A stretch of 64,000 bases of DNA from Pigmentiphaga sp. NML080357. GTDB taxonomy: Bacteria; Pseudomonadota; Gammaproteobacteria; Burkholderiales; Burkholderiaceae_B. A program made the translations under genes and the position numbers. The notes under the pieces were generated by a model that searched no databases, was not told where the DNA came from, and worked only from the letters and a program-made list of their open reading frames with translations. Location of the stretch: assembly GCF_002188465.1 (NCBI RefSeq), contig NZ_NINW01000025.1, positions 62,001 through 126,000 on the forward strand, read 5' to 3'. Of this stretch, positions 1-64,000 are shown piece after piece; the first letter of the stretch is position 1; every line of letters begins with the position of its first letter.

Positions 1-432
1 ATGGCGAAGAAAATCGTCGGCTTCATCAAGCTGCAAGTGCCAGCTGGTAAGGCCAACCCCTCTCCCCCGATCGGCCCGGCGCTGGGTCAGCGCGGCCTGA
101 ACATCATGGAATTCTGCAAGGCGTTCAACGCCAAGACGCAGGGCATGGAGCCCGGTCTGCCGATTCCCGTGGTGATCACCGCCTATGCGGACAAGAGCTT
201 CACCTTCGTGATGAAGTCGCCCCCGGCGACCATCCTCATCAAGAAGGCCGCCGGCGTCCAGAAGGGTTCGTCCAAGCCCCACACCGACAAGGTGGGCACC
301 CTGACGCGCGCCCAGGTCGAGGAAATCGTCAAGACCAAGCAAGCCGACTTGACGGCTGCCGACATGGACGCCGCGGTCCGCACGATCGCTGGCAGCGCCC
401 GCAGCATGGGCATCACGGTGGAGGGTCTGTAA
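1..432 (+). CDS. rplK: 50S ribosomal protein L11
   Basis: L11 binds the GTPase-associated centre of 23S rRNA and forms the base of the L7/L12 stalk. The 143-residue product has the family's usual length, with an N-terminal [21 protein letters not shown]-type region (prolines and glycines that contact rRNA and thiopeptides) and the C-terminal RNA-binding domain ending in a RSMGI motif. The ATG is the first base of the window, so its ribosome binding site and promoter lie outside. It is followed after 2 bp by rplA, as is standard for this operon. Identification is secure. Confidence 0.98.
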
Positions 433-434
433 TC

Positions 435-1139
435 ATGGCACGCTTGTCCAAACGTGTAGCCGCTCTGCGCGCCAAGATCGATCGCAGCAAGCTGTATCCC
501 GTCGCCGAAGCGCTGGCGCTGGTGAAAGAAACCGCGACCGCCAAGTTCGATGAGTCCATCGACCTGGCCGTGCAACTGGGCATCGACGCCAAGAAGTCCG
601 ACCAGCTGGTCCGCGGCTCGGTGGTGTTGCCCGCCGGTACCGGCAAGAGCGTGCGCGTGGCCGTGTTCGCCCAGGGCGACAAGGCCGAGGCCGCCAAGGC
701 CGCCGGCGCCGACATCGTCGGCATGGAAGACCTGGCCGAGCGCATCAAGGGCGGCCAGATCGACTTCGACGTGGTCATCGCCTCGCCCGACACGATGCGT
801 GTCGTCGGCGCTCTGGGCCAGATCCTCGGTCCGCGCGGCCTGATGCCGAACCCCAAGGTCGGCACCGTGACCCCCGACGTCGCCACCGCCGTCAAGAACG
901 CCAAGGCCGGCCAGGTTCAGTACCGTACCGACAAGGCCGGGATCATTCACGCCACCATCGGTCGTGCTTCGTTCAACGTCGAGCAGCTGCAGGCCAACCT
1001 GCTGGCTCTGGTCGATGCGCTGAACAAGGCTCGTCCGGCGACGGCGAAAGGTATTTACCTGCGCAAGCTGGCGGTCTCCTCCACCATGGGTGGCGGGGTC
1101 CGCGTGGACCAGGCCTCGCTGACGGCCAGCCAGCAGTAA
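435..1139 (+). CDS. rplA: 50S ribosomal protein L1
   Basis: L1 forms the mobile L1 stalk at the ribosomal E site and, in E. coli, represses translation of the L11-L1 mRNA by binding its leader. The 234-residue product has the normal length and carries the conserved [10 protein letters not shown] motif near residue 135 and the GTVTPD stretch after it. The ATG lies 2 bp after the rplK stop; a GGAGGG sequence at the end of rplK acts as ribosome binding site. rplJ follows after a 291-bp leader region. Confidence 0.98.
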
Positions 1140-1430
1140 TCGCAGGACAACAGACTTTGGGCTGCACCGAGCGCGAGGCTCCGGCCGGATGCGAGGTGCT
1201 GCTGTCAAAGACCGCTGGAGTGAAACCGGGCGCCTGGCATCCAGGGATACCGGCGGATCTTAAAACCGCGACTCGCGGACAGGCATGGATTGCTGTCCGC
1301 CCAAGCACGGATCCAGCGCAGACGGCGCTCCCAGGAAGAATTCTTTATCCAAAGAAGTCGACCAGGTTCGCCGCATTCGGTTGACGCAAGGGGTGGTATC
1401 CCGAGCGTCTTATGATGGAGTGTTCAAACC
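1140..1430 (+). promoter_or_regulatory. rplJ leader region (probable L10 autoregulatory leader)
   Basis: This 291-bp gap between rplA and rplJ has no credible ORF. It contains a perfect 8-bp stem, GCGGACAG at 1275-1282 pairing with CTGTCCGC at 1293-1300. In bacteria the mRNA leader upstream of rplJ normally binds the L10-L12 complex for translational feedback and often carries a promoter, so this position is where such a leader is expected. The assignment rests on position and one hairpin; the kink-turn that defines the L10 leader was not demonstrated. Confidence 0.5.
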
Positions 1431-1952
1431 GTGAGTCTCAATCGTCAAGAGAAAACGGTGGTCGTCGAAGAGATCGCGGCGCAGGTTGCCAAGGCTCAAT
1501 CGATCGTTATCGCCGAGTATCGTGGTCTGGACGTCGCTTCCGTCACCGTACTGCGCAAGCAAGCGCGTGAATCGGGCGTTTACCTGCGTGTTCTGAAGAA
1601 CACGCTGGCTCGCCGCGCTGTGGCCGGCACTCCCTTCGAGGGATTGTCGTCGCAGCTTACCGGTCCGCTGATCTATGGTATCAGCGCCGATCCGGTCGCG
1701 GCCGCCAAGGTGCTGTCCGACTTTGCCAAAACCAACGACAAGCTCGTTCTGAAGGGCGGCGCCATGCCGAACAGCCTGATGAACGTCGAAGGCGTGAAGG
1801 CCCTGGCCTCCCTGCCCTCGCGCGAAGAGTTGCTGGCGAAGTTGCTGGGCACCATGCAGGCACCCGTTGCACAGTTTGTGCGTACGCTCAACGAAGTTCC
1901 GACGAAGTTCGTGCGCGGCCTCGCGGCCGTGCGGGACAAGCAAGCGGCGTAG
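1431..1952 (+). CDS. rplJ: 50S ribosomal protein L10
   Basis: L10 anchors L7/L12 dimers to the ribosome. The 173-residue product begins [16 protein letters not shown] and has the typical length for betaproteobacteria. The start is GTG at 1431 with GGAG at 1417-1420; no in-frame ATG fits the family's N-terminus better. The C-terminal helix that binds L7/L12 is present. Expression is probably controlled by the leader immediately upstream. rplL follows after 178 bp, with no terminator seen between them. Confidence 0.97.
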
Positions 1953-2130
1953 CCGCTTGCTTGCGGTGAAGGCTGGCTTGACGCACAGCGGCAAGTCGAG
2001 GCCCGAGGGGCCGGCCGGAACCGCAACGGGATGCATGGCTTGAGATAGCTCTGGTCAGCATCCCCCGGAATCTCGTGACACGAAGCGACACCCAATACCT
2101 GGTATCACATTCATTGGAGTTTTTAACAAA

Positions 2131-2514
2131 ATGGCACTTAGCAAAGCTGAAATCATCGACGCCATCGCCGGCCTGACCGTGCTGGAACTGTCGGAACTGA
2201 TCAAGGACCTGGAAGAGAAGTTCGGCGTGTCGGCTGCCGCCGCCGCTGTGGCCGTTGCCGCTCCTGCCGCCGGTGGTGGCGCTGCCGCCGCTGCTGAAGA
2301 GCAGACCGAGTTCAACGTGATCCTGGCCGACGTCGGCGCCAACAAGGTCAACGTCATCAAGGCCGTGCGCGAGCTGACCGGCCTGGGCCTGAAGGAAGCC
2401 AAGGACCTGGTCGACGGCGCTCCGAAGCCCGTCAAGGAAGGCGTTGCCAAGGCCGATGCCGAAGCCGCCAAGAAGAAGCTCGAAGAAGCCGGTGCCAAGG
2501 TCGAAGTCAAGTAA
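2131..2514 (+). CDS. rplL: 50S ribosomal protein L7/L12
   Basis: L7/L12 is the multicopy acidic stalk protein that recruits translational GTPases. The 127-residue product has the N-terminal dimerisation and L10-binding helix (about 1-35), an Ala/Pro-rich flexible hinge (about 36-55) and the conserved C-terminal domain with [12 protein letters not shown] around residues 85-96. The ATG has GGAG upstream (GGAGTTTTTAACAAA before it). A hairpin terminator or attenuator lies directly after the stop codon. Confidence 0.98.
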
Positions 2515-2531
2515 TTCGACCCCTGCCGGTA

Positions 2532-2566
2532 CCCGGTGGCCGCCCAAAAACGGCCTCCGGGTTTTT
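2532..2566 (+). terminator. terminator/attenuator between rplL and rpoB
   Basis: CCCGGTGGCCG at 2532-2542 pairs with CGGCCTCCGGG at 2551-2561 (one mismatch in 11 bp) and is followed by TTTTT at 2562-2566 and a second T run a few bases on. In E. coli a partial terminator at this point lowers rpoBC transcription relative to the ribosomal genes; the same role is inferred here. The rest of the 302-bp rplL-rpoB gap (to 2816) holds no credible ORF and no other feature that can be supported. Confidence 0.75.
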
Positions 2567-2816
2567 GCGTTTTTGGAAAACGGCTTTTAAAGGGCGTTTT
2601 TCAAGGCAGTACGGCCGGTTCGCGCGCCTGGCGCGCGAGGCGGCCGACGGATTTCCGGTGCGCAGGTGGGGATGATGCCGCCTGCGGACCCGAAACCCGT
2701 GCCGGGGGATCCCGGCAGAGGGGCACCGGCCATGCCGGCGGGTGGCCTCGCTGAGATTTCGAAGTCGTATTTTAGGACCATTACCCGTGGTTCACGCAAC
2801 CTGAGTCGGAGTGCTC

Positions 2817-6929
<4,113 letters not shown>

Positions 6930-6940
6930 TAGGAGTCGCC

Positions 6941-11200
<4,260 letters not shown>

Positions 11201-11247
11201 GCGGCGTGCGGCGTGGGCCCTCGGGACCTCGCCTGGCCGGAGTGTTG

Positions 11248-11288
11248 AAGGCCTGGGTCCGGCATCGCGCCGGACCCAGGCCTTTTTT
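11248..11288 (+). terminator. Rho-independent terminator of the rpl-rpo operon
   Basis: AAGGCCTGGGTCCGGC at 11248-11263 pairs perfectly with GCCGGACCCAGGCCTT (11269-11284) around a 5-base loop, and a run of six T, then CTTTT, starts at 11283. This is a textbook intrinsic terminator 48 bp after the rpoC stop. It separates the housekeeping operon from the accessory genes that follow on the other strand. Confidence 0.93.
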
Positions 11289-11345
11289 CTTTTGCCGCCT
11301 CATGGCGGCAGGTGGGCTTTCCTGCCCCCGTGCGGCGGCTTCCGC

Positions 11346-11852
11346 TCAGGTCTTCCAGCCGCCTTCGTGGGAGGCGGCCGCTTCGTCCAGCAGCGCCGGG
11401 CCGATGCATTCGATGGCCGTCGGCGAGGCGTCGAACACGTCGCGGCACGACAGTTCCGCATCGCGCTGGTCCAGTCGTTCACCGCGAAAAACGCGCAACC
11501 GCACTGCATCGATGCCGAACACCACGCGCCGGATGTTGGACCAGTAGATCGCGCCCGCGCACATCACGCAGGGTTCGCCCGAGGCGTAGATCGTCGCGCC
11601 GGCCAGTTCGTCCCGCGAATGGCGGGGGCTGGCGATGCGGATGGCTTCGGTTTCGGCATGCGCGGTGCAATCCCCTGTTTCCCCGTTGCGGTTCCAGGCT
11701 TCGGCCAGCACCGTGCCATCGGCGCCGACGATCACCGAGCCGAAGGGGCGGTTGCCGCGCGACCGGGCGACGTTCGCCAGCTCGATGGCCCGGCGCAGGT
11801 GGATGCCGTCAGCCTCATCCAGCGCCTGTTCGGCGGGCAACGCGGGTGTCAT
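11346..11852 (-). CDS. Zinc-dependent nucleoside/nucleobase deaminase (CDA fold)
   Basis: A 168-residue member of the cytidine/deoxycytidylate deaminase superfamily, of the size of guanine and cytosine deaminase or tRNA adenosine deaminase relatives. The zinc and catalytic signature is complete: HAE at residues 65-67 and PCVMC at 94-98, with PFGSVIV upstream. It would hydrolytically deaminate an amino-heterocycle in the cytoplasm. The start ATG overlaps the stop of the upstream solute-binding protein gene (ATGA), so the two are translationally coupled, suggesting that the deaminase acts on the imported compound. Substrate cannot be read from the sequence; the isolated position argues against the housekeeping tRNA enzyme. 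Confidence 0.85.
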   Translation of the reverse strand: MTPALPAEQALDEADGIHLRRAIELANVARSRGNRPFGSVIVGADGTVLAEAWNRNGETGDCTAHAETEAIRIASPRHSRDELAGATIYASGEPCVMCAGAIYWSNIRRVVFGIDAVRLRVFRGERLDQRDAELSCRDVFDASPTAIECIGPALLDEAAASHEGGWKT

Positions 11853-12877
11853 GCCGGCACCTTGCGCTGCTGGGCGGGCGGCAGCAGGCTGTCATCGAAG
11901 ATCTGGCCGATCGACGGCTTGGCCGGCAGGCCGAAGACGGCGACCACTTCGTCGATCTGCCTTTGCAGCACGTCGGTCCGCACGCTGCCCAGGCCATGGG
12001 CGCGCGTCTCGTCGGTGGCGAGGTAGCGGCGCGTGATGTCCCAGCGCTCGCGTTCGACGGTAAGGTCGATGATGGCTTCGCGCGCCTTGATGGCGGCCAG
12101 AGCGGGAGCCGGGTCGGCCAGCGTCTCGGCCAGCGCCCGGTTGCTCGCGGCCAGGAAGGCCTTGATCGCCTCCGGCTTCTCGGCGATGAGGCGGCGGCTG
12201 GCCAGCACCGCGTTGCCATAGAGGCTCAGGCCCGTCCGGGCGTATTCGAGCACCGCCAGTTCCTGCCGGGGGATGCGGGCGAACAGCGAGACTGCGGAGT
12301 CGTGGAAATAGGTGGCCGCGTCCACGTCGCCGCGGACCATGACGTTGTCGCGGGTGCTGAAGTCGGTGGTGATCCACTGGAACAGGTCGGGCGCGATGCC
12401 CAGCTGGCGCGCCGCCATGGGCCAGCACCGGCGGGTCGACTCGACTGCCGCGGCGGCGACGCGCTTGCCGCGGAGGCTGGCGAAGTCGGTGGTGATGCCG
12501 CGGTCCTTGCGGCCGATGATGACGAAGGGCGCGCGGTTGTAGTACTGGTAGACGCCCTGGACCGGCGCGCCGACGTTCTGCGCGTGGAATTCCACCAGCG
12601 AGCTGATGTCGCCCAGGCCCAGGTCATAGGCGCCGCTGGCGACGCGGGTGATCGAGGCGACCGATCCCGAGCCGACGTCGATGCTCACGTCCAGCCCGGC
12701 CTCCTTGTAGTAGCCCTTGGCCAGCGCCAGGAAGAAGGGCGAGGTCTGGCTGGTGACGCGGAAGTCGAGCGTGAACTTGATCGGAGTGAGGCTGCGCGGC
12801 TGGGCGAGAACCGGGCGGGCATGTGCCCCGGCGAGGGCGGAAGCGGACAGCGTGGCGAGGAACTGGCGGCGGTTCAT
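11849..12877 (-). CDS. ABC transporter substrate-binding protein (NMT1/THI5-SsuA type)
   Basis: A 342-residue periplasmic receptor. The ATG at 12877 gives MNRRQFLATLSASALAG, a signal peptide with a twin-arginine-like start and an Ala-x-Ala-type end near residue 26. The motif PFFLALAKGYYKEAGLDV is typical of the NMT1/THI5-like receptors for pyrimidines, taurine, sulfonates or nitrate. No ATPase or permease gene is adjacent, so it must use a transporter encoded elsewhere. It overlaps the deaminase start by 4 bp. The upstream region contains one arm of a 19-bp motif shared with the divergent dioxygenase gene. Confidence 0.85.
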   Translation of the reverse strand: MNRRQFLATLSASALAGAHARPVLAQPRSLTPIKFTLDFRVTSQTSPFFLALAKGYYKEAGLDVSIDVGSGSVASITRVASGAYDLGLGDISSLVEFHAQNVGAPVQGVYQYYNRAPFVIIGRKDRGITTDFASLRGKRVAAAAVESTRRCWPMAARQLGIAPDLFQWITTDFSTRDNVMVRGDVDAATYFHDSAVSLFARIPRQELAVLEYARTGLSLYGNAVLASRRLIAEKPEAIKAFLAASNRALAETLADPAPALAAIKAREAIIDLTVERERWDITRRYLATDETRAHGLGSVRTDVLQRQIDEVVAVFGLPAKPSIGQIFDDSLLPPAQQRKVPA

Positions 12878-13446
12878 CTGATGGAGGTCCCGTGTCGTGG
12901 AATGGAGAATTCCCGGACATGCCTGCGGCAAGCCTGTCCGGCGCGACTCGAGCAATTTCCGGGCGCTGGCGCATGGCCGGCGCTGAACGCTTCTACTCTG
13001 CGATCGATCAAGCAAGGGGTGTGCCATCGGGAGTCGCCGGCGCGCCTTCCCCCGGGAAGGCCGGCAAGCGACGATGATCCCGGCGCGCGACGCTTCGCCG
13101 CGCCGTCCCCGTGCCGGTGTCTTCGATTGGTGCAAAAGGCCTGCCGGTGCGGCGCCCGCTGCACAAAGTTGGTGAGCGCGGCGGCGGAGCGGCACGGCAC
13201 GCCAGGAGGGCACGAGCCGATGCCCCTGGATCGGTTCTTGCATGACTGCGGGCCGAAAGAGTAGAAGCGTTCAGCGCAATCGCCCGGCGCCGTCCGGTCC
13301 GATTGGCGGGTCATTGCTCTTGAAGAGGCCGCGCCGCGGGGTACGCTCCCGCGGGGCGGCCATGTCAACCTTCAAGCGCGACACGACCGCCCCGCTCGAT
13401 GCCCGGTAGTGGTCGATGTCCCTTGTTCTTCGACGAGGATGTCATC
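12878..13446. promoter_or_regulatory. 569-bp divergent intergenic region
   Basis: The region separates the receptor gene (reading left) from the 2-oxoglutarate dioxygenase gene (reading right), so both promoters should lie here. No credible ORF is present. The only strong internal signal is an exact 19-bp inverted repeat (described separately), each arm upstream of one gene and pointing the same way relative to it. A TTGCAT at 13237-13242 lies 18 bp before TAGAAG within the right arm, a possible but weak sigma-70 promoter. Confidence 0.5.
12981..13276. repeat. Exact 19-bp inverted motif, arms 12981-12999 and 13258-13276
   Basis: The left arm, read on the minus strand, and the right arm, read on the plus strand, are both AGAGTAGAAGCGTTCAGCG. 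Similarity stops at the arm edges. Each arm faces its own gene: about 100 bp upstream of the receptor gene (start 12877) and 170 bp upstream of the dioxygenase gene (start 13447). This fits a shared regulator site or shared promoter element better than the ends of a mobile element, since no target duplication or transposase is visible. Confidence 0.7.
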
Positions 13447-14463
13447 ATGAAAACCACGAGTGCCACGCCGTCCCTCCAGGTTCCCTCCGGCTATGGGCTG
13501 GGAGAGCTCGAAAAGGAATCCCGCATGGGGGGCATGGGGCAGGAAACCCAGCGCGAGATCCGCATCATCGACGTGGCCGATTTCGACCGCCGGCACGCCG
13601 AGATCGCCGACGAGCTCTGGCGCGCCGCGACCGAGATCGGTTTCTTCCAGGTCAAGAACCATGGCATCCCGCTGTCCGATATCGAGGCCGCGTTCGTGCG
13701 CGCCGAGCGCTTCTTCGCCCTGCCGCGCGAGACCAAGGCGCAATGGCCGCTGACCCGTAACGCCGGCTGGGAGCACAAGGCCCAGATCCGGCCGTCCACC
13801 CGTACGCCGGACCAGAAGGAGTCCTACCAGGTGACGCGTCCGCGCATGGACGGATTGTGGCCGACCGAGGACGAGCTGCCCGGCTTCAAGGAGGCCACCT
13901 TGCGGTTCGAGCGCCAGTGCTGGGAGGTCGGGATGCGGCTGCTGTCCTGCTTTGCGCTGAAGCTGGGTTTTGCGCCCGACTTCTTCACCCGCGCCCACGA
14001 TCCGGCTCCCGCAACCTACCAGAGCACCTTGCGCATGCTGCACTACTTCGCCGTCGACCCCGCGCTCAAGGACGAACTGGGCCTGTGGCGCGCCGGCGCC
14101 CACACCGACTACGACTGCCTGACGCTGTTGTTCCAGCGCGCGGGCCAGGCGGGCTTGCAAGTGCTGCCGGGCAAGGACGCCGAGAGCCGCGCCTGGACAC
14201 CGGTCGAGCCGGTCGAGGGGGTCATCACCTGCAATATCGGCGACATGCTGATGCGCTGGAGCGACGATGCGCTGCCGTCGAACTTCCACCGCGTGCGCAA
14301 TCCGCAGCCGCACGAGTACCAGGGGGCCCGCTACAGCCTCGCGTTCTTCTGCCAGGCCAACGAGGACGTGGTGATCGAGGGGCCCGCCCGCAAGTATCCG
14401 CCGATCACCGCGGCCGAATACCTGAAGCAGCGGATCTCGGCGAATTTCTCGAACCGGTACTGA
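13447..14463 (+). CDS. 2-oxoglutarate/Fe(II) dioxygenase, isopenicillin N synthase family
   Basis: A 338-residue soluble oxygenase of the IPNS-like clan. The iron triad is visible: H219-x-D221 in AHTDYDCLTLL and distal H281 in NFHRVRNP; R295 and S297 in RYSLAFF form the 2-oxoglutarate-binding pair. The N-terminal DIOX_N region (about 35-150) is present. The ATG at 13447 has GAGG 8 bp upstream; longer in-frame versions lack a site. A terminator follows at 14498, so it is monocistronic. Family members hydroxylate thymine, plant-hormone-like acids and others; the substrate here is not determined. Its promoter shares a 19-bp motif with the divergent receptor/deaminase operon. Confidence 0.85.
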   Translation: MKTTSATPSLQVPSGYGLGELEKESRMGGMGQETQREIRIIDVADFDRRHAEIADELWRAATEIGFFQVKNHGIPLSDIEAAFVRAERFFALPRETKAQWPLTRNAGWEHKAQIRPSTRTPDQKESYQVTRPRMDGLWPTEDELPGFKEATLRFERQCWEVGMRLLSCFALKLGFAPDFFTRAHDPAPATYQSTLRMLHYFAVDPALKDELGLWRAGAHTDYDCLTLLFQRAGQAGLQVLPGKDAESRAWTPVEPVEGVITCNIGDMLMRWSDDALPSNFHRVRNPQPHEYQGARYSLAFFCQANEDVVIEGPARKYPPITAAEYLKQRISANFSNRY

Positions 14464-14497
14464 AAGGCGCGGCGCCGGGTGCCGGCGTCCGCGGGGG

Positions 14498-14532
14498 CCG
14501 GGTCCTGTCCTGCACAGGGCCCGGTTTTTTTC
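14498..14532 (+). terminator. Rho-independent terminator after the dioxygenase gene
   Basis: CCGGGTCCTGT (14498-14508) pairs with ACAGGGCCCGG (14514-14524) with one G-U wobble and a 5-base loop, followed by eight T at 14525-14532. It lies 35 bp past the dioxygenase stop codon and isolates it from the nitrilase operon that starts at 14680. Confidence 0.9.
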
Positions 14533-14679
14533 ACCCGCCGCGAGCTGTGAGTTTTCCTGAAGGTCCCTAAAAATATCTCGATTGGCCGGCGCAAGGCCGG
14601 GCATGCACACTGCGCCTACAGAAGAGAAACCGCGGAGCCGGCGCGAACCGGCCCCCCCGGAGCATCCAAAGGAGCGACA

Positions 14680-15789
14680 GTGACCGACCTGTATTCCATC
14701 GTCCTGATGCAGACCAACCGCGTAGGCATCGACCATCGGCGCGATATCCGCAAGGCCAACCTCGACCGCATCATCGAGATATTCGGCTATGGGCCGACAC
14801 GGCTCGCATTCCGCGAGTACGCGCCGCTCAAGCTGGTGGTGCTGCCGGAGGTCTTCATGCAGGGCTGGAACAACAATCCGGAACCCTATTCGAACCTGTT
14901 CACCAAGGTCGCCAAGGACATGGCGATACGGATTCCCGGAGACGAGATCGAACTCCTGGCCGAGCAGGCGCGCAAGTACAAGACCTACATCGCCGGCAGC
15001 GCGCACGAGGTGATTCCGGAGATCAGCACGGAGTTCGCGTTCAACGCCGCGTTCATCATCGACCCCAGCGGCGAGGTGATCTACAAGCGCCACAAGTACT
15101 GTCCCTACCTGCCCTACAGCGGGCGTGACGACGTAAGCCCGCACGACGTATGGGACCGCTATATCGAGGCCATGGACGGCAAGTACGGCCGCAAGAAGGG
15201 CGACGTGCTGAGCTGCATGTTCCCCGTCATCGAGACCGACATCGGCAAGTTGGGCTACCTGATCTGCAACGAGGCGTTCTACCCGGAGCATTCGCGCGCC
15301 ATGGCCTTGCAGGGCTGCGAGGTCATGATCAGGTCGAGCGGCATGGCCGAGCCGGATGGGTCGCCGCCGCAAGACCTGTGGGAAGTCACCAATCGCGCCC
15401 ACGCCGCGTTCAACACCATGTACGTGGCGGCCTGCGCGCCGGGCAACCTGATCGTGCGCGGCAATCCGGCCAATTCCTATCCCGGCGGCTCGATGGTGAT
15501 CGATTACCACGGCGCGATCGTGCAGCACGTGAACTATCCCGGCGAGACCGTGACCGCGGCGCAGATCAGCCTCGAGGCGCTGCGCCGCCGGCGCATGGAT
15601 CCGCGCCACAACTGGCTGACGCAGGTGCGCAGCGAGGCTTTCCGCCACATGTACGACAAGCCGCTGTATCCGGTCAACATGTATGCGGACCGGCTTCCCA
15701 CCGACCAGGCGGACCGCTCTCGCGCGCAGCCCATCCAGCGCTTCGTCGAAGAGGGCATCTATGTCCGCCCGCGCGGCGATATCGCCTGA
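14680..15789 (+). CDS. Carbon-nitrogen hydrolase (nitrilase superfamily)
   Basis: A 369-residue cytoplasmic hydrolase of nitriles, amides or ureido acids. The Glu-Lys-Cys triad is visible: E57 in VVLPEVFMQG, a lysine in YKRHKYCPY (136-140) and C196 in GYLICNEAFYPE. The start is GTG at 14680 with AAAGGAG 6 bp upstream. It is followed by two short-chain dehydrogenases and a Bug receptor on the same strand, so it probably opens a catabolic operon. The AmiE/beta-ureidopropionase branches are possible, but the sequence is not close enough to a characterised enzyme for me to name a substrate. Confidence 0.85.
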   Translation: MTDLYSIVLMQTNRVGIDHRRDIRKANLDRIIEIFGYGPTRLAFREYAPLKLVVLPEVFMQGWNNNPEPYSNLFTKVAKDMAIRIPGDEIELLAEQARKYKTYIAGSAHEVIPEISTEFAFNAAFIIDPSGEVIYKRHKYCPYLPYSGRDDVSPHDVWDRYIEAMDGKYGRKKGDVLSCMFPVIETDIGKLGYLICNEAFYPEHSRAMALQGCEVMIRSSGMAEPDGSPPQDLWEVTNRAHAAFNTMYVAACAPGNLIVRGNPANSYPGGSMVIDYHGAIVQHVNYPGETVTAAQISLEALRRRRMDPRHNWLTQVRSEAFRHMYDKPLYPVNMYADRLPTDQADRSRAQPIQRFVEEGIYVRPRGDIA

Positions 15790-15811
15790 CGGGGAGAGAA
15801 AGGGCGCACAG

Positions 15812-16630
15812 ATGAGATTGTCGGAATTGTCATTCCGCGGCAGGACGGCCGTCGTGACGGGCGGGGGCAGCGGCATAGGCCGGGCGATCGCCCTGGGCCT
15901 GGCGCGGCTGGGCGGCAGGGTCTGCGTGGCGGACATGGACCCGGACCGGGCGGAGTCGGTCGGCGCCGAGATCCGCGCTCTCGGGGGGGAGGCGGTTGCC
16001 GTCCAGGTCGACGTCACGCGCACCGAGGCGGTCGAGCGCATGACGCGAACCGCGCGCGATGCGTTCGGCCGCATCGACGTGCTGGTCAACAACGCCGGCG
16101 GCGCAAGCGGGCCGACCTTCAGGATAGGACGCGTCTGCAAGCTGGGCGAGCGGGACTGGGACGACACCTTCGCGGCCAACGTGAAGAGCGTCTTCCTGTG
16201 CACGCGATCGGTGGCGCCGCTGATGCTCGAGCAGCGACATGGCTGCATCGTCAACATGGCGTCGCTGACAGGGCAGTTTCCCTTCCCCGGGATGCCGGCG
16301 TACTCGGCGGCCAAGGCCGCGGTCATCAGCCTGACGCGGTCGCTGGCCATGGAGCTGGCGCCGCACGTGCGGGTCAACGCGCTGGCCCCGGGCCTGATCG
16401 AGACGCCGCGCACCTCGTTGAACCGGCGGCCCGAACAACTGGAGCAATTGCTGTCCAACGTGCCGCTGGCGCGCATGGGTACCACCGACGAGGTGGCCGA
16501 CATGGCGCTTTACCTGGCCTCGGACGCCGCCGCCTTCGTCAATGGAACGGTGATGGACTGCGCCGGCGGCCAGATGTGGATGACGCGGGATGGCCGGCCC
16601 GCCTTTCGAGACCTCGCCGGCGCCGGCTGA
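15812..16630 (+). CDS. Short-chain dehydrogenase/reductase (first of two)
   Basis: A 272-residue classical SDR oxidoreductase using NAD(H) or NADP(H). Visible motifs: the cofactor loop TGGGSGIG (16-23), NNAG (93-96), catalytic S151, and YSAAK (Y164, K168). The Asp in VADMD at about 41 after the second strand favours NAD(H). The ATG at 15812 was chosen because residues from it match the SDR N-terminus; it starts 22 bp after the nitrilase stop. Substrate unknown. It is only distantly similar to the SDR that follows. Confidence 0.85.
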   Translation: MRLSELSFRGRTAVVTGGGSGIGRAIALGLARLGGRVCVADMDPDRAESVGAEIRALGGEAVAVQVDVTRTEAVERMTRTARDAFGRIDVLVNNAGGASGPTFRIGRVCKLGERDWDDTFAANVKSVFLCTRSVAPLMLEQRHGCIVNMASLTGQFPFPGMPAYSAAKAAVISLTRSLAMELAPHVRVNALAPGLIETPRTSLNRRPEQLEQLLSNVPLARMGTTDEVADMALYLASDAAAFVNGTVMDCAGGQMWMTRDGRPAFRDLAGAG

Positions 16631-16671
16631 CGCGCTGCGCGAACCCGTTTCATGATGGAATGGAGCCACTC

Positions 16672-17442
16672 ATGCTGCTGTATTCGAAGGTCGCCCTCAT
16701 CACCGGTGCCGCCACGGGCATCGGGCGGGCCAGTGCATTGCTTTTCGCGCGCGAGGGGGCCCGGATCGCCATTGCCGACATCAACCGGCCCGATGCCGAA
16801 CGCACCGTGGCGGACATAGAAAAAGAGGGCGGCCAGGCCTGCTTCGTGGAATGCGACCTGCGCCAGACCGGACGGATCGCCGACGCCGTGGACGAGACGG
16901 TCCGCCGCTATGGCCGCCTGGACGTGTTCTTCCACAATGCCGGCGTGGCCGGGCCCGGCCTGCTCGAGCATACGACGGAAGCGCAGTACGACCAGGTCAT
17001 GGACATACACCTGAAGGCAGGGTTCTTCGGCGCCAAGTACGCGCTGCCGCATTTGCGCCGCGCGGGAGGCGGGTCCATTCTCTTCACGGCATCAGGCCTG
17101 GGATTGCGGCCGTCCCGGCAGTCCCCGGCGTACTCGGCGTCGAAGGCCGGCCTGCTGATGCTGGCGCGGGCGCTGGCCGTGGCGCATGCCGAGGACGGCA
17201 TCCGGGTGAACGCGATTTGTCCCGGCCCAATCGACAGCACCCCTCTCTGGCAGGGCGTGCTGGCGCGCAACCCCGACATCGTCGCCGATTCCTATGCCGA
17301 GATGAACCGGCAGGTACGGCCGATCAAGCGACTCGGGAATCCCGAGGAAATGGCGCGGGCGGCACTCTTTCTGGTGGCGCCCGAGAATTCGTACATAACC
17401 GGCGTGGCGCTGCCCGTCGATGGCGGAGGCGCGATGAGCTGA
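16672..17442 (+). CDS. Short-chain dehydrogenase/reductase (second of two)
   Basis: A 256-residue classical SDR with TGAATGIG (11-18), S141 and YSASK (Y154, K158); the usual NNAG reads HNAG (88-91), a tolerated change. D36 at the end of strand 2 (IAIAD) suggests NAD(H) preference. The ATG at 16672 has GGAG at 16662-16665; an in-frame ATG at 16660 would add four residues and has no clear ribosome binding site. It lies 41 bp after the first SDR and 71 bp before the Bug receptor. Two consecutive SDRs suggest successive alcohol or hydroxyacid oxidations; the substrate is unknown. Confidence 0.85.
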   Translation: MLLYSKVALITGAATGIGRASALLFAREGARIAIADINRPDAERTVADIEKEGGQACFVECDLRQTGRIADAVDETVRRYGRLDVFFHNAGVAGPGLLEHTTEAQYDQVMDIHLKAGFFGAKYALPHLRRAGGGSILFTASGLGLRPSRQSPAYSASKAGLLMLARALAVAHAEDGIRVNAICPGPIDSTPLWQGVLARNPDIVADSYAEMNRQVRPIKRLGNPEEMARAALFLVAPENSYITGVALPVDGGGAMS

Positions 17443-17513
17443 CCCGGCCACCGCCGGCACGAACCGGGACGACCACCGGGGCCGGACGCATAACTACACC
17501 GTTGGAGACGATC

Positions 17514-18491
17514 ATGAATGGCAACCGGCGATGGACAGGCGCTTGCGGCGTGCTGGCGCTTTGCGTGACGACGGCGGCTTGGGCGGCCGGCCAGGACTAC
17601 CCGAACAAACCCGTGACGCTGGTGATAGGTTTCGCGCCCGGCGGCGGCAACGACGTCATGGGAAGGCTGCTTGCCGAGCACCTGCGGGCCGAACTGGGCC
17701 AGCCCGTGGTGGTCGAGAACAAGGCGGGGGCCGACGGTGCCATTGCGGCGCAGTTCGTGGCCAAGGCGGTTCCCGACGGCTACACGCTGTTGAGCGGTTC
17801 GAGCGGCATGATGGCCTACAACCCGGGCCTGAAGCCGGCACTGGCCTACGACCCGACGAAGGACTTCGTGCCGATCACGATGATCGGGTACAGCCAGTTG
17901 CTGTTCTCGGTGCCCCAGGGCCTGCCCGTCCATTCCCTGGCCGATCTCGTCAAGCTCGCCAAGTCCAAGCCGGGCCGCCTCTTCTATGCGTCGCCTTCGT
18001 CGCCGCATCAGGTGGCGTTCGAGGCTTTCAAGCAGAAGACCGGAATCGACATCCAGCAGGTGCCCTACAAGGGGTCCGGCCCGGCCATTCTCGCCGCGGT
18101 CTCGGGCGAGGTCCAGGTCCTGGTATCTTCGGTGTCGGATGCGTTGCCGCAGATCCGGGCCGGCAAGCTGCGCCCGCTGGCCGTGACGGGCAAGGAGCGC
18201 AGCGGTTTCGTCAAGGACGTTCCCACGGTGATCGAGCAAGGCGTGGATTTCGAAAGCGCATCGTGGATCGGCCTCTACGCCCCCGCCGGGACGCCCGCCG
18301 CCGTTGCCGACAGGCTGTATCGCGCCGTCTCCAAGGTGCTGGCGTCGGAGAAGTTCAAGGAGGGCTGCGTGGCGGTCGGCTACGAAATGAGCCCACTCAT
18401 GCCGCCGGCCGAGTTCGCCGCCTTTCAGCGCGAGGAGCTGTCCCGCTGGACCAAGGTGATCAATGACCTGAACCTGCGGATAGGCAATTGA
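17514..18491 (+). CDS. Bug-family periplasmic solute receptor (TctC-like)
   Basis: A 325-residue Bug receptor (tripartite tricarboxylate transporter substrate-binding family). It has a signal peptide ending near AWA-AGQDYPNKPVTLVIGF and the hallmark strand-loop motifs GFAPGGGNDVMGR and ENKAGADGAIAA, with PDGYTLL after them. These receptors usually bind carboxylates or other small organic acids in the periplasm. The ATG at 17514 has GGAG 8 bp upstream. No TctA/TctB membrane genes are in the window. It is the last enzyme-linked gene before the LysR regulator of this cluster. Confidence 0.9.
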   Translation: MNGNRRWTGACGVLALCVTTAAWAAGQDYPNKPVTLVIGFAPGGGNDVMGRLLAEHLRAELGQPVVVENKAGADGAIAAQFVAKAVPDGYTLLSGSSGMMAYNPGLKPALAYDPTKDFVPITMIGYSQLLFSVPQGLPVHSLADLVKLAKSKPGRLFYASPSSPHQVAFEAFKQKTGIDIQQVPYKGSGPAILAAVSGEVQVLVSSVSDALPQIRAGKLRPLAVTGKERSGFVKDVPTVIEQGVDFESASWIGLYAPAGTPAAVADRLYRAVSKVLASEKFKEGCVAVGYEMSPLMPPAEFAAFQREELSRWTKVINDLNLRIGN

Positions 18492-18604
18492 TCCGCCGGG
18501 ATCCCCTGGCCGGCCGTATCGCGGGCGCGGGGCCGGGGAAGGCGCCAGGATAGGCGATGACGCCGATTGGCTGCGGCGGCCGCTCATGGCAATATCCGGC
18601 GACC

Positions 18605-19534
18605 ATGAGAAAATTGCCTCCGATGAATGCCGTCAGGGTGTTCGAGGTTGCCGCACGGCATGTCAATTTCACCAAGGCGGCCGAAGAATTGCACGTCACG
18701 CATGGCGCGGTCAGCCGGCAGGTGGCGCTGCTCGAGGCCTGGCTGGGGGTGCCGCTTTTCTTGCGGTCGGCATCGCAACTGGCATTGACCGAGGCCGGCC
18801 GGGACTACCTCGAGCAGGTGACGATGGGGCTGGACCTGATCGCCGTGGCATCGATGCAGGCCCGGCAGCGGTCGGCCAGGGCCGGCCTGCGCATCAATGC
18901 GCCGCCTACTTTCATGATGCGCTGGCTGATTCCCAGGCTCTCGCGCTTCCAGCGGCGGCGGCCGGAAATCGACGTGCGCCTGACCACGTCGATCGCGCCG
19001 GTCAATTTCCAGGAGCACGGCTACGACCTCGCCATACGCAGCGCCTACGCGCCGCTGCCCAATTGCAATTCGATACCCGTGGTCAGCGAGATGGTCGTGC
19101 CCGTCTGCCACGTCGACCTGCTGGAATGGCCGGGGCTGGAGCGGCCGGAAGACCTGGCGCGGCATACCTTGCTGAGCTATGCCACGGAGTCGTACTCCTG
19201 GTCGGAATGGCTGCATGGAGTGGGGTGCAACCACGTCCGGCCGGCGAGCATCCTGAGCTTCGAGCAGATGTATTTCTCGCTGCAGGCGACCATGGAAGGC
19301 CTGGGCGTCATGCTGGTGCCGCTGTTCCTCGTCATCGACGACATCATCGCGGGCAGGCTGGCGGTGCCGCTCGATACGCCGCCGATCAAGCGGCGCACCT
19401 ACTATGCCAGTCATCCCCACCTTCCCGCGGAGAGCCGGGCGGTGCGCACCTTCTGCGACTGGCTGGCCGGCGAGGGAGCCGATACCGAGCAGTCGCTGGC
19501 GGCGTGGATGCGGTCGCGAGGCTGGAGCACCTGA
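18605..19534 (+). CDS. LysR-family regulator (GcvA-like)
   Basis: A 309-residue LysR regulator. The winged helix is at the N-terminus (MRKLPPMNAVRVFEVAARHVNFTKAAEEL then HGAVSRQVALLE), followed by a linker helix and an effector domain from about residue 90 (RINAPPTFMMRWLIPRLSRF). The ATG at 18605 matches the family start exactly. It is a close paralogue of the LysR at 35156-36085, same length, and both neighbour a Bug gene. It is likely to control the nitrilase-SDR-Bug operon just upstream. It converges with CoA ligase 1, 12 bp apart, with no terminator seen. Confidence 0.9.
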   Translation: MRKLPPMNAVRVFEVAARHVNFTKAAEELHVTHGAVSRQVALLEAWLGVPLFLRSASQLALTEAGRDYLEQVTMGLDLIAVASMQARQRSARAGLRINAPPTFMMRWLIPRLSRFQRRRPEIDVRLTTSIAPVNFQEHGYDLAIRSAYAPLPNCNSIPVVSEMVVPVCHVDLLEWPGLERPEDLARHTLLSYATESYSWSEWLHGVGCNHVRPASILSFEQMYFSLQATMEGLGVMLVPLFLVIDDIIAGRLAVPLDTPPIKRRTYYASHPHLPAESRAVRTFCDWLAGEGADTEQSLAAWMRSRGWST

Positions 19535-19546
19535 CCGGCGCCGCAG

Positions 19547-21139
19547 TCAGGCTCTTCCCGGGCGCGAGCGACGCCGGGCCGGCGCGCCGGCGCCGTGGAC
19601 TTCCAGCTGCGAGCGGTAAGCCTCCTGCAGTTCCTGCTTCTTGACCTTTCCCAGCGGCGTGCGGGGCAGGCCGTCCACGAACATGAACTGGCCCGGAACC
19701 TGGCCGGCCGGCAGGCGGCCACGGCAGAACTCCGCGATGGCGGGCAGGGGCGGCGCAAGGCCGTCGGGGACCAGCACGGCCAGCAGCGCCTCTCCGGATA
19801 CGGGATCGGGCACGCCCACCACCGCGGCCTCGGCAATGCCGGGGCACTGGCACAGGATGTCCTCGACCGTCTTCGTATAGACGTTCATGCCGCGCGCGGC
19901 GACCACTTCCACCTTGCGGTCCAGGATGTAGAGAAAGCCGTCGTCGTCGATGCGGCCGATATCGCCGGTATGGAATGCTGCCTGGCGGAAAACCCGGGTC
20001 TCCTCCTCGGGAAGGCCGAGATAGCCGTCGGCGACCTGCGGTCCCGACACGACGATCTCGCCGGTCCCACCGGCCGGCACCTCGTTGCCGGCATCGTCGA
20101 GCAGCGTGAGCCGCGTGCCGGGCAGGACCCTGCCGGCCGCCTTGAGCAACTCGGGGCGATCCGTCACGGCCCGGCGGTGCGCCGCCTCGTCCAGGATGGC
20201 AATGTAGGGCGAGGTCTCCGTCAGGCCATAGCACTGGTGGAAACCGGCGTGCGGGAAGGCGGCCATCGCGGCGCGCAGGGTGGGCTCGTCCAGCGGCGAG
20301 GTGCCATAGCTGATCAGGCGCAGGCTGCGCAGGTCGTAGCGGTCGACGGAGGCTTCCCTGAGGATGCGGACGATCATGCCAGGCAGCAGGCTCGCGATGG
20401 TGACGCCGTGGCGCTCGATGGCATCGAGCACGTCCTCGGGGGAGGCGTCCTTCAGGTAGACGTGCGCGCCTCCGAACATGCTGACCACGGTCGCCTTGAG
20501 ATCCGTCGAGTGATACATGGGCGAGACATGGAGATAGATGTCCTCCGGCGCGGGTGCCATCACGCGGGCGAGCTGCAGCGCGTTGGCGACGATGTTGCGG
20601 TGGGTGAGCCGGACTCCCTTGCCGCGGCCGGTGGTGCCGCCGGTATAGAGACACAACGCAAGATCGCCTTCCCGTACCGGATGCGGCGCGGCCGGTCGCG
20701 CCTCGGCCAGCAGGGCGTCCGTGCTTGGAATGCCGGAGGCGTCGGGAGCGGCGCCCACGCAGACGGCTCGCCCGCGCCATGGGGCAAGCTGCGCCTGGTC
20801 CAGCAGGTAGGCGAGTTCCTCGTCCACCATCAGCATCCGGCAGCCCGACTGCTCGAGCATCCAGGCGATGTCGCCGCCGGTGAGCCGGAAATTCATGGGA
20901 ATCGGCACGATGCCGGACCAGTACCCGCCCAGCAGCAACTGGGCGTGCGAGACGGAGTTCCGGCAAAGCGTGGCGAACCGCTCGCCCGGATGCAGCCCCA
21001 GCGACCGAAGCATGCCGGCGTTGCGTGCGACGCGCTCGATGAGCTGCCTCCAGCTGAGGCTGCCGGCCGACGCATGGATCGCCGCCCGGTGCCCATGCGC
21101 CCGGGCCGTGCTCTGCAAGAGGTCGGGAAGCGTCAGCAA
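19547..21139 (-). CDS. Acyl-CoA/aryl-CoA ligase 1 (AMP-forming, ANL superfamily)
   Basis: A 530-residue AMP-forming ligase that would activate a carboxylic acid to its CoA thioester. The P-loop YTGGTTGRGKG is at 165-175, YGLTETSP near 304-311, and the C-terminal catalytic lysine is K498 in LGKVKKQ. It is a paralogue of ligase 2 (28391-29938). The hinge motif differs: ligase 2 has the canonical DRKKDMVITGGENVY, whereas here 407-421 reads DRKVEVVAARGMNVY, losing the hinge acid and the double glycine. Activity or specificity may therefore be altered. It is the last gene of the nine-gene minus-strand cluster, 63 bp after the UbiD gene. Confidence 0.85.
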   Translation of the reverse strand: MLTLPDLLQSTARAHGHRAAIHASAGSLSWRQLIERVARNAGMLRSLGLHPGERFATLCRNSVSHAQLLLGGYWSGIVPIPMNFRLTGGDIAWMLEQSGCRMLMVDEELAYLLDQAQLAPWRGRAVCVGAAPDASGIPSTDALLAEARPAAPHPVREGDLALCLYTGGTTGRGKGVRLTHRNIVANALQLARVMAPAPEDIYLHVSPMYHSTDLKATVVSMFGGAHVYLKDASPEDVLDAIERHGVTIASLLPGMIVRILREASVDRYDLRSLRLISYGTSPLDEPTLRAAMAAFPHAGFHQCYGLTETSPYIAILDEAAHRRAVTDRPELLKAAGRVLPGTRLTLLDDAGNEVPAGGTGEIVVSGPQVADGYLGLPEEETRVFRQAAFHTGDIGRIDDDGFLYILDRKVEVVAARGMNVYTKTVEDILCQCPGIAEAAVVGVPDPVSGEALLAVLVPDGLAPPLPAIAEFCRGRLPAGQVPGQFMFVDGLPRTPLGKVKKQELQEAYRSQLEVHGAGAPARRRSRPGRA

Positions 21140-21178
21140 GCGTGGACTCCCGTCACGTCGAGGTACATCGAATGAAAG

Positions 21179-21198
21179 CCTGCGCGTAAGCGCGCAGG
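21179..21198 (-). repeat. Hairpin between ubiD-like gene and ligase 1
   Basis: CCTGCGCG (21179-21186) and CGCGCAGG (21191-21198) form a perfect 8-bp stem with a 4-base loop in the 63-bp gap. No T run follows on the minus strand, so it is not a classical terminator; it could be an mRNA-processing or stabilising stem within the operon. Function is inferred only. Confidence 0.45.
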
Positions 21199-21202
21199 AG
21201 GT

Positions 21203-22615
21203 CTATGCCTCGCGCCACGAGCCGGGGGCAATGTCCGATCTTACCGCCTCGACGTCGACCGCATCGCTTCCCGGCACGCCGATGCGCAGGAACTGTTCCG
21301 GCGGGGCGTCGACCGGCTTGGTGGCGTCCAGTCCCAGCTTGGATCCGATCCCGCCCCGCGACGTGGGGTCCAGCCTGGAGGCCCGGCAGTTGCCCACGAC
21401 GACCAGGTCCCGGTCCGCCTGGAAGCGCGTGGCGACCGCCCATTCGACCTCCTGCGGATCATAGATGTCTATGTCCTCGTCCACCACGATGACCTGCTTG
21501 ACGTCGTGATGCATGGCGAAGGCGCTGAAGATGACGTTCTTGGCGCTGCCTTCGTGCAGCTTCTTCATTTGCACGTACAAATGGTAGCGGCCGACCCCGC
21601 CGGGGGCCAGGTGCACGTTCGTCACGTTGGGAAAGATGCGCTGCATGGTCGTGAGGAAACTGGCTTCCCGCGCGACCGCGCCAAGCAGGATGTGCTCCGT
21701 GCCGCCGCCTATGATGGTGTGGAATAGCGGCGATCGCCGGTGGGTCACGGCATCGATCTCGATGACGAAGCGGTCGCCTCGCGGCCCGTAGTACTGCGTG
21801 AATTCCCCGAACGGACCCTCGGGCTCGCGCACGTTGGGCAGGATGCGTCCCTCGAGCACGATCTCGGCCTCGGCCGGAACGCGCAGCTCATTGGTCAGGC
21901 ACTTGACGACGCGCACCGGCTCGCCCCGCAGCGCGCCGGCGACCTCGAGCTCGTCCTGGTCCATGGCCACGATGGCCTGCGACGCCATGAGCGTGAGCGG
22001 ATCCACGCCGATGGCGATCGCGATCGGCAAGGGCTTGCCGGCTTTCTCGCAGAGACTCAGGAAGGTGCCGGTGTCGCGCGAAGAGACCGAGACGCCCATC
22101 CGGTTTCCGCCCTTCAGGTGGCACCGGTTGATCGACACGTTCTGCCGGCCGGTGTTGGGATTGCTGCTGATCAGCAGGCCCGCGGTGAGATAGGCGCCTC
22201 CGTCGTGCTCGTTGTGTATCGGGGCGGGGAGCAGCCTGCCGATGTCGATATCGCCGCGATGGATGACCTCCTGCACCGGCGCCTCGCCCACTTCTTCGCA
22301 AGGCATCGGGTTGCCCACCGCCTGCTGATAGCGCTTGAGCAGGCCGGCGGGGGCCACGCCCATCGCGTCGGCGATCCACTCGCGCCGCGACACGATGCCC
22401 GAGAGCACGGGGATGCGATGGCCTTCCGGGGAAGGAAAGAACGTCGCCTGGCGGCCGTCCAGCTTCGAGGCGATGGCGGCAATTTCAAACCGCAGGGACT
22501 TGCCTGCCTGGATGAGCGCCAGCCTGTCGTTGGCGGCCAGGCGGTCCAGCCATCCGCGCAGCGTCGTGACGGGCGGGGAGCCGTTGCGTGGTCCGGTGTG
22601 TGCGGCATCTGCCAT
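21203..22615 (-). CDS. UbiD-family prenylated-FMN decarboxylase
   Basis: A 470-residue UbiD-family enzyme, which (de)carboxylates aromatic or alpha,beta-unsaturated acids with prenylated FMN. The catalytic Arg-Glu-Glu triad appears as R164 in INRCHLKGGNRMG and E266/E271 in EPEGPFGEF; the 102- and 5-residue spacings match the 173/277/282 spacing of fungal Fdc1. The N-terminal region starts at residue 17 with TLRGWLDRL. The prenyltransferase UbiX must come from elsewhere. In this operon it would fit as the last step, removing the carboxylate of a hydroxybenzoate formed by the neighbouring aldehyde dehydrogenase. ALDH lies 30 bp upstream. Confidence 0.88.
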   Translation of the reverse strand: MADAAHTGPRNGSPPVTTLRGWLDRLAANDRLALIQAGKSLRFEIAAIASKLDGRQATFFPSPEGHRIPVLSGIVSRREWIADAMGVAPAGLLKRYQQAVGNPMPCEEVGEAPVQEVIHRGDIDIGRLLPAPIHNEHDGGAYLTAGLLISSNPNTGRQNVSINRCHLKGGNRMGVSVSSRDTGTFLSLCEKAGKPLPIAIAIGVDPLTLMASQAIVAMDQDELEVAGALRGEPVRVVKCLTNELRVPAEAEIVLEGRILPNVREPEGPFGEFTQYYGPRGDRFVIEIDAVTHRRSPLFHTIIGGGTEHILLGAVAREASFLTTMQRIFPNVTNVHLAPGGVGRYHLYVQMKKLHEGSAKNVIFSAFAMHHDVKQVIVVDEDIDIYDPQEVEWAVATRFQADRDLVVVGNCRASRLDPTSRGGIGSKLGLDATKPVDAPPEQFLRIGVPGSDAVDVEAVRSDIAPGSWREA

Positions 22616-22645
22616 GGAGCACTCCTGAGGGCGAGAGAAAAGGAA

Positions 22646-24088
22646 CTAGAAGTGGGAGGTTTGCACGACGAGGCGGGTGGTCTGGTAGGCTTCGAGACCT
22701 TCGGTGGCCCCCTCGCTGCCGTAGCCGCTTTCCTTGACACCGCCCCACGGCGTTTCCGGCCCGTTGATGAAAAACGTGTTCAGGCCCAGCATGCCCGTGT
22801 CCATCCTCTCGGAAAGCCGCAACTGCCGGCTGCCGTCGCGAGTGAAGGCGTAGGCCGCCAATCCGTAGGGAAGCGCGTTCGCCTGTTCGATGACGGCTTC
22901 TTCGTCGCGAAAGGGCAGCAGCAAGGCGATGGGGCCGAAGGGCTCTTCGCGCATGGCGCGGGCCTGGGCCGGCACGTCCGAGAACACCGTGGGGGCGAAG
23001 AAGTTTCCTGCCCGGTCGAGACGCTCGCCGCCCGCGACCAGCCGGGCGCCGGCGTATTTCAGGTCGGCCACCGCGTTCTCGATCGCCGCCAGCCGTCGCG
23101 TGTTCGCCAGCGGTCCCATCTGCGTTCCCTCGTCCAGGCCGGGGCCGATCTTCAGCCCCGCGGCCGCCTGGGCGAAGGCGCCGGCGAAGTGTTCATAGAT
23201 GCGCTCGTGCACGTAGAAGCGGGTCGGCGATACGCACACCTGGCCGGCGTTGCGGTATTTGCTGGCGACGCACAGGCGCACGACCGCGTCCACGTCGACA
23301 TCGTCGAAAACCAGGACCGGAGCATGGCCGCCCAGCTCCATGGTGATGGGCTTGATCGCTGCGGCGGCCAGCCCAGCCAGCTGGCGTCCGACCGCGGTCG
23401 AGCCGGTGAAGGACACCTTGCGGACGACAGGCGATGCGATGAGGTGGCTGGAAATCTCGGCCGGCACGCCGCATACCAGGTTGATCACGCCGCGGGGCAC
23501 GCCGGCTTCGGCGAATGCGCGGACCATCTCGATCGCCGTGGCCGGCGCCTCTTCGGGAGCCTTGAGTATGCAGCAGCATCCCGCCGCCAGGGATGCCCCC
23601 AGCTTGCGGGCCGGCGTGGTTGCCGGGAAGTTCCAGGGCGAGAAGGCGGCGGCCACGCCTATCGGGCGTTTCAGGACGTTCTGCCGGATGCCGGCGGGTC
23701 CGCCGACGATGCGCCCGTAGCCTCGCCGTCCCTCCTCGGCCATCCATTCGATGTGCGCGGCGGCGCCGTCGACCTCGACGAGGGCCTCGGCAAGCGGCTT
23801 GCCTTCCTCGCGCGTCAGGAGACGCGCGATGCGGTCCCGGCGGCCGCGCATCAGTTCTGCGGCGCGCCGCAGGATGCGGCCGCGTTCCACTGCCGGGGTC
23901 GTGCTCCAGCCCGGCCAGGCCGCGGCCGCCGACTGCAGCGCCCGGTCCAGGTCCGCCGGCGTGGCCGAGGGGAGCTCTCCCATGGGCTGCCCGGTGGCCG
24001 GGTCGACGACCGGGATGGTGTCGCGGCCCTCGCCGCCTATCCATTGGCCGTCGATGTAGAGTTTCAGATCCGGATGTTCGATGGACAT
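22646..24088 (-). CDS. NAD(P)+-dependent aldehyde dehydrogenase
   Basis: A 480-residue ALDH superfamily enzyme oxidising an aldehyde to its acid. Key residues: N153 in SPWNFP, the Rossmann motif FTGSTAVG (228-235), general base E251 in MELGGHAP and nucleophile C285 in NAGQVCVSP. Overall it resembles the succinate-semialdehyde/benzaldehyde dehydrogenase branch, where substrate range is wide. It lies between the DpgC-like gene (34 bp upstream) and the UbiD gene (30 bp downstream). In the inferred pathway it oxidises the aryl aldehyde made by a thiamine-diphosphate decarboxylase. Confidence 0.9.
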   Translation of the reverse strand: MSIEHPDLKLYIDGQWIGGEGRDTIPVVDPATGQPMGELPSATPADLDRALQSAAAAWPGWSTTPAVERGRILRRAAELMRGRRDRIARLLTREEGKPLAEALVEVDGAAAHIEWMAEEGRRGYGRIVGGPAGIRQNVLKRPIGVAAAFSPWNFPATTPARKLGASLAAGCCCILKAPEEAPATAIEMVRAFAEAGVPRGVINLVCGVPAEISSHLIASPVVRKVSFTGSTAVGRQLAGLAAAAIKPITMELGGHAPVLVFDDVDVDAVVRLCVASKYRNAGQVCVSPTRFYVHERIYEHFAGAFAQAAAGLKIGPGLDEGTQMGPLANTRRLAAIENAVADLKYAGARLVAGGERLDRAGNFFAPTVFSDVPAQARAMREEPFGPIALLLPFRDEEAVIEQANALPYGLAAYAFTRDGSRQLRLSERMDTGMLGLNTFFINGPETPWGGVKESGYGSEGATEGLEAYQTTRLVVQTSHF

Positions 24089-24122
24089 GCATGCCTCTCT
24101 GGGGACGCGGTCCGGAAAGCCG

Positions 24123-25559
24123 TCAGAGCTTGCGCTCTTTGGCGTTCCAGTTCTTTTCGAGGTTGTTGATGAGGTCTTCGCTCAGGTGGCAGAAGGCCTG
24201 CTCCCGCGCGTAGGTGACGAGGTATTGCCGAAGGACCTCCATGGGCTCGGCCTGGGCGCGCAGCGCCTTGCGGTTCGCGCTGATGCTGACCATGCCGGCG
24301 CCCAGCGCGTTGGCCGCGCAGCGTTCGACCGCCTGTTCGATTTCCCCGGGCGGCACCACTTCGCTGACGAGCGTGCGGCCCTCGGGAGTCTCCACCTTGA
24401 ACAGCTTGTCGAACATGATGGCCTGGCGCGCCAGCGCCTCGCCCGTGAAGCGCGGCAGCCGCAGGTTGGCGAGGCCGGGAATGATTCCTTCCTTGCGCGC
24501 AGGCAGGCTGAAGAAGGAGCCGGATTCCGCGATCACGTAATCGGCCACGAGCAGCAATTGGCACCCGCCGCCTATCGCGAACGTTTCGATGACCGCCACC
24601 CACGGTTTCTCGACGGTGGATTCGGGCTCGTCCAGCGGTGCGTCCAGGCTGTCCGGCCCGGGGGGCAGGATGCCGCGGTGGACCTTGTTGAAGAAGCCCA
24701 TGTTCTTGGTCAGGAAACCCAGGTACGATTTCTTGCCGCGATAGATGTGGGTCAGGTTGATGCCGGCCGAGAACACGCGCCGGCCGGCATACTTCGGGTG
24801 GTCGACCACGCCCCCGCGCATGACGCCCAGCCGCAGGTCGGGATGCATGAGGATGAGGTCGGTCGCCATCTCAAAGGGCACCATGGTGGTGTCGTCCTCG
24901 GCATTCAGGTAGCGCAGGTTCTGGAACGTCAGGAATCCGGCCTGGGCCTTGGCCTCGACCAATGCCTTGTCCAGCTGGACGCGCCCGGTCTTGCGGAATT
25001 CGTCCAGGTATTCGAACGACTGCGGCAAGGGCCTGAGCATGGTTCGTATCAGGTGCGAGCCGATGGCCCGGTCGGTAAAGAGGTGGCTGAAGAAAAGGCC
25101 CTGGTTGATTTCCAGCCCGTCCTTGTCCTTTTGCAGCAGTTCGCTTTCCGCCCGCAGTTCCTCTTCGCTGGGCAGGATGCCGGGCAGCCGCGCCGCGGCT
25201 TGCCAGGCCAGTTCATCCACTCGCAGCGGCCGCGTCCCGTTGTTCGTCAGGTCCCGGTAAAGGGGGTGGGCATGGTGCCGGAAGAAGCGCCACGCTGCGT
25301 CGGCCATCAGGTGGAAGATCACGTGCGCCACGTCCTTCTGCGTGGCGTCGCGGGCCGATTTGAGCGGAAGGCGGCTCAGCAGCTGCCGTCCCTGGCGGCA
25401 CACGGATCGGACCAGGGCCGAGTCCTCATCCAGCGTCGACGGCGCCGGCCGTTCCTCCCATGCCCGGGCGGCTTGCAGGAACTGCGAGGTCGCGTCCCGC
25501 GGCAACCCCGACGCGTCGATCCGTTGCTGGCGTTCGTTCAGGGGAATGTGTTCGATCAT
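24123..25559 (-). CDS. DpgC-like cofactor-free arylacetyl-CoA dioxygenase (crotonase fold)
   Basis: A 478-residue crotonase-superfamily protein with a long helical N-terminal region (about 1-195), unlike ordinary 260-residue enoyl-CoA hydratases. The domain layout and the motifs FSAGINL (263-269), VEKPWVAVIETFAIGGGCQLLLVAD (broken here: VEKPW 316-320; AIGGGCQ 328-334), FSLPARKEGIIPG and NLRLPRF match DpgC, the 3,5-dihydroxyphenylacetyl-CoA 1,2-dioxygenase of glycopeptide biosynthesis, which uses O2 without metal or flavin and yields an arylglyoxylate plus CoA. AGINL and GGG supply the oxyanion hole. Here it sits in a catabolic operon, between the thiamine-diphosphate enzyme and ALDH genes. 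Substrate is inferred from homology only. Confidence 0.78.
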   Translation of the reverse strand: MIEHIPLNERQQRIDASGLPRDATSQFLQAARAWEERPAPSTLDEDSALVRSVCRQGRQLLSRLPLKSARDATQKDVAHVIFHLMADAAWRFFRHHAHPLYRDLTNNGTRPLRVDELAWQAAARLPGILPSEEELRAESELLQKDKDGLEINQGLFFSHLFTDRAIGSHLIRTMLRPLPQSFEYLDEFRKTGRVQLDKALVEAKAQAGFLTFQNLRYLNAEDDTTMVPFEMATDLILMHPDLRLGVMRGGVVDHPKYAGRRVFSAGINLTHIYRGKKSYLGFLTKNMGFFNKVHRGILPPGPDSLDAPLDEPESTVEKPWVAVIETFAIGGGCQLLLVADYVIAESGSFFSLPARKEGIIPGLANLRLPRFTGEALARQAIMFDKLFKVETPEGRTLVSEVVPPGEIEQAVERCAANALGAGMVSISANRKALRAQAEPMEVLRQYLVTYAREQAFCHLSEDLINNLEKNWNAKERKL

Positions 25560-25619
25560 GTCATGCTCCGTTCATGCAATGGATGGGACCGCGGGGTGCG
25601 CCGGACGAGGGGCCGCATC

Positions 25620-27302
25620 TCAGCGGTGTCGTTCGCTTCGGGCGCGCAGCTCGCTCAGCGTCGTGCGCGGCGTGATGGCCTCGGGGTCGATGCGCAGTTC
25701 GATCAAGGCCCCGTGCGGGGCGGCGAGCGCACGGTCGAAGCTCGCCGCGAAGTCTTCCGTCTTTTCCACCGTGTAGCCGGCGATGCCATAGGCGGCCGCC
25801 AGCGCGGCGAAGTCCGGATTTTCCAGCGTCGTGCCGAAGACCCGGCCGGGATAGTGGATCTCCTGGTGCATGCGTATGCTGCCGTACATGCCGTTGTTGA
25901 CGACGATGAAGATCACGCGCAAGCCGTACTGCTTCGCGGTCGCCAGTTCCTGGCTGTTCATCAGGAAGCAGCCGTCGCCGGCAAAGCAGACCACTCGCCG
26001 GTCCGGGTGGATGGCCGCCGCGGCGCAGGCGGCCGGAATCCCGTAGCCCATGACGCCGCTGGCGGGCGCGAGCTGGGTGCGAAAGCCGCGGTATTGGAAG
26101 AAGCGGTGGACCCAGCCGGTGTAGTTGCCCGCGCCATTGGTGACGATCGCGTCGGCGGGCAGCCGGTCGCGCACGTGCCGGACGACTTGGGCCAGGTTCA
26201 AGCTCCCCGGCATGGAAGGGGGGACGAGCGTCGCGCAATAGTCTGCATTGGCGGAGCGCGTCCAGTCGGCCCACGCCGGGTGCCGTGGTGGCTCGAGGCT
26301 CGCCGCGGCGAGCGCGAATTCGGCCATGCCCGCATTGATGGCCAGGTCGGGCCGATAGACCTTGCCGAGTTCGCCGATATCGGGATGGACATGGACGAAC
26401 CGGGCCTCCATCGAGGGGACGCCGAGCAAGGTGTACCCCGCGGTCGTGGTTTCGCCCAGGCGCGCGCCTACCGCGAGGATCAGGTCGGCCTGGCGAACCC
26501 GCTGCGCCAGCGATTCGGCAATCCCGACCCCGATGTCGCCGGCATAGCCGGGATGCGCATTGTCGAACAGGTCTTGCCGGCGAAAGGCCGTGCCGACGGG
26601 CAGCTGGAAGGCCTGCGCGAAAGCCTGGATGGCCGCGCAGGCTTCGGCGCTCCATCCGCCTCCGCCCAATATCATGAGCGGGCGCCGTGCCAGCTCGACC
26701 AGTTCGCGCAGGCGTGCCAGGTCGGCAACGCCGGGCTGCGGTTGTACCGGCACGAAGGGCCGGCTGTCGGGCAGGTCCAGGTGCCGGTAGAGCACGTCCT
26801 CGGGCAAGCCGACGACGACGGGGCCCGGGCGGCCCGAGACGGCGGCCTGGAACGCCCGGTTCATCATCTCGGGCAAGCGTTCCAGGTGGTCGACCTGCGT
26901 GACCCATTTCGCCAGCGAGCCGAATACGCTGCGCAGGTCGATCTCCTGCCAGGCCTGGCGCTCCAGCAGCCGGGTGCCCACCTGCCCCACGAGCAGGACC
27001 ATGGGCGTCGAGTCCTGGCTTGCGGTGTGCACGCCGATGCTGGCATTGGTCGCGCCCGGTCCGCGGGTGACCAGGCAGACGCCGGGCTTGCCGGTCAGTT
27101 TTCCGTAGGCCTCCGCCATGTGCGCCGCCGCGCCCTCCTGGCGGCAGACGATCGTCCTGATGGCGTCGCTGGACGCGTGCAGCGCGTCCAATGCGGGCAG
27201 GAAACTCTCGCCGGGTACGCAGAAGGCGTGGTCGACGCCGTGTATCTTGAGCGCATCGACGAGGATCTGGCCGCCGGTTCGCAGGGAAGGGACTTGCAAC
27301 AT
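25620..27302 (-). CDS. Thiamine-diphosphate enzyme (acetolactate synthase/benzoylformate decarboxylase superfamily), second
   Basis: A 560-residue three-domain ThDP enzyme. The activating glutamate is E56 in CRQEGAAAHMAEAYG, and the cofactor motif runs from GDG (442-444) to NN (469-470). GPGATNA at 81-87 and the central transhydrogenase-fold domain (about 190-330) resemble acetolactate synthases, but many 2-ketoacid decarboxylases share this layout, and class-specific residues do not decide. Placed immediately upstream of the DpgC-like oxygenase gene (60 bp), it is a good candidate to decarboxylate an arylglyoxylate to the aldehyde. Direct evidence for that substrate is absent. Confidence 0.82.
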   Translation of the reverse strand: MLQVPSLRTGGQILVDALKIHGVDHAFCVPGESFLPALDALHASSDAIRTIVCRQEGAAAHMAEAYGKLTGKPGVCLVTRGPGATNASIGVHTASQDSTPMVLLVGQVGTRLLERQAWQEIDLRSVFGSLAKWVTQVDHLERLPEMMNRAFQAAVSGRPGPVVVGLPEDVLYRHLDLPDSRPFVPVQPQPGVADLARLRELVELARRPLMILGGGGWSAEACAAIQAFAQAFQLPVGTAFRRQDLFDNAHPGYAGDIGVGIAESLAQRVRQADLILAVGARLGETTTAGYTLLGVPSMEARFVHVHPDIGELGKVYRPDLAINAGMAEFALAAASLEPPRHPAWADWTRSANADYCATLVPPSMPGSLNLAQVVRHVRDRLPADAIVTNGAGNYTGWVHRFFQYRGFRTQLAPASGVMGYGIPAACAAAAIHPDRRVVCFAGDGCFLMNSQELATAKQYGLRVIFIVVNNGMYGSIRMHQEIHYPGRVFGTTLENPDFAALAAAYGIAGYTVEKTEDFAASFDRALAAPHGALIELRIDPEAITPRTTLSELRARSERHR

Positions 27303-27338
27303 CGGATGCTCCGGATGCGGATGGATGGAGATGGCGGG

Positions 27339-28325
27339 TCAGTCGGCGGTCGCGCCGGATTCCTTGATGACCTTCGACCAGCGCCGGGCCTCGGCGCGCA
27401 CGTGCGCCGCCATTTCCTCCGGTGTGCTGGGGTTGGCTTCCAGGCTGACTTCCTTGAGCTTCTCCACGAAGGACGGGTCGGTCAGGACGGTGTTGAGCGC
27501 CTGGTTCATGCGGGCGACGACGTGCCTGGGCAGGCTGGCCTGCCCGACCATGCCGAACCAGACGCTGGTGGTGAGGTTCGGATAGCCCGCCTCGGTAACC
27601 GTGGGAACGTCGGGAAGCTGGAACCAGCGCTGCTTGGAGGTCACGGCAATGGGGCGGACCTTGCCGGCCTGGATCTGCGGCAGCAGCTGCGGAAGGTTGT
27701 CGGTGTTGAACTGGACCTCGCCCGCCAGCAGGGCCTGCATGGCCGGGCCGTTGCCGCGGTAGGGAACGTGCAGGATTTCGATCTTGGCCAGCGTCTTGAT
27801 CAATTCGTTCAGCAGATGGCCCGTGCTGCCTATGCCGGCGCTGGAGTACGCCACCTTGCCGGGATGGGCCCTGGCATGCTCGATGAGCTCGCTGAGCGAA
27901 GTCACCTTCAGCGACGGCGAGACCACGATGGCGTTCGGCGTCTGGGTCGCGAGCCCGATCGAAACAAAGTCCTTTTCGGCGTCGTAGCCCAGGTCCGTCT
28001 TGTACAGATAGGGATTGATCGACAACTGGGACGGCGTGATCATCATGAAGAAATGATCGTCGGGCGACGATTTGGCGAAATACGCCGCTCCCACCGAACC
28101 GGCGGCGCCGCCCCGGTTCTCGACCACCACCGGCTGGCCCAGGGTTTGCGACAGTCTCTGCGCGATGAGGCGGCTCGCGATGTCGGTCGAGCCGCCGGCG
28201 GCGTAGGGAACCAGCAGCCGGATCGGCCTTTGCGGCCAGGCCGGTTCTGCGGCCTGGGACGACGCCGGGACGAGCAGTGCCAGCAGGATGCCGGCCCACC
28301 AGGTGCGTTGACGGAATCGGTGCAT
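27339..28325 (-). CDS. Bug-family periplasmic solute receptor
   Basis: A 328-residue Bug receptor. The ATG at 28325 (MHRFRQRTWWAGILLALLV) has GAGGAG upstream and begins a signal peptide ending near SSQAAEPAW. PYAAGGSTDIASRL and ENRGGAAGSVGAAY are the two family loops. It lies between ligase 2 (65 bp) and the second ThDP gene (36 bp), inside the operon, so it probably captures the aromatic acid consumed by the pathway. The membrane partner is not encoded nearby. Confidence 0.9.
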   Translation of the reverse strand: MHRFRQRTWWAGILLALLVPASSQAAEPAWPQRPIRLLVPYAAGGSTDIASRLIAQRLSQTLGQPVVVENRGGAAGSVGAAYFAKSSPDDHFFMMITPSQLSINPYLYKTDLGYDAEKDFVSIGLATQTPNAIVVSPSLKVTSLSELIEHARAHPGKVAYSSAGIGSTGHLLNELIKTLAKIEILHVPYRGNGPAMQALLAGEVQFNTDNLPQLLPQIQAGKVRPIAVTSKQRWFQLPDVPTVTEAGYPNLTTSVWFGMVGQASLPRHVVARMNQALNTVLTDPSFVEKLKEVSLEANPSTPEEMAAHVRAEARRWSKVIKESGATAD

Positions 28326-28390
28326 GGAAGTCTCCTCGTTATCGATTTCTTCGGGCGGCATGGCGCCCATGCCGGCGGTCGGCCGGCGTG

Positions 28391-29938
28391 TCAGCGGGTT
28401 TCCCTGGTCTCGAGATACGCTCGCCGCAACTCGTCCTTGCGGACCTTGCCGAGCGACGATCGGGGCAGCGCGTCGACGAACATGAATTGCCGCGGGATCT
28501 TGTATCCGCCGAGATGGCGCCGGCAGAACTCGATGATCTCCGCCGGCGCCGGGCGCGCCGCCGAAGGCACGACGACCGCCAGCAGCGCCTCGCCGTACTT
28601 GGTGTCCGGTATGCCGACGACGGCGGCATCGGCCACGTCCGGATGCAGGGCCAGCACGGATTCCACTTCCCGCGTGTAGACGTTCTCGCCGCCTGTGATC
28701 ACCATGTCTTTCTTGCGGTCGAGAACGTGCAGGTAGCCGTCCTCGTCCAGGCGGCCGATGTCGCCCGTGTGCAGCCAGCCGTCCCGGAAGGTCGCCGCGT
28801 TTTCCTGCGGCCGGTTGTGATAGCCGGCCGCCACCTGCGGCCCGGACACGGCGATCTCGCCCGGCTGGCCGGGCGCGGCCTCGTTGCCGTCATCGTCGAG
28901 AAACCGGATGGAGGTGGCGGGCAGCAGCCGGCCGGCGGACTTCAGGAGTTCGGGCCGTTCGCGCAGCGCGAACCGATGGGTCGCCTCGTCGAGGATCGCC
29001 AGGTAGGGAGACGTTTCCGTCAGGCCATAGCACTGGTGGAAGCCGACGTGAGCGAAGCGGTCCATGGCCTTGCGCAGCGATTGTTCGTCCATGGGCGCGG
29101 TGCCGTAGCTGATCAGCCGCAGCCGGGACAGGTCGTGGCGGTCCACGCCGGCTTCCTTGAGAATGCCGATGATCATGGTGGGCACCAGGCTGGCGATCGT
29201 GACGCCGCGCTGCTCGATGGCCTCGAGCACGCCCCGGGGCGAGAATTCGCTCAGGTAGGTATGGCCGCCTCCGAACATCGTGACGACGGTGGCCTTCAGG
29301 TCGGTGGAGTGGAACATCGGCGAGACGTGCAGGTAGACGTCGTCCGGGCAAGGCGACATCACGCGGGCCAGCTGCAGCGCGTTGGCGACGATGTTGCGAT
29401 GCGTGAGCCTGACGCCCTTGCCGCGCCCGGTGGTGCCGCCGGTATAGAGCAACAGTGCCTCGTCGCCTTCCTGGCAGCCATGGGCGGATGCGCGCGGGCT
29501 GGCACGGAGCAGGTCCGCCATGGTCGCAAGCTCCGCCGACCCGCCCCGCAACCGGACGCGAATGGCCCGCGACCGCCACGAGGCCAGCGGCGGCTGCTCC
29601 AGGAGCGGCATGAAGTCGTCGTCCAGCATGACGGCCTTGCACTGCGCATCTTCCAGCATGGCGGCGATCTCGGCGGGAGCCAGGCGGAAATTCAGCGGCG
29701 CCGGTACGACGCCCGACCAGAAGCCCGCCAGCAGCAACTGGGCATGGTCCACCGAATTGCGGCACAGCGTGGCGAACCGATCGCCGGGGTTCAGGCCCAG
29801 TTCCCGGAGCATGCCGGCGGTGCGGGCCACGCGGTCGAGATAGTCGTTCCAGCTCAGGTCGCCCGACGGATCGATGATCGCCTTGCGCCGGCCGTAGGCC
29901 TGGACGGTGTTTTTCAGTAGATGGGGAAGGGTCAGCAC
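28391..29938 (-). CDS. Acyl-CoA/aryl-CoA ligase 2 (AMP-forming)
   Basis: A 515-residue AMP-forming CoA ligase and the first gene after the operator-bearing promoter at 29972-30026. The P-loop YTGGTTGRGKG, the YGLTETSP motif, the full hinge motif DRKKDMVITGGENVYTREVE and the catalytic lysine in SSLGKVRKDEL are intact, so this is the copy most likely to be fully active. It shares long identical stretches with ligase 1 (for example TGGTTGRGKGVRLTHRN), showing an old duplication inside the cluster. It would activate the imported acid, in the model an arylacetate, to its CoA thioester. Confidence 0.88.
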   Translation of the reverse strand: MLTLPHLLKNTVQAYGRRKAIIDPSGDLSWNDYLDRVARTAGMLRELGLNPGDRFATLCRNSVDHAQLLLAGFWSGVVPAPLNFRLAPAEIAAMLEDAQCKAVMLDDDFMPLLEQPPLASWRSRAIRVRLRGGSAELATMADLLRASPRASAHGCQEGDEALLLYTGGTTGRGKGVRLTHRNIVANALQLARVMSPCPDDVYLHVSPMFHSTDLKATVVTMFGGGHTYLSEFSPRGVLEAIEQRGVTIASLVPTMIIGILKEAGVDRHDLSRLRLISYGTAPMDEQSLRKAMDRFAHVGFHQCYGLTETSPYLAILDEATHRFALRERPELLKSAGRLLPATSIRFLDDDGNEAAPGQPGEIAVSGPQVAAGYHNRPQENAATFRDGWLHTGDIGRLDEDGYLHVLDRKKDMVITGGENVYTREVESVLALHPDVADAAVVGIPDTKYGEALLAVVVPSAARPAPAEIIEFCRRHLGGYKIPRQFMFVDALPRSSLGKVRKDELRRAYLETRETR

Positions 29939-29971
29939 GCCTGCATCTGCCGGTGGGAAACGATGCAGAAA

Positions 29972-30026
29972 ATGATAGAGAGGGGGGCTTGCCGAGACCC
30001 TACCGCCCAGTCCTGCGACCTACCCC
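29972..30026 (-). promoter_or_regulatory. Promoter with direct-repeat operator upstream of ligase 2
   Basis: Read on the minus strand: GGGGTAGGT (30026-30018), 13 bp, GGTAGGGT (30004-29997), 19 bp, TATCAT (29977-29972) as a -10 box, then about 34 bp to the ligase 2 ATG. GGTAGG recurs with a 20-bp period, as in AraC-family operators, and the proximal box overlaps where a -35 should be. The same elements with identical spacings occur at 34014-34068. An A/T-rich stretch and CCGAC precede the box in both. Confidence 0.8.
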
Positions 30027-30041
30027 GGAGTCGGATTTTTT

Positions 30042-31010
30042 CTAGAGGGCCAGATTCAGTGTCTTGATGAGCCGGCTGAATTTTCCCTGTTCTTCCTCGA
30101 GAAATGCCCCGGGCGAGCCCGTGTCCGGGATATCGATGCCCTCCTTGGCCATCGCGGCCTGGAACCCGGGATCGCGCAGGACTTCGCGGACCTTGCCGCT
30201 CAACAATGACAGTATCGGCGCCGGCGTGCCGCGCGGGGCGAACAGGCCGCTCCAGTTGGAAAGAACGAAGTCGTCCAGGCCGGCTTCCTTCAAAGTCGGG
30301 ACATTGGGCAGCGTGGGCGACCGGGTGGCGCTGGTTACCGCATAGGCCTTGATTTCGCCGGCATCGATCAGGGCCTTGGACGGGAGGATCCCCGAGAAGT
30401 ACAGGTCCAGGTGCCCGCCCGCCACGTCGTTGGCCGCTTGCGCGCCGCCTTTGTAGGGCACGTGCTTGATGTCGAGCGCCGTGGATCGCTTGAGCCATTC
30501 GCCCGCGAGGTGGGCCGGGCTGCCGACCGCGCCGCCGAAATTGTAGTTACCCGGCTGGCGGGCGATCTCTTCGCGCAAGGCCTGGAAGTCGGCGGCCTTG
30601 AAGCTCTTCCGGCCGATGAGCACCAGGGGCGTCGAACCGACGATTGCAATCGGCTCGAAGTCACCGGGCTGGTACGACACCTTGCGCACCTGCGGAATGA
30701 TGACCATCTCCGTATTCAGCCCCAGCAGCAGCGTGTAGCCATCCGGCGCCGCGCGCGCGACCGACATGACGCCTATCGTGCCGCTGGCGCCCGGCCGGTT
30801 GACGACCACCACCGTCTGTCCCAGCTTGCGTTCCAGTCCCACTGCGAGATTGCGCGCGGCAAAATCGGTCGATCCGCCGGGCCCGTAGGGCACGATGATC
30901 TGGATGGGCTTCGACGGGTAGCTATCGCCGGCTTCCGAGCCGGGCGGGCAGGCGAGCAGCGCCGCCGCCGCGAGCAATGCAACCGTCGTTCGCCGTGTCT
31001 GGCTATTCAT
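30042..31010 (-). CDS. Bug-family periplasmic solute receptor
   Basis: A 322-residue Bug receptor starting at ATG 31010 (MNSQTRRTTVALLAAAALLA), with a signal peptide ending near GSEAGDSYP. PYGPGGSTDFAARN and NRPGASGTIGVM are the family loops; PDGYTLLLG follows. It is 16 bp downstream of the first ThDP gene and 103 bp upstream of ligase 2, with a promoter in that gap. Thus it probably belongs to a separate two-gene transcript with the ThDP enzyme, divergent from the AraC gene. Its ligand is unknown. Confidence 0.9.
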   Translation of the reverse strand: MNSQTRRTTVALLAAAALLACPPGSEAGDSYPSKPIQIIVPYGPGGSTDFAARNLAVGLERKLGQTVVVVNRPGASGTIGVMSVARAAPDGYTLLLGLNTEMVIIPQVRKVSYQPGDFEPIAIVGSTPLVLIGRKSFKAADFQALREEIARQPGNYNFGGAVGSPAHLAGEWLKRSTALDIKHVPYKGGAQAANDVAGGHLDLYFSGILPSKALIDAGEIKAYAVTSATRSPTLPNVPTLKEAGLDDFVLSNWSGLFAPRGTPAPILSLLSGKVREVLRDPGFQAAMAKEGIDIPDTGSPGAFLEEEQGKFSRLIKTLNLAL

Positions 31011-31026
31011 GATGATCTCCTTGAAG

Positions 31027-32760
31027 TCAGATCCGTACGACCTTGGCATGCAGGACGGCGGAGCGTCCCGTCTTGACCGCCTGGATGCATCGATCGAGTG
31101 CGGCGCCGACCTGCGCCGGGTCGTCGACGCGTTCGCCATGGGCGCCGAACGCCTCCCCCAGCTTGGCGAAGTCCGCGTTGCCCGGCAGTTCGGCCTCGTA
31201 GGCGTCCTGCCGTCTTGCACTGCCGTCCGGATAGACGCGCAAGGTCGACTCCTTGACCGCGGACCATCCGGCGTTGTCGACGACGAGCGTCAGGATGGGC
31301 AGTCCATAGAAACTCGAGACGGCCAGGACGGAGCTCGGGATGTTGAAGTAGAGACTGCCGTCTCCCACCACCTGCACCGCCATCAGGTCCGGATCGGCCA
31401 GCCGTGCGCCCAGGGCCATGGCCCCGGAGGCGCCGAGCCCGCCGCCGCCGACTCGCACCAGGGTGCCGGGCAGAGGACGGGTGAGCTGTTCCATGAGGGC
31501 GGGGGAGTTGCGCACGGCTTCGTTGAAGACCATGTCTTCGGGCCGCAGGCGCTTGCCGAGTTCCGCGAACAGGAAGTGAGGATTGATCTGGCCCGGCGTG
31601 CCCGGATCGGCGGCCTTGTCCCGCGCCTTGTGCCGGCGCTGCTCGTTCTCGGCGGCGATGCGCGCGTTGCGCGCATCGACCGCACCGGCGAATGCCGGCG
31701 TGGACCTTGCCTCGAGCGCCTCGGCCAATTGTTCGAGGATGCGCGCGCTGTCGCCCTGGATCCGGGCGTTCGCGGGAAAGCTCCACATCGGCGAGGCCGC
31801 CTTCAGCGCGTCGACGTCGACCTGCGCCCAGAACGTGCGGGCGTGCGGCCGGACGTCGCGCGAGAACCAGGGCACGTCCGTGTCCACGAGCAGTCCGACG
31901 TCGGCAGCCTGGATCGAGCCGCCCGGCTGGAACCCGCAGAAATTCGGGCCTTCATGCGATATGTTGTTGACCGGATTCGATTCGAAGACGCGTATGCCGG
32001 CCAGGCGCGCCAGGCGCTCGATGGCCGCCGAGGTACGGCGATTGCGGCCGCCGAACGAGGTGATCAGGATAGGGTGCTCGGCCGCCAGGAGGCGTTCGGC
32101 CACGGTGTCGAGCTGGCGCGGATCGGCGCCAGTGGGAGCGATGGCGCCGAATTGCGCCTCCGGATAGGACTTGACGCGGTCTATCGGCCAGGGTTCGGCC
32201 AGCGTTTCGCGCGGCAGCATCAAGTACACGGGACCGCGGGGCTCGCTCTGCATGAGGGCCTGGGCACGGCGCAGCGCTTCTTTCACCACGATGCCGGAAG
32301 GCAAGGTCCATTCCCACTTGACGAAGGGGCGGACGAGGCTGCCTTGGTCGAACGGCTCCTGGATGTAGTGCACGTAGTTGTCGCGCGTGCCCGGCAGCTC
32401 TCCCGCCGAGGTGAAGGGTGCCTTGCCGGCCATCAGGAGAACGGGCAGGCGGCTGCGGAAGAGGTTGTGCATGGCCATCGAGGCGTTGGCCGTGCCGACG
32501 TCGACGTGGACCAGCACCCCCTGGCCTCGGCCTGTCACCAGGGCGTAGCCCGCGGCCATGTGCGCGGCCGTGTTCTCGTGCGGGCAGCGGATCACCTGCG
32601 GCGCCTTTTCGCCCTGTTCGCGCCGGCGCGCCAGTTCTTCGATGATGGGCGCGTGGTCGGTCCCCATGTTGCAAAACAGGTAATCGACGCCGATCTCCGT
32701 CAGGCCTTCCAGCAGGAAGCCGGCGGTGGTGCGCGTATCGTCTGTGAGAGCGTGCTGCAT
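31027..32760 (-). CDS. Thiamine-diphosphate-requiring enzyme, first
   Basis: A 577-residue ThDP enzyme distantly related to acetolactate synthase. The catalytic glutamate is E62 in CPHENTAAHMAAGYA; the cofactor motif starts GDGSLYFN and ends DN rather than the usual NN. It begins MQHALTDDTRTTAGFLLEGL at ATG 32760. It differs strongly from the second ThDP enzyme (25620-27302), so the cluster has two non-redundant C-C cleaving or forming steps, for example one decarboxylase and one ligase or decarboxylase of a different acid. It heads a transcript divergent from the AraC regulator gene. Confidence 0.82.
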   Translation of the reverse strand: MQHALTDDTRTTAGFLLEGLTEIGVDYLFCNMGTDHAPIIEELARRREQGEKAPQVIRCPHENTAAHMAAGYALVTGRGQGVLVHVDVGTANASMAMHNLFRSRLPVLLMAGKAPFTSAGELPGTRDNYVHYIQEPFDQGSLVRPFVKWEWTLPSGIVVKEALRRAQALMQSEPRGPVYLMLPRETLAEPWPIDRVKSYPEAQFGAIAPTGADPRQLDTVAERLLAAEHPILITSFGGRNRRTSAAIERLARLAGIRVFESNPVNNISHEGPNFCGFQPGGSIQAADVGLLVDTDVPWFSRDVRPHARTFWAQVDVDALKAASPMWSFPANARIQGDSARILEQLAEALEARSTPAFAGAVDARNARIAAENEQRRHKARDKAADPGTPGQINPHFLFAELGKRLRPEDMVFNEAVRNSPALMEQLTRPLPGTLVRVGGGGLGASGAMALGARLADPDLMAVQVVGDGSLYFNIPSSVLAVSSFYGLPILTLVVDNAGWSAVKESTLRVYPDGSARRQDAYEAELPGNADFAKLGEAFGAHGERVDDPAQVGAALDRCIQAVKTGRSAVLHAKVVRI

Positions 32761-33123
32761 GAGTTGGACGCCACCTCCGGGGCATGGGCTGGTCTCGTGG
32801 CGGGATGATAGGAAGCGCCCCCGGGGAGGGGCCATACCATCCAGTCGGATATTGGCGTGCGGCACGGGATCCGCGGCGTGGCAGGCTTCGGGATTGCCCG
32901 GGGGAGAGGCACGCGCATGCCCCGTTCGCGACAGGAAAAATCACCGTGGAGGCGTGGCTCGTGAAAAAAACTGACACGGCCTTCCCACGGCGGCGCGCAT
33001 GGCTGGATCGGCGCTTTTTTTCTGGATATTCTCAAGACCCCGACCAAGGGGCGCAGCGCCGCGCGGCGCTGCCGCGCGGACAAGAACAGGCCGGGAAACG
33101 CGACTCGGACAGCGGAGGCAGGA
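32761..33123. promoter_or_regulatory. 363-bp divergent region between ThDP gene and araC-like gene
   Basis: Both promoters of the divergent pair should lie here. I found no second copy of the GGGGTAGGT/GGTAGGGT operator, no clear terminator and no ORF with family support. A GGAGG at 33113-33117 is the ribosome binding site of the AraC gene. Nothing else can be supported. Confidence 0.4.
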
Positions 33124-33975
33124 ATGACCAAGGCCGTCAGGCTCTATCAAGGCGCTTTCGGGCGTGCGTCCATGCTCGATTCCGACCATGACCTGGTCAC
33201 CCACGCTCATCCGCAATGCCACGTGCTGGTGAAGGTCGCCGGCGCGGACGCCTTCTACAGAGTGCGAGGCGAAACCGTACGGCTATCCGAGGACTCGCTG
33301 GTTCTGGTCAACGCCTGGGAGCCGCATTCCAAGCTGCAGCCGCGGGAGGGCGAGCGCACCACCGTCCTGATCCTCTGCATGGAACCGGCCTGGCTGGCGG
33401 AACACGACCCCCTGCTCTCGGGTAGCGGCATGCCGGACTTCTTTCCCTCTGCCCAGGTGCGGGTGCCGCTGTCCATCCGCAAACTCGTGGACCGGCTGGT
33501 GCTCGAAGTGCTCGGCTCGTCTCCCACCGGCCTGCCCAACCGGGCGGTCGAAGCGGCGCTGTCGGACTTCATGCTCGCGATCACGCACCTCTTCGCGGTG
33601 CGGCGCAACTGGATCGACACCTACAGGCTGAAGATGCGCCATCGTCCGGATGCGCGCATCGCACGGGCAATCCAGTACATCGGGGACCACCTGGACCAGA
33701 CCATTACCTGCGAAGAGCTGGCCGGCCTGCACAGCCTGTCGCGCCAGCATTTCTTCTCGCTCTTCCGCCAGTACACGAACATGTCTCCCATCCTGTACAT
33801 GAACACGCTGCGCATGGAGAGCGCGTTCAAGACACTGACCGAATGCTCGACCTCGGTGAACGTGCTGGCCGACGACCTGGGGTTTTCCGAACCGCATCAT
33901 TTCACGCGTTTCTTCCGCCGCAATCTCGGCATTCCTCCCAGCCAGTACCGGCGGGGCGTCGCGCTGATTGCCTGA
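33124..33975 (+). CDS. AraC-family transcriptional regulator
   Basis: A 283-residue regulator with an N-terminal cupin sensor (THAHPQCHVLVKV around 26-38) and a C-terminal AraC double helix-turn-helix (about 178-280: ITCEELAGLHSLSRQHFFSLFRQ and the LADDLGFSEPHHFTRFFRR motif). GGAGG lies 6 bp before the ATG. It is divergent from the minus-strand catabolic cluster. Direct-repeat operators of AraC-like 20-bp period lie upstream of ligase 2 and of the Bug gene at 34171, so this protein is the best candidate activator of both, responding to the pathway's substrate. Confidence 0.9.
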   Translation: MTKAVRLYQGAFGRASMLDSDHDLVTHAHPQCHVLVKVAGADAFYRVRGETVRLSEDSLVLVNAWEPHSKLQPREGERTTVLILCMEPAWLAEHDPLLSGSGMPDFFPSAQVRVPLSIRKLVDRLVLEVLGSSPTGLPNRAVEAALSDFMLAITHLFAVRRNWIDTYRLKMRHRPDARIARAIQYIGDHLDQTITCEELAGLHSLSRQHFFSLFRQYTNMSPILYMNTLRMESAFKTLTECSTSVNVLADDLGFSEPHHFTRFFRRNLGIPPSQYRRGVALIA

Positions 33976-34013
33976 TTCCCGCGCATGGACGGGCTCATAA
34001 ATAAACCGACGCT

Positions 34014-34068
34014 GGGGTAGGTTTCCGCACTTGCGGGTAGGGTGCCGCAACACGCGCGTGCCTATATT
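34014..34068 (+). promoter_or_regulatory. Promoter with direct-repeat operator upstream of Bug gene
   Basis: GGGGTAGGT (34014-34022), 13 bp, GGTAGGGT (34036-34043), 19 bp, TATATT (34063-34068) as -10. The two boxes and all spacings are identical to those at 29972-30026 on the other strand, while the intervening bases differ. The Bug ATG is about 100 bp downstream. The araC-like gene ends 39 bp upstream. Confidence 0.8.
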
Positions 34069-34170
34069 TTCGTCCAGGCCTGCATGCCGTCCGGCATGCG
34101 GCGACATCATCGAACGGGACAGCGCCTTCCCGCGAAGGCTTCGAGAGCCCGAGACATGGAGACGACGACA

Positions 34171-35136
34171 ATGCACGCGATGCGCATGCTCATGATGGCG
34201 GGCGCCCTGGCTATCCCCGCCGTGCCGGCTGCCGCGGCCGAGTTCCCGGCCAGGCCCATCCGCCTGGTGGTGCCTTTCGAGGCGGGCGGAACCATCGACA
34301 CGCTGGGCCGCGTGGTCGCCGCCCAGATCGACAAGCAGTCCGAATGGGGCATCGTGGTCGATAACAAGGCGGGCGCGAATGCCTTGATCGGCACCGCCGA
34401 TGCGGCCAAGGCCGCGCCCGATGGCTATACCATCCTGCACACGTCGCCGTCGATCGTCATCAACACGTTCATACACAAGAAGACGCCCTACGACCTGTCC
34501 AGGACGTTCGTGCCCGTTACCAACCTGGCCGTCGGAACCGGCTACCTGCTGGTCGTGCGGCAAGGGCTGCCGGTCCATGACGTTGCAGGGCTGATCGAGC
34601 TGGCGCGCAAGAAGGAGCTCACGTACGGATCCCCGGGCATCGGCAATGCCCTGCACCTGGCGGCGGCGGGGTTCGCCAAGAAGGCCCGCGTCGACATGCT
34701 GCACATCCCGTTCAAGGGCAGCGCGAGCTCGCTCAATGCCATCGCCGCCGGGCAGGTGGACGTCATGATGCTGTCCCCGCCCACGGTGACGCCGTACGTC
34801 CAGTCGGGCAAGATCCGCCCCATCGCGTTCACCGGCGAAAGCCGGTCCAAGGAATTTCCCGATATCCCGACTATGAAAGAAGCGGGTATCGACGACTTCG
34901 TCGTCATGGGGACCTGGGCGGGGTGGTTCGCGCCGGCCGGCACCCCGCCCGAGGTGGTGAACAGGATCGCCGCCGAGGTCGCCAAGGCGCTCAAGGCGCC
35001 CGAAGTCGCGAGCGTGCTGGAGAAGGGAGGCTTCGAGCCGGACGGCCGTCCGCCCCAGGCATTCGCGGAATTCGTGCGCCAGGAAACCCGGCGCTACGGA
35101 CAGATCGTCAAGGACGCCGGCATCACGCCGCAGTAG
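34171..35136 (+). CDS. Bug-family periplasmic solute receptor
   Basis: A 321-residue Bug receptor. The ATG at 34171 (MHAMRMLMMAGALAIPAVPAAAA) has GGAG at 34158-34161; an in-frame ATG at 34156 is possible. After the signal peptide come PFEAGGTIDTLGRV and NKAGANALIGTA, slightly divergent versions of the family loops. Its promoter carries the same operator as that of ligase 2, so it is inferred to serve the arylacetate-type pathway to its left. It converges with a LysR gene 19 bp away. Confidence 0.88.
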   Translation: MHAMRMLMMAGALAIPAVPAAAAEFPARPIRLVVPFEAGGTIDTLGRVVAAQIDKQSEWGIVVDNKAGANALIGTADAAKAAPDGYTILHTSPSIVINTFIHKKTPYDLSRTFVPVTNLAVGTGYLLVVRQGLPVHDVAGLIELARKKELTYGSPGIGNALHLAAAGFAKKARVDMLHIPFKGSASSLNAIAAGQVDVMMLSPPTVTPYVQSGKIRPIAFTGESRSKEFPDIPTMKEAGIDDFVVMGTWAGWFAPAGTPPEVVNRIAAEVAKALKAPEVASVLEKGGFEPDGRPPQAFAEFVRQETRRYGQIVKDAGITPQ

Positions 35137-35155
35137 GCCTGAAATCCAGCGGCGT

Positions 35156-36085
35156 TCAAAACGTCCACCCTTGGCTCGCCGCCCAGGCCGTGATCGATTG
35201 CTCGGTGTCGCGGCCTTCCTGCTGCAGCCAGTCGCAGAAGTCGCCGGTCAGCGTCTGCGCCTTGAGCGTCGCGGCGCTGTTGGCGTAGTACGTGCGCCGC
35301 TTCACGCCCAGGGGACCGAAGGGCACGCACAGTCGGCCGGCGAGGATCTCGTCGATGGCCAGGAACAGCGGGACCATGGCCAGCCCGAGCCCCTCGGAGG
35401 CCGCCTGCAGGGCGAAGTACATCTGTTCGAAGCCCAGCGTATTGGCGGGCTTCAGGCCCGGAACGCCGGCGGCTTCCAGCCATTCGCTCCACGCGTAGGG
35501 TTCCGTGGCATAGCTGATGAGGGTATGCGCTTCGAGGTCGCGCGGGTGCGCGAGCCTCAGGCTCTCCTGCAGGTCGACGTGACAGATGGGGGCGATGATC
35601 TCCGTCATGAAGGGAATGGACCGGCAATCGTCCAGCGGCCCGTGCTGCCCCCGGATGGCAATGTCGTAGGTGTTCTCCTGGAAATTCGGCGGCGCCAGCG
35701 AAGTGGTCAGGCGGACCTCGACGTCCGGACGCCTGCGCTGGAATACGGACATGCGCGCGATCAGCCAGCGCATGGTGAAGGTGGGCGGGGCATTGACGCG
35801 CAGCACGATGGGCGCCGCCTGCTGCATGACATACATCGATGCCGTGGCCAGGCGGTCGAACACCGCCGAGACCTCGTTGAGATAGCCGCGGCCGGCCTCG
35901 GTGAGCGTCAGCTGCGAGGGCGCGCGGTGAAAGAGCGCGACGCCCAGCCACTCCTCGAGCAGGGCCACCTGGCGGCTGACTGCGCCGTGCGTGACGTTCA
36001 GTTCCGCCGCGGCCTTGGTAAAGCTCACGTGGCGCGCGGCCACCTCGAACGCCCGCACGGCGTTGAGCGGGGGCAGCTTTCTCAT
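35156..36085 (-). CDS. LysR-family regulator (GcvA-like), paralogue of 18605-19534
   Basis: A 309-residue LysR regulator with the N-terminal winged helix MRKLPPLNAVRAFEVAARHVSFTKAA... and HGAVSRQVALLEEWLG, and an effector domain from about residue 90 (RVNAPPTFTMRWLIARMSVF). It is nearly alignable end to end with the LysR at 18605-19534. It is divergent from the molybdenum hydroxylase operon starting at 36280, with a palindrome at 36111-36131 between them, so it probably controls that operon. Confidence 0.9.
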   Translation of the reverse strand: MRKLPPLNAVRAFEVAARHVSFTKAAAELNVTHGAVSRQVALLEEWLGVALFHRAPSQLTLTEAGRGYLNEVSAVFDRLATASMYVMQQAAPIVLRVNAPPTFTMRWLIARMSVFQRRRPDVEVRLTTSLAPPNFQENTYDIAIRGQHGPLDDCRSIPFMTEIIAPICHVDLQESLRLAHPRDLEAHTLISYATEPYAWSEWLEAAGVPGLKPANTLGFEQMYFALQAASEGLGLAMVPLFLAIDEILAGRLCVPFGPLGVKRRTYYANSAATLKAQTLTGDFCDWLQQEGRDTEQSITAWAASQGWTF

Positions 36086-36110
36086 GAAGTCTCCTGTTGC
36101 TGCTCTGGCC

Positions 36111-36131
36111 GGCGTGACTATAACTCACGCC
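36111..36131. promoter_or_regulatory. 21-bp palindrome, likely LysR operator
   Basis: GGCGTGA (36111-36117) and TCACGCC (36125-36131) are perfect inverted arms around a 7-bp centre. Its core fits the LysR T-N11-A rule. It lies 26 bp upstream of the divergent LysR ATG and about 150 bp before the hydroxylase operon, a usual place for a LysR autoregulatory/activation site. Only the symmetry is observed; binding is inferred. Confidence 0.6.
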
Positions 36132-36279
36132 ACGTGAAGATTATTACTTTGCCGCGAGAGCGGCCCGCCTTCACACTGCAGCCCATGCAAAACGAATCCA
36201 GCACGCCGGCGGAGCCGGCCTGCGCCAACCCCGCCGGGCCCTCAGGTTTTCTCTCGCTCGGCCACCCATACATACTATC

Positions 36280-37170
36280 GTGAAAGCCGCTCCTTTCGAC
36301 TATGTGCGTGCCGAGGGCCTGGACCACGCGCTCGAACTCCTGCACCAGCATGGGTACGAGGCCAAGCTGCTGGCCGGAGGCCAGAGCCTGGTGCCGATGA
36401 TGGCCATGCGCCTGGCGCGCCCCGCGCTGCTGGTGGACATTCACCGGGTGTCCGCCCTGCAGTCGCTGGACGTTTCGGACACTGCCGTGGTGACCGGCGC
36501 CGTGGTGCGCCAGCGCACCCTGGAGGACGAGGTCTCGCTGCATGCGCACATCCCCTTGGTCGCCGCCGCGTTGCGCTGGGTGGGGCACGGCCAGACGCGC
36601 AACCGTGGCACCGTGGGCGGCAGCCTGGTGCATGCCGACCCGTCCGCCGAGCTGCCGCTGGCCGCCCTCGTGCTGGACGCGAGACTGCGCCTGACAAGCC
36701 AGGACGAAGGCGAACGCAGTGTCGCCGCCGGCGAGTTTTTCCTGGGGCCCATGTTTACCGACACGCGCGACACGGAGTGCCTGACCGCCATCGAGTGGCC
36801 CGTGTGGGACGCGCGCGGCACCGGTTGTGCATTCGACGAGATCGCGATACGGCACGGAGACTTCGCCATGGCTTCGGCTGCGGCGCAGGTCCGTGTCGAT
36901 GCGTCGGGCGTCTGCCGGCGCGCCGCGTTCGGCCTCGGCGGCGTGGATGGCGTTCCCCGCAGTTTTCCCGAGCTGGCGCAGCGCCTGGAAGGGCAGCGGC
37001 TGGACGATGATCTGCTGCGTGACGTGGCCGAGGATGCGGCCGCGGCATGCGAGCCAGGCAGCGACCTGCACGCGACCGCCGAATACCGGCGCCACCTGGC
37101 GGCCGTCCTGGCGGTACGCGTCCTGCGCCGGGCCGCGCAATCGGCCCAGTCTTCGGTACGGAGCGTGTAG
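36280..37170 (+). CDS. Molybdenum hydroxylase, FAD-binding (medium) subunit
   Basis: A 296-residue FAD subunit of the xanthine dehydrogenase/CO dehydrogenase family. It transfers electrons from the 2Fe-2S subunit to an acceptor. Visible motifs are the FAD loops LLAGGQSLVPMM (about 30-41) and RNRGTVGGSLVHADPSAE (about 107-124). The start is GTG at 36280, the only one ahead of the conserved N-terminus, and no Shine-Dalgarno sequence is apparent, suggesting weak or leaderless-like initiation. It opens an operon of FAD, FeS and molybdopterin subunits in that order (M-S-L), 2 bp before the FeS gene. Confidence 0.9.
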   Translation: MKAAPFDYVRAEGLDHALELLHQHGYEAKLLAGGQSLVPMMAMRLARPALLVDIHRVSALQSLDVSDTAVVTGAVVRQRTLEDEVSLHAHIPLVAAALRWVGHGQTRNRGTVGGSLVHADPSAELPLAALVLDARLRLTSQDEGERSVAAGEFFLGPMFTDTRDTECLTAIEWPVWDARGTGCAFDEIAIRHGDFAMASAAAQVRVDASGVCRRAAFGLGGVDGVPRSFPELAQRLEGQRLDDDLLRDVAEDAAAACEPGSDLHATAEYRRHLAAVLAVRVLRRAAQSAQSSVRSV

Positions 37171-37172
37171 CC

Positions 37173-37664
37173 ATGGCATTTTCCCGACTCATGAACATTT
37201 CCATCAATGTGAATGGCGTCGTGCGGCAGGCCCAGGTCGAGCCGCGCACCACCCTGGTGGACTTCCTGCGCGACACGCTCAAGCTGACCGGTACCCATAT
37301 CGGCTGTGAGCACGGTGTCTGCGGCGCGTGTTCGGTCCTGCTGGACGGAGAACCCGTCAGGTCCTGCTGCATGTTCGCGGTCCAGGCCGACGGCCTTTCG
37401 GTAACGACCGTGGAGGGGCTGGCGCCGGAACGGGGGCGGCTGTCCGCGATCCAGGACGCCTTCTGCGAAAAGCATGCGCTGCAGTGCGGTTATTGCACGC
37501 CAGGCATGCTGGTCGCGTGCCACGCGCTCGTGGCGCGCCACCCCCGTCCGGACGAGGCGCAGATCCGCGAGGCCATCAGCGGCAACCTGTGCCGGTGCAC
37601 CGGTTATCAACAGATCGTGGACGCCGTCCAGCATGCGACGGCACAGGAGTCGTCGCATGACTGA
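37173..37664 (+). CDS. Molybdenum hydroxylase, 2Fe-2S (small) subunit
   Basis: A 163-residue iron-sulfur subunit with two [2Fe-2S] clusters. The plant-ferredoxin cluster uses C45, C50, C53 and C65; the second uses C105, C108, C140 and C142 (CGYCTPG and CRCTGY). The ATG at 37173 has GGAG 8 bp upstream; a later ATG at 37191 would also preserve the domains. It overlaps the large-subunit gene by 8 bp. The protein relays electrons from the molybdenum centre to the FAD subunit. Confidence 0.93.
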   Translation: MAFSRLMNISINVNGVVRQAQVEPRTTLVDFLRDTLKLTGTHIGCEHGVCGACSVLLDGEPVRSCCMFAVQADGLSVTTVEGLAPERGRLSAIQDAFCEKHALQCGYCTPGMLVACHALVARHPRPDEAQIREAISGNLCRCTGYQQIVDAVQHATAQESSHD

Positions 37665-40098
37665 TCCGGGGAAATTCCGCTATATCGGCAAGCACCGCCG
37701 CGCCGTCGAGCACCGCCGTTTCGTGACCGGGCAAGGGCGCTACGCCGCCGACATACAACTGCCCGACGTGCTGCACGTGGCCATCGTCGCGAGCCCGCAT
37801 GCGCATGCCAGGATACGGTCCATCGACGCCTCCGGGGCGCTGGCCATGCCTGGCGTGCATGCCGTCCTGACTGGCGAGGAGCTTTGCGCGCATACCGATG
37901 CCATGCTGCCCGGCGTCGACGCGCCGCAGGTGAAGCGGTTTCCGCTCGCCCACGGCGTGGCCCGCTACGCCGGGGAGTGGGTGGCCGCGGTCGTGGCCGA
38001 TACCCGCGCCTTGGCCGAAGACGCGGCCGAGGCGGTGATTGTCGAGTACGAACCCATCGATCACGTCGTCGATCCGCTGGCCGCGATGGAGCCCGGCGCT
38101 CCCCAGGTGCATCCGCTGCATGGGTCCAACGTGATCTTCCGCCGCGTCTTCAATTGGGGCGAGGTGGACGAGCATTTCGCCCAGGCTCCCCACAAGCTGT
38201 CGTATCGCGTGCACTGGGCGCGCAGCGCCACCGTGCCCATCGAGACGTTCGCGGTCAGCGCCTGGTGGAACGACGCGACCGGCATCCTCGACGTCTGGGC
38301 GTCCATCCAGATGCCGAAGTATCCCGATCTGCTGGCCCGGGCGTTGCGCCTGCCGGGCAACGCTGTGCGCGTGCACTACGACGTGGACGTCGGCGGCAGC
38401 TATGGGGTCAAGCGCGGCATCAAGCATTCGGTGCTGGTGGGCTACCTGGCGAGAAAACTGGGCCGCCCCGTCCGGTTCATCGAGGACCGGCTGGAGAACA
38501 TGCGCGGCGGCGACATGCAGGGGCCGGACCGCGTCTTCGACGTGACGCTGGCGTTCGACGGCGACGGCATCGTCAAGTCCATGCGGATGCGCGCGGTGGA
38601 CGATATCGGCGCCTATTCGGGCCGGGCGCCGCTGCAGCTGGGCAAGCCGGTGGGCGCGATCGTCGGCCCGTACCGGATCGCCAGCGTGGAATACGACGCC
38701 GTATCGGTGATGACCAACAAGACCCCCCAGGAGGCGGTACGCGGGTTCGGCCAATCCCCGACCAACTATGCCATCGAGACCGGCATGGACAAGGTGGCGC
38801 GTTTCCTGGGGCTGGACCGCGTCGAGCTGCGCCGCCGCAACCTCATCGGCAAGGATGAATTCCCCTATCTGATACCCAGCGGCACCACCTACGATTCGGG
38901 AGACTACGCGACGGTCCTCGGCAAGGCGCTGGATGCGGCCTCGCTCGAGCAGATCCAGCGGCAGCGCGACGAGTTGCGCAAGCGCGGATTGCTGGCCGGC
39001 ATCGGCGTCTCGACCTGCCTCGAACCCTCGGGAGGCAACTCGGCCTTCGAACCGTTGTTCAATCCCAAGAACACGACGACCACGTGGATGGACTCCTGCC
39101 TGGTGCGCATCGACCTGTCCGGTTCGGTGACGGCGCTGATGGGAACGTCGACCTCGGGCCAGGCGCACGAGACCCTGGTCTCCACCGTGGTGGGGGAGAT
39201 CCTGCAGCGCGAGCCGGACGGCATCCGCGTCCTGCACGCCGACTCGCTCAATGCCTTGCCGTCGAATAGTCCGGTCGGCAGCCGCATGGCCATCATGCTG
39301 GGCGGGGCGGCGGCCGGCGCCGCCAAGAAGCTGCGCGCCAAGTTGCTGCGCATTGCCGCGCACAATCTCGGATTGCCGGAAGAGCAATTGTCGTACGACG
39401 GCGGCGACGTCGTAGCGAAGTCCGATTCCCAGCGGCGCATGTCCTGGGACAACCTGGTGGAGATTGCGCACCGCATGTTCCACAAGCTTCCCGAGGGCAC
39501 CGAGCCGGGGCTGCAGGAGAAGTTCGTCTGGGAGGTGCCCACGGGCGGAAAGATGCCCACCGAGGATGGCCGGGTGCAGATGTATCCCTGCCATTCGTTC
39601 GAGTCGCACGTCGTGCTGGTCAGCATCGATCCGGATACCGGCAAGGCGACTTTCCACCGCTACGTGTGCGGACACGATTGCGGCGTGATGATCAGCCCGG
39701 ACGTGGTCCATGGGATGACCTACGGCGGGATCGCGCACGGATTGGGGGCGGCGATGATGGAGAAGTTCGTCTTTTCGGAGGAGGGCCAGCTGCTTGCCGG
39801 CACCTTCATGGACTACCTGCTGCCGAGCGCGCTGGAGGTTCCCGCCGTCACCATCGTCGACCATTGCACGCCGTCGCCGCTGACGGAGTTCGGCCAGAAG
39901 GGATCGGGAGAGGCGGGCTATCTGGGCAGCCCGGCGGCGATCGCCAGCGCGATCAACGACGCGCTGGCCCCGGTGGGGGCCAGCATCGACGCCCTGCCCA
40001 TGACGCCGCAGGCGATCTGGAACGCGTTGCGGCGTGCCTCGGGCGGACAGCGGGTATCGCCCGCGCACTCCGAAATTCCGGAAATGGAGAAGGCGTGA
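37657..40098 (+). CDS. Molybdenum hydroxylase, molybdopterin-binding (large) subunit
   Basis: An 813-residue catalytic subunit that hydroxylates a carbon next to a hetero-atom or carbonyl, using water. RGFGQSP near residue 363 binds the cofactor, and the general-base glutamate lies in GQKGSGEAGYLGSPAA near the C-terminus. It lacks the AYRCSFR-type active-site loop of true CO dehydrogenases, so despite the CoxMSL gene order a CO substrate is unlikely. The final codons overlap the hydrolase start (TGATG). N-heteroaromatic or aldehyde substrates are plausible; none can be proven from the sequence. Confidence 0.88.
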   Translation: MTDPGKFRYIGKHRRAVEHRRFVTGQGRYAADIQLPDVLHVAIVASPHAHARIRSIDASGALAMPGVHAVLTGEELCAHTDAMLPGVDAPQVKRFPLAHGVARYAGEWVAAVVADTRALAEDAAEAVIVEYEPIDHVVDPLAAMEPGAPQVHPLHGSNVIFRRVFNWGEVDEHFAQAPHKLSYRVHWARSATVPIETFAVSAWWNDATGILDVWASIQMPKYPDLLARALRLPGNAVRVHYDVDVGGSYGVKRGIKHSVLVGYLARKLGRPVRFIEDRLENMRGGDMQGPDRVFDVTLAFDGDGIVKSMRMRAVDDIGAYSGRAPLQLGKPVGAIVGPYRIASVEYDAVSVMTNKTPQEAVRGFGQSPTNYAIETGMDKVARFLGLDRVELRRRNLIGKDEFPYLIPSGTTYDSGDYATVLGKALDAASLEQIQRQRDELRKRGLLAGIGVSTCLEPSGGNSAFEPLFNPKNTTTTWMDSCLVRIDLSGSVTALMGTSTSGQAHETLVSTVVGEILQREPDGIRVLHADSLNALPSNSPVGSRMAIMLGGAAAGAAKKLRAKLLRIAAHNLGLPEEQLSYDGGDVVAKSDSQRRMSWDNLVEIAHRMFHKLPEGTEPGLQEKFVWEVPTGGKMPTEDGRVQMYPCHSFESHVVLVSIDPDTGKATFHRYVCGHDCGVMISPDVVHGMTYGGIAHGLGAAMMEKFVFSEEGQLLAGTFMDYLLPSALEVPAVTIVDHCTPSPLTEFGQKGSGEAGYLGSPAAIASAINDALAPVGASIDALPMTPQAIWNALRRASGGQRVSPAHSEIPEMEKA

Positions 40099-40940
40099 TG
40101 GCAAAGTCGGACAACGCCGCGAAGGCGCGGCGCGAAACGCTGCGGGTGGCCGGTCCGGCGGGCGAGATCGCCGTTCTGGTCGAGGGCGACCCGGCGGGAG
40201 CACCCGTATTCATGACCCACTCCATCCTGTCGTCCAGCATGATGTGGGACAGCGAGGCAGCCTTGCTGGCGGCGCGGGGGTACCGGGTGATCCGGGCCGA
40301 TACGCGCGGGCACGGGGATACCCAGCCGCCTGCCGGACCTTGCACCATGGACGAGCTGGCGGACGATACGATCGCGGTGCTCGACGCACTGGGCATCGAG
40401 CGCGTCCATTATGTGGGGCTCTCGCTGGGTGGCATGAGCGGATTCGGCCTGGGCATCCGGCATGCAGGCCGGCTGTCGAGCCTTTGCCTGTGCGACGCAC
40501 GGGCCGATACGCCGCCGGACCTGCAACCGGTCTGGGCCGAGCGCATCGCCGTTGCGCGCGAGCGGGGCACCGCCGCGCTCGCGGATTCCACGATCGAGCG
40601 CTGGTTCGGCCGGTCCTTCGTGGGCGCGCATCCCGAAATTGCCGGGCGTTTCCGGCGTCAGGCGGCCGCCACCTCGGTCGCCGGGTTCGTCGGGTGCGCA
40701 CAGGCGATCCAGGGGCTGGACTATCTGGGCGATGTCGGCGGCATCGCGGTGCCGACGACGCTGCTGGTGGGGGCCAACGACGGCCCCCTGCCCGATGCCA
40801 TGCGGCATTTGCAGACGCTTATCCACGGGGCCGGAATTGAGGTGATTCCCGACGCCGGCCATTTGCCCAATATCGACCAGCCCGCCGCATTCCAGGACGC
40901 ATTGTTGCGCCATCTCGATCGCGTCCGCATCGGCCATTGA
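40098..40940 (+). CDS. Alpha/beta hydrolase (3-oxoadipate enol-lactonase-like)
   Basis: A 280-residue alpha/beta hydrolase. The nucleophile is S109 in YVGLSLGGMSG; the acid is an Asp in LLVGANDGPLPD and the histidine is in DAGHLPNID. The overall form resembles PcaD lactonases. It is translationally coupled to the large subunit (1-bp overlap), so it probably hydrolyses a lactone, lactam or ester formed after hydroxylation. The crotonase gene follows after 48 bp. Confidence 0.85.
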   Translation: MAKSDNAAKARRETLRVAGPAGEIAVLVEGDPAGAPVFMTHSILSSSMMWDSEAALLAARGYRVIRADTRGHGDTQPPAGPCTMDELADDTIAVLDALGIERVHYVGLSLGGMSGFGLGIRHAGRLSSLCLCDARADTPPDLQPVWAERIAVARERGTAALADSTIERWFGRSFVGAHPEIAGRFRRQAAATSVAGFVGCAQAIQGLDYLGDVGGIAVPTTLLVGANDGPLPDAMRHLQTLIHGAGIEVIPDAGHLPNIDQPAAFQDALLRHLDRVRIGH

Positions 40941-40988
40941 GCCCACCCGGCGGTCGACCAATTTCCTTTCCACCTCAGGAGGCAGTAC

Positions 40989-41723
40989 ATGAGCGAACAA
41001 CTCTCGATAGAGCAGGACGGCCGTATTCTTCGCATTACCTTCAACCGCCCGCAGGACAACGGAGTGACGGACGCGATGGCAGTGGCGTTCGCCGATGCCA
41101 TTCTCAACGCGCATCACACCTCGGATGCCGTCGTGCTGCGCAGCGCGGGGCCGGACTTCTGCACCGGGCGCGCCCGCGACCCGGGATCCCCCGCGCCGTC
41201 TCCCGAGGCCTATGCGCGCCGCCCGGAGTACGACGCGATCTTCAACAGCTACAAGGCCATACGCAACGCGCAGGTGCCGGTCATTGCCGCCATCGAAGGC
41301 CGGGCGATGGGGTTCGGCACCGCCATCGCGGCGCTTTGCGACGTTTCGTTCGCCAGCGATACCGCGACCTTCAATATCCCCGAGATCGCGCACAACGTGA
41401 TGCCGACCATGGTCATGTCGGCGCTGTACGACCGCGTCAATCGCAACGCCATCCTCTGGATGGCCTATTCCGCCGATTTCATCGACGCCCATCGCGCCAT
41501 GGCCTACGGACTGGTCAGCACCGTCGTTCCCGCCGACAAACTCGACGCCGAACTCGCCCGCTTCTGCGAAGTGCTGACGAGCCGTCCCCGGCCGGCCATC
41601 CTGGGGCTGAAGGAGTATCTGCACGTCGCGCCCCGCATGGACGAGCTTGGCGCCATCGAGTACGCGCGGGCCCTTCACTCCATGGTCAATACGGCGGCGG
41701 CCATGAAGCGCAAGCACGGCTGA
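40989..41723 (+). CDS. Enoyl-CoA hydratase/isomerase-family protein
   Basis: A 244-residue crotonase-fold protein of the standard length. The oxyanion-hole region is IEGRAMGFGTAIAALCD (about 99-115), and NIPEIAHNVMPTM follows; the usual first motif reads FCTGRARD rather than AGAD. The classical hydratase glutamates are not evident, so isomerase or hydrolase chemistry is as likely as hydration. It lies in the hydroxylase operon and could cleave the ring-opened CoA ester. ATG at 40989 follows AGGAGG. Confidence 0.8.
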   Translation: MSEQLSIEQDGRILRITFNRPQDNGVTDAMAVAFADAILNAHHTSDAVVLRSAGPDFCTGRARDPGSPAPSPEAYARRPEYDAIFNSYKAIRNAQVPVIAAIEGRAMGFGTAIAALCDVSFASDTATFNIPEIAHNVMPTMVMSALYDRVNRNAILWMAYSADFIDAHRAMAYGLVSTVVPADKLDAELARFCEVLTSRPRPAILGLKEYLHVAPRMDELGAIEYARALHSMVNTAAAMKRKHG

Positions 41724-41736
41724 CATCGAGGCGTTC

Positions 41737-42402
41737 ATGGAAATCACCGGTACCCAAGTCATCGCCGCTCCCCGCGCCGACGTCTGGAAGGCCTTGAACG
41801 ATCCCGGCACGCTCAAGCGCTGCCTTCCGGGATGCGAGTCGGTCGAGCAGGCGGGCCCCGATGAGTTTCGCATCGTGATCACCGCCGCCATCGGGCCGCT
41901 CCGGCCGCGTTTCAACGGCTCGCTGCGCCTGACCGAAGCCGTGCCTCCCGCTTCCTGCGTCATGGTATTCGAGGGGCAGGGTGGCGCGATGGGGTTCGGC
42001 AAGGGATCGGCCTCGGTCGATCTGAAGGAGGCCGGCGCCGGTACGGAGCTGACCTACGCGGCGCAGGCGCAGGTCGGCGGGAAGCTGGCGCAAGTGGGCG
42101 CGCGCCTGATCGACAGCGTGGCCAGGAAGATTTCCGACGATTTCTTCAAGGCCTTCCGCAAGCAGTTCGCACCGGAGGAGCCGGCCGCGCCGGCCGGAAG
42201 CGGTGCTCCCGGGAAGCGCAGCCCGGCGGGCCGGGCCACCGCCGATGCCGGACCCGCGAGTACGGCGGACCCGGTCCGGGCGGCGCCCGTGCCGCCGCGG
42301 GCCGAGCCGGATGGGGCGACGCGCGTTCCCGGCTGGTGGCTGATCGTGGCCTTCGCCCTTGGCGTGGCGGCAACGCTGGCCGGGGCGGTGGTCATCTCAT
42401 AG
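41737..42402 (+). CDS. CoxG-like SRPBCC protein with C-terminal membrane anchor
   Basis: A 221-residue protein: an SRPBCC/CoxG domain (1-150; MEITGTQVIAAPRADVWKAL, CLPGCE), a Pro/Ala-rich linker (about 150-197) and one transmembrane helix at the end (WWLIVAFALGVAATLAGAVV). CoxG proteins tether CO dehydrogenase-type molybdenum enzymes to the membrane, probably to pass electrons to quinone. Its presence suggests that the hydroxylase of this operon is membrane-attached too. It is 13 bp after the crotonase gene. Confidence 0.85.
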   Translation: MEITGTQVIAAPRADVWKALNDPGTLKRCLPGCESVEQAGPDEFRIVITAAIGPLRPRFNGSLRLTEAVPPASCVMVFEGQGGAMGFGKGSASVDLKEAGAGTELTYAAQAQVGGKLAQVGARLIDSVARKISDDFFKAFRKQFAPEEPAAPAGSGAPGKRSPAGRATADAGPASTADPVRAAPVPPRAEPDGATRVPGWWLIVAFALGVAATLAGAVVIS

Positions 42403-42427
42403 TCGAAACAAGAATGAGGGAACATCC

Positions 42428-43414
42428 ATGGAGACTACGCAAGCAGGGCGCCGAAGATTTCTGCTGGCCAGCGCGGCATCGGTGCTTTTGAGCGACGCCT
42501 ACGCGCAGGCGCCATCGACCGGCAAGACGGTAAGGATACTGGTGGGCTTCCCGCCGGGCCAGGCCACCGACATCGTGGCGCGCATGCTGGCCGAGAAGCT
42601 CGCGGCCGCGACCGGCGACAACTACATCGTGGAGAACAAGCCGGGCCAGGGGGGAAGCCTGGGCCTGGGCTATCTCGCCAAGGCCCCCAACGACGGCAGC
42701 GTAATGATGCTGGCCCACATGTCGGCAGTGGCGACCAATCCGCACATGTACAAGAGCGTCGCCTACGATTCCACCAAGGACTTCGAGGCCATCGGCCTGG
42801 TCGGCGATCTGCCGTTCGTCCTGGTGGCCAATCCCGCCGTGCCCGCCAGGAACGTCGCCGAACTCATCACCTATGCGAAGGCGAACCCCGGCAAGCTGAC
42901 CAATGCGTCGTCGGGCAACGGCACCGTGTCGCACCTGGCGATGGAGGAGTTCAAGCGCTATGCGGGCGTGGACATCGTTCACGTGCCGTACCAGGGCAGT
43001 TCGCGTGGACTGACCGACGTCATGGCGGGAACGGTGTCGATCGCCCTGGAGACCGCGGCGGCCACCAAGCCGTTGGTCGAGTCCGGCAAGCTGCGTGTGC
43101 TGGGCGCGGGCAGCGCGCAGCGCCTGGATGGCGTGCTGGCCGCCCCCACGCTGATGGAGCAAGGCATTCCCAAGTTCACCGCGGTGACCTGGTTGATGCT
43201 CATGTATCCCGCCGGCGTGCCGAAGAAGCTGGTCGACCGCAACTTCGAGGCCCTGCGCCAGATTGGGCAGACCCAGGATTTCAAGGACCGCCTGCGCGCC
43301 ATAGGCGCGTTGCCGCGCAGCAGCCAGAGCCCGCAGGAAGCCAACGAGTACGTGCGCAGCGAGTATCGCTATTGGGGGGAAGTCGTCAAACGCAGCGGCG
43401 TCAACCTGGGGTGA
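42428..43414 (+). CDS. Bug-family periplasmic solute receptor
   Basis: A 328-residue Bug receptor with an RRRFLLASAASVLL signal sequence that looks like a twin-arginine export signal, rather than the usual Sec signal of this family. GFPPGQATDIVARM and ENKPGQGGSLGLGY are the family loops. The ATG at 42428 lies 25 bp after coxG. It is the last gene of the molybdenum hydroxylase operon and is likely to take up its substrate. Its last 14 bp overlap the convergent LysR gene. Confidence 0.88.
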   Translation: METTQAGRRRFLLASAASVLLSDAYAQAPSTGKTVRILVGFPPGQATDIVARMLAEKLAAATGDNYIVENKPGQGGSLGLGYLAKAPNDGSVMMLAHMSAVATNPHMYKSVAYDSTKDFEAIGLVGDLPFVLVANPAVPARNVAELITYAKANPGKLTNASSGNGTVSHLAMEEFKRYAGVDIVHVPYQGSSRGLTDVMAGTVSIALETAAATKPLVESGKLRVLGAGSAQRLDGVLAAPTLMEQGIPKFTAVTWLMLMYPAGVPKKLVDRNFEALRQIGQTQDFKDRLRAIGALPRSSQSPQEANEYVRSEYRYWGEVVKRSGVNLG

Positions 43415-44657
43415 CAGCCGTCCTGGCTCCGGCCGGCGATGGGGCGGCGGGCGCCAGCGTGCCCGCCGTCACTGCCTCGATGTGCTGCATCAGCTTCTCG
43501 CACAAGAGGGAAGGCTGCGCATCGCGCCGCAGGATGAAGCCGATCTCGCGGCCGGTATGGGGAAGCTCGACGTCCAGCACCTTGACGGCGCCCGAGGCAA
43601 TCTCGTAGCTCAGGTATTCGGGCGAGACCGCCGACACCACATCGCTATGCTGCAGGAGGCCCCGCAACAAGCCGAGGTCTCCCGCCTGCACCGCCACGTG
43701 CGGCGCTTCGATCCCCAGCTGCCGGAACAAGTCGTTCAGCAACTCGCGCGTCGGCGCGCCGCGATCCCGCAGCACCCAGGGGTAGCGCACCAGGTCGGCA
43801 ATCTCGACGCGTTCCCGCGCGCACAGCGGATGGCCCGCGCGGGCGACCACGACCAGGCGGTCGCGGCCGATCACGCGAATCAGGAAATCCCGATGCGAGT
43901 AGTTGGCATTGAGGCCGGTCAGGATGAAATCGATCTCGCCGGAGTGCACGCCCGCGAACAGGATCTCGAAGGGTGCGTCCACCATGGAGATCTGGACATT
44001 CGGATGCTTGCCGACCAATGCCGCGATGGCTTGGGGAAGCACCCGCGTCCGCATGGAAGGCAATGCCGCGAACATGACGCGGCCGGCCATTTCGCCGCGC
44101 TGCTGAGCGATGTCGGCCTCCAGGTGCCGCAGTTCGGCCAGCACCCGCCTGACGCGGAACAGCAGCAGCTCGCCCGCTTCGGTGACGGCCATGCCCTTGG
44201 CGGCGCGGCGGAACAGGCGCAGCTTGAGCGAGGCTTCTGCCTGCCTGAGCAGGGCGCTGACCGCGGGTTGCGTCAAGCCCATCACCGCCGCCACGCTGGG
44301 CATGTGGCCCATCTCGCGCAAACGGACCAGCGCGGTCAATTGACGCTCCCCGACCAGCATGGCGAACAGCGGGGCATTGACGGATACCCGGTAGGGCGCG
44401 AGTTCCGCGGCGGCCAGCTGCAATTCGGCCTCGATGCGGCACGCGCGCCGGTAGGCCGCCTGTCCGAACGGCGTAGGCGCCATGCCTGCTGACTGGCGCT
44501 CGAACAGCGTGGCATCGAAGCTCGTCTCGAGCTGTCGGATGGAGCTGGCCACCGCCGACGGCGTGCGCAGCAACCGCTGCGCGGCGCGGGCAATGCTGCC
44601 TTCCTCCACCACCGCGATCAGCGCCCGCAGGTGCCGCATATGGTTCTTGTCTTGCAT
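43401..44657 (-). CDS. LysR-family regulator with two N-terminal HTH domains (first)
   Basis: A 418-residue regulator, about 110 residues longer than a normal LysR. It has a first winged helix at about 7-70 (LRALIAVVEEGSIARAAQRL, TPSAVASSIRQLETSF, LFERQ) and a second at about 100-160 (LTALVRLREMGHMPSVAAVMGLTQPAVSALLRQAE, LFRRAAKGMAVTEAGELLL), then one effector domain. The ATG at 44657 was chosen; 44639 is possible. It is divergent from the ABC importer operon at 44806 and probably controls it. The same double-HTH design recurs at 52067-53305. Confidence 0.88.
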   Translation of the reverse strand: MQDKNHMRHLRALIAVVEEGSIARAAQRLLRTPSAVASSIRQLETSFDATLFERQSAGMAPTPFGQAAYRRACRIEAELQLAAAELAPYRVSVNAPLFAMLVGERQLTALVRLREMGHMPSVAAVMGLTQPAVSALLRQAEASLKLRLFRRAAKGMAVTEAGELLLFRVRRVLAELRHLEADIAQQRGEMAGRVMFAALPSMRTRVLPQAIAALVGKHPNVQISMVDAPFEILFAGVHSGEIDFILTGLNANYSHRDFLIRVIGRDRLVVVARAGHPLCARERVEIADLVRYPWVLRDRGAPTRELLNDLFRQLGIEAPHVAVQAGDLGLLRGLLQHSDVVSAVSPEYLSYEIASGAVKVLDVELPHTGREIGFILRRDAQPSLLCEKLMQHIEAVTAGTLAPAAPSPAGARTAVTPG

Positions 44658-44698
44658 GGCCGGGTAGCGCTCGATTCCTGGGCGGGGAAATCCGTCCG

Positions 44699-44734
44699 AT
44701 AAGAAAAATTGCTGTCCACGCAAGCATAACTTGC
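44699..44734. promoter_or_regulatory. Candidate operator of the double-HTH LysR (ATAAG-N18-AAGC)
   Basis: ATAAG at 44699-44703 is followed 18 bp later by AAGC at 44722-44725, and GCATAAC overlaps next. A TTGC-N7-GCAA palindrome at 44709-44723 lies inside. The same ATAAG-N18-AAGC spacing occurs twice in the intergenic region of the second double-HTH LysR cluster (50711 and 50762). A TACAAT at 44758-44763 could be the -10 of the importer operon. Confidence 0.5.
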
Positions 44735-44805
44735 TCCTTTCCGCAGCGGCAAGATCCTACAATCCGGCATGACGGAGCAATGACTATCCTAGGGAGGACC
44801 GCGTC

Positions 44806-45780
44806 ATGAACATCTTGGTGAGAACGCTCTGCTGTGCCGCTTTATCCTTGTGTTTCCTGGGCTCGGCAGCCAGCCGCGCGGAAGTCGTGACCATCAGGGT
44901 GGGACATGGCTCCTCGGCCGAGGAGCCTCTCTGGACCATGAAGGCTTCGCCGGCCGTCACGCCCGGGCAGGGCCGGGACTACAAGCTCGAATACACGCTT
45001 TTCAGAGGCACCGATAAACGTTTTCAAGCATTCGAGGCGGGCGAGCTGGACGTCGCCACCGGATCGGCGCACAGCGTCATGATGGCCGCGGCCCAGGGCA
45101 TCAAGTTCAAGATCGTCGCGTCGCTGTCCCGCGAGGGCGGCGCGCAAGGCTTCGCCACCCAGTACATGGTGCTCGACAGCTCGCCCATCAAGACCATCGC
45201 CGATCTCAAGGGCAAGACCGTGGGCATCAACGGCGCGCGCTCGTCGGCGGAGATCTGGGCCCGGCTGGCGCTCAAGAAGCACGGACTGAACCCGCAGCGG
45301 GACGTCAAGTGGGTGGCCATGCCGTTTCCCAGCCAAGGGGAGGCCGTACGGGCCGGCAAGCTGGACATCGGCGCCTTCCCGCAGCCTTTCGCTGCCTTCG
45401 AGGAAAAGCGAGGCGGACTGCGCACCGTCTTCACCTCCACTGACGGCATCGGGCAGCAGGAAGACCTGATGCTGCTCCTGGTCAAAGAGGAATTCGCCGC
45501 CAAGCATCCCGCTGCCCTGCGCGCCTTCCTGGCCGACCTGGTCAAGGCCGCCGACTTCTACGTGAATCGCCCGCGCGAAAGCCACCAGCAATTGATCGAC
45601 GCGAAGTTCGTCAACATTCCGCTGGACGTGTCGCTGGGCATGCGCAAATACCTGCATCCGCTCGACGGCAAGGTCGACATGGACTCCATGCGCAGGATGG
45701 TGGCCGAACTGAAGACCTTCGGTTATCTGGACAATCTGGACCCCGCCAAGGTCGTGGACATGAGCTACCTGCCGAAATGA
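44806..45780 (+). CDS. ABC transporter substrate-binding protein (SsuA/TauA-NMT1 type)
   Basis: A 324-residue periplasmic receptor with a signal peptide ending near SAASRAEVV. Its motif content (FEAGELDVATGSAHSVMMAA and DLKGKTVGING) is that of aliphatic sulfonate, taurine or nitrate receptors. Its stop overlaps the ATPase start (ATGA). It is the receptor for the complete importer encoded by the next three genes. Ligand unknown. Confidence 0.88.
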   Translation: MNILVRTLCCAALSLCFLGSAASRAEVVTIRVGHGSSAEEPLWTMKASPAVTPGQGRDYKLEYTLFRGTDKRFQAFEAGELDVATGSAHSVMMAAAQGIKFKIVASLSREGGAQGFATQYMVLDSSPIKTIADLKGKTVGINGARSSAEIWARLALKKHGLNPQRDVKWVAMPFPSQGEAVRAGKLDIGAFPQPFAAFEEKRGGLRTVFTSTDGIGQQEDLMLLLVKEEFAAKHPAALRAFLADLVKAADFYVNRPRESHQQLIDAKFVNIPLDVSLGMRKYLHPLDGKVDMDSMRRMVAELKTFGYLDNLDPAKVVDMSYLPK

Positions 45781-46577
45781 ACGCCAGCGCCAGCACTACC
45801 GCCTACCTGCAGGCCAGGGGCGTCGGCAAGCGCTTCCTGCGCAACGGCCAGGCCGTGACCGCGCTGGAGGATTTCGACCTGTCCATCGCCGAGGGCGAAT
45901 TCGTCAGCATCGTCGGGCCCTCGGGCTGCGGCAAGAGCACCTTCCTGCACATGGTGGGCGGGTTCGAGCCGCGCACCAGCGGCACGATCAGCCTGGCCGG
46001 GCGCCCGGTCTCGGAGCCGGGGCCCGACCGGGGCATGCTGTTCCAGGACTATGCGCTCTTTCCCTGGCGCACCGTGCTGGGCAACGTGGCCTGGTCGCTG
46101 GAAGTGCAGGGCCTGCCCAAGGCGCGGCGCCTGGAGATCGCGCGCAAGTACATCGCCATGGTCGGGCTCGCCAGGTTCGAGAATGCCTATCCGGGCGAGC
46201 TGTCCGGCGGCATGCGGCAGCGCGTGGCGCTGGCGCGCACGCTGGCCTACGAACCCAAGATGCTGCTGATGGACGAGCCGTTCGGCGCCCTGGACGCGCA
46301 GACGCGCGAACTCATGCAGGAAGAGCTGACCGACATCTGGCAGCAGGACCGCCGCACCGTGCTGTTCGTCACGCACGACATCGAAGAGGCCATCTACCTG
46401 AGCGACCGGATCATCGTCTTCACGGCGCGCCCGGGACGCATCAAGGCCGACCTGCGCGTCGAGCTGCCGCGCCCGCGCGACGCCTCCATCCGCAAGTCGC
46501 CCGAGTTCATGGACTACCACGCCAGGATCTGGGACATGCTGCGCGACGAGGTCCTGCGCGCCCGGGACGCGTCATGA
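45777..46577 (+). CDS. ABC transporter ATP-binding protein (SsuB/TauB type)
   Basis: A 266-residue cytoplasmic ATPase. Walker A is GPSGCGKST, the signature is LSGGMRQRVALAR and Walker B is LLMDEPFGALDA, with VTHD (H-loop) after it. It overlaps both neighbours by 4 bp, so receptor, ATPase and permease are translationally coupled. By homology it powers sulfonate/nitrate/nucleobase-type import. Confidence 0.93.
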   Translation: MNASASTTAYLQARGVGKRFLRNGQAVTALEDFDLSIAEGEFVSIVGPSGCGKSTFLHMVGGFEPRTSGTISLAGRPVSEPGPDRGMLFQDYALFPWRTVLGNVAWSLEVQGLPKARRLEIARKYIAMVGLARFENAYPGELSGGMRQRVALARTLAYEPKMLLMDEPFGALDAQTRELMQEELTDIWQQDRRTVLFVTHDIEEAIYLSDRIIVFTARPGRIKADLRVELPRPRDASIRKSPEFMDYHARIWDMLRDEVLRARDAS

Positions 46578-47374
46578 GCGGCGTGCGGAACGCGACGGCC
46601 GCCGGACATCTCCCGCTGCGCTGGCTCGCGGGCTGGACGCTGCCTGTGGCGCTGCTGGTCGCCATGCAACTGGCGGCAGGCCAGCCGGGCGCGCCCCGCT
46701 ACGTCGTGGCGCCGACCGACATCGCCGCGACGACCTGGGAACTGCTTGCAAGCGGCGAGCTCATCCGCGATGCGATGGCTTCAGGCATGCGTTCCTATAG
46801 CGGCTTCTTCATGGGAGCTGCGCTGGGAGTGGCCATCGGCCTCCTCAGCGCGGTGTGGCGGCCGGCTCGCGCCTTCTTCGATCCTCTCGTCTCCACCCTG
46901 TATCCCGTGCCCAAGGTCGCGCTGCTGCCCGTCATCATCACCTGGCTGGGTTTCGGCGACGTCTCGAAGATCGCGCTCATCACACTGGCCGTGTTCTTTC
47001 CCACCTTCATCAATACCTTGTATGGCGCGCGCGCCACGCCCGTGTCGCTGATCTGGGCCGCGCGCAACATGGGCGCGGGCGGCGCCTGCGTCTTCCGGCG
47101 CGTCATCTTCCCGGCCGCGCTGCCGCAGATCTTCACGGGCCTGCGCTCCGGCCTCGCGCTCTCGTTCATCGTGTTGTTCGCCGCCGAGATGGTAGGGTCA
47201 CACGACGGCCTGGGCGACATGGTGGTCCGCGCCGAGGAAGCCATGCGCTACGACTGGATGTACGCGGCCATCCTGGCCATCGGCCTGATGGGTTTCGTCA
47301 GCGACCGCATCCTGCTGGCCATCCGGCGGCGCCTGCTGGCGGACAAGTATCCCGGGGAGGCTCGTCATGCTTGA
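46574..47374 (+). CDS. ABC transporter permease (SsuC/TauC type), first
   Basis: A 266-residue inner-membrane permease of the binding-protein-dependent family. The EAA-loop region reads LIWAARNMGAGGACVFRRVIFPAALPQIFTGLR (residues roughly 158-190), the contact site for the ATPase. Six or so hydrophobic segments are visible. It forms a heterodimer with the next gene, which overlaps it by 8 bp and has the same length. Confidence 0.9.
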   Translation: MSGVRNATAAGHLPLRWLAGWTLPVALLVAMQLAAGQPGAPRYVVAPTDIAATTWELLASGELIRDAMASGMRSYSGFFMGAALGVAIGLLSAVWRPARAFFDPLVSTLYPVPKVALLPVIITWLGFGDVSKIALITLAVFFPTFINTLYGARATPVSLIWAARNMGAGGACVFRRVIFPAALPQIFTGLRSGLALSFIVLFAAEMVGSHDGLGDMVVRAEEAMRYDWMYAAILAIGLMGFVSDRILLAIRRRLLADKYPGEARHA

Positions 47375-48167
47375 GCATTCGCGCGCCTTCGCCCGGCAGC
47401 TCATGGCGCCGCTGTACCCGCTGGCCGTCCTGGCGGCGGCCTGGGAACTATTGTCCCGCTCGGGATGGGTATCGCCCCGGCTCATGCCTTCGATCGCCAA
47501 GGTGGGGCGGGCCTTCATGGAAGGGCTGGCCAACGGCGACCTCGTCTATCACGCGTCCATCTCGTTCACGCGCGCCCTGAGCGGCTTTGGCCTGGCCATC
47601 GTCATCGGCGTGCTGCTCGGGGTTTTCATGGCGCGCAGCCGCTGGTTCGAATGGATGGTGGAACCCATCTTCTCGTTCGGCTACCCGGTTCCCAAGATCG
47701 CGTTGTACCCGGTCTTCATCCTGCTGCTGGGCTTCGGCTCGCCGTCGAAGATCGCGCTGATCGCGCTGGAGTGCACCTTCCCCATCGCGGTCAACACCTA
47801 TTTCGGCATCCGCGCCGTGGCGCCGCGCCTGGTCTGGAGCGCCCGCAACATGGGGGCGGGGAACGTGCGCGTCTTCCTGCGCGTGCTGCTGCCGGCGGCG
47901 CTGCCCGCCATCATGTCGGGCATACGGGTCGCGCTGCCCCTGTCCATGGTGGTCGTGATCATCACCGAAATGATCGGCGACAGCACCGGGCTGGGCTACT
48001 ACATCGCCTACGCGTCGGCTTCCTTTATGTATGCCGAGTCCTACGCCGGCGTGATCGCCGTGGCGCTGATCGGCTTCACCCTCGACCGCCTGCTCGTTGC
48101 GCTGCGCAATCGGGTCATCTTCTGGGAGCCCGACGGCGCGGCCCAGGCCTCCCGACCATCCCATTGA
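47367..48167 (+). CDS. ABC transporter permease (SsuC/TauC type), second
   Basis: A 266-residue permease paralogous to the previous one; its EAA loop contains LVWSARNMGAGNVRVFLRVLLPAALP. Two different permeases with one ATPase imply a heterodimeric channel. The class II aldolase gene starts 10 bp after it, so the importer and two enzymes form one operon. Confidence 0.9.
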   Translation: MLEHSRAFARQLMAPLYPLAVLAAAWELLSRSGWVSPRLMPSIAKVGRAFMEGLANGDLVYHASISFTRALSGFGLAIVIGVLLGVFMARSRWFEWMVEPIFSFGYPVPKIALYPVFILLLGFGSPSKIALIALECTFPIAVNTYFGIRAVAPRLVWSARNMGAGNVRVFLRVLLPAALPAIMSGIRVALPLSMVVVIITEMIGDSTGLGYYIAYASASFMYAESYAGVIAVALIGFTLDRLLVALRNRVIFWEPDGAAQASRPSH

Positions 48168-48177
48168 GGTTTCCGCG

Positions 48178-48903
48178 ATGTCACTCGAAGAACAACTGGA
48201 CCAACTGGCGACGGCCTGCCGCATCCTCGAGATGGAGGGCCACGGCGACATGACGCTGGGCCATCTGTCGCTGCGCGATCCGCAGGGGCGCGGCTTCTGG
48301 CTCAAGCGCAACGCCCGCGGCCTGGGCGAGATCCTGTCGGCCCGCGATTTCGTGCTGGTCGGCCATGATGGCGCCAAGCTGGCCGGGGAAGGCGGCCGCC
48401 ACTCGGAATGGCCCATCCATTCCGAGATCCTGAAGGCGCGTCCCGACGTCCACGTGGTCGCCCACACCCATCCCTTCCACGCCAGCATCCTGTCGTCCTT
48501 CGGCACCTCGCTCGCGCCTTTCACGCTGGACGCCGACTATTTCGACGAGCTGCCCTGCCACCGGGACGAAGCGGCGCTGCTCAGGACCGAGGAGGAGGGC
48601 GCCGCCCTGGCCCGGACCCTGGGGCCGCATTTCGCGGTGCTGATGGCCAACCACGGCGTCACTTTCTGCGGCACGTCCATCGCCCATGCCGTCTGCGTGG
48701 GCGTATTCCTGGAACGCGCCGCGCGCATCCACGTGCTGGGCTCGCAGATGCGGACGGAGGCGACCTTTCCCATGCCGCCCGTGCGACGCCGCCGGCGCGA
48801 GCAGATCATGACCCCGATCCACGTCGAGCACTCGTGGAACTATTTCGTCCGCAAGCTCGCGTGGCAGGAAAAGGCGCGCGGCGACGCCGTGCTCTTCGCT
48901 TAG
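48178..48903 (+). CDS. Class II aldolase/adducin-family protein
   Basis: A 241-residue zinc-dependent aldolase/epimerase-fold protein. Zinc ligands H96 and H98 (AHTHPFH) and H159 (NHG) and the acid E77 (SEWPIHSEI) are all present. Such enzymes cleave or decarboxylate phosphorylated sugars or hydroxy-acids. It follows the importer and precedes an isochorismatase-type hydrolase, so the imported compound probably passes through both. Substrate unknown. Confidence 0.85.
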   Translation: MSLEEQLDQLATACRILEMEGHGDMTLGHLSLRDPQGRGFWLKRNARGLGEILSARDFVLVGHDGAKLAGEGGRHSEWPIHSEILKARPDVHVVAHTHPFHASILSSFGTSLAPFTLDADYFDELPCHRDEAALLRTEEEGAALARTLGPHFAVLMANHGVTFCGTSIAHAVCVGVFLERAARIHVLGSQMRTEATFPMPPVRRRRREQIMTPIHVEHSWNYFVRKLAWQEKARGDAVLFA

Positions 48904-48916
48904 GGGAATCCTGGAC

Positions 48917-49627
48917 ATGGCCACGCTCGAATCCTTGTATTCGCACCTGACGCCTCGCGACCGCGAGATCATCGAGTTGTCGGGCTACGGCGCCCGCATG
49001 GGATTCGGCGAGCGTCCGGCGCTGGTGGTCGTGGACGCCACCTATGGCTTCTGCGGCGACCGGCGCGAACCCATCGTCGACTCCATCCGCCGCTGGCCCA
49101 ACTCCTGCGGCGAGGCCAGCTGGGACGCCATCGAGCGCATCCGCGCGCTTCTGGCCGCCTTCCGCGCGCAGCGGCGGCCCGTCATCTACACGCGGGGGGC
49201 CTACCGGGACGACAAATGGGACATGGGCTCCTGGCTCTGGAAGCACGCCCGGTCGCGGCCGCAGGAGGCGCCGCAGCCCCTGTCCGACCTGCACCATGAC
49301 GAGATCGTCCGCGAGATCGCGCCGCAGCCCAGCGACCTCGTCATCGGCAAGCAGAAGCCGTCGGCTTTTTTCGCGACGCCGCTGCAGTCCTATCTGACCC
49401 TGCTGGGCGCGGATTCGCTGGTCGTGGCGGGCGGCAGCACCTCGGGCTGCGTGCGCGCCACGGTCGTGGACGGCTTCAGCGCCAACTACCGCATCGCCGT
49501 CGCCGCCGACGCCTGCTTCGACCGCCTGCAATCCAGCCATGCGATGAGCCTGCTGGACATGCATGCCAAGTACGCGGACGTGCTGGACACGGCGGACATC
49601 CTGGCGCATTTCGGCGCGCCGGCCTGA
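48917..49627 (+). CDS. Isochorismatase-family cysteine hydrolase (first)
   Basis: A 236-residue cysteine hydrolase of the N-carbamoylsarcosine/maleamate amidohydrolase group. The triad is D40 in VVVDATYGF, a lysine in IGKQKPSAF (145-147) and C178 in GSTSGCVRAT. It is the last gene of the importer operon, 13 bp after the aldolase. It likely hydrolyses a carbamoyl or amide group. It differs clearly from the isochorismatase at 51402. Confidence 0.85.
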   Translation: MATLESLYSHLTPRDREIIELSGYGARMGFGERPALVVVDATYGFCGDRREPIVDSIRRWPNSCGEASWDAIERIRALLAAFRAQRRPVIYTRGAYRDDKWDMGSWLWKHARSRPQEAPQPLSDLHHDEIVREIAPQPSDLVIGKQKPSAFFATPLQSYLTLLGADSLVVAGGSTSGCVRATVVDGFSANYRIAVAADACFDRLQSSHAMSLLDMHAKYADVLDTADILAHFGAPA

Positions 49628-49635
49628 CCGGTTCT

Positions 49636-50616
49636 TCAGTCCAGCGCGATGTTCAGCCGCTTGAGCACCTGCCCGAAGCGCCGGGTCTCGTCGGCCAGTT
49701 CTTTCACGTACTCGGCGCGTTCCAGCGCGTAGGGTTCATAGAACATCGCGTCATAGCGCTTCAGGACCTCCGGATCGCGCAATACCTGCGCCACGTCGCG
49801 CTGGACCTTGTCGGCGACCGCCACGGGCGTGCCCTTGGGCGCCAGCAGCGCCACGGACCCCGCCAGATCGAAGCCGGCCGGTCCGCCCGATTCGGCGACG
49901 GTGGGGACGTCCGGGAAGCCGGCCAGGCGCCGGGGAGCCGATACCGCCAGGTAGCGCACCTTGCCGGCCCGCTGCAGCGGGCCGGCGCTGCCGCCGCTGC
50001 CGAAGGCCCAGGTCAGCTCCTTGTTCGCCACCGCCGCATAAAGCTGGCCCATTTCCTTGTAGGGGACGTGCATCATCTCCACCCCTGCTTCCTGCTCCAG
50101 CATGGCGCCGCCGATGTGTCCAGGGCTGCCCACGAACCAGGAACCGTAGGTGACCGAGCCCGGCCTGGCGCGCGCCGCCTGGAGCAGGTCGCCCATGCCG
50201 CGGAACGGGCTGTCCATGGGCACGACCACGAAGAAATAATTGCGCAGCATGGGCGTGATCGGCTCGAAGTCGCGCATCAGGTCGTAGGGCAGCTTCTTGA
50301 ACAGATAGGGGTGGGCGCTGGTCTGCGCGTTATCCATCTGGAGCAGGGTATAGCCGTCGGCGGGGCTGCGCTTGACGGCCTCGATCGCGATGAAGCCGTT
50401 GCCGCCCGGCTTGTTCTCGACCATCACCGATTGCCCCCATTTCCCGGACAACCGGTCGGCGACCAGGCGCAGCGCGACGTCCGGGCCGCTGCCCACGGGG
50501 AAGGTCGAGACTATCCGCACGGGCTTGGCGGGGTAGTCCTGGGCATGGGCGGGAGATGCGCCGCAGAGCGCCAGCGCGATCGCCGCAAGCATGGAATGGA
50601 TTATTGGCGTTTTCAT
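49636..50616 (-). CDS. Bug-family periplasmic solute receptor
   Basis: A 326-residue Bug receptor starting at ATG 50616 (MKTPIIHSMLAAIALALCGASPAHA). Family loops are TFPVGSGPDVALRL and ENKPGGNGFIAIEA. It is divergent from the 3-hydroxyanthranilate-dioxygenase operon. A 12-G tract lies 41 bp upstream of its start codon, within its probable promoter. It converges with the isochorismatase at 49627, 8 bp away. Confidence 0.9.
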   Translation of the reverse strand: MKTPIIHSMLAAIALALCGASPAHAQDYPAKPVRIVSTFPVGSGPDVALRLVADRLSGKWGQSVMVENKPGGNGFIAIEAVKRSPADGYTLLQMDNAQTSAHPYLFKKLPYDLMRDFEPITPMLRNYFFVVVPMDSPFRGMGDLLQAARARPGSVTYGSWFVGSPGHIGGAMLEQEAGVEMMHVPYKEMGQLYAAVANKELTWAFGSGGSAGPLQRAGKVRYLAVSAPRRLAGFPDVPTVAESGGPAGFDLAGSVALLAPKGTPVAVADKVQRDVAQVLRDPEVLKRYDAMFYEPYALERAEYVKELADETRRFGQVLKRLNIALD

Positions 50617-50656
50617 GATCCGGAGTCCCGAGGGTTGAGCAAGGCCGCCGCGCCGT

Positions 50657-50668
50657 GGGGGGGGGGGG
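50657..50668. repeat. 12-G homopolymer in divergent promoter
   Basis: Twelve consecutive G (C on the minus strand) between the Bug gene (start 50616) and the dioxygenase gene (start 50856). Poly-C/G tracts of this length in Bordetella, for example in fimbrial promoters, switch genes by slipped-strand mispairing. On the minus strand it lies about 40-52 bp before the Bug start codon, so a change in length could shift promoter spacing. Confidence 0.75.
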
Positions 50669-50710
50669 CGGTCCCGCCACTGTGCCATCGCCGGTTCGGG
50701 GTGTGGCGGC

Positions 50711-50790
50711 GCATAAGCGCTTTCGGGATCGGCAGAAGCATTTTGATGGCCGCCGGGCGAAGCATAAGTTTTTTCGTCCCAGGCAGAAGC
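50711..50790. promoter_or_regulatory. Two direct repeats GCATAAG-N14-GCAGAAGC, likely operator
   Basis: The first copy is at 50711-50739 and the second at 50762-50790; start to start they are 51 bp apart, five helical turns. The conserved blocks are exact and the 14-bp spacers differ. A variant with the same ATAAG-N18-AAGC frame lies in the promoter region of the other double-HTH LysR gene (44699). They are probably bound by the LysR protein encoded at 52067. Confidence 0.6.
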
Positions 50791-50855
50791 GATGCCGGCT
50801 GGCGCGGGCGCTGCGCCCGGCCGAGAATGGGGGGAATCATTACCAGGACATAGCG

Positions 50856-51389
50856 ATGAAACTGTTTCCCTCCCTGCAGCTTCCCATGCCGCAAATCGAC
50901 CTGCAGGAAATCATGGAGCATCTGCGGCACAACGAAGCGCGCCGGACCTATCCGCTGTGGCAGGAGGACGACTGCCTGTGCTTCATCGCGCGCGGCCGCG
51001 AATATCGCAGCGAGTTTCACCTGAATCCCAGCCACGAGATGCAGTATTCCTTGAAGGGCGATCTGCACCTGCATTACCGCACGCCGGAAGGCGTGGAGAA
51101 GGTGGCCGTGGTGCCCGAGGGGCACTGCCTGTACCAGCCGCCCATGGTGCCGCATTCGCCGCGCTTCCCGCCGGACGCGTTCCAGCTCGTGATCGAGCGC
51201 AGGCGCCGCCCGGGCGAGGTGGACCGCTTCCACTGGTTCTGCCCGTCGTGCGACAACCTGCTGCACGAGGAAACCTTCGTCGTCAGCGATTACGGCACGG
51301 ATCCGGTCTCGCGCGCCTACGACAATTTCTGGGGGTCGCTGGACTTCCGGACCTGCAAGAAGTGCGGCACCATCATGCCGGACCGCTGA
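50856..51389 (+). CDS. 3-hydroxyanthranilate 3,4-dioxygenase homologue
   Basis: A 177-residue cupin dioxygenase. The Fe(II) ligands H55, E61 (FHLNPSHEMQYSLKG) and H100 (VPHSPRFP) match those of characterised 3-hydroxyanthranilate dioxygenases, as does the C-terminal rubredoxin-like site C129/C132 and C167/C170. The family reaction is ring cleavage of 3-hydroxyanthranilate to aminocarboxymuconate semialdehyde. No decarboxylase or dehydrogenase of that pathway is nearby, so a related o-aminophenol-type substrate is possible. An AGGA precedes the ATG by 7 bp. Confidence 0.85.
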   Translation: MKLFPSLQLPMPQIDLQEIMEHLRHNEARRTYPLWQEDDCLCFIARGREYRSEFHLNPSHEMQYSLKGDLHLHYRTPEGVEKVAVVPEGHCLYQPPMVPHSPRFPPDAFQLVIERRRRPGEVDRFHWFCPSCDNLLHEETFVVSDYGTDPVSRAYDNFWGSLDFRTCKKCGTIMPDR

Positions 51390-51401
51390 GCAGGGGCAGC
51401 C

Positions 51402-52067
51402 ATGAGCAATATCCTACGCACGCTGGCCGAAAAAGTGCAGCCGCGGCATACCGCCCTGCTGGTCGTCGACATGCAGAACGATTTCTGCGCCCAGGGCGGC
51501 TATCTGCAGCGAACCCGGGCAGAGAGCGGGCGCCATCCCATCCAGGTGGACGAGAACGCGGCCATCGCGGACCGGATCGGCGTGCTGGCCGATGAGGCCA
51601 GGCGAGCGGGAGCCACCGTCGCCTGGCTGCGTTCGGTCTACGACTTCAAGTACCTGGCCGACGCCCACGTCGCCATGAGGGACGGCGAGGGCTGCTGCAT
51701 GGAGGGAAGCTGGGGCGCGGACTTCTTCCGCATCCATCCGCGGGATGGGGACATCGTCGTGGACAAGCATACGTTCAGCGGCTTCCACGAGACCGGCCTG
51801 CACGCGCAGTTGCTGGCGCGGGGCATCAGGACGCTCGTGATGACCGGCGTCGCCACCAATGTCTGCGTCGATTCCACGCTTCGGCACGGGTTCTTCCTGG
51901 GCTATCACATCGTCGTGGCCGAGGATTGCGTGGGCAGCGGCAATCCGGTGGGGCACGAGGGCACACTGTCGACGGTCAGGGTGAACTTCGGCGAGGTCAC
52001 GACTTCCGCCGAACTGCTGAGGCTGTTCGGCAGGAACGCCGCGGCCGACGCGCTGCCGGCGCTCTGA
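51402..52067 (+). CDS. Isochorismatase-family cysteine hydrolase (second, RutB-like)
   Basis: A 221-residue hydrolase with the triad D23 (LVVDMQNDF), K122 (VVDKHTFSGF) and C155 (GVATNVCVDST). The pattern is like ureidoacrylate amidohydrolase (RutB) and biuret hydrolase. It starts 12 bp after the dioxygenase gene and its stop overlaps the LysR start by 1 bp. A role in deamidating the ring-cleavage product of the preceding dioxygenase is an inference. Confidence 0.85.
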   Translation: MSNILRTLAEKVQPRHTALLVVDMQNDFCAQGGYLQRTRAESGRHPIQVDENAAIADRIGVLADEARRAGATVAWLRSVYDFKYLADAHVAMRDGEGCCMEGSWGADFFRIHPRDGDIVVDKHTFSGFHETGLHAQLLARGIRTLVMTGVATNVCVDSTLRHGFFLGYHIVVAEDCVGSGNPVGHEGTLSTVRVNFGEVTTSAELLRLFGRNAAADALPAL

Positions 52068-53305
52068 TGCTGCACACCAAGCACCTGCGTCCCTTCCTGG
52101 CCGTCGTGCGCCATGGCAACCTGGCCCGCGCGAGCGAGGAGTTGCGCCGCGCGCAGTCGGCCGTGTCGCGTTCGGTGCAGGAACTGGAGGGCTGGTTCGG
52201 CGTCGCGCTGTTCGAGCGCAGCGCGCGCCAGTGGCTGCTGACGGATTTCGGCCAGGCGCTGCACCGGCGGACCAAGCTGGCGTTCGCGGAACTCCAGCAG
52301 GCCTGCGACGCCCTGTGCGAGCGCTATCCCGGGTCGGTATCGCGGCTGCGTACCGCGCCGTTCTTCTCCCTGGCGGTGCACGAGCGGCGCCTGGAGCTGC
52401 TGTTCGCCTTCACCGAGCGCAAGCACATCAGCACGGCTGCGGCGGCGGTGGGAGTCTCGCAGCCTGCCGCCAGCATGGCGCTGTATGACCTGGAGGCCAG
52501 CGTCGGCGTGCCCCTGTTCGACCGGGCGCATGCGGGCGTGGCATTGAACGAGAGCGGCGAGCTGCTGCTGGCGCATGTGAAGCGGGCGCTGGCGCAACTG
52601 CGCCTGGCCGGCACCGAGATCTCCGCGCTCAAGGGCGTGATCGAGGGGCTGGTAGTGGTGGGCGCGCTGCCGTTCAGCCGGCCCTACGTGCTGCCCGTGG
52701 CGATCGGCCGGGTACTGGCGCGGCACCCGCGCCTCCAGGTGCGGACGCTCGAGGCGCCCCTGGACACGCTGGTGGCCGGGTTGAGGCTCGGCGATGTGGA
52801 CTTCCTGGTGGGCGCGCTGCCGGTGGAGCCGCTGGAAAACGCGCTGGTGGTCGAGCAGTTGATGCGCGAGCCCATGGTGGTGCTGGCGCGCCGCGATCAT
52901 CCGCTGGCCGCGGCCGCTGCCCTGGACCTGGCCGACCTGATGGAGGCCGCGTGGGTGCTGCCCCGGCAGGGAACGCCGACGCGCGAGGCCCTGGGAGCTT
53001 GTCTGGCGCAGCACGGGCTGCCGGAGCCGCAGGTGGCGGTGGAGTCGTCGGACATTTCCCTGATCCGCGGCCTTCTGCTGGAGACCGACATGGTGTCGGC
53101 GGCCTCGCGCCAGCTGTTTCCTCACGAGCTGCGGGCGGGCATCCTGGTCGAGCTGTCGGTGGCGCTGGCGGGCACCGAGCGCTCCATGGGTATCCTGCGC
53201 CGCACGCAGGAGCATTCGTCGCCCGGAGCGCAATTGCTGATCGAGGAGATCCGCCAGGTGTGCCGCGACGAATCGGGGGAAGGCAAGCGCGGGACAGCGC
53301 CGTGA
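52067..53305 (+). CDS. LysR-family regulator with two N-terminal HTH domains (second)
   Basis: A 412-residue LysR protein with two winged helices: about 1-65 (LRPFLAVVRHGNLARASEELRRAQSAVSRSVQELE, LFERSARQWLLTDFG) and about 108-170 (LELLFAFTERKHISTAAAAVGVSQPAASMALYDLE, LFDRAHAGVALNESGELLL). One effector domain follows. ATG overlaps the upstream stop. It is co-transcribed with the dioxygenase and isochorismatase genes, so it is probably their autoregulated activator. It converges with the Rrf2 gene 24 bp away. Confidence 0.88.
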   Translation: MLHTKHLRPFLAVVRHGNLARASEELRRAQSAVSRSVQELEGWFGVALFERSARQWLLTDFGQALHRRTKLAFAELQQACDALCERYPGSVSRLRTAPFFSLAVHERRLELLFAFTERKHISTAAAAVGVSQPAASMALYDLEASVGVPLFDRAHAGVALNESGELLLAHVKRALAQLRLAGTEISALKGVIEGLVVVGALPFSRPYVLPVAIGRVLARHPRLQVRTLEAPLDTLVAGLRLGDVDFLVGALPVEPLENALVVEQLMREPMVVLARRDHPLAAAAALDLADLMEAAWVLPRQGTPTREALGACLAQHGLPEPQVAVESSDISLIRGLLLETDMVSAASRQLFPHELRAGILVELSVALAGTERSMGILRRTQEHSSPGAQLLIEEIRQVCRDESGEGKRGTAP

Positions 53306-53329
53306 CGGCGGGTACCGCCGCCAGCGCGA

Positions 53330-53800
53330 TCAGGCGTAGGCGTGCCAGCGGATGGTGCGTTCTGCAGCCGTCTTGGGCGCCTTGTCCATGATCATGGCGA
53401 TCGTCTGCCGCGACAGTTCCTTGCGCCACGCCGCCTCGGCGCTGCGCATGGCCGAGGCGATAGCGCAGGGCCGTCGGCATTCGGCGGGCGGCGCCGCGCC
53501 TTCGCCGTTCTGGCGGATCTCGGTGCAGCGGAAGGCGGCCTCCGCGCCTTCGATCGCGTCCACGACTTCCAGCAGCGTGATCTTGGCCGGCGGCCGGGCC
53601 AGGCGGAAGCCTCCCTTGGGGCCGGCCGACGACGCCAGGATGCCGGCGCGCGCGAGCGCCTGCAGGGATTTGTTCAGGTAAGCCGCCGGCAGGTTGAACT
53701 TGGCTGCCAGCCTGGCCGTCGAGACGACCTCGTCCTGGCCTATCCACCCCAGGGCCACACAGCAGTGCAGGCCCCATTCCACGCCTTCGCTCATCCTCAT
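53330..53800 (-). CDS. Rrf2-family transcriptional regulator
   Basis: A 156-residue Rrf2 protein with an N-terminal winged helix (GPKGGFRLARP wing near 60-70) and three cysteines, C92, C108 and C112, at the place where IscR and NsrR bind an Fe-S cluster, though with longer spacing than theirs. It may sense redox, NO or iron-sulfur status. AAGGGA precedes the ATG at 53800. It is divergent from the Liv-type operon and probably represses it. Confidence 0.85.
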   Translation of the reverse strand: MRMSEGVEWGLHCCVALGWIGQDEVVSTARLAAKFNLPAAYLNKSLQALARAGILASSAGPKGGFRLARPPAKITLLEVVDAIEGAEAAFRCTEIRQNGEGAAPPAECRRPCAIASAMRSAEAAWRKELSRQTIAMIMDKAPKTAAERTIRWHAYA

Positions 53801-53979
53801 GTCGAAAATTCCCTTAATGGATAATCCGGACTATACACATCCAGATTGGGATTGGCTAGCGCCCGAAATCGTCCCAGAATTCGCCCATTATCTGGTTATT
53901 TTTTATCTAGATTATGGCCGTGTCGGCGTTATGCGGCCCAACAACGACAACGTCCGCGAGGCGGGCGGAAGGAGACATC
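53801..53979. promoter_or_regulatory. A/T-rich divergent promoter region of Rrf2 and liv genes
   Basis: This 179-bp stretch is clearly richer in A and T than its surroundings. It contains ATTATCTGGTTATTTTTTAT followed by the palindrome ATCTAGAT (53908-53915), which could be the Rrf2 operator or part of a promoter. A GGAAGGAG ribosome binding site at its right end precedes the receptor start. No operator can be assigned with certainty. Confidence 0.5.
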
Positions 53980-55173
53980 ATGAAAGACGGTTATCGCCGG
54001 GCCCGGATGCGGGCGTGGATCGGCGCCTGCCTGGCGCTGGTGCCGCTGGCCTGCGCGCAGGCGGCAGGCCAGGAGAAGCTCAAGATCGGTTTCATGGCGG
54101 AGCTCTCGGGCCCGCAAGCCGCGCTGGGGCAGGATATGTACGACGGCTTCATGCTCTACCTTGATCGCAATGGCGGCAAGCTCGGCGGCAGGGAAATCAG
54201 CGTGGTCAAGGCCGACAGCCAGCTCAAGCCGGAAGTCGGCGTCCAGCTGGCCGAAAGCCTGACCGGCAGGGACGATGTTCCCATCGTCGTCGGCGTCACG
54301 TTCTCCAACGTGATGCTGGCCGTGCATCCGCGCATCACCCAGAAGAAAGTCTTCCTGATCGGCACCAACGCGGGTCCCAGCCAGCTCGCGGGCAAGGGAT
54401 GTTCTCCCTATTTCTTCAGCACCTCGTGGCAGAACGACCAGCAGGCCGAGGTCGTCGGCCACTATGCGGCGTCCAAGGGCTACAAGCGGGTCGTCACCAT
54501 GGTGCCCAACTACCAGTCCGGCTTCGACTTCGTCACCGGCTTCAAGCGTTATTACAAGGCGCCCCTGCTCGACGAAATCTATACGCCGCTCAGCCAGCAG
54601 GACTTCTCCGCCGAGCTTACCCAGATTGCCGCGAAGAAGCCGGATGCCGTATTCGTGTTCTACCCCGGCGGCCTGGGCGTGAATTTCCTGCGCCAGTATC
54701 AGCAGGCCGGATTGCTGGGCAAGATCCCGGTGCTGTCGGCCTCGACCACCGACGCCATCAACCTGCCGGCCCAGCGCGACAGCGCGCTGGGGGTGATCAC
54801 CGGCACGGCCTGGGGGCCCGACCTGGACAACGAGGCCAATCGGGCCTTCGTCGCCGGCTTCGAGAAGAAGTACGGCCGCATCCCCTCGCACTACGCGGCC
54901 CAGAGCTACGACGGCGCGCAACTGCTGGATTCGGCGCTGAAGCAGACCGGCGGCAACGTGGCGGACAAGCAAGCCTTCATGGCGGCGCTGAAGCTGGCGG
55001 ATTTCCCTTCGGTACGGGGGACGTTCAAGTTCGGCAATAACAACTTCCCCGTCCAGGACATGCATGTCTTCAAGGTGGTGAAGGACGCCCGCGGGCGGGT
55101 CACCCTCAAGACCATCGCGACGCCCCTTCCGGCCCACCGCGATGCCTACCATGCCGAATGCCCGATGGACTGA
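53980..55173 (+). CDS. Branched-chain amino acid-type ABC receptor (LivK-like)
   Basis: A 397-residue periplasmic binding protein of the leucine/isoleucine/valine-receptor superfamily, starting MKDGYRRARMRAWIGACLALVPLACAQAA with a cleavable signal peptide. The ligand-binding fold region starts KIGFMAELSGPQAALGQDMYDG. Many members of this family in betaproteobacteria bind aromatic acids or amides rather than amino acids. It is 12 bp ahead of livH. A GGAAGGAG site lies before the ATG. Confidence 0.9.
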   Translation: MKDGYRRARMRAWIGACLALVPLACAQAAGQEKLKIGFMAELSGPQAALGQDMYDGFMLYLDRNGGKLGGREISVVKADSQLKPEVGVQLAESLTGRDDVPIVVGVTFSNVMLAVHPRITQKKVFLIGTNAGPSQLAGKGCSPYFFSTSWQNDQQAEVVGHYAASKGYKRVVTMVPNYQSGFDFVTGFKRYYKAPLLDEIYTPLSQQDFSAELTQIAAKKPDAVFVFYPGGLGVNFLRQYQQAGLLGKIPVLSASTTDAINLPAQRDSALGVITGTAWGPDLDNEANRAFVAGFEKKYGRIPSHYAAQSYDGAQLLDSALKQTGGNVADKQAFMAALKLADFPSVRGTFKFGNNNFPVQDMHVFKVVKDARGRVTLKTIATPLPAHRDAYHAECPMD

Positions 55174-55185
55174 CCGCCGCCCGCC

Positions 55186-56106
55186 ATGAATGCTCAACTC
55201 ATTGCCACCCAGGTGCTGAACGGCCTGCAGCTCGGCATCCTGCTCTTCCTGATGTCGGCCGGCCTGACGCTGGTCTTCGGCATCATGAATTTCGTCAATC
55301 TCGCCCATGGCTCGCTCTACATGATCGGGGCCTACCTGGCTGCCGCCATGCTCAATGGGTTCGATTCGTTCGCGCTGGCCCTCGCGCTGGCGGTGCCTGC
55401 CACGATACTGGTCGGGCTTGCGGTCGACCGCATCGTGCTGGCCGGCCTGTATACGCGCGACCATCTCGACCAGGTGCTGGCCACCTTCGGCCTGATCCTG
55501 ATCTTCAATGAACTCGTGCGGTTCGCGTGGGGGTCCGCGCCGGTCTACATCAATGTGCCGCCGGCCCTGGCGGGCACCGTCGAGCTGTTCGGCTTCCCGT
55601 ATCCCGCCTACCGCTTCGCCATCATCGCCGTCGGACTGGCGGCGGGGCTGCTGCTGTACCTCGTCATCAACCGAACCCGTGCGGGCATGCTGATCCGAGC
55701 CGGCGCCGCCGACGCGGAAATGGTGGGGGCCTTGGGGGTGAACATCCGGCTGCTGAACGCGCTGATATTCGGCCTGGGCGCCGGGCTGGCGGGGTTGGCG
55801 GGCGTCATGGCCGGTCCCATCCTGTCGGTCCAGCCGGGCATGGGCGAGCCCGTGCTGGTGCTGACCCTGGTGGTGATCGTGACGGGGGGGATCGGATCGA
55901 TACGCGGGGCGTTCTACGGCGCGCTCATCGTCGGCCTCATCGATACCCTGGGCCGCGCCTTCCTGCCGGCCGTCCTCGATGCGCTGGCGAACAAGGCCCT
56001 TGCCCAGGCCGCGGGGCCCGCGATCGCCTCCATGCTCATCTACCTTCTCATGGCGCTGGTCCTGGCCTTGCGCCCCCATGGCCTTTTTCCTGTGAGGGTC
56101 GCATGA
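55186..56106 (+). CDS. Branched-chain amino acid-type ABC permease (LivH)
   Basis: A 306-residue inner-membrane permease with about eight hydrophobic segments and the LivH marker GLTLVFGIMNFVNLAHGS near residue 22. The late cytoplasmic loop carries the ATPase-contact region. Its stop overlaps the livM start (ATGA). It forms a channel with LivM, powered by LivG and LivF. Confidence 0.92.
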   Translation: MNAQLIATQVLNGLQLGILLFLMSAGLTLVFGIMNFVNLAHGSLYMIGAYLAAAMLNGFDSFALALALAVPATILVGLAVDRIVLAGLYTRDHLDQVLATFGLILIFNELVRFAWGSAPVYINVPPALAGTVELFGFPYPAYRFAIIAVGLAAGLLLYLVINRTRAGMLIRAGAADAEMVGALGVNIRLLNALIFGLGAGLAGLAGVMAGPILSVQPGMGEPVLVLTLVVIVTGGIGSIRGAFYGALIVGLIDTLGRAFLPAVLDALANKALAQAAGPAIASMLIYLLMALVLALRPHGLFPVRVA

Positions 56107-57326
56107 GCGCGTCCGCCCGGCCGTCCGTAGGACGCGCTCCCTCCCTTGGGGAGGATGTCGCGCAGCGACAGGAGGGCCGTTCAGTTAGCGCGTCCGCCCG
56201 GCCGTCCGTAGGACGCGCTCCCTCCCTTGGGGAGGATGTCGCGCAGCGACAGGAGGGCCGTTCAGTTAGCGCGTCCGCCCGGCCGTCCGGCTTTGCCAAG
56301 CTTGTGCCGTCCCTGGACACGCCGGCAACCGCCGGCTCCGGCAGGCGGGCCGCACTGCGGCGCGCGCTGCCGGCGGCCGCGGTGTTCCTCGCGCTGTGCC
56401 TGGTGCCGGCTGTCGCGTATTGGATCGGCCAGCCGTTCTGGCTAGGCCTGGTCGCGCGCATCATGATCCTCGGCCTGGCCGCCGCGGGGCTGAACCTGGT
56501 GCTGGGATACGGCGGCATGGTGAGCCTGGGCCATGCCATGTACCTGGGTATCGGCGCCTATTCAGTGGGCATTCTGTCGGCGCATGGCGTCGAGGCCGGC
56601 GCGGCGCACCTGGCGGTGGCGCTGGCCATCGGCGGGGCGGTGGCCGTGGCGGTCGGCTTCGTCTGCCTGAAGACGAGCGGCATGGCATTCATCATGATCA
56701 CGCTGGCGTTCGCGCAGATGTTCTATTTCCTGGCGGTCAGCCTGAAACAGTACGGGGGCGACGATGGGCTGACCATCGCCATGCACAGCCGGATACCCGG
56801 CCTGGACCTGGAGAATCCCTACCAGTTCTACCTGCTGGTGCTGGGCGTGCTGGCGGTGGTGTGCGGGCTGTCGCATCGGCTCGTCCACTCGCGCTTCGGC
56901 ATGGTGCTGCGCGGCAGCAGGCAGAACCCGCGCCGCATGCTCGCCCTGGGTTTTCCGACCTTTCGCTATCGCCTGGCCGCCTATGTGCTGTCGGCGCAGA
57001 TCGTGGTGGTCGCCGGGTTCCTGCTGGCCAATCTCGCGCGGTTCGCCTCGCCTTCGTACATGAGCTGGACCCTGTCAGGCGACCTGGTGCTGATGTGCGT
57101 GCTGGGCGGCATGGGGACCTTGCTCGGGCCGATCGTCGGCGCGGCGGCTTTCGTGCTGCTCGAGGAGTTCCTGTCGGGCATGCCCCTCGACCTGCCCCCG
57201 GCGGTGGCCGATCTGGTGCGCACCCATTGGCTGGGCTTCTTCGGGGCGTTCGTCGTGGCGGTGGTTCTCTTTGCCCGGCGTGGTCTTTATGGGGCCTTGA
57301 CGGCCGGGGGGAAGGCCGATGACTGA
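56103..57326 (+). CDS. Branched-chain amino acid-type ABC permease (LivM) with repeat-derived N-terminus
   Basis: A 407-residue permease. Residues from about 80 onward are an ordinary LivM (GLNLVLGYGGMVSLGHAMY near 130-148). The first 60 residues are unusual: a 27-residue unit starting SASARPSVGRAPSL is present twice exactly, then once in part, produced by in-frame 81-bp tandem repeats. The ATG overlaps livH by 4 bp, so translation does start before the repeats. No alternative start is needed for the membrane part to be made, though a GTG at 56303 exists. Confidence 0.85.
   Translation: MSASARPSVGRAPSLGEDVAQRQEGRSVSASARPSVGRAPSLGEDVAQRQEGRSVSASARPSGFAKLVPSLDTPATAGSGRRAALRRALPAAAVFLALCLVPAVAYWIGQPFWLGLVARIMILGLAAAGLNLVLGYGGMVSLGHAMYLGIGAYSVGILSAHGVEAGAAHLAVALAIGGAVAVAVGFVCLKTSGMAFIMITLAFAQMFYFLAVSLKQYGGDDGLTIAMHSRIPGLDLENPYQFYLLVLGVLAVVCGLSHRLVHSRFGMVLRGSRQNPRRMLALGFPTFRYRLAAYVLSAQIVVVAGFLLANLARFASPSYMSWTLSGDLVLMCVLGGMGTLLGPIVGAAAFVLLEEFLSGMPLDLPPAVADLVRTHWLGFFGAFVVAVVLFARRGLYGALTAGGKADD
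56106..56289 (+). repeat. 81-bp tandem palindromic repeat inside livM
   Basis: Copies at 56106-56186 and 56187-56267 are identical and a 22-bp partial copy follows to 56289. Each unit has nested hairpins: AGCGCGTCC with GGACGCGCT, CCTCC with GGAGG, and GTCGC-GCA-GCGAC. The form is that of a repetitive extragenic palindrome element, yet it is read in frame (81 is divisible by 3) at the start of a membrane protein. Confidence 0.88.
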
Positions 57327-58068
57327 CATCCTGTACGCGAGCGGACTGGTCAAGCGCTACGGCGCCCTGGTGGTGACGGACGGCCTCGACCTGACGCTGA
57401 GATCCGGGGAGCTGCATGCCGTGATCGGCCCCAACGGGGCGGGCAAGACCACGCTCATCCACCAGCTGGCCGGGGAGATCGCGCCGGACGCCGGCGCCAT
57501 CGTGTTGAAGGGGCGGGACATCACCCGCGCACCGGTCCACCGGCGAGCGCTCGCGGGCCTGGGGCGTTCCTACCAGATCACCTCGGTGTTCCGCGAGTTC
57601 TCCGTGCTCGAGAACGTGATGCTGGCCGTGCAGGCCCGGCAGGGGCACAGTTTCCGGTTCTGGCGTCCCGCCGGCCGCGATGCGGGGCTGGCGAAGCCGG
57701 CGCGCGAGGCGCTCGAGCGGGTGCGGCTGGGACATGCCGCGCAGCGGCGCACTGGAACGCTGGCCCACGGCGAGATGCGGCAGTTGGAGATCGCCATGGC
57801 CTTGGCCATGCGACCCGAAGTCCTGCTGCTGGACGAACCGATGGCGGGCATGAGCCGGCAGGAGTCGGCCGGCCTGGTCGAGTTGCTGGCCGAGCTGAAG
57901 GGCCTCTATAGCATCGTGCTGGTCGAGCATGACATGGACGCCGTTTTTGCGCTGGCCGACCGCATTACCGTGTTGTCGTACGGCCGGGCCATCGCCTGCG
58001 GCACGCCGGCGGCGATACGTTGCGACGAGGCCGTGCGCACCGCCTATTTGGGAGAAGGGAATGACTGA
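57319..58068 (+). CDS. Branched-chain amino acid-type ABC ATPase (LivG)
   Basis: A 249-residue ATPase. Walker A is GPNGAGKTT, the signature is LAHGEMRQLEIAMA and Walker B is VLLLDEPMAGMS; HD follows in VEHDMD. It overlaps livM by 8 bp and livF by 8 bp. With LivF it energises the importer. Confidence 0.92.
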   Translation: MTDILYASGLVKRYGALVVTDGLDLTLRSGELHAVIGPNGAGKTTLIHQLAGEIAPDAGAIVLKGRDITRAPVHRRALAGLGRSYQITSVFREFSVLENVMLAVQARQGHSFRFWRPAGRDAGLAKPAREALERVRLGHAAQRRTGTLAHGEMRQLEIAMALAMRPEVLLLDEPMAGMSRQESAGLVELLAELKGLYSIVLVEHDMDAVFALADRITVLSYGRAIACGTPAAIRCDEAVRTAYLGEGND

Positions 58069-58804
58069 GTTGAGCGGGCCGGACGCGGGGAGGGCGGAAC
58101 CGCTGCTGTGCTTGCGCCGCGTCGAGACGGCATATGGCACGAGCCAGGCGTTGTTCGGGGTCGATCTCGACATCCATGCCGGCGAATGTGTCGCCCTGCT
58201 CGGCCGCAACGGGATGGGCAAGTCGACCACGGTAAAGACCATCATGGGCCTGCTGCGCCTGCGGGGCGGCGACGTCCGATGGCGCGGCCGCAGCCTGCGG
58301 CAGTTCGGCGCGCACCAGATCGCGCGGGCCGGCCTGGGGTTGGTGCCCGAGGGGCGGCGCGTCTTTCCGAACCTCTCCGTACGCGAGAACCTGCTCGCCA
58401 CGGCGCGCGGGCCGTCGCGGCGGGGGCCGTGCTGGTCGCTGGACGACATCTACGGAATGTTTCCCCGGCTGCGCGAGCGCGAACAGAACCTGGGCTGCCA
58501 CCTTTCCGGCGGAGAGCAGCAGATGCTGGCCATCGGCCGCGCACTGATGACGAATCCGGAGCTGCTGATCCTGGACGAAGCCACCGAAGGGCTGGCCCCG
58601 CTGGTGCGGGGAGACATCTGGCGCTGCATCGAGCTGCTCAAGCGGCGGGGGCTCGCGCTGCTCGTGATCGACAAGAACCTGGGACCGCTGCTGCGGGTGG
58701 CGGACCGTCATTACATCCTGGAGAAGGGAATGGTGGTCTGGCGGGGCACATCGCAGGCCCTGCAGGCCCGTCCCGAGCTGGTGCGCGACTACATCGGCAT
58801 GTAG
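58061..58804 (+). CDS. Branched-chain amino acid-type ABC ATPase (LivF)
   Basis: A 247-residue ATPase. Walker A is GRNGMGKST, the signature is LSGGEQQMLAIGRAL and Walker B is LLILDEATEGLAP. The H-loop region reads LLVIDKNLG, where the switch histidine is replaced by lysine. The start at ATG 58061 overlaps livG by 8 bp. FAD oxidoreductase follows after 47 bp. Confidence 0.9.
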   Translation: MTELSGPDAGRAEPLLCLRRVETAYGTSQALFGVDLDIHAGECVALLGRNGMGKSTTVKTIMGLLRLRGGDVRWRGRSLRQFGAHQIARAGLGLVPEGRRVFPNLSVRENLLATARGPSRRGPCWSLDDIYGMFPRLREREQNLGCHLSGGEQQMLAIGRALMTNPELLILDEATEGLAPLVRGDIWRCIELLKRRGLALLVIDKNLGPLLRVADRHYILEKGMVVWRGTSQALQARPELVRDYIGM

Positions 58805-58851
58805 CGGCGCCGACCCATTCCCGTTATTTTCAAAGCGAAGGAGCTATCTAG

Positions 58852-60102
58852 ATGAAACGGATCGTCGTATTGGGCGGAGGCTTCGCCGGGCTGTGGAGCG
58901 CGATAGGCGCCGCCAGGAAGCTGGACGAGCACGGCATCGGCCAGGACGCCGTCCGCGTGACCCTGGTCGACCAGAACGATTTCCACAGCATCCGCGTCCG
59001 CAATTATGAAGAGGAGCTGGATGCCACGGTCGTCCCGTTCGCGCAGGTACTCGATCCGATAGGGGTCGAGCACCTGCGCGGCGTGGTCGCCGGCATCGAT
59101 ACCGAGCGCCGCGCCGTCAGCGTGCGCACGGCCGCCGGTGTCCAGGAGCTTCGCTACGACCGCCTGGTCCATGCGCTGGGCAGCCGGCTGCAGCGGCCGT
59201 CCATTCCCGGCCTGGCCGAGCATTCCTTCGATATCGACACCTACCATGGCGCCAAGCGGCTCGACGCGCACCTGCACGCGCTGGCGCGGGACGGCCGGGA
59301 GCCGGACCGGTTGCGCGTGCTGGTCGTGGGGGCCGGCCTGACCGGCATCGAACTGGCGACCGAGCTGCCCGGCCGGTTGGCGAAAATGGCCGCCCAGGCG
59401 TCCGACCGTCCAACGCCCCGGGTCATCCTGGCCGACGCCAGCCCGCTCATCGGCCCGGACATGGGCGACGAGGCGCGGGCCGTCATCGTCGAGGCGCTGG
59501 CGGCGCTGGGCGTGGACACGCGCACGGGCGTGGCCATTGAATCGGTGGACCCGCGCGGCGTGACGCTGGCCGGCGGGGAGAGGATGGCGGCGGCGACCGT
59601 GGTCTGGTGCGCCGGCATGCGGGCCAACGAACTGGGTGAGGCGTTCCCCGCCGCCAGGGACCGGCTCGGCCGCCTGGAAGTGGACGAGTTCATGCGCGTA
59701 CGGGGGCTGCCCCACGTGTTCGCCGCCGGCGATGCCGCCCGCGCGGTGCTGGACGGCGAGCATGCCTCGGTCATGTCCTGCCAGCACGGCCGCCCCATGG
59801 GCCGCTACGCCGGTCACAACGCCGCGGCCGACCTGATCGGCCAATCGATGCTGCCCCTGCGCATCGACTGGTACGTGACCGTGCTGGACCTGGGCGGCTG
59901 GGGCGCGGTCTATACCGGCGGCTGGGACCGCCGGGTCATATCGACCCGGGAAGCGGCCAAGGCGACCAAGCGGACCATCAACCGCCTGCGCATCTATCCG
60001 CCCCTTTCCGGCGACCGGGCGGAAATCCTCGCCGCCGCGGCGCCGCAGGTGCAGGAACCGCCGGAAGTGCGCCGGTTGGCGGGAGCCGCCGACGGACGCT
60101 AG
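58852..60102 (+). CDS. FAD-dependent pyridine nucleotide-disulfide oxidoreductase (NDH-2-like)
   Basis: A 416-residue flavoprotein resembling type II NADH dehydrogenases. GGGFAGL (8-14) binds FAD; VVGAGLTGIELATEL (about 162-176) binds the nicotinamide nucleotide; GLPHVFAAGDAAR near 285-297 is the second FAD motif. It lies in the liv operon direction and may be co-transcribed. It would reduce quinone or another acceptor with NAD(P)H. Its stop codon shares a CTAG with that of the convergent TauD gene. Confidence 0.8.
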   Translation: MKRIVVLGGGFAGLWSAIGAARKLDEHGIGQDAVRVTLVDQNDFHSIRVRNYEEELDATVVPFAQVLDPIGVEHLRGVVAGIDTERRAVSVRTAAGVQELRYDRLVHALGSRLQRPSIPGLAEHSFDIDTYHGAKRLDAHLHALARDGREPDRLRVLVVGAGLTGIELATELPGRLAKMAAQASDRPTPRVILADASPLIGPDMGDEARAVIVEALAALGVDTRTGVAIESVDPRGVTLAGGERMAAATVVWCAGMRANELGEAFPAARDRLGRLEVDEFMRVRGLPHVFAAGDAARAVLDGEHASVMSCQHGRPMGRYAGHNAAADLIGQSMLPLRIDWYVTVLDLGGWGAVYTGGWDRRVISTREAAKATKRTINRLRIYPPLSGDRAEILAAAAPQVQEPPEVRRLAGAADGR

Positions 60103-60914
60103 CGGATCGACACCCGATGCATGGTCCGCGGCGCGGGATAGTAGTCGTTGACCGCGTAGTGCTGGGTGGCGAGGTTGTCCCATACCGCGACCGAGCCCTT
60201 GCGCCAGCTGAACCGGACCTGCCATTCGGGCACGCGGGCCAGGCCCGCGAGGAAGGCCAGCATGTGGGCCCCGTCGTCGTGGCCCATCTGGTTGATGCGC
60301 GTGGTGTACAGGCTGTTGACGAACACCACGCGCCTGCCCGTGACGGGGTGCGTGAAGAAGACCGGCTGGTCCACCGGCGGATAGCGGCGGCGCATGGCAT
60401 GGTACTTCTCGTCGCCGTCGGGCTGGTTCCTGAGGTTGTGCACCAGGGCCGGCGCTTCCCAATGGTGGACGGCCGTCATGTCGGCCAGGTAGCGCCGCAG
60501 TCCTTCGTCCAGCGAGTCGTGCGCCGCGGTCATGCTCGCCCACATGGTGTCGCCGCCCACTTCGGGCACGTCCACCGCGTACAGGCAGGCGGCCACCGGC
60601 GGCCGGGGCTGCCAGGTCAGGTCCGCGTGCCAGATGTCGGTCCCGGTTTCCCTGCCGCGGGTCACCAGCATTTCCACGTACGGATTGGCCGGGTGCGACG
60701 GGAAGGTGGAAGATACCGGCTCGACGTTGCCGAACACGCGCGCGAAAAACACCTGGGCGTCGGGCGAGAGCCGCTGGTCGCGGAAGAAAATGACCTGGCG
60801 CTCGGCCAGCAGGTCGCGCAAAGGACCGGCGTGGCGGGTTACCTCGGCGGCATCGGCGAGATCGATGCCGAGGACTTCCGACCCGATGGCCGGGGTAAGG
60901 GGGCGGGTATGCAT
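60099..60914 (-). CDS. TauD/TfdA-family 2-oxoglutarate dioxygenase
   Basis: A 271-residue dioxygenase. H96-x-D98 in IWHADLTW and distal H266 (TMHRVSIR) bind iron; arginines nearby bind 2-oxoglutarate. The ATG at 60914 has GGAG 5 bp upstream. Homologues act on taurine, alkyl sulfates, 2,4-D or quorum-like acids; none can be chosen here. It is in one minus-strand group with an orphan receptor and a Rieske oxygenase under TetR control. Confidence 0.87.
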   Translation of the reverse strand: MHTRPLTPAIGSEVLGIDLADAAEVTRHAGPLRDLLAERQVIFFRDQRLSPDAQVFFARVFGNVEPVSSTFPSHPANPYVEMLVTRGRETGTDIWHADLTWQPRPPVAACLYAVDVPEVGGDTMWASMTAAHDSLDEGLRRYLADMTAVHHWEAPALVHNLRNQPDGDEKYHAMRRRYPPVDQPVFFTHPVTGRRVVFVNSLYTTRINQMGHDDGAHMLAFLAGLARVPEWQVRFSWRKGSVAVWDNLATQHYAVNDYYPAPRTMHRVSIR

Positions 60915-60954
60915 GGTGTCTCCGGACGGATGAAGAGGCGCGGGCGGGCAGGCG

Positions 60955-61959
60955 CTATCGGTCGCCGCCCACGAAGCGGTCGGTATAGAAGTCGTCCAGC
61001 GGCGCGCGCTTGGCCAGCAGCCCCTCCTTGATGTAGAAGTCCTGCAGCCTGGCCAGCAGCGCGGCGTCCATCTTGCCGGGCACCGCCTGGCCCGGATAGA
61101 CGTCGCGGGCATAGGCGCCGATGATCTGCGCCACATATTCCCGCTTGTCCTTGTAGGCCGGCACGGCCTCGATGAAGTCGCCGACCGCGGCATCGGGGTC
61201 GCGCATGATGTCGCGCATGGCCCGCAGCGTGGCGCTGACCACCTTTCTTACCAGCTCGGGACGTTCGCGTATGGTTGCGTCCGAGGCGACGATGGCCTGG
61301 GGCAGGCCGGGGAAGACTTCGTCGCCATAGAACACGCGTATCCTGGCCCCGGCATTGACGGCGGCGAGCGCCCAGTCCGGGGTGGCGACCATGGCGTCGG
61401 CTTCGCGCGTGGCGAACAGCTTCCAGACGCCGGTGGGGCCCGCGGCCTGGATGTTGACGGCTTTCTTGTCTAGGCCGTAATGCTTGAGCATGCCCAGGAA
61501 ACTGTAATAGATCGAATCGGTGTAAGAACCCACCGTGACCGTCTTGCCGCGCAGGTCGGCCGGGGTCTTGATGCGGGCGTCATCGGCATGGACGACGACC
61601 TGCATCAGCGAATGGCCGCCCAGCACCGCCACGACCTTGATGGGAATGCCGTTCGGGCGCAGGAAGAGTGGCGCATCGCCGACCGAGCTCCCGGCCAGCG
61701 CCGTGCCAGCGCCTACCTGCTTGGCCACCTGTACGCCGCCCCCGTTGGCCGCCATCAGGTTGACCTTCAGTCCCTGCTCCTGGAAGTACCCCCGGGACTG
61801 GGCGAGTATCCAGGGCGCGAAGCCCGGCAGCGTCGGCGGCGCCGGCGTCAGGACGGTGATTTCCTCGAGCGCGGTCGCGGCCTGGGCGGCGGCTCCGGCC
61901 AGGACCGAACAACAGGCCAGCGATCCCGCGAGCCGCTTCAGTAGGTGGGGCAAGGACAT
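60955..61959 (-). CDS. ABC transporter substrate-binding protein (NMT1/SsuA type)
   Basis: A 334-residue periplasmic receptor starting at ATG 61959 with AAGGAG 8 bp upstream and a signal peptide ending near AAAQAATAL. QSRGYFQEQGLKVNLMAANGGGVQVAKQVG is the family's ligand region (written here within 20 residues per motif: QSRGYFQEQGLKV). No permease or ATPase is encoded nearby. It probably delivers the substrate of the TauD or Rieske enzyme. Confidence 0.85.
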   Translation of the reverse strand: MSLPHLLKRLAGSLACCSVLAGAAAQAATALEEITVLTPAPPTLPGFAPWILAQSRGYFQEQGLKVNLMAANGGGVQVAKQVGAGTALAGSSVGDAPLFLRPNGIPIKVVAVLGGHSLMQVVVHADDARIKTPADLRGKTVTVGSYTDSIYYSFLGMLKHYGLDKKAVNIQAAGPTGVWKLFATREADAMVATPDWALAAVNAGARIRVFYGDEVFPGLPQAIVASDATIRERPELVRKVVSATLRAMRDIMRDPDAAVGDFIEAVPAYKDKREYVAQIIGAYARDVYPGQAVPGKMDAALLARLQDFYIKEGLLAKRAPLDDFYTDRFVGGDR

Positions 61960-62000
61960 GGCACGGACTCCTTCGTGTGGACGGCGTTGGGGCGGGGAAG

Positions 62001-63056
62001 TCAGGCGCGGGCGGCGGACCGGACGGCCGGTGCGGCGGCGCGTTCGGCTTCGATCAGCCGGGCGAGGATGCGGCGCGCCTTGGCAGGCGCCAGGTCCGGG
62101 CTCAGGTACACCGGGCGCAGCGAGGCGATGTCCACGCCGGGTCCGATGTTCTCCTGCTGAGCCTCGATCATCGGCTCGTCTTCGTCGGCGAAGGCACGCT
62201 CGGTGGTGGCCTGTATCCAGTTCGTCAGCTCGACGTCGTCCACGGCGCGATTGCGGATGGCCGCCCAGAAGTAATGCGTGCGCGTGGCGGTTTCCGGGGT
62301 CAGCAGGTGCAGGAACGACAACGTGACCCCGTCGCGCGGTTCGCCTCCGGGTTCGGTGGCGCCGATGTCCAGGAACAGGGTGCCGGGCGCGTGCCAGCGC
62401 ATGCGCGACCGGGCGTCGCCGATGACATGGATTCTGCCCCAGCACCGGGTCAGGAGCGGGCTGACGGTGCAATTGGGTTTCCAGCGGTTCGAATGCACCA
62501 CTCCGTCCGTTTCGATGACTTCGTGGCGGGTATTGCCGATGGCGCCGCCCGTGGTGAAGGCCGGGTGCAAGTAGTCGACGTGGCTGAGATCGAGCAGGTT
62601 GTCGATGATCAACTGGTAGTGGGCCCGGATGCCCAGGTAGCCATGCTGGACGCGCCAGCCTTCGCCGCGGTCGAACGGGGACAGGTCCGGCAGCAGGCGG
62701 GGATCGGCCCGTGCCGGGTCGCCGGGCCAGATCCAGATGAAGCCGTAGCGCGCCAGCAGCGGATAGGCGCGGATGCCGGCATGGGCCGGGATCTGCGGGC
62801 CGTGCGGATTGTGCACGCAATTGCCCTGGGCGTCGTAGCGCAAGCCGTGATAGCCGCATTGCAACTGATCACCGTGCAGGGCGCCCCGCGACAACGGGGC
62901 GAAGCGGTGGGCGCAGCGGTCGGCCAGGGCCGCCGGGCTGCCGTCCTCCCGCCGGAAGAGCACGACGGGTTCGTCCAGGATGATCCTGCGCCGCAAGCTC
63001 CGGGTGACGTCGGATTCGGCGGCCGCTGCATACCAGGCGTTGCGCAAATATTCCAA
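62001..63056 (-). CDS. Rieske non-heme iron oxygenase, VanA-like
   Basis: A 351-residue oxygenase component. Rieske ligands C48, H50, C67 and H70 (CAHRF...CGYHGL) and mononuclear iron ligands in DNLLDLSHVDYLH (D156/H159/H164) are present. VanA-type enzymes O-demethylate vanillate and similar acids, but need a reductase that is not encoded here. The start is a TTG at 63056 with GGAG upstream; the following MEYLRNAWYA matches the family start. The promoter carries the palindrome at 63083-63120. Confidence 0.85.
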   Translation of the reverse strand: MEYLRNAWYAAAAESDVTRSLRRRIILDEPVVLFRREDGSPAALADRCAHRFAPLSRGALHGDQLQCGYHGLRYDAQGNCVHNPHGPQIPAHAGIRAYPLLARYGFIWIWPGDPARADPRLLPDLSPFDRGEGWRVQHGYLGIRAHYQLIIDNLLDLSHVDYLHPAFTTGGAIGNTRHEVIETDGVVHSNRWKPNCTVSPLLTRCWGRIHVIGDARSRMRWHAPGTLFLDIGATEPGGEPRDGVTLSFLHLLTPETATRTHYFWAAIRNRAVDDVELTNWIQATTERAFADEDEPMIEAQQENIGPGVDIASLRPVYLSPDLAPAKARRILARLIEAERAAAPAVRSAARA

Positions 63057-63082
63057 GGCATTCTCCGGGGGAGAGCGTTGTC

Positions 63083-63120
63083 CCTGAGTTTAATTACCAT
63101 AAGTGGTAATTAAGCTCAGG
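63083..63120. promoter_or_regulatory. 38-bp near-perfect palindrome, likely TetR operator
   Basis: Arms 63083-63099 and 63104-63120 are inverted repeats with one mismatch in 17 bp around a 4-bp centre (TAAG). The inner arms are TTAATTACCA and TGGTAATTAA. It lies 27 bp upstream of the Rieske start and 60 bp downstream of the TetR stop; it has no T run, so it is more likely an operator than a terminator. Confidence 0.8.
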
Positions 63121-63179
63121 ATAAGGGGGGTGGCGTGGAGCGTCAACGTGCGCGGGGGAGGGGGAACCCTGAGGCGGCT

Positions 63180-63872
63180 CTAGTCCGGGGCGGCCGGCCG
63201 GATCTGGTCTTCCAGCATCCGGGCGACGAAATCCACGTAGGCTTTTACCCTGGCCTCGGCCTCGGGGCCGGCGCCGAAGAGGGTATGCAGCAGCGGCTGG
63301 GCCGTCGCCATGAAGGCGGGCACGCCGATGAGGATCAGGTGCACGAAACGCGGATCGACGGCCGGCGGCTGGCCTTCGGGGAACAGCATCGCGGTAATCT
63401 CGAGTCCGCGCTCGGTGACGCGCTGCAGGGGCGTGGGCGCGGCGGGATCGGCGTCGGCGCTGCGCGGGGCATGGTAGATCTCGGCCAGCGCCAGCCGCTC
63501 GAAATGGGGATGCTGCCGCATGAACTCCAGACGCAGCGTCAACCGGGTCTTCAATTGCTCGCGCAGCGAGCCCTGCTGGCGCAGCGCGAGCTCCATGCGG
63601 TCCTGCAACTGGCGCATCAGGTGTTCGGTGACTTCGTGCAGCAGACCCCTGAGGTCGCCGAAGTAATAGCGCACCAGCGCCCGGTTCACGCCCGCCTCGG
63701 CGGCGATCTCCAGGATGGTGAGCTCCTCCGGCGTCCGGCGTTTCAGGAGCTCGACCGTGCATTCGATGATCCGGTCCCGGCCCACCGACTGGCTGTCGAC
63801 CGGCCGGCCTGCCCCACGCGGCCGGCCGGGCGGAGCGTCTTTTCTGGTTCGAGGCATGTGCGCGGGCGGCAT
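63180..63872 (-). CDS. TetR-family transcriptional regulator
   Basis: A 230-residue TetR regulator. The helix-turn-helix is near residues 30-75 (IIECTVELLKRRTPEELTILEIAAEAGVNRALVRYYFGD), followed by a helical ligand-binding domain. The start at 63872 or at the second methionine (63857) cannot be decided. It precedes the Rieske-receptor-TauD group on the same strand and probably represses it through the palindrome at 63083-63120. The last 128 bp of the window, upstream of this gene, hold no ORF I can support. Confidence 0.87.
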   Translation of the reverse strand: MPPAHMPRTRKDAPPGRPRGAGRPVDSQSVGRDRIIECTVELLKRRTPEELTILEIAAEAGVNRALVRYYFGDLRGLLHEVTEHLMRQLQDRMELALRQQGSLREQLKTRLTLRLEFMRQHPHFERLALAEIYHAPRSADADPAAPTPLQRVTERGLEITAMLFPEGQPPAVDPRFVHLILIGVPAFMATAQPLLHTLFGAGPEAEARVKAYVDFVARMLEDQIRPAAPD

Positions 63873-64000
63873 CGTGGCGGGAGAGTCGGAGACGTGCCAT
63901 TCTAGGGCCTGCCCGGGGCTCCTTTCGGGGTGAACAGGCCTTGCTCCCTTCCCGGAGACCTATACTGTGTGCGCCACGGTACGGGGAGTGTGCCATTCGT

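Follow-up and report, generated by a model that had tools for sequence, protein, structure and literature searches.

The window, a 64,000-nucleotide stretch of DNA from a soil bacterium of the genus Pigmentiphaga (Pigmentiphaga sp. NML080357), contains a run of nine genes on the minus strand in the order ThDP1-Bug-CoA ligase-Bug-ThDP2-DpgC-like-ALDH-UbiD-CoA ligase. The run begins with ThDP1, the second ThDP enzyme of the locus (31027..32865; PRK08327), followed by Bug/TctC substrate-binding protein 1 (Bug1; 30042..31010; PF03401), the AMP-forming CoA ligase 1 (28391..29938; AMP-binding match), Bug/TctC substrate-binding protein 2 (27339..28370; PF03401) and ThDP2, a putative arylglyoxylate decarboxylase of the PRK08199 subfamily (25620..27302). 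Next are a DpgC-like cofactor-independent oxygenase of 478 aa, the candidate arylacetyl-CoA 1,2-dioxygenase (24123..25559; NCBIfam DpgC, PDB 2np9), an aldehyde dehydrogenase (ALDH) predicted to convert aryl aldehyde to aryl carboxylate (22646..24088; Aldedh 508.1 bits), a UbiD decarboxylase of the HmfF clade (21203..22615; TIGR00148, PDB 6h6v) and the AMP-forming CoA ligase 2 (19547..21139; AMP-binding match). Intergenic gaps within the run are 16-103 bp with the Bug1 start set at 31010, the likely start given the ORF list and the P. humi layout; the listed ORF starts at 31220.

Divergent to this run, on the plus strand, is an AraC-type regulator identified by family search (33124..33975), followed by the substrate-binding protein Bug3 (34042..35136, plus strand; from genome comparisons) and a LysR-type regulator named by eye (LysR2; 35156..36085, minus strand). 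The remaining genes lie on the plus strand and encode the FAD, 2Fe-2S and Mo subunits of a Mo hydroxylase (CoxM/Fer2/CoxL-like; 36280..40098; Pfam), an alpha/beta-hydrolase-like ORF (40098..40940) and an enoyl-CoA hydratase-like ORF (40989..41723), both named by eye, and a CoxG-like protein (41737..42402; PF06240). The Mo hydroxylase reached no NCBIfam cut-off, and the enoyl-CoA hydratase-like ORF had no NCBIfam match at 1e-30. The two CoA ligases are 61% identical, and the best PDB matches of CoA ligase 1 (8weu and 8wev; fatty-acyl-CoA synthase and feruloyl-CoA synthetase) point to no particular substrate. Promoter and terminator scans gave results at chance level. UbiX, the prFMN supplier, is encoded in the same genome.

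An earlier note on this DNA had described a gene set at 19547-30026. The ORF list places its members where that note had them, all on the minus strand, and family and PDB searches confirmed the classes of the CoA ligases, UbiD, ALDH, DpgC-like and ThDP proteins. The same searches identified the TctC/Bug proteins within the run, which the note's gene list lacked. Its extent also proved too small: Bug1 and ThDP1 belong to the run as well, the AraC gene is divergent to it, and the Mo-hydroxylase genes upstream (from 36280) are part of the conserved synteny.

Family assignments and active-site residues

The best PDB match of the DpgC-like protein is 2np9 (E 3.5e-84), nearly full-length and including the N-terminal helical domain, and its C-terminal half matches many enoyl-CoA hydratases as well. 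On the NCBIfam DpgC equivalog model (NF042432) it scored 375.8 bits, under the curated cut-off of 530, as did eight homologs from outside Pigmentiphaga (325-411 bits). Its predicted structure shows a crotonase fold with the N-terminal helical domain and matches 2np9 with TMq 0.70-0.72; the best 19 Foldseek rows were all DpgC entries (TMq 0.69-0.72), at a mean pLDDT of only 67.1. In the alignment the protein keeps E189, I235, G296, Q299, A319, I324 and G327. We take I235/G296 to be the oxyanion hole, and assume for E189, I235/G296 and Q299 the roles that they have in DpgC. Thus fold, helical domain, E189, I235, G296, Q299 and the A319-G327 region are common to this protein and DpgC of glycopeptide biosynthesis (2np9, 5kag), whereas identity is 39%, no antibiotic genes adjoin and position 254 is Lys. 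Lys occupies this position in three Pigmentiphaga rows of a 20-row residue table (which leaves out the 100% identical L009), and Arg in the other 17. According to its PDB title, the laboratory DpgC mutant 2pg8 carries R254K, and the cluster therefore offers natural DpgC homologs bearing a laboratory-mutant change.

ThDP2 scored 863.6 bits on PRK08199 (cut-off 539). The arginine of the GARFDDR motif is a functional residue of acetohydroxyacid synthase (AHAS); ThDP2 reads GARLGET there. Benzoylformate decarboxylase (BFDC) is marked by a His70-type motif, and at this site ThDP2 reads TRGPGATNA, which is no such motif. PRK08199 is widespread (102 of 300 genomes) and, the window aside, was linked to UbiD at 2 of 21 loci. 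Surroundings were mixed and without UbiD at the 8 loci read by eye among 20 retrieved, so that family membership alone tells little about ThDP2. The UbiD-linked ThDP2s grouped as a single clade (support 0.945) when 23 PRK08199-type sequences were placed in a tree with an outgroup. ThDP1 scored 617.6 bits on PRK08327 (cut-off 456), has benzoylformate decarboxylase as best PDB match (90.2 bits) and reads VHVDVGTANA. Despite retaining this BFDC-like His, it was dropped as the pathway decarboxylase because no counterpart was found in the two related clusters described below.

UbiD scored 346.4 bits on TIGR00148 (cut-off 244.85), and its best PDB match is 6h6v (HmfF; 448.7 bits, 48% identity) vs 219.4 bits and 33% for the next, AnInD. 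It contains NVSINR and EGPFGE, and we assign the glutamates of the E-R-E triad to the latter. It keeps the His296 and Arg304 positions of HmfF; Arg304 is presumably functionally relevant, and the His296 equivalent was found in 8 of 8 genome rows of the UbiD table and is thus clade-wide and not discriminating. At two loops the UbiDs of the window, P. humi and the orthologous cluster below carry GGGT and SSRDTG, whereas UbiDs of hmf-like clusters carry PAEM/PAEL and LPRHL (LPRHLH). The E-R-E catalytic residues reported for UbiD enzymes (PMC8988006) are present. HmfF H297, which we equate with residue 296 in the 6h6v chain, is said to set furan specificity (PMC7976604). No residue of the window UbiD aligns with D169 of AnInD, a position that variants of that enzyme showed to matter (PMC8988006).

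Conservation and related clusters

The nine-gene run, the upstream AraC gene and the Mo-hydroxylase genes are retained in all four Pigmentiphaga genomes with the DpgC-like gene (this one and three others); the gene is missing from 7 of 11 Pigmentiphaga genomes. The co-occurrence of DpgC-like, ThDP, ALDH and UbiD genes that the earlier note proposed to look for therefore held within the genus, but the block did not turn up at any of the 14 DpgC-like loci examined elsewhere. Partner absence is weak at L013 (a 4.8 kb contig) and L012 (~5 kb upstream) because of short flanking sequence; L083 is a 5.6 kb contig. L053 and L087 entered no count, and a partial match (G1095:C31) and the G896 match were left out. 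In-frame TGA flags at some homolog matches are probably terminal stops. Values of dN/dS against P. humi were 0.11-0.25 in 13 genes, and the cluster is under purifying selection in Pigmentiphaga.

UbiD and ThDP2 recur together with two other possible arylglyoxylate-forming enzymes. The mandelate pathway consists of a racemase, mandelate dehydrogenase, benzoylformate decarboxylase and benzaldehyde dehydrogenase. A paralogous operon of the same genome (C45) holds a mandelate-racemase-like gene, an FMN dehydrogenase, UbiD, ALDH and ThDP together. Its UbiD is 52% identical to that of the window, and its ThDP is 62% identical to ThDP2 and belongs to the same UbiD-linked subclade; the two ALDHs (33%) are not orthologous. 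The C45 FMN dehydrogenase has (S)-mandelate dehydrogenase as best PDB match (299.8 bits) and L-lactate dehydrogenase as best NCBIfam model (289.6, cut-off 376 not reached), while the racemase-like protein is closest to galactonate dehydratase in NCBIfam (200.4, cut-off 311 not reached) and gives 112 bits with the characterised mandelate racemase 1mdl. The window would share the sequence arylglyoxylate to aldehyde to acid with this pathway, but it has DpgC-like and CoA ligase genes, and an AHAS-like ThDP2. A partial ThDP match near two UbiD genes (C57:12-32 kb) was dropped as a further module; this ThDP is only 45% identical and is set among other genes.

Another genome of the same order (G1052) carries orthologs of UbiD (77%), ThDP2 (68%), CoA ligase 1 (66%), AraC (60%), the Mo hydroxylase (57-72%) and Bug3 (53%). 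The DpgC-like gene was not found in this genome (best match 48 bits), nor was an ALDH within the stretch. The cluster holds a Mo-bisMGD large subunit (L054 14929-17694) with an FeS/membrane partner in the next gene (L074; by eye). We call this enzyme PadBCD-like on the basis of its neighbours and architecture rather than a match to characterised PadB; plasmid annotation gave it no useful name (one match, 28% identity). Among eight loci with relatives of this enzyme, four have PaaK-type (phenylacetate-CoA ligase) genes nearby (TIGR02155, cut-off 646.3: one locus reached 671.4 bits and the other three 586-592), one an IOR-alpha-like gene and one a CoA ligase 46% like CoA ligase 1. The anaerobic phenylacetate (pad) pathway uses phenylacetyl-CoA:acceptor oxidoreductase and then phenylglyoxylate oxidoreductase (PMC9765128, PMC2755013). 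The arylacetyl-CoA to arylglyoxylate logic would be shared with the window, but DpgC is unrelated and uses O2, and the CoA-forming oxidoreductase of that pathway has ThDP2 and ALDH, then UbiD, in its place.

Proposed pathway and alternatives

We consider it likely that these genes serve the aerobic breakdown of a (hetero)arylacetic acid by way of the DpgC-like enzyme, ThDP2, ALDH and UbiD. The sequences themselves show gene content, conservation, active-site residues and the recurrence of the UbiD-ThDP2 pair; the individual reactions, their order and the substrate are inferred, as are the parts played by ThDP1 and the second ligase. The scheme leaves one of the two CoA ligases and one of the two ThDP enzymes without an assigned step. 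Bug-type binding proteins would assist uptake of the acid, which a CoA ligase would convert to arylacetyl-CoA; the DpgC-like enzyme would then deprotonate the alpha carbon and, needing no cofactor, add O2 to give arylglyoxylate and free CoA. Decarboxylation of arylglyoxylate by ThDP2 would yield the aryl aldehyde, which ALDH would oxidize to the aryl carboxylate; UbiD, which depends on prFMN, would then strip off that carboxyl group. The linked Mo hydroxylase and the hydrolase- and hydratase-like ORFs probably ready the ring for opening. This order, from CoA ligase through arylglyoxylate, ThDP and ALDH to UbiD, had been proposed in the earlier note, and the C45 and G1052 comparisons lend it support.

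Its choice of substrate, 3,5-dihydroxyphenylacetate, converted by the same pathway via 3,5-dihydroxybenzoate to resorcinol, fared less well. The nearest solved relative is DpgC, the 3,5-dihydroxyphenylacetyl-CoA dioxygenase, and E189 and Q299 are kept; against this, the protein scores 375.8 vs 530 bits and has Lys254, a family search of the nine genes found no dpgA/B/D (dpgA/dpgB adjoin dpgC in two annotated Streptomyces records), and UbiD is HmfF-like with altered motifs. UbiD action on a ring with only meta-hydroxyls and no para-hydroxyl, as in 3,5-dihydroxybenzoate, is chemically disfavoured. We therefore regard this substrate as very unlikely, and a heteroaryl or dicarboxylic arylacetate appears to fit the cluster better. 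Indole-3-acetate, passing through indole-3-glyoxylate, indole-3-aldehyde and indole-3-carboxylate to indole by UbiD, would be in keeping with the linked Mo hydroxylase and with AnInD, an indole-3-carboxylate decarboxylase, ranking after HmfF in the PDB search, but it is an improbable substrate given that UbiD is nearer HmfF, keeps both HmfF positions and has no D169 equivalent.

The hydratase matches of the DpgC-like protein, and the resemblance of ThDP2 to AHAS and 2-hydroxyacyl-CoA lyases, could instead point to a conventional crotonase, whether a hydratase, an isomerase or a thioesterase, in a beta-oxidation-type pathway with ThDP2 as lyase or carboligase. The near full-length DpgC match with its helical domain, the conserved catalytic residues and the lack of any other beta-oxidation gene among the nine make this quite unlikely. 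The low dN/dS values, the Bug proteins and AraC regulator, and the absence of NRPS, PKS and aminotransferase genes from the nine speak against a relic, or a biosynthetic cluster with no catabolic role, which we hold to be highly improbable even though DpgC enzymes do take part in antibiotic synthesis (PMC3849588).

If the proposed arylacetate pathway is correct, carbon catabolism would draw on an oxygenase familiar from antibiotic biosynthesis, a DpgC-type oxygenase would be the functional replacement for an O2-independent molybdoenzyme within an orthologous cluster, and the genes would supply the enzymes for a route of two-carbon side-chain shortening. No catabolic DpgC was among the matches listed in the literature on DpgC or its substrate, a scope outside which most subscription papers lie. 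Given the C45 mandelate-type operon and the G1052 PadBCD-like cluster, the DpgC-like, PadBC-like and mandelate dehydrogenase enzymes look like interchangeable suppliers of arylglyoxylate. Tentatively, we propose that bacteria may possess one modular ThDP2-UbiD arylglyoxylate unit, joined in some clusters by CoA ligase and ALDH, into which any of three non-homologous and mutually exchangeable enzymes could feed: mandelate dehydrogenase, an O2-independent PadBC-type molybdoenzyme or an O2-dependent, cofactor-free DpgC-type oxygenase. As part of this tentative proposal, the Pigmentiphaga substrate would be a five-membered heteroaryl or carboxy-substituted acetic acid, from which UbiD would leave a carboxylate for the second CoA ligase and Mo hydroxylase, as in furoate degradation. 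The hmf furan pathway comprises HmfF, HmfD, HmfABC and HmfE (PMC12064950, PMC6604932). Besides a UbiD of the same clade, it shares with the window the broad families to which its CoA ligase, Mo hydroxylase and ALDH belong, and the AraC of one hmf-like cluster (L084) is 42% identical to that of the window. The UbiD loop motifs differ, however, and the Mo subunit (34-36%) and ligases (26-32%) are distant from those of the window; nearer hmfA and hmfD homologs (72% and 70%) occur on C24 of the same genome.

Extent and conservation of the gene run

The open reading frames of the earlier note lie at the coordinates that it gave, on the minus strand, and their classes are borne out by Pfam, NCBIfam and PDB searches, which confirms the gene cluster that it had observed. 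The run is longer than first described, with intergenic gaps of 16-103 bp: ThDP1 (31027-32865, minus strand), at its start, and Bug1 (30042-31010, minus strand) lie beyond the original extent, and are followed by CoA ligase 1 (CoAL1), Bug2, ThDP2, DpgC-like, ALDH, UbiD and CoA ligase 2. An AraC gene is divergent to these nine genes. The proposed pathway, from an arylacetate through arylacetyl-CoA, arylglyoxylate and aldehyde to UbiD decarboxylation, would bring enzymes of known kinds together in a new way.

The nine genes are syntenic in all four Pigmentiphaga genomes bearing a DpgC-like gene, and the DpgC-like protein is 100% identical in Pigmentiphaga sp. NML030171, 97% in P. kullae K24 and 85% in P. 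humi. P. humi keeps the nine-gene run and, with it, the Mo hydroxylase and the LysR2, Bug3 and AraC genes, and its dissimilar flank past CoA ligase 2 marks the limits of the unit; dN/dS against P. humi was 0.11-0.25 for 13 genes. DpgC-like matches (E <= 1e-40) were found in 3 of 398 phylum-sampled genomes, including the source genome, in 4/268 family genomes, all of them Pigmentiphaga (11 genomes of the genus searched), and in 10/385 genomes of the class of G287, a genome with a 54% identical protein. Homologs of ThDP2, ALDH and UbiD were found at none of 14 DpgC-like loci outside Pigmentiphaga (1e-15; two with short flanks), so that the block as such looks genus-restricted. Matches to the window's CoA ligases occurred at four of these loci.

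Elsewhere in the window, genes resembling by eye those for ribosomal proteins L11, L1, L10 and L7/L12, with rpoB and rpoC, precede the catabolic region (1-11200). At 48178-52067, genes for a class II aldolase and two isochorismatase-family proteins, accompanied by LysR- and Bug-type genes, possibly form another degradation cluster.

The DpgC-like oxygenase

Residues 53-466 of the oxygenase align with DpgC 21-428 (5kag numbering), and the 19 best Foldseek rows for its AlphaFold2 model, built from six sequences and of modest confidence (mean pLDDT 67.1), are DpgC entries. E189, Q299 and A319 are invariant in a 20-row alignment, where 17 rows have Arg at position 254 and only the three Pigmentiphaga rows have Lys; the PDB title of 2pg8 describes an R254K mutant of DpgC with substrate analog bound. 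The protein groups with the G287 sequence, separate from the actinobacterial ones. It is named DpgC-like rather than DpgC because it falls under the curated DpgC cut-off, as did all eight other homologs tested.

The literature on DpgC and its substrate yielded no catabolic DpgC among the matches listed, and one source treats Xanthomonas DpgC as biosynthetic (PMC3849588). This absence is weak evidence of novelty, since the search covered few subscription papers and no preprints. At the G287 locus (L020, 7693-12789), which holds the closest non-Pigmentiphaga homolog, the DpgC-like gene is joined by CoA ligase, enoyl-CoA hydratase and SDR genes, maybe another catabolic use. A Streptomyces xanthii plasmid (L092, 7025-12902) carries a DpgC-like gene with pyruvate-dehydrogenase-E1-like, hydrolase and aminotransferase genes, flanked by NRPS genes, perhaps a phenylglycine route with the enzyme acting on phenylacetyl-CoA. 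G793, a 1.9 Mb genome, has two DpgC-like genes (L037, L039), each near an ORF of ~1750 aa.

Related clusters and the order of steps

Comparison with two other clusters supports the step order of the earlier note. The first is a paralogous operon on another contig of the same genome (C45), in which mandelate-racemase-like, FMN alpha-hydroxyacid dehydrogenase, UbiD, ALDH and ThDP genes form one run; identities to the window proteins are 52% (UbiD), 33% (ALDH) and 62% (ThDP2). Top PDB matches were 3bjs (447 bits) for the racemase-like protein and (S)-mandelate dehydrogenase 6bfg (299.8 bits) for the dehydrogenase; the operon would form an arylglyoxylate from an aryl-hydroxyacetate. Against the mandelate reading, neither protein reached an NCBIfam cut-off (top models galactonate dehydratase and L-lactate dehydrogenase), and the racemase-like protein matched characterised mandelate racemase 1mdl with only 112 bits. 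A furan may be the substrate of the C45 operon itself, as its UbiD is 67-69% identical to UbiDs from three hmf-like clusters and its ALDH 72% identical to that of one of them.

The second is an orthologous cluster in G1052, a genome of the same order and another family, where one neighbourhood encodes UbiD (77% identity to the window), ThDP2 (68%), a CoA ligase (66%), AraC (60%), Mo-hydroxylase subunits (57-72%) and Bug3 (53%). DpgC is absent from this genome (top match 48 bits), and neither an ALDH nor ThDP1 nor another CoA ligase was found in the stretch. The interval from UbiD to AraC contains a Mo-bisMGD gene of the DMSO reductase family (921 aa) together with an FeS/membrane gene. Relatives of the Mo-bisMGD enzyme occur at 57-65% identity in eight further genomes of 300, with two more at 33%. 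Of eight loci examined, four had nearby matches to PaaK phenylacetate-CoA ligase (one of 671.4 bits, three of 586-592; cut-off 646.3), one had an IOR-alpha-like gene (271.8 bits; cut-off 650.9), one a CoA ligase 46% like CoAL1, and two had none of these. Such surroundings resemble the setting expected of PadBCD, described in PMC9765128 and PMC2755013 as phenylacetyl-CoA:acceptor oxidoreductase, from which we infer that PadBC-like and DpgC-like enzymes occupy the same slot in orthologous clusters.

PRK08199-type ThDP enzymes are common (102/300 genomes at 1e-170), and among 20 such loci examined plus C45, it was only in G1052 and C45 that a UbiD match accompanied the ThDP gene. The window, P. 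humi, C45 and G1052 ThDP proteins form one clade (support 0.945; 23 sequences with an AHAS outgroup). Close UbiD homologs (E <= 1e-130) lie at seven loci in 6/300 genomes, three of the loci, the window included, having ThDP2; in the genes they carry, L083-L085 resemble hmf clusters (L083 spans only 5.6 kb). The C45 mandelate-racemase-like protein is matched twice (33-34%) in the vicinity of a PRK08199-type ThDP gene 55% identical to ThDP2 (L066, from G422, 8300-17942), and on the window's own contig C57 (L110, 5579-11912) a ThDP gene 45% like ThDP2 adjoins genes that by eye resemble kynurenine-pathway genes.

Substrate of the pathway

UbiD enzymes generally require a para-hydroxyl or a heteroaromatic ring. 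The window UbiD is HmfF-like (48% to PtHmfF vs 33% to AnInD), and its GGGT and SSRDTG motifs occur in the G1052 UbiD too and differ from the motifs of UbiDs in hmf-like clusters. The His said to set furan specificity (HmfF H297, mapped here onto chain residue 296; PMC7976604) is kept, but also in all eight genome rows. The window Mo large subunit is the genome's second-best match to an hmf-type Mo subunit (430 bits, 35%), a nearer homolog (72%) lying on contig C24. 3,5-Dihydroxyphenylacetate and resorcinol, which the earlier note gave as examples of substrate and product, are unsupported; the UbiD, its motifs and the Mo subunit match point away from resorcinol chemistry, toward a putative heteroaromatic or dicarboxylic substrate.
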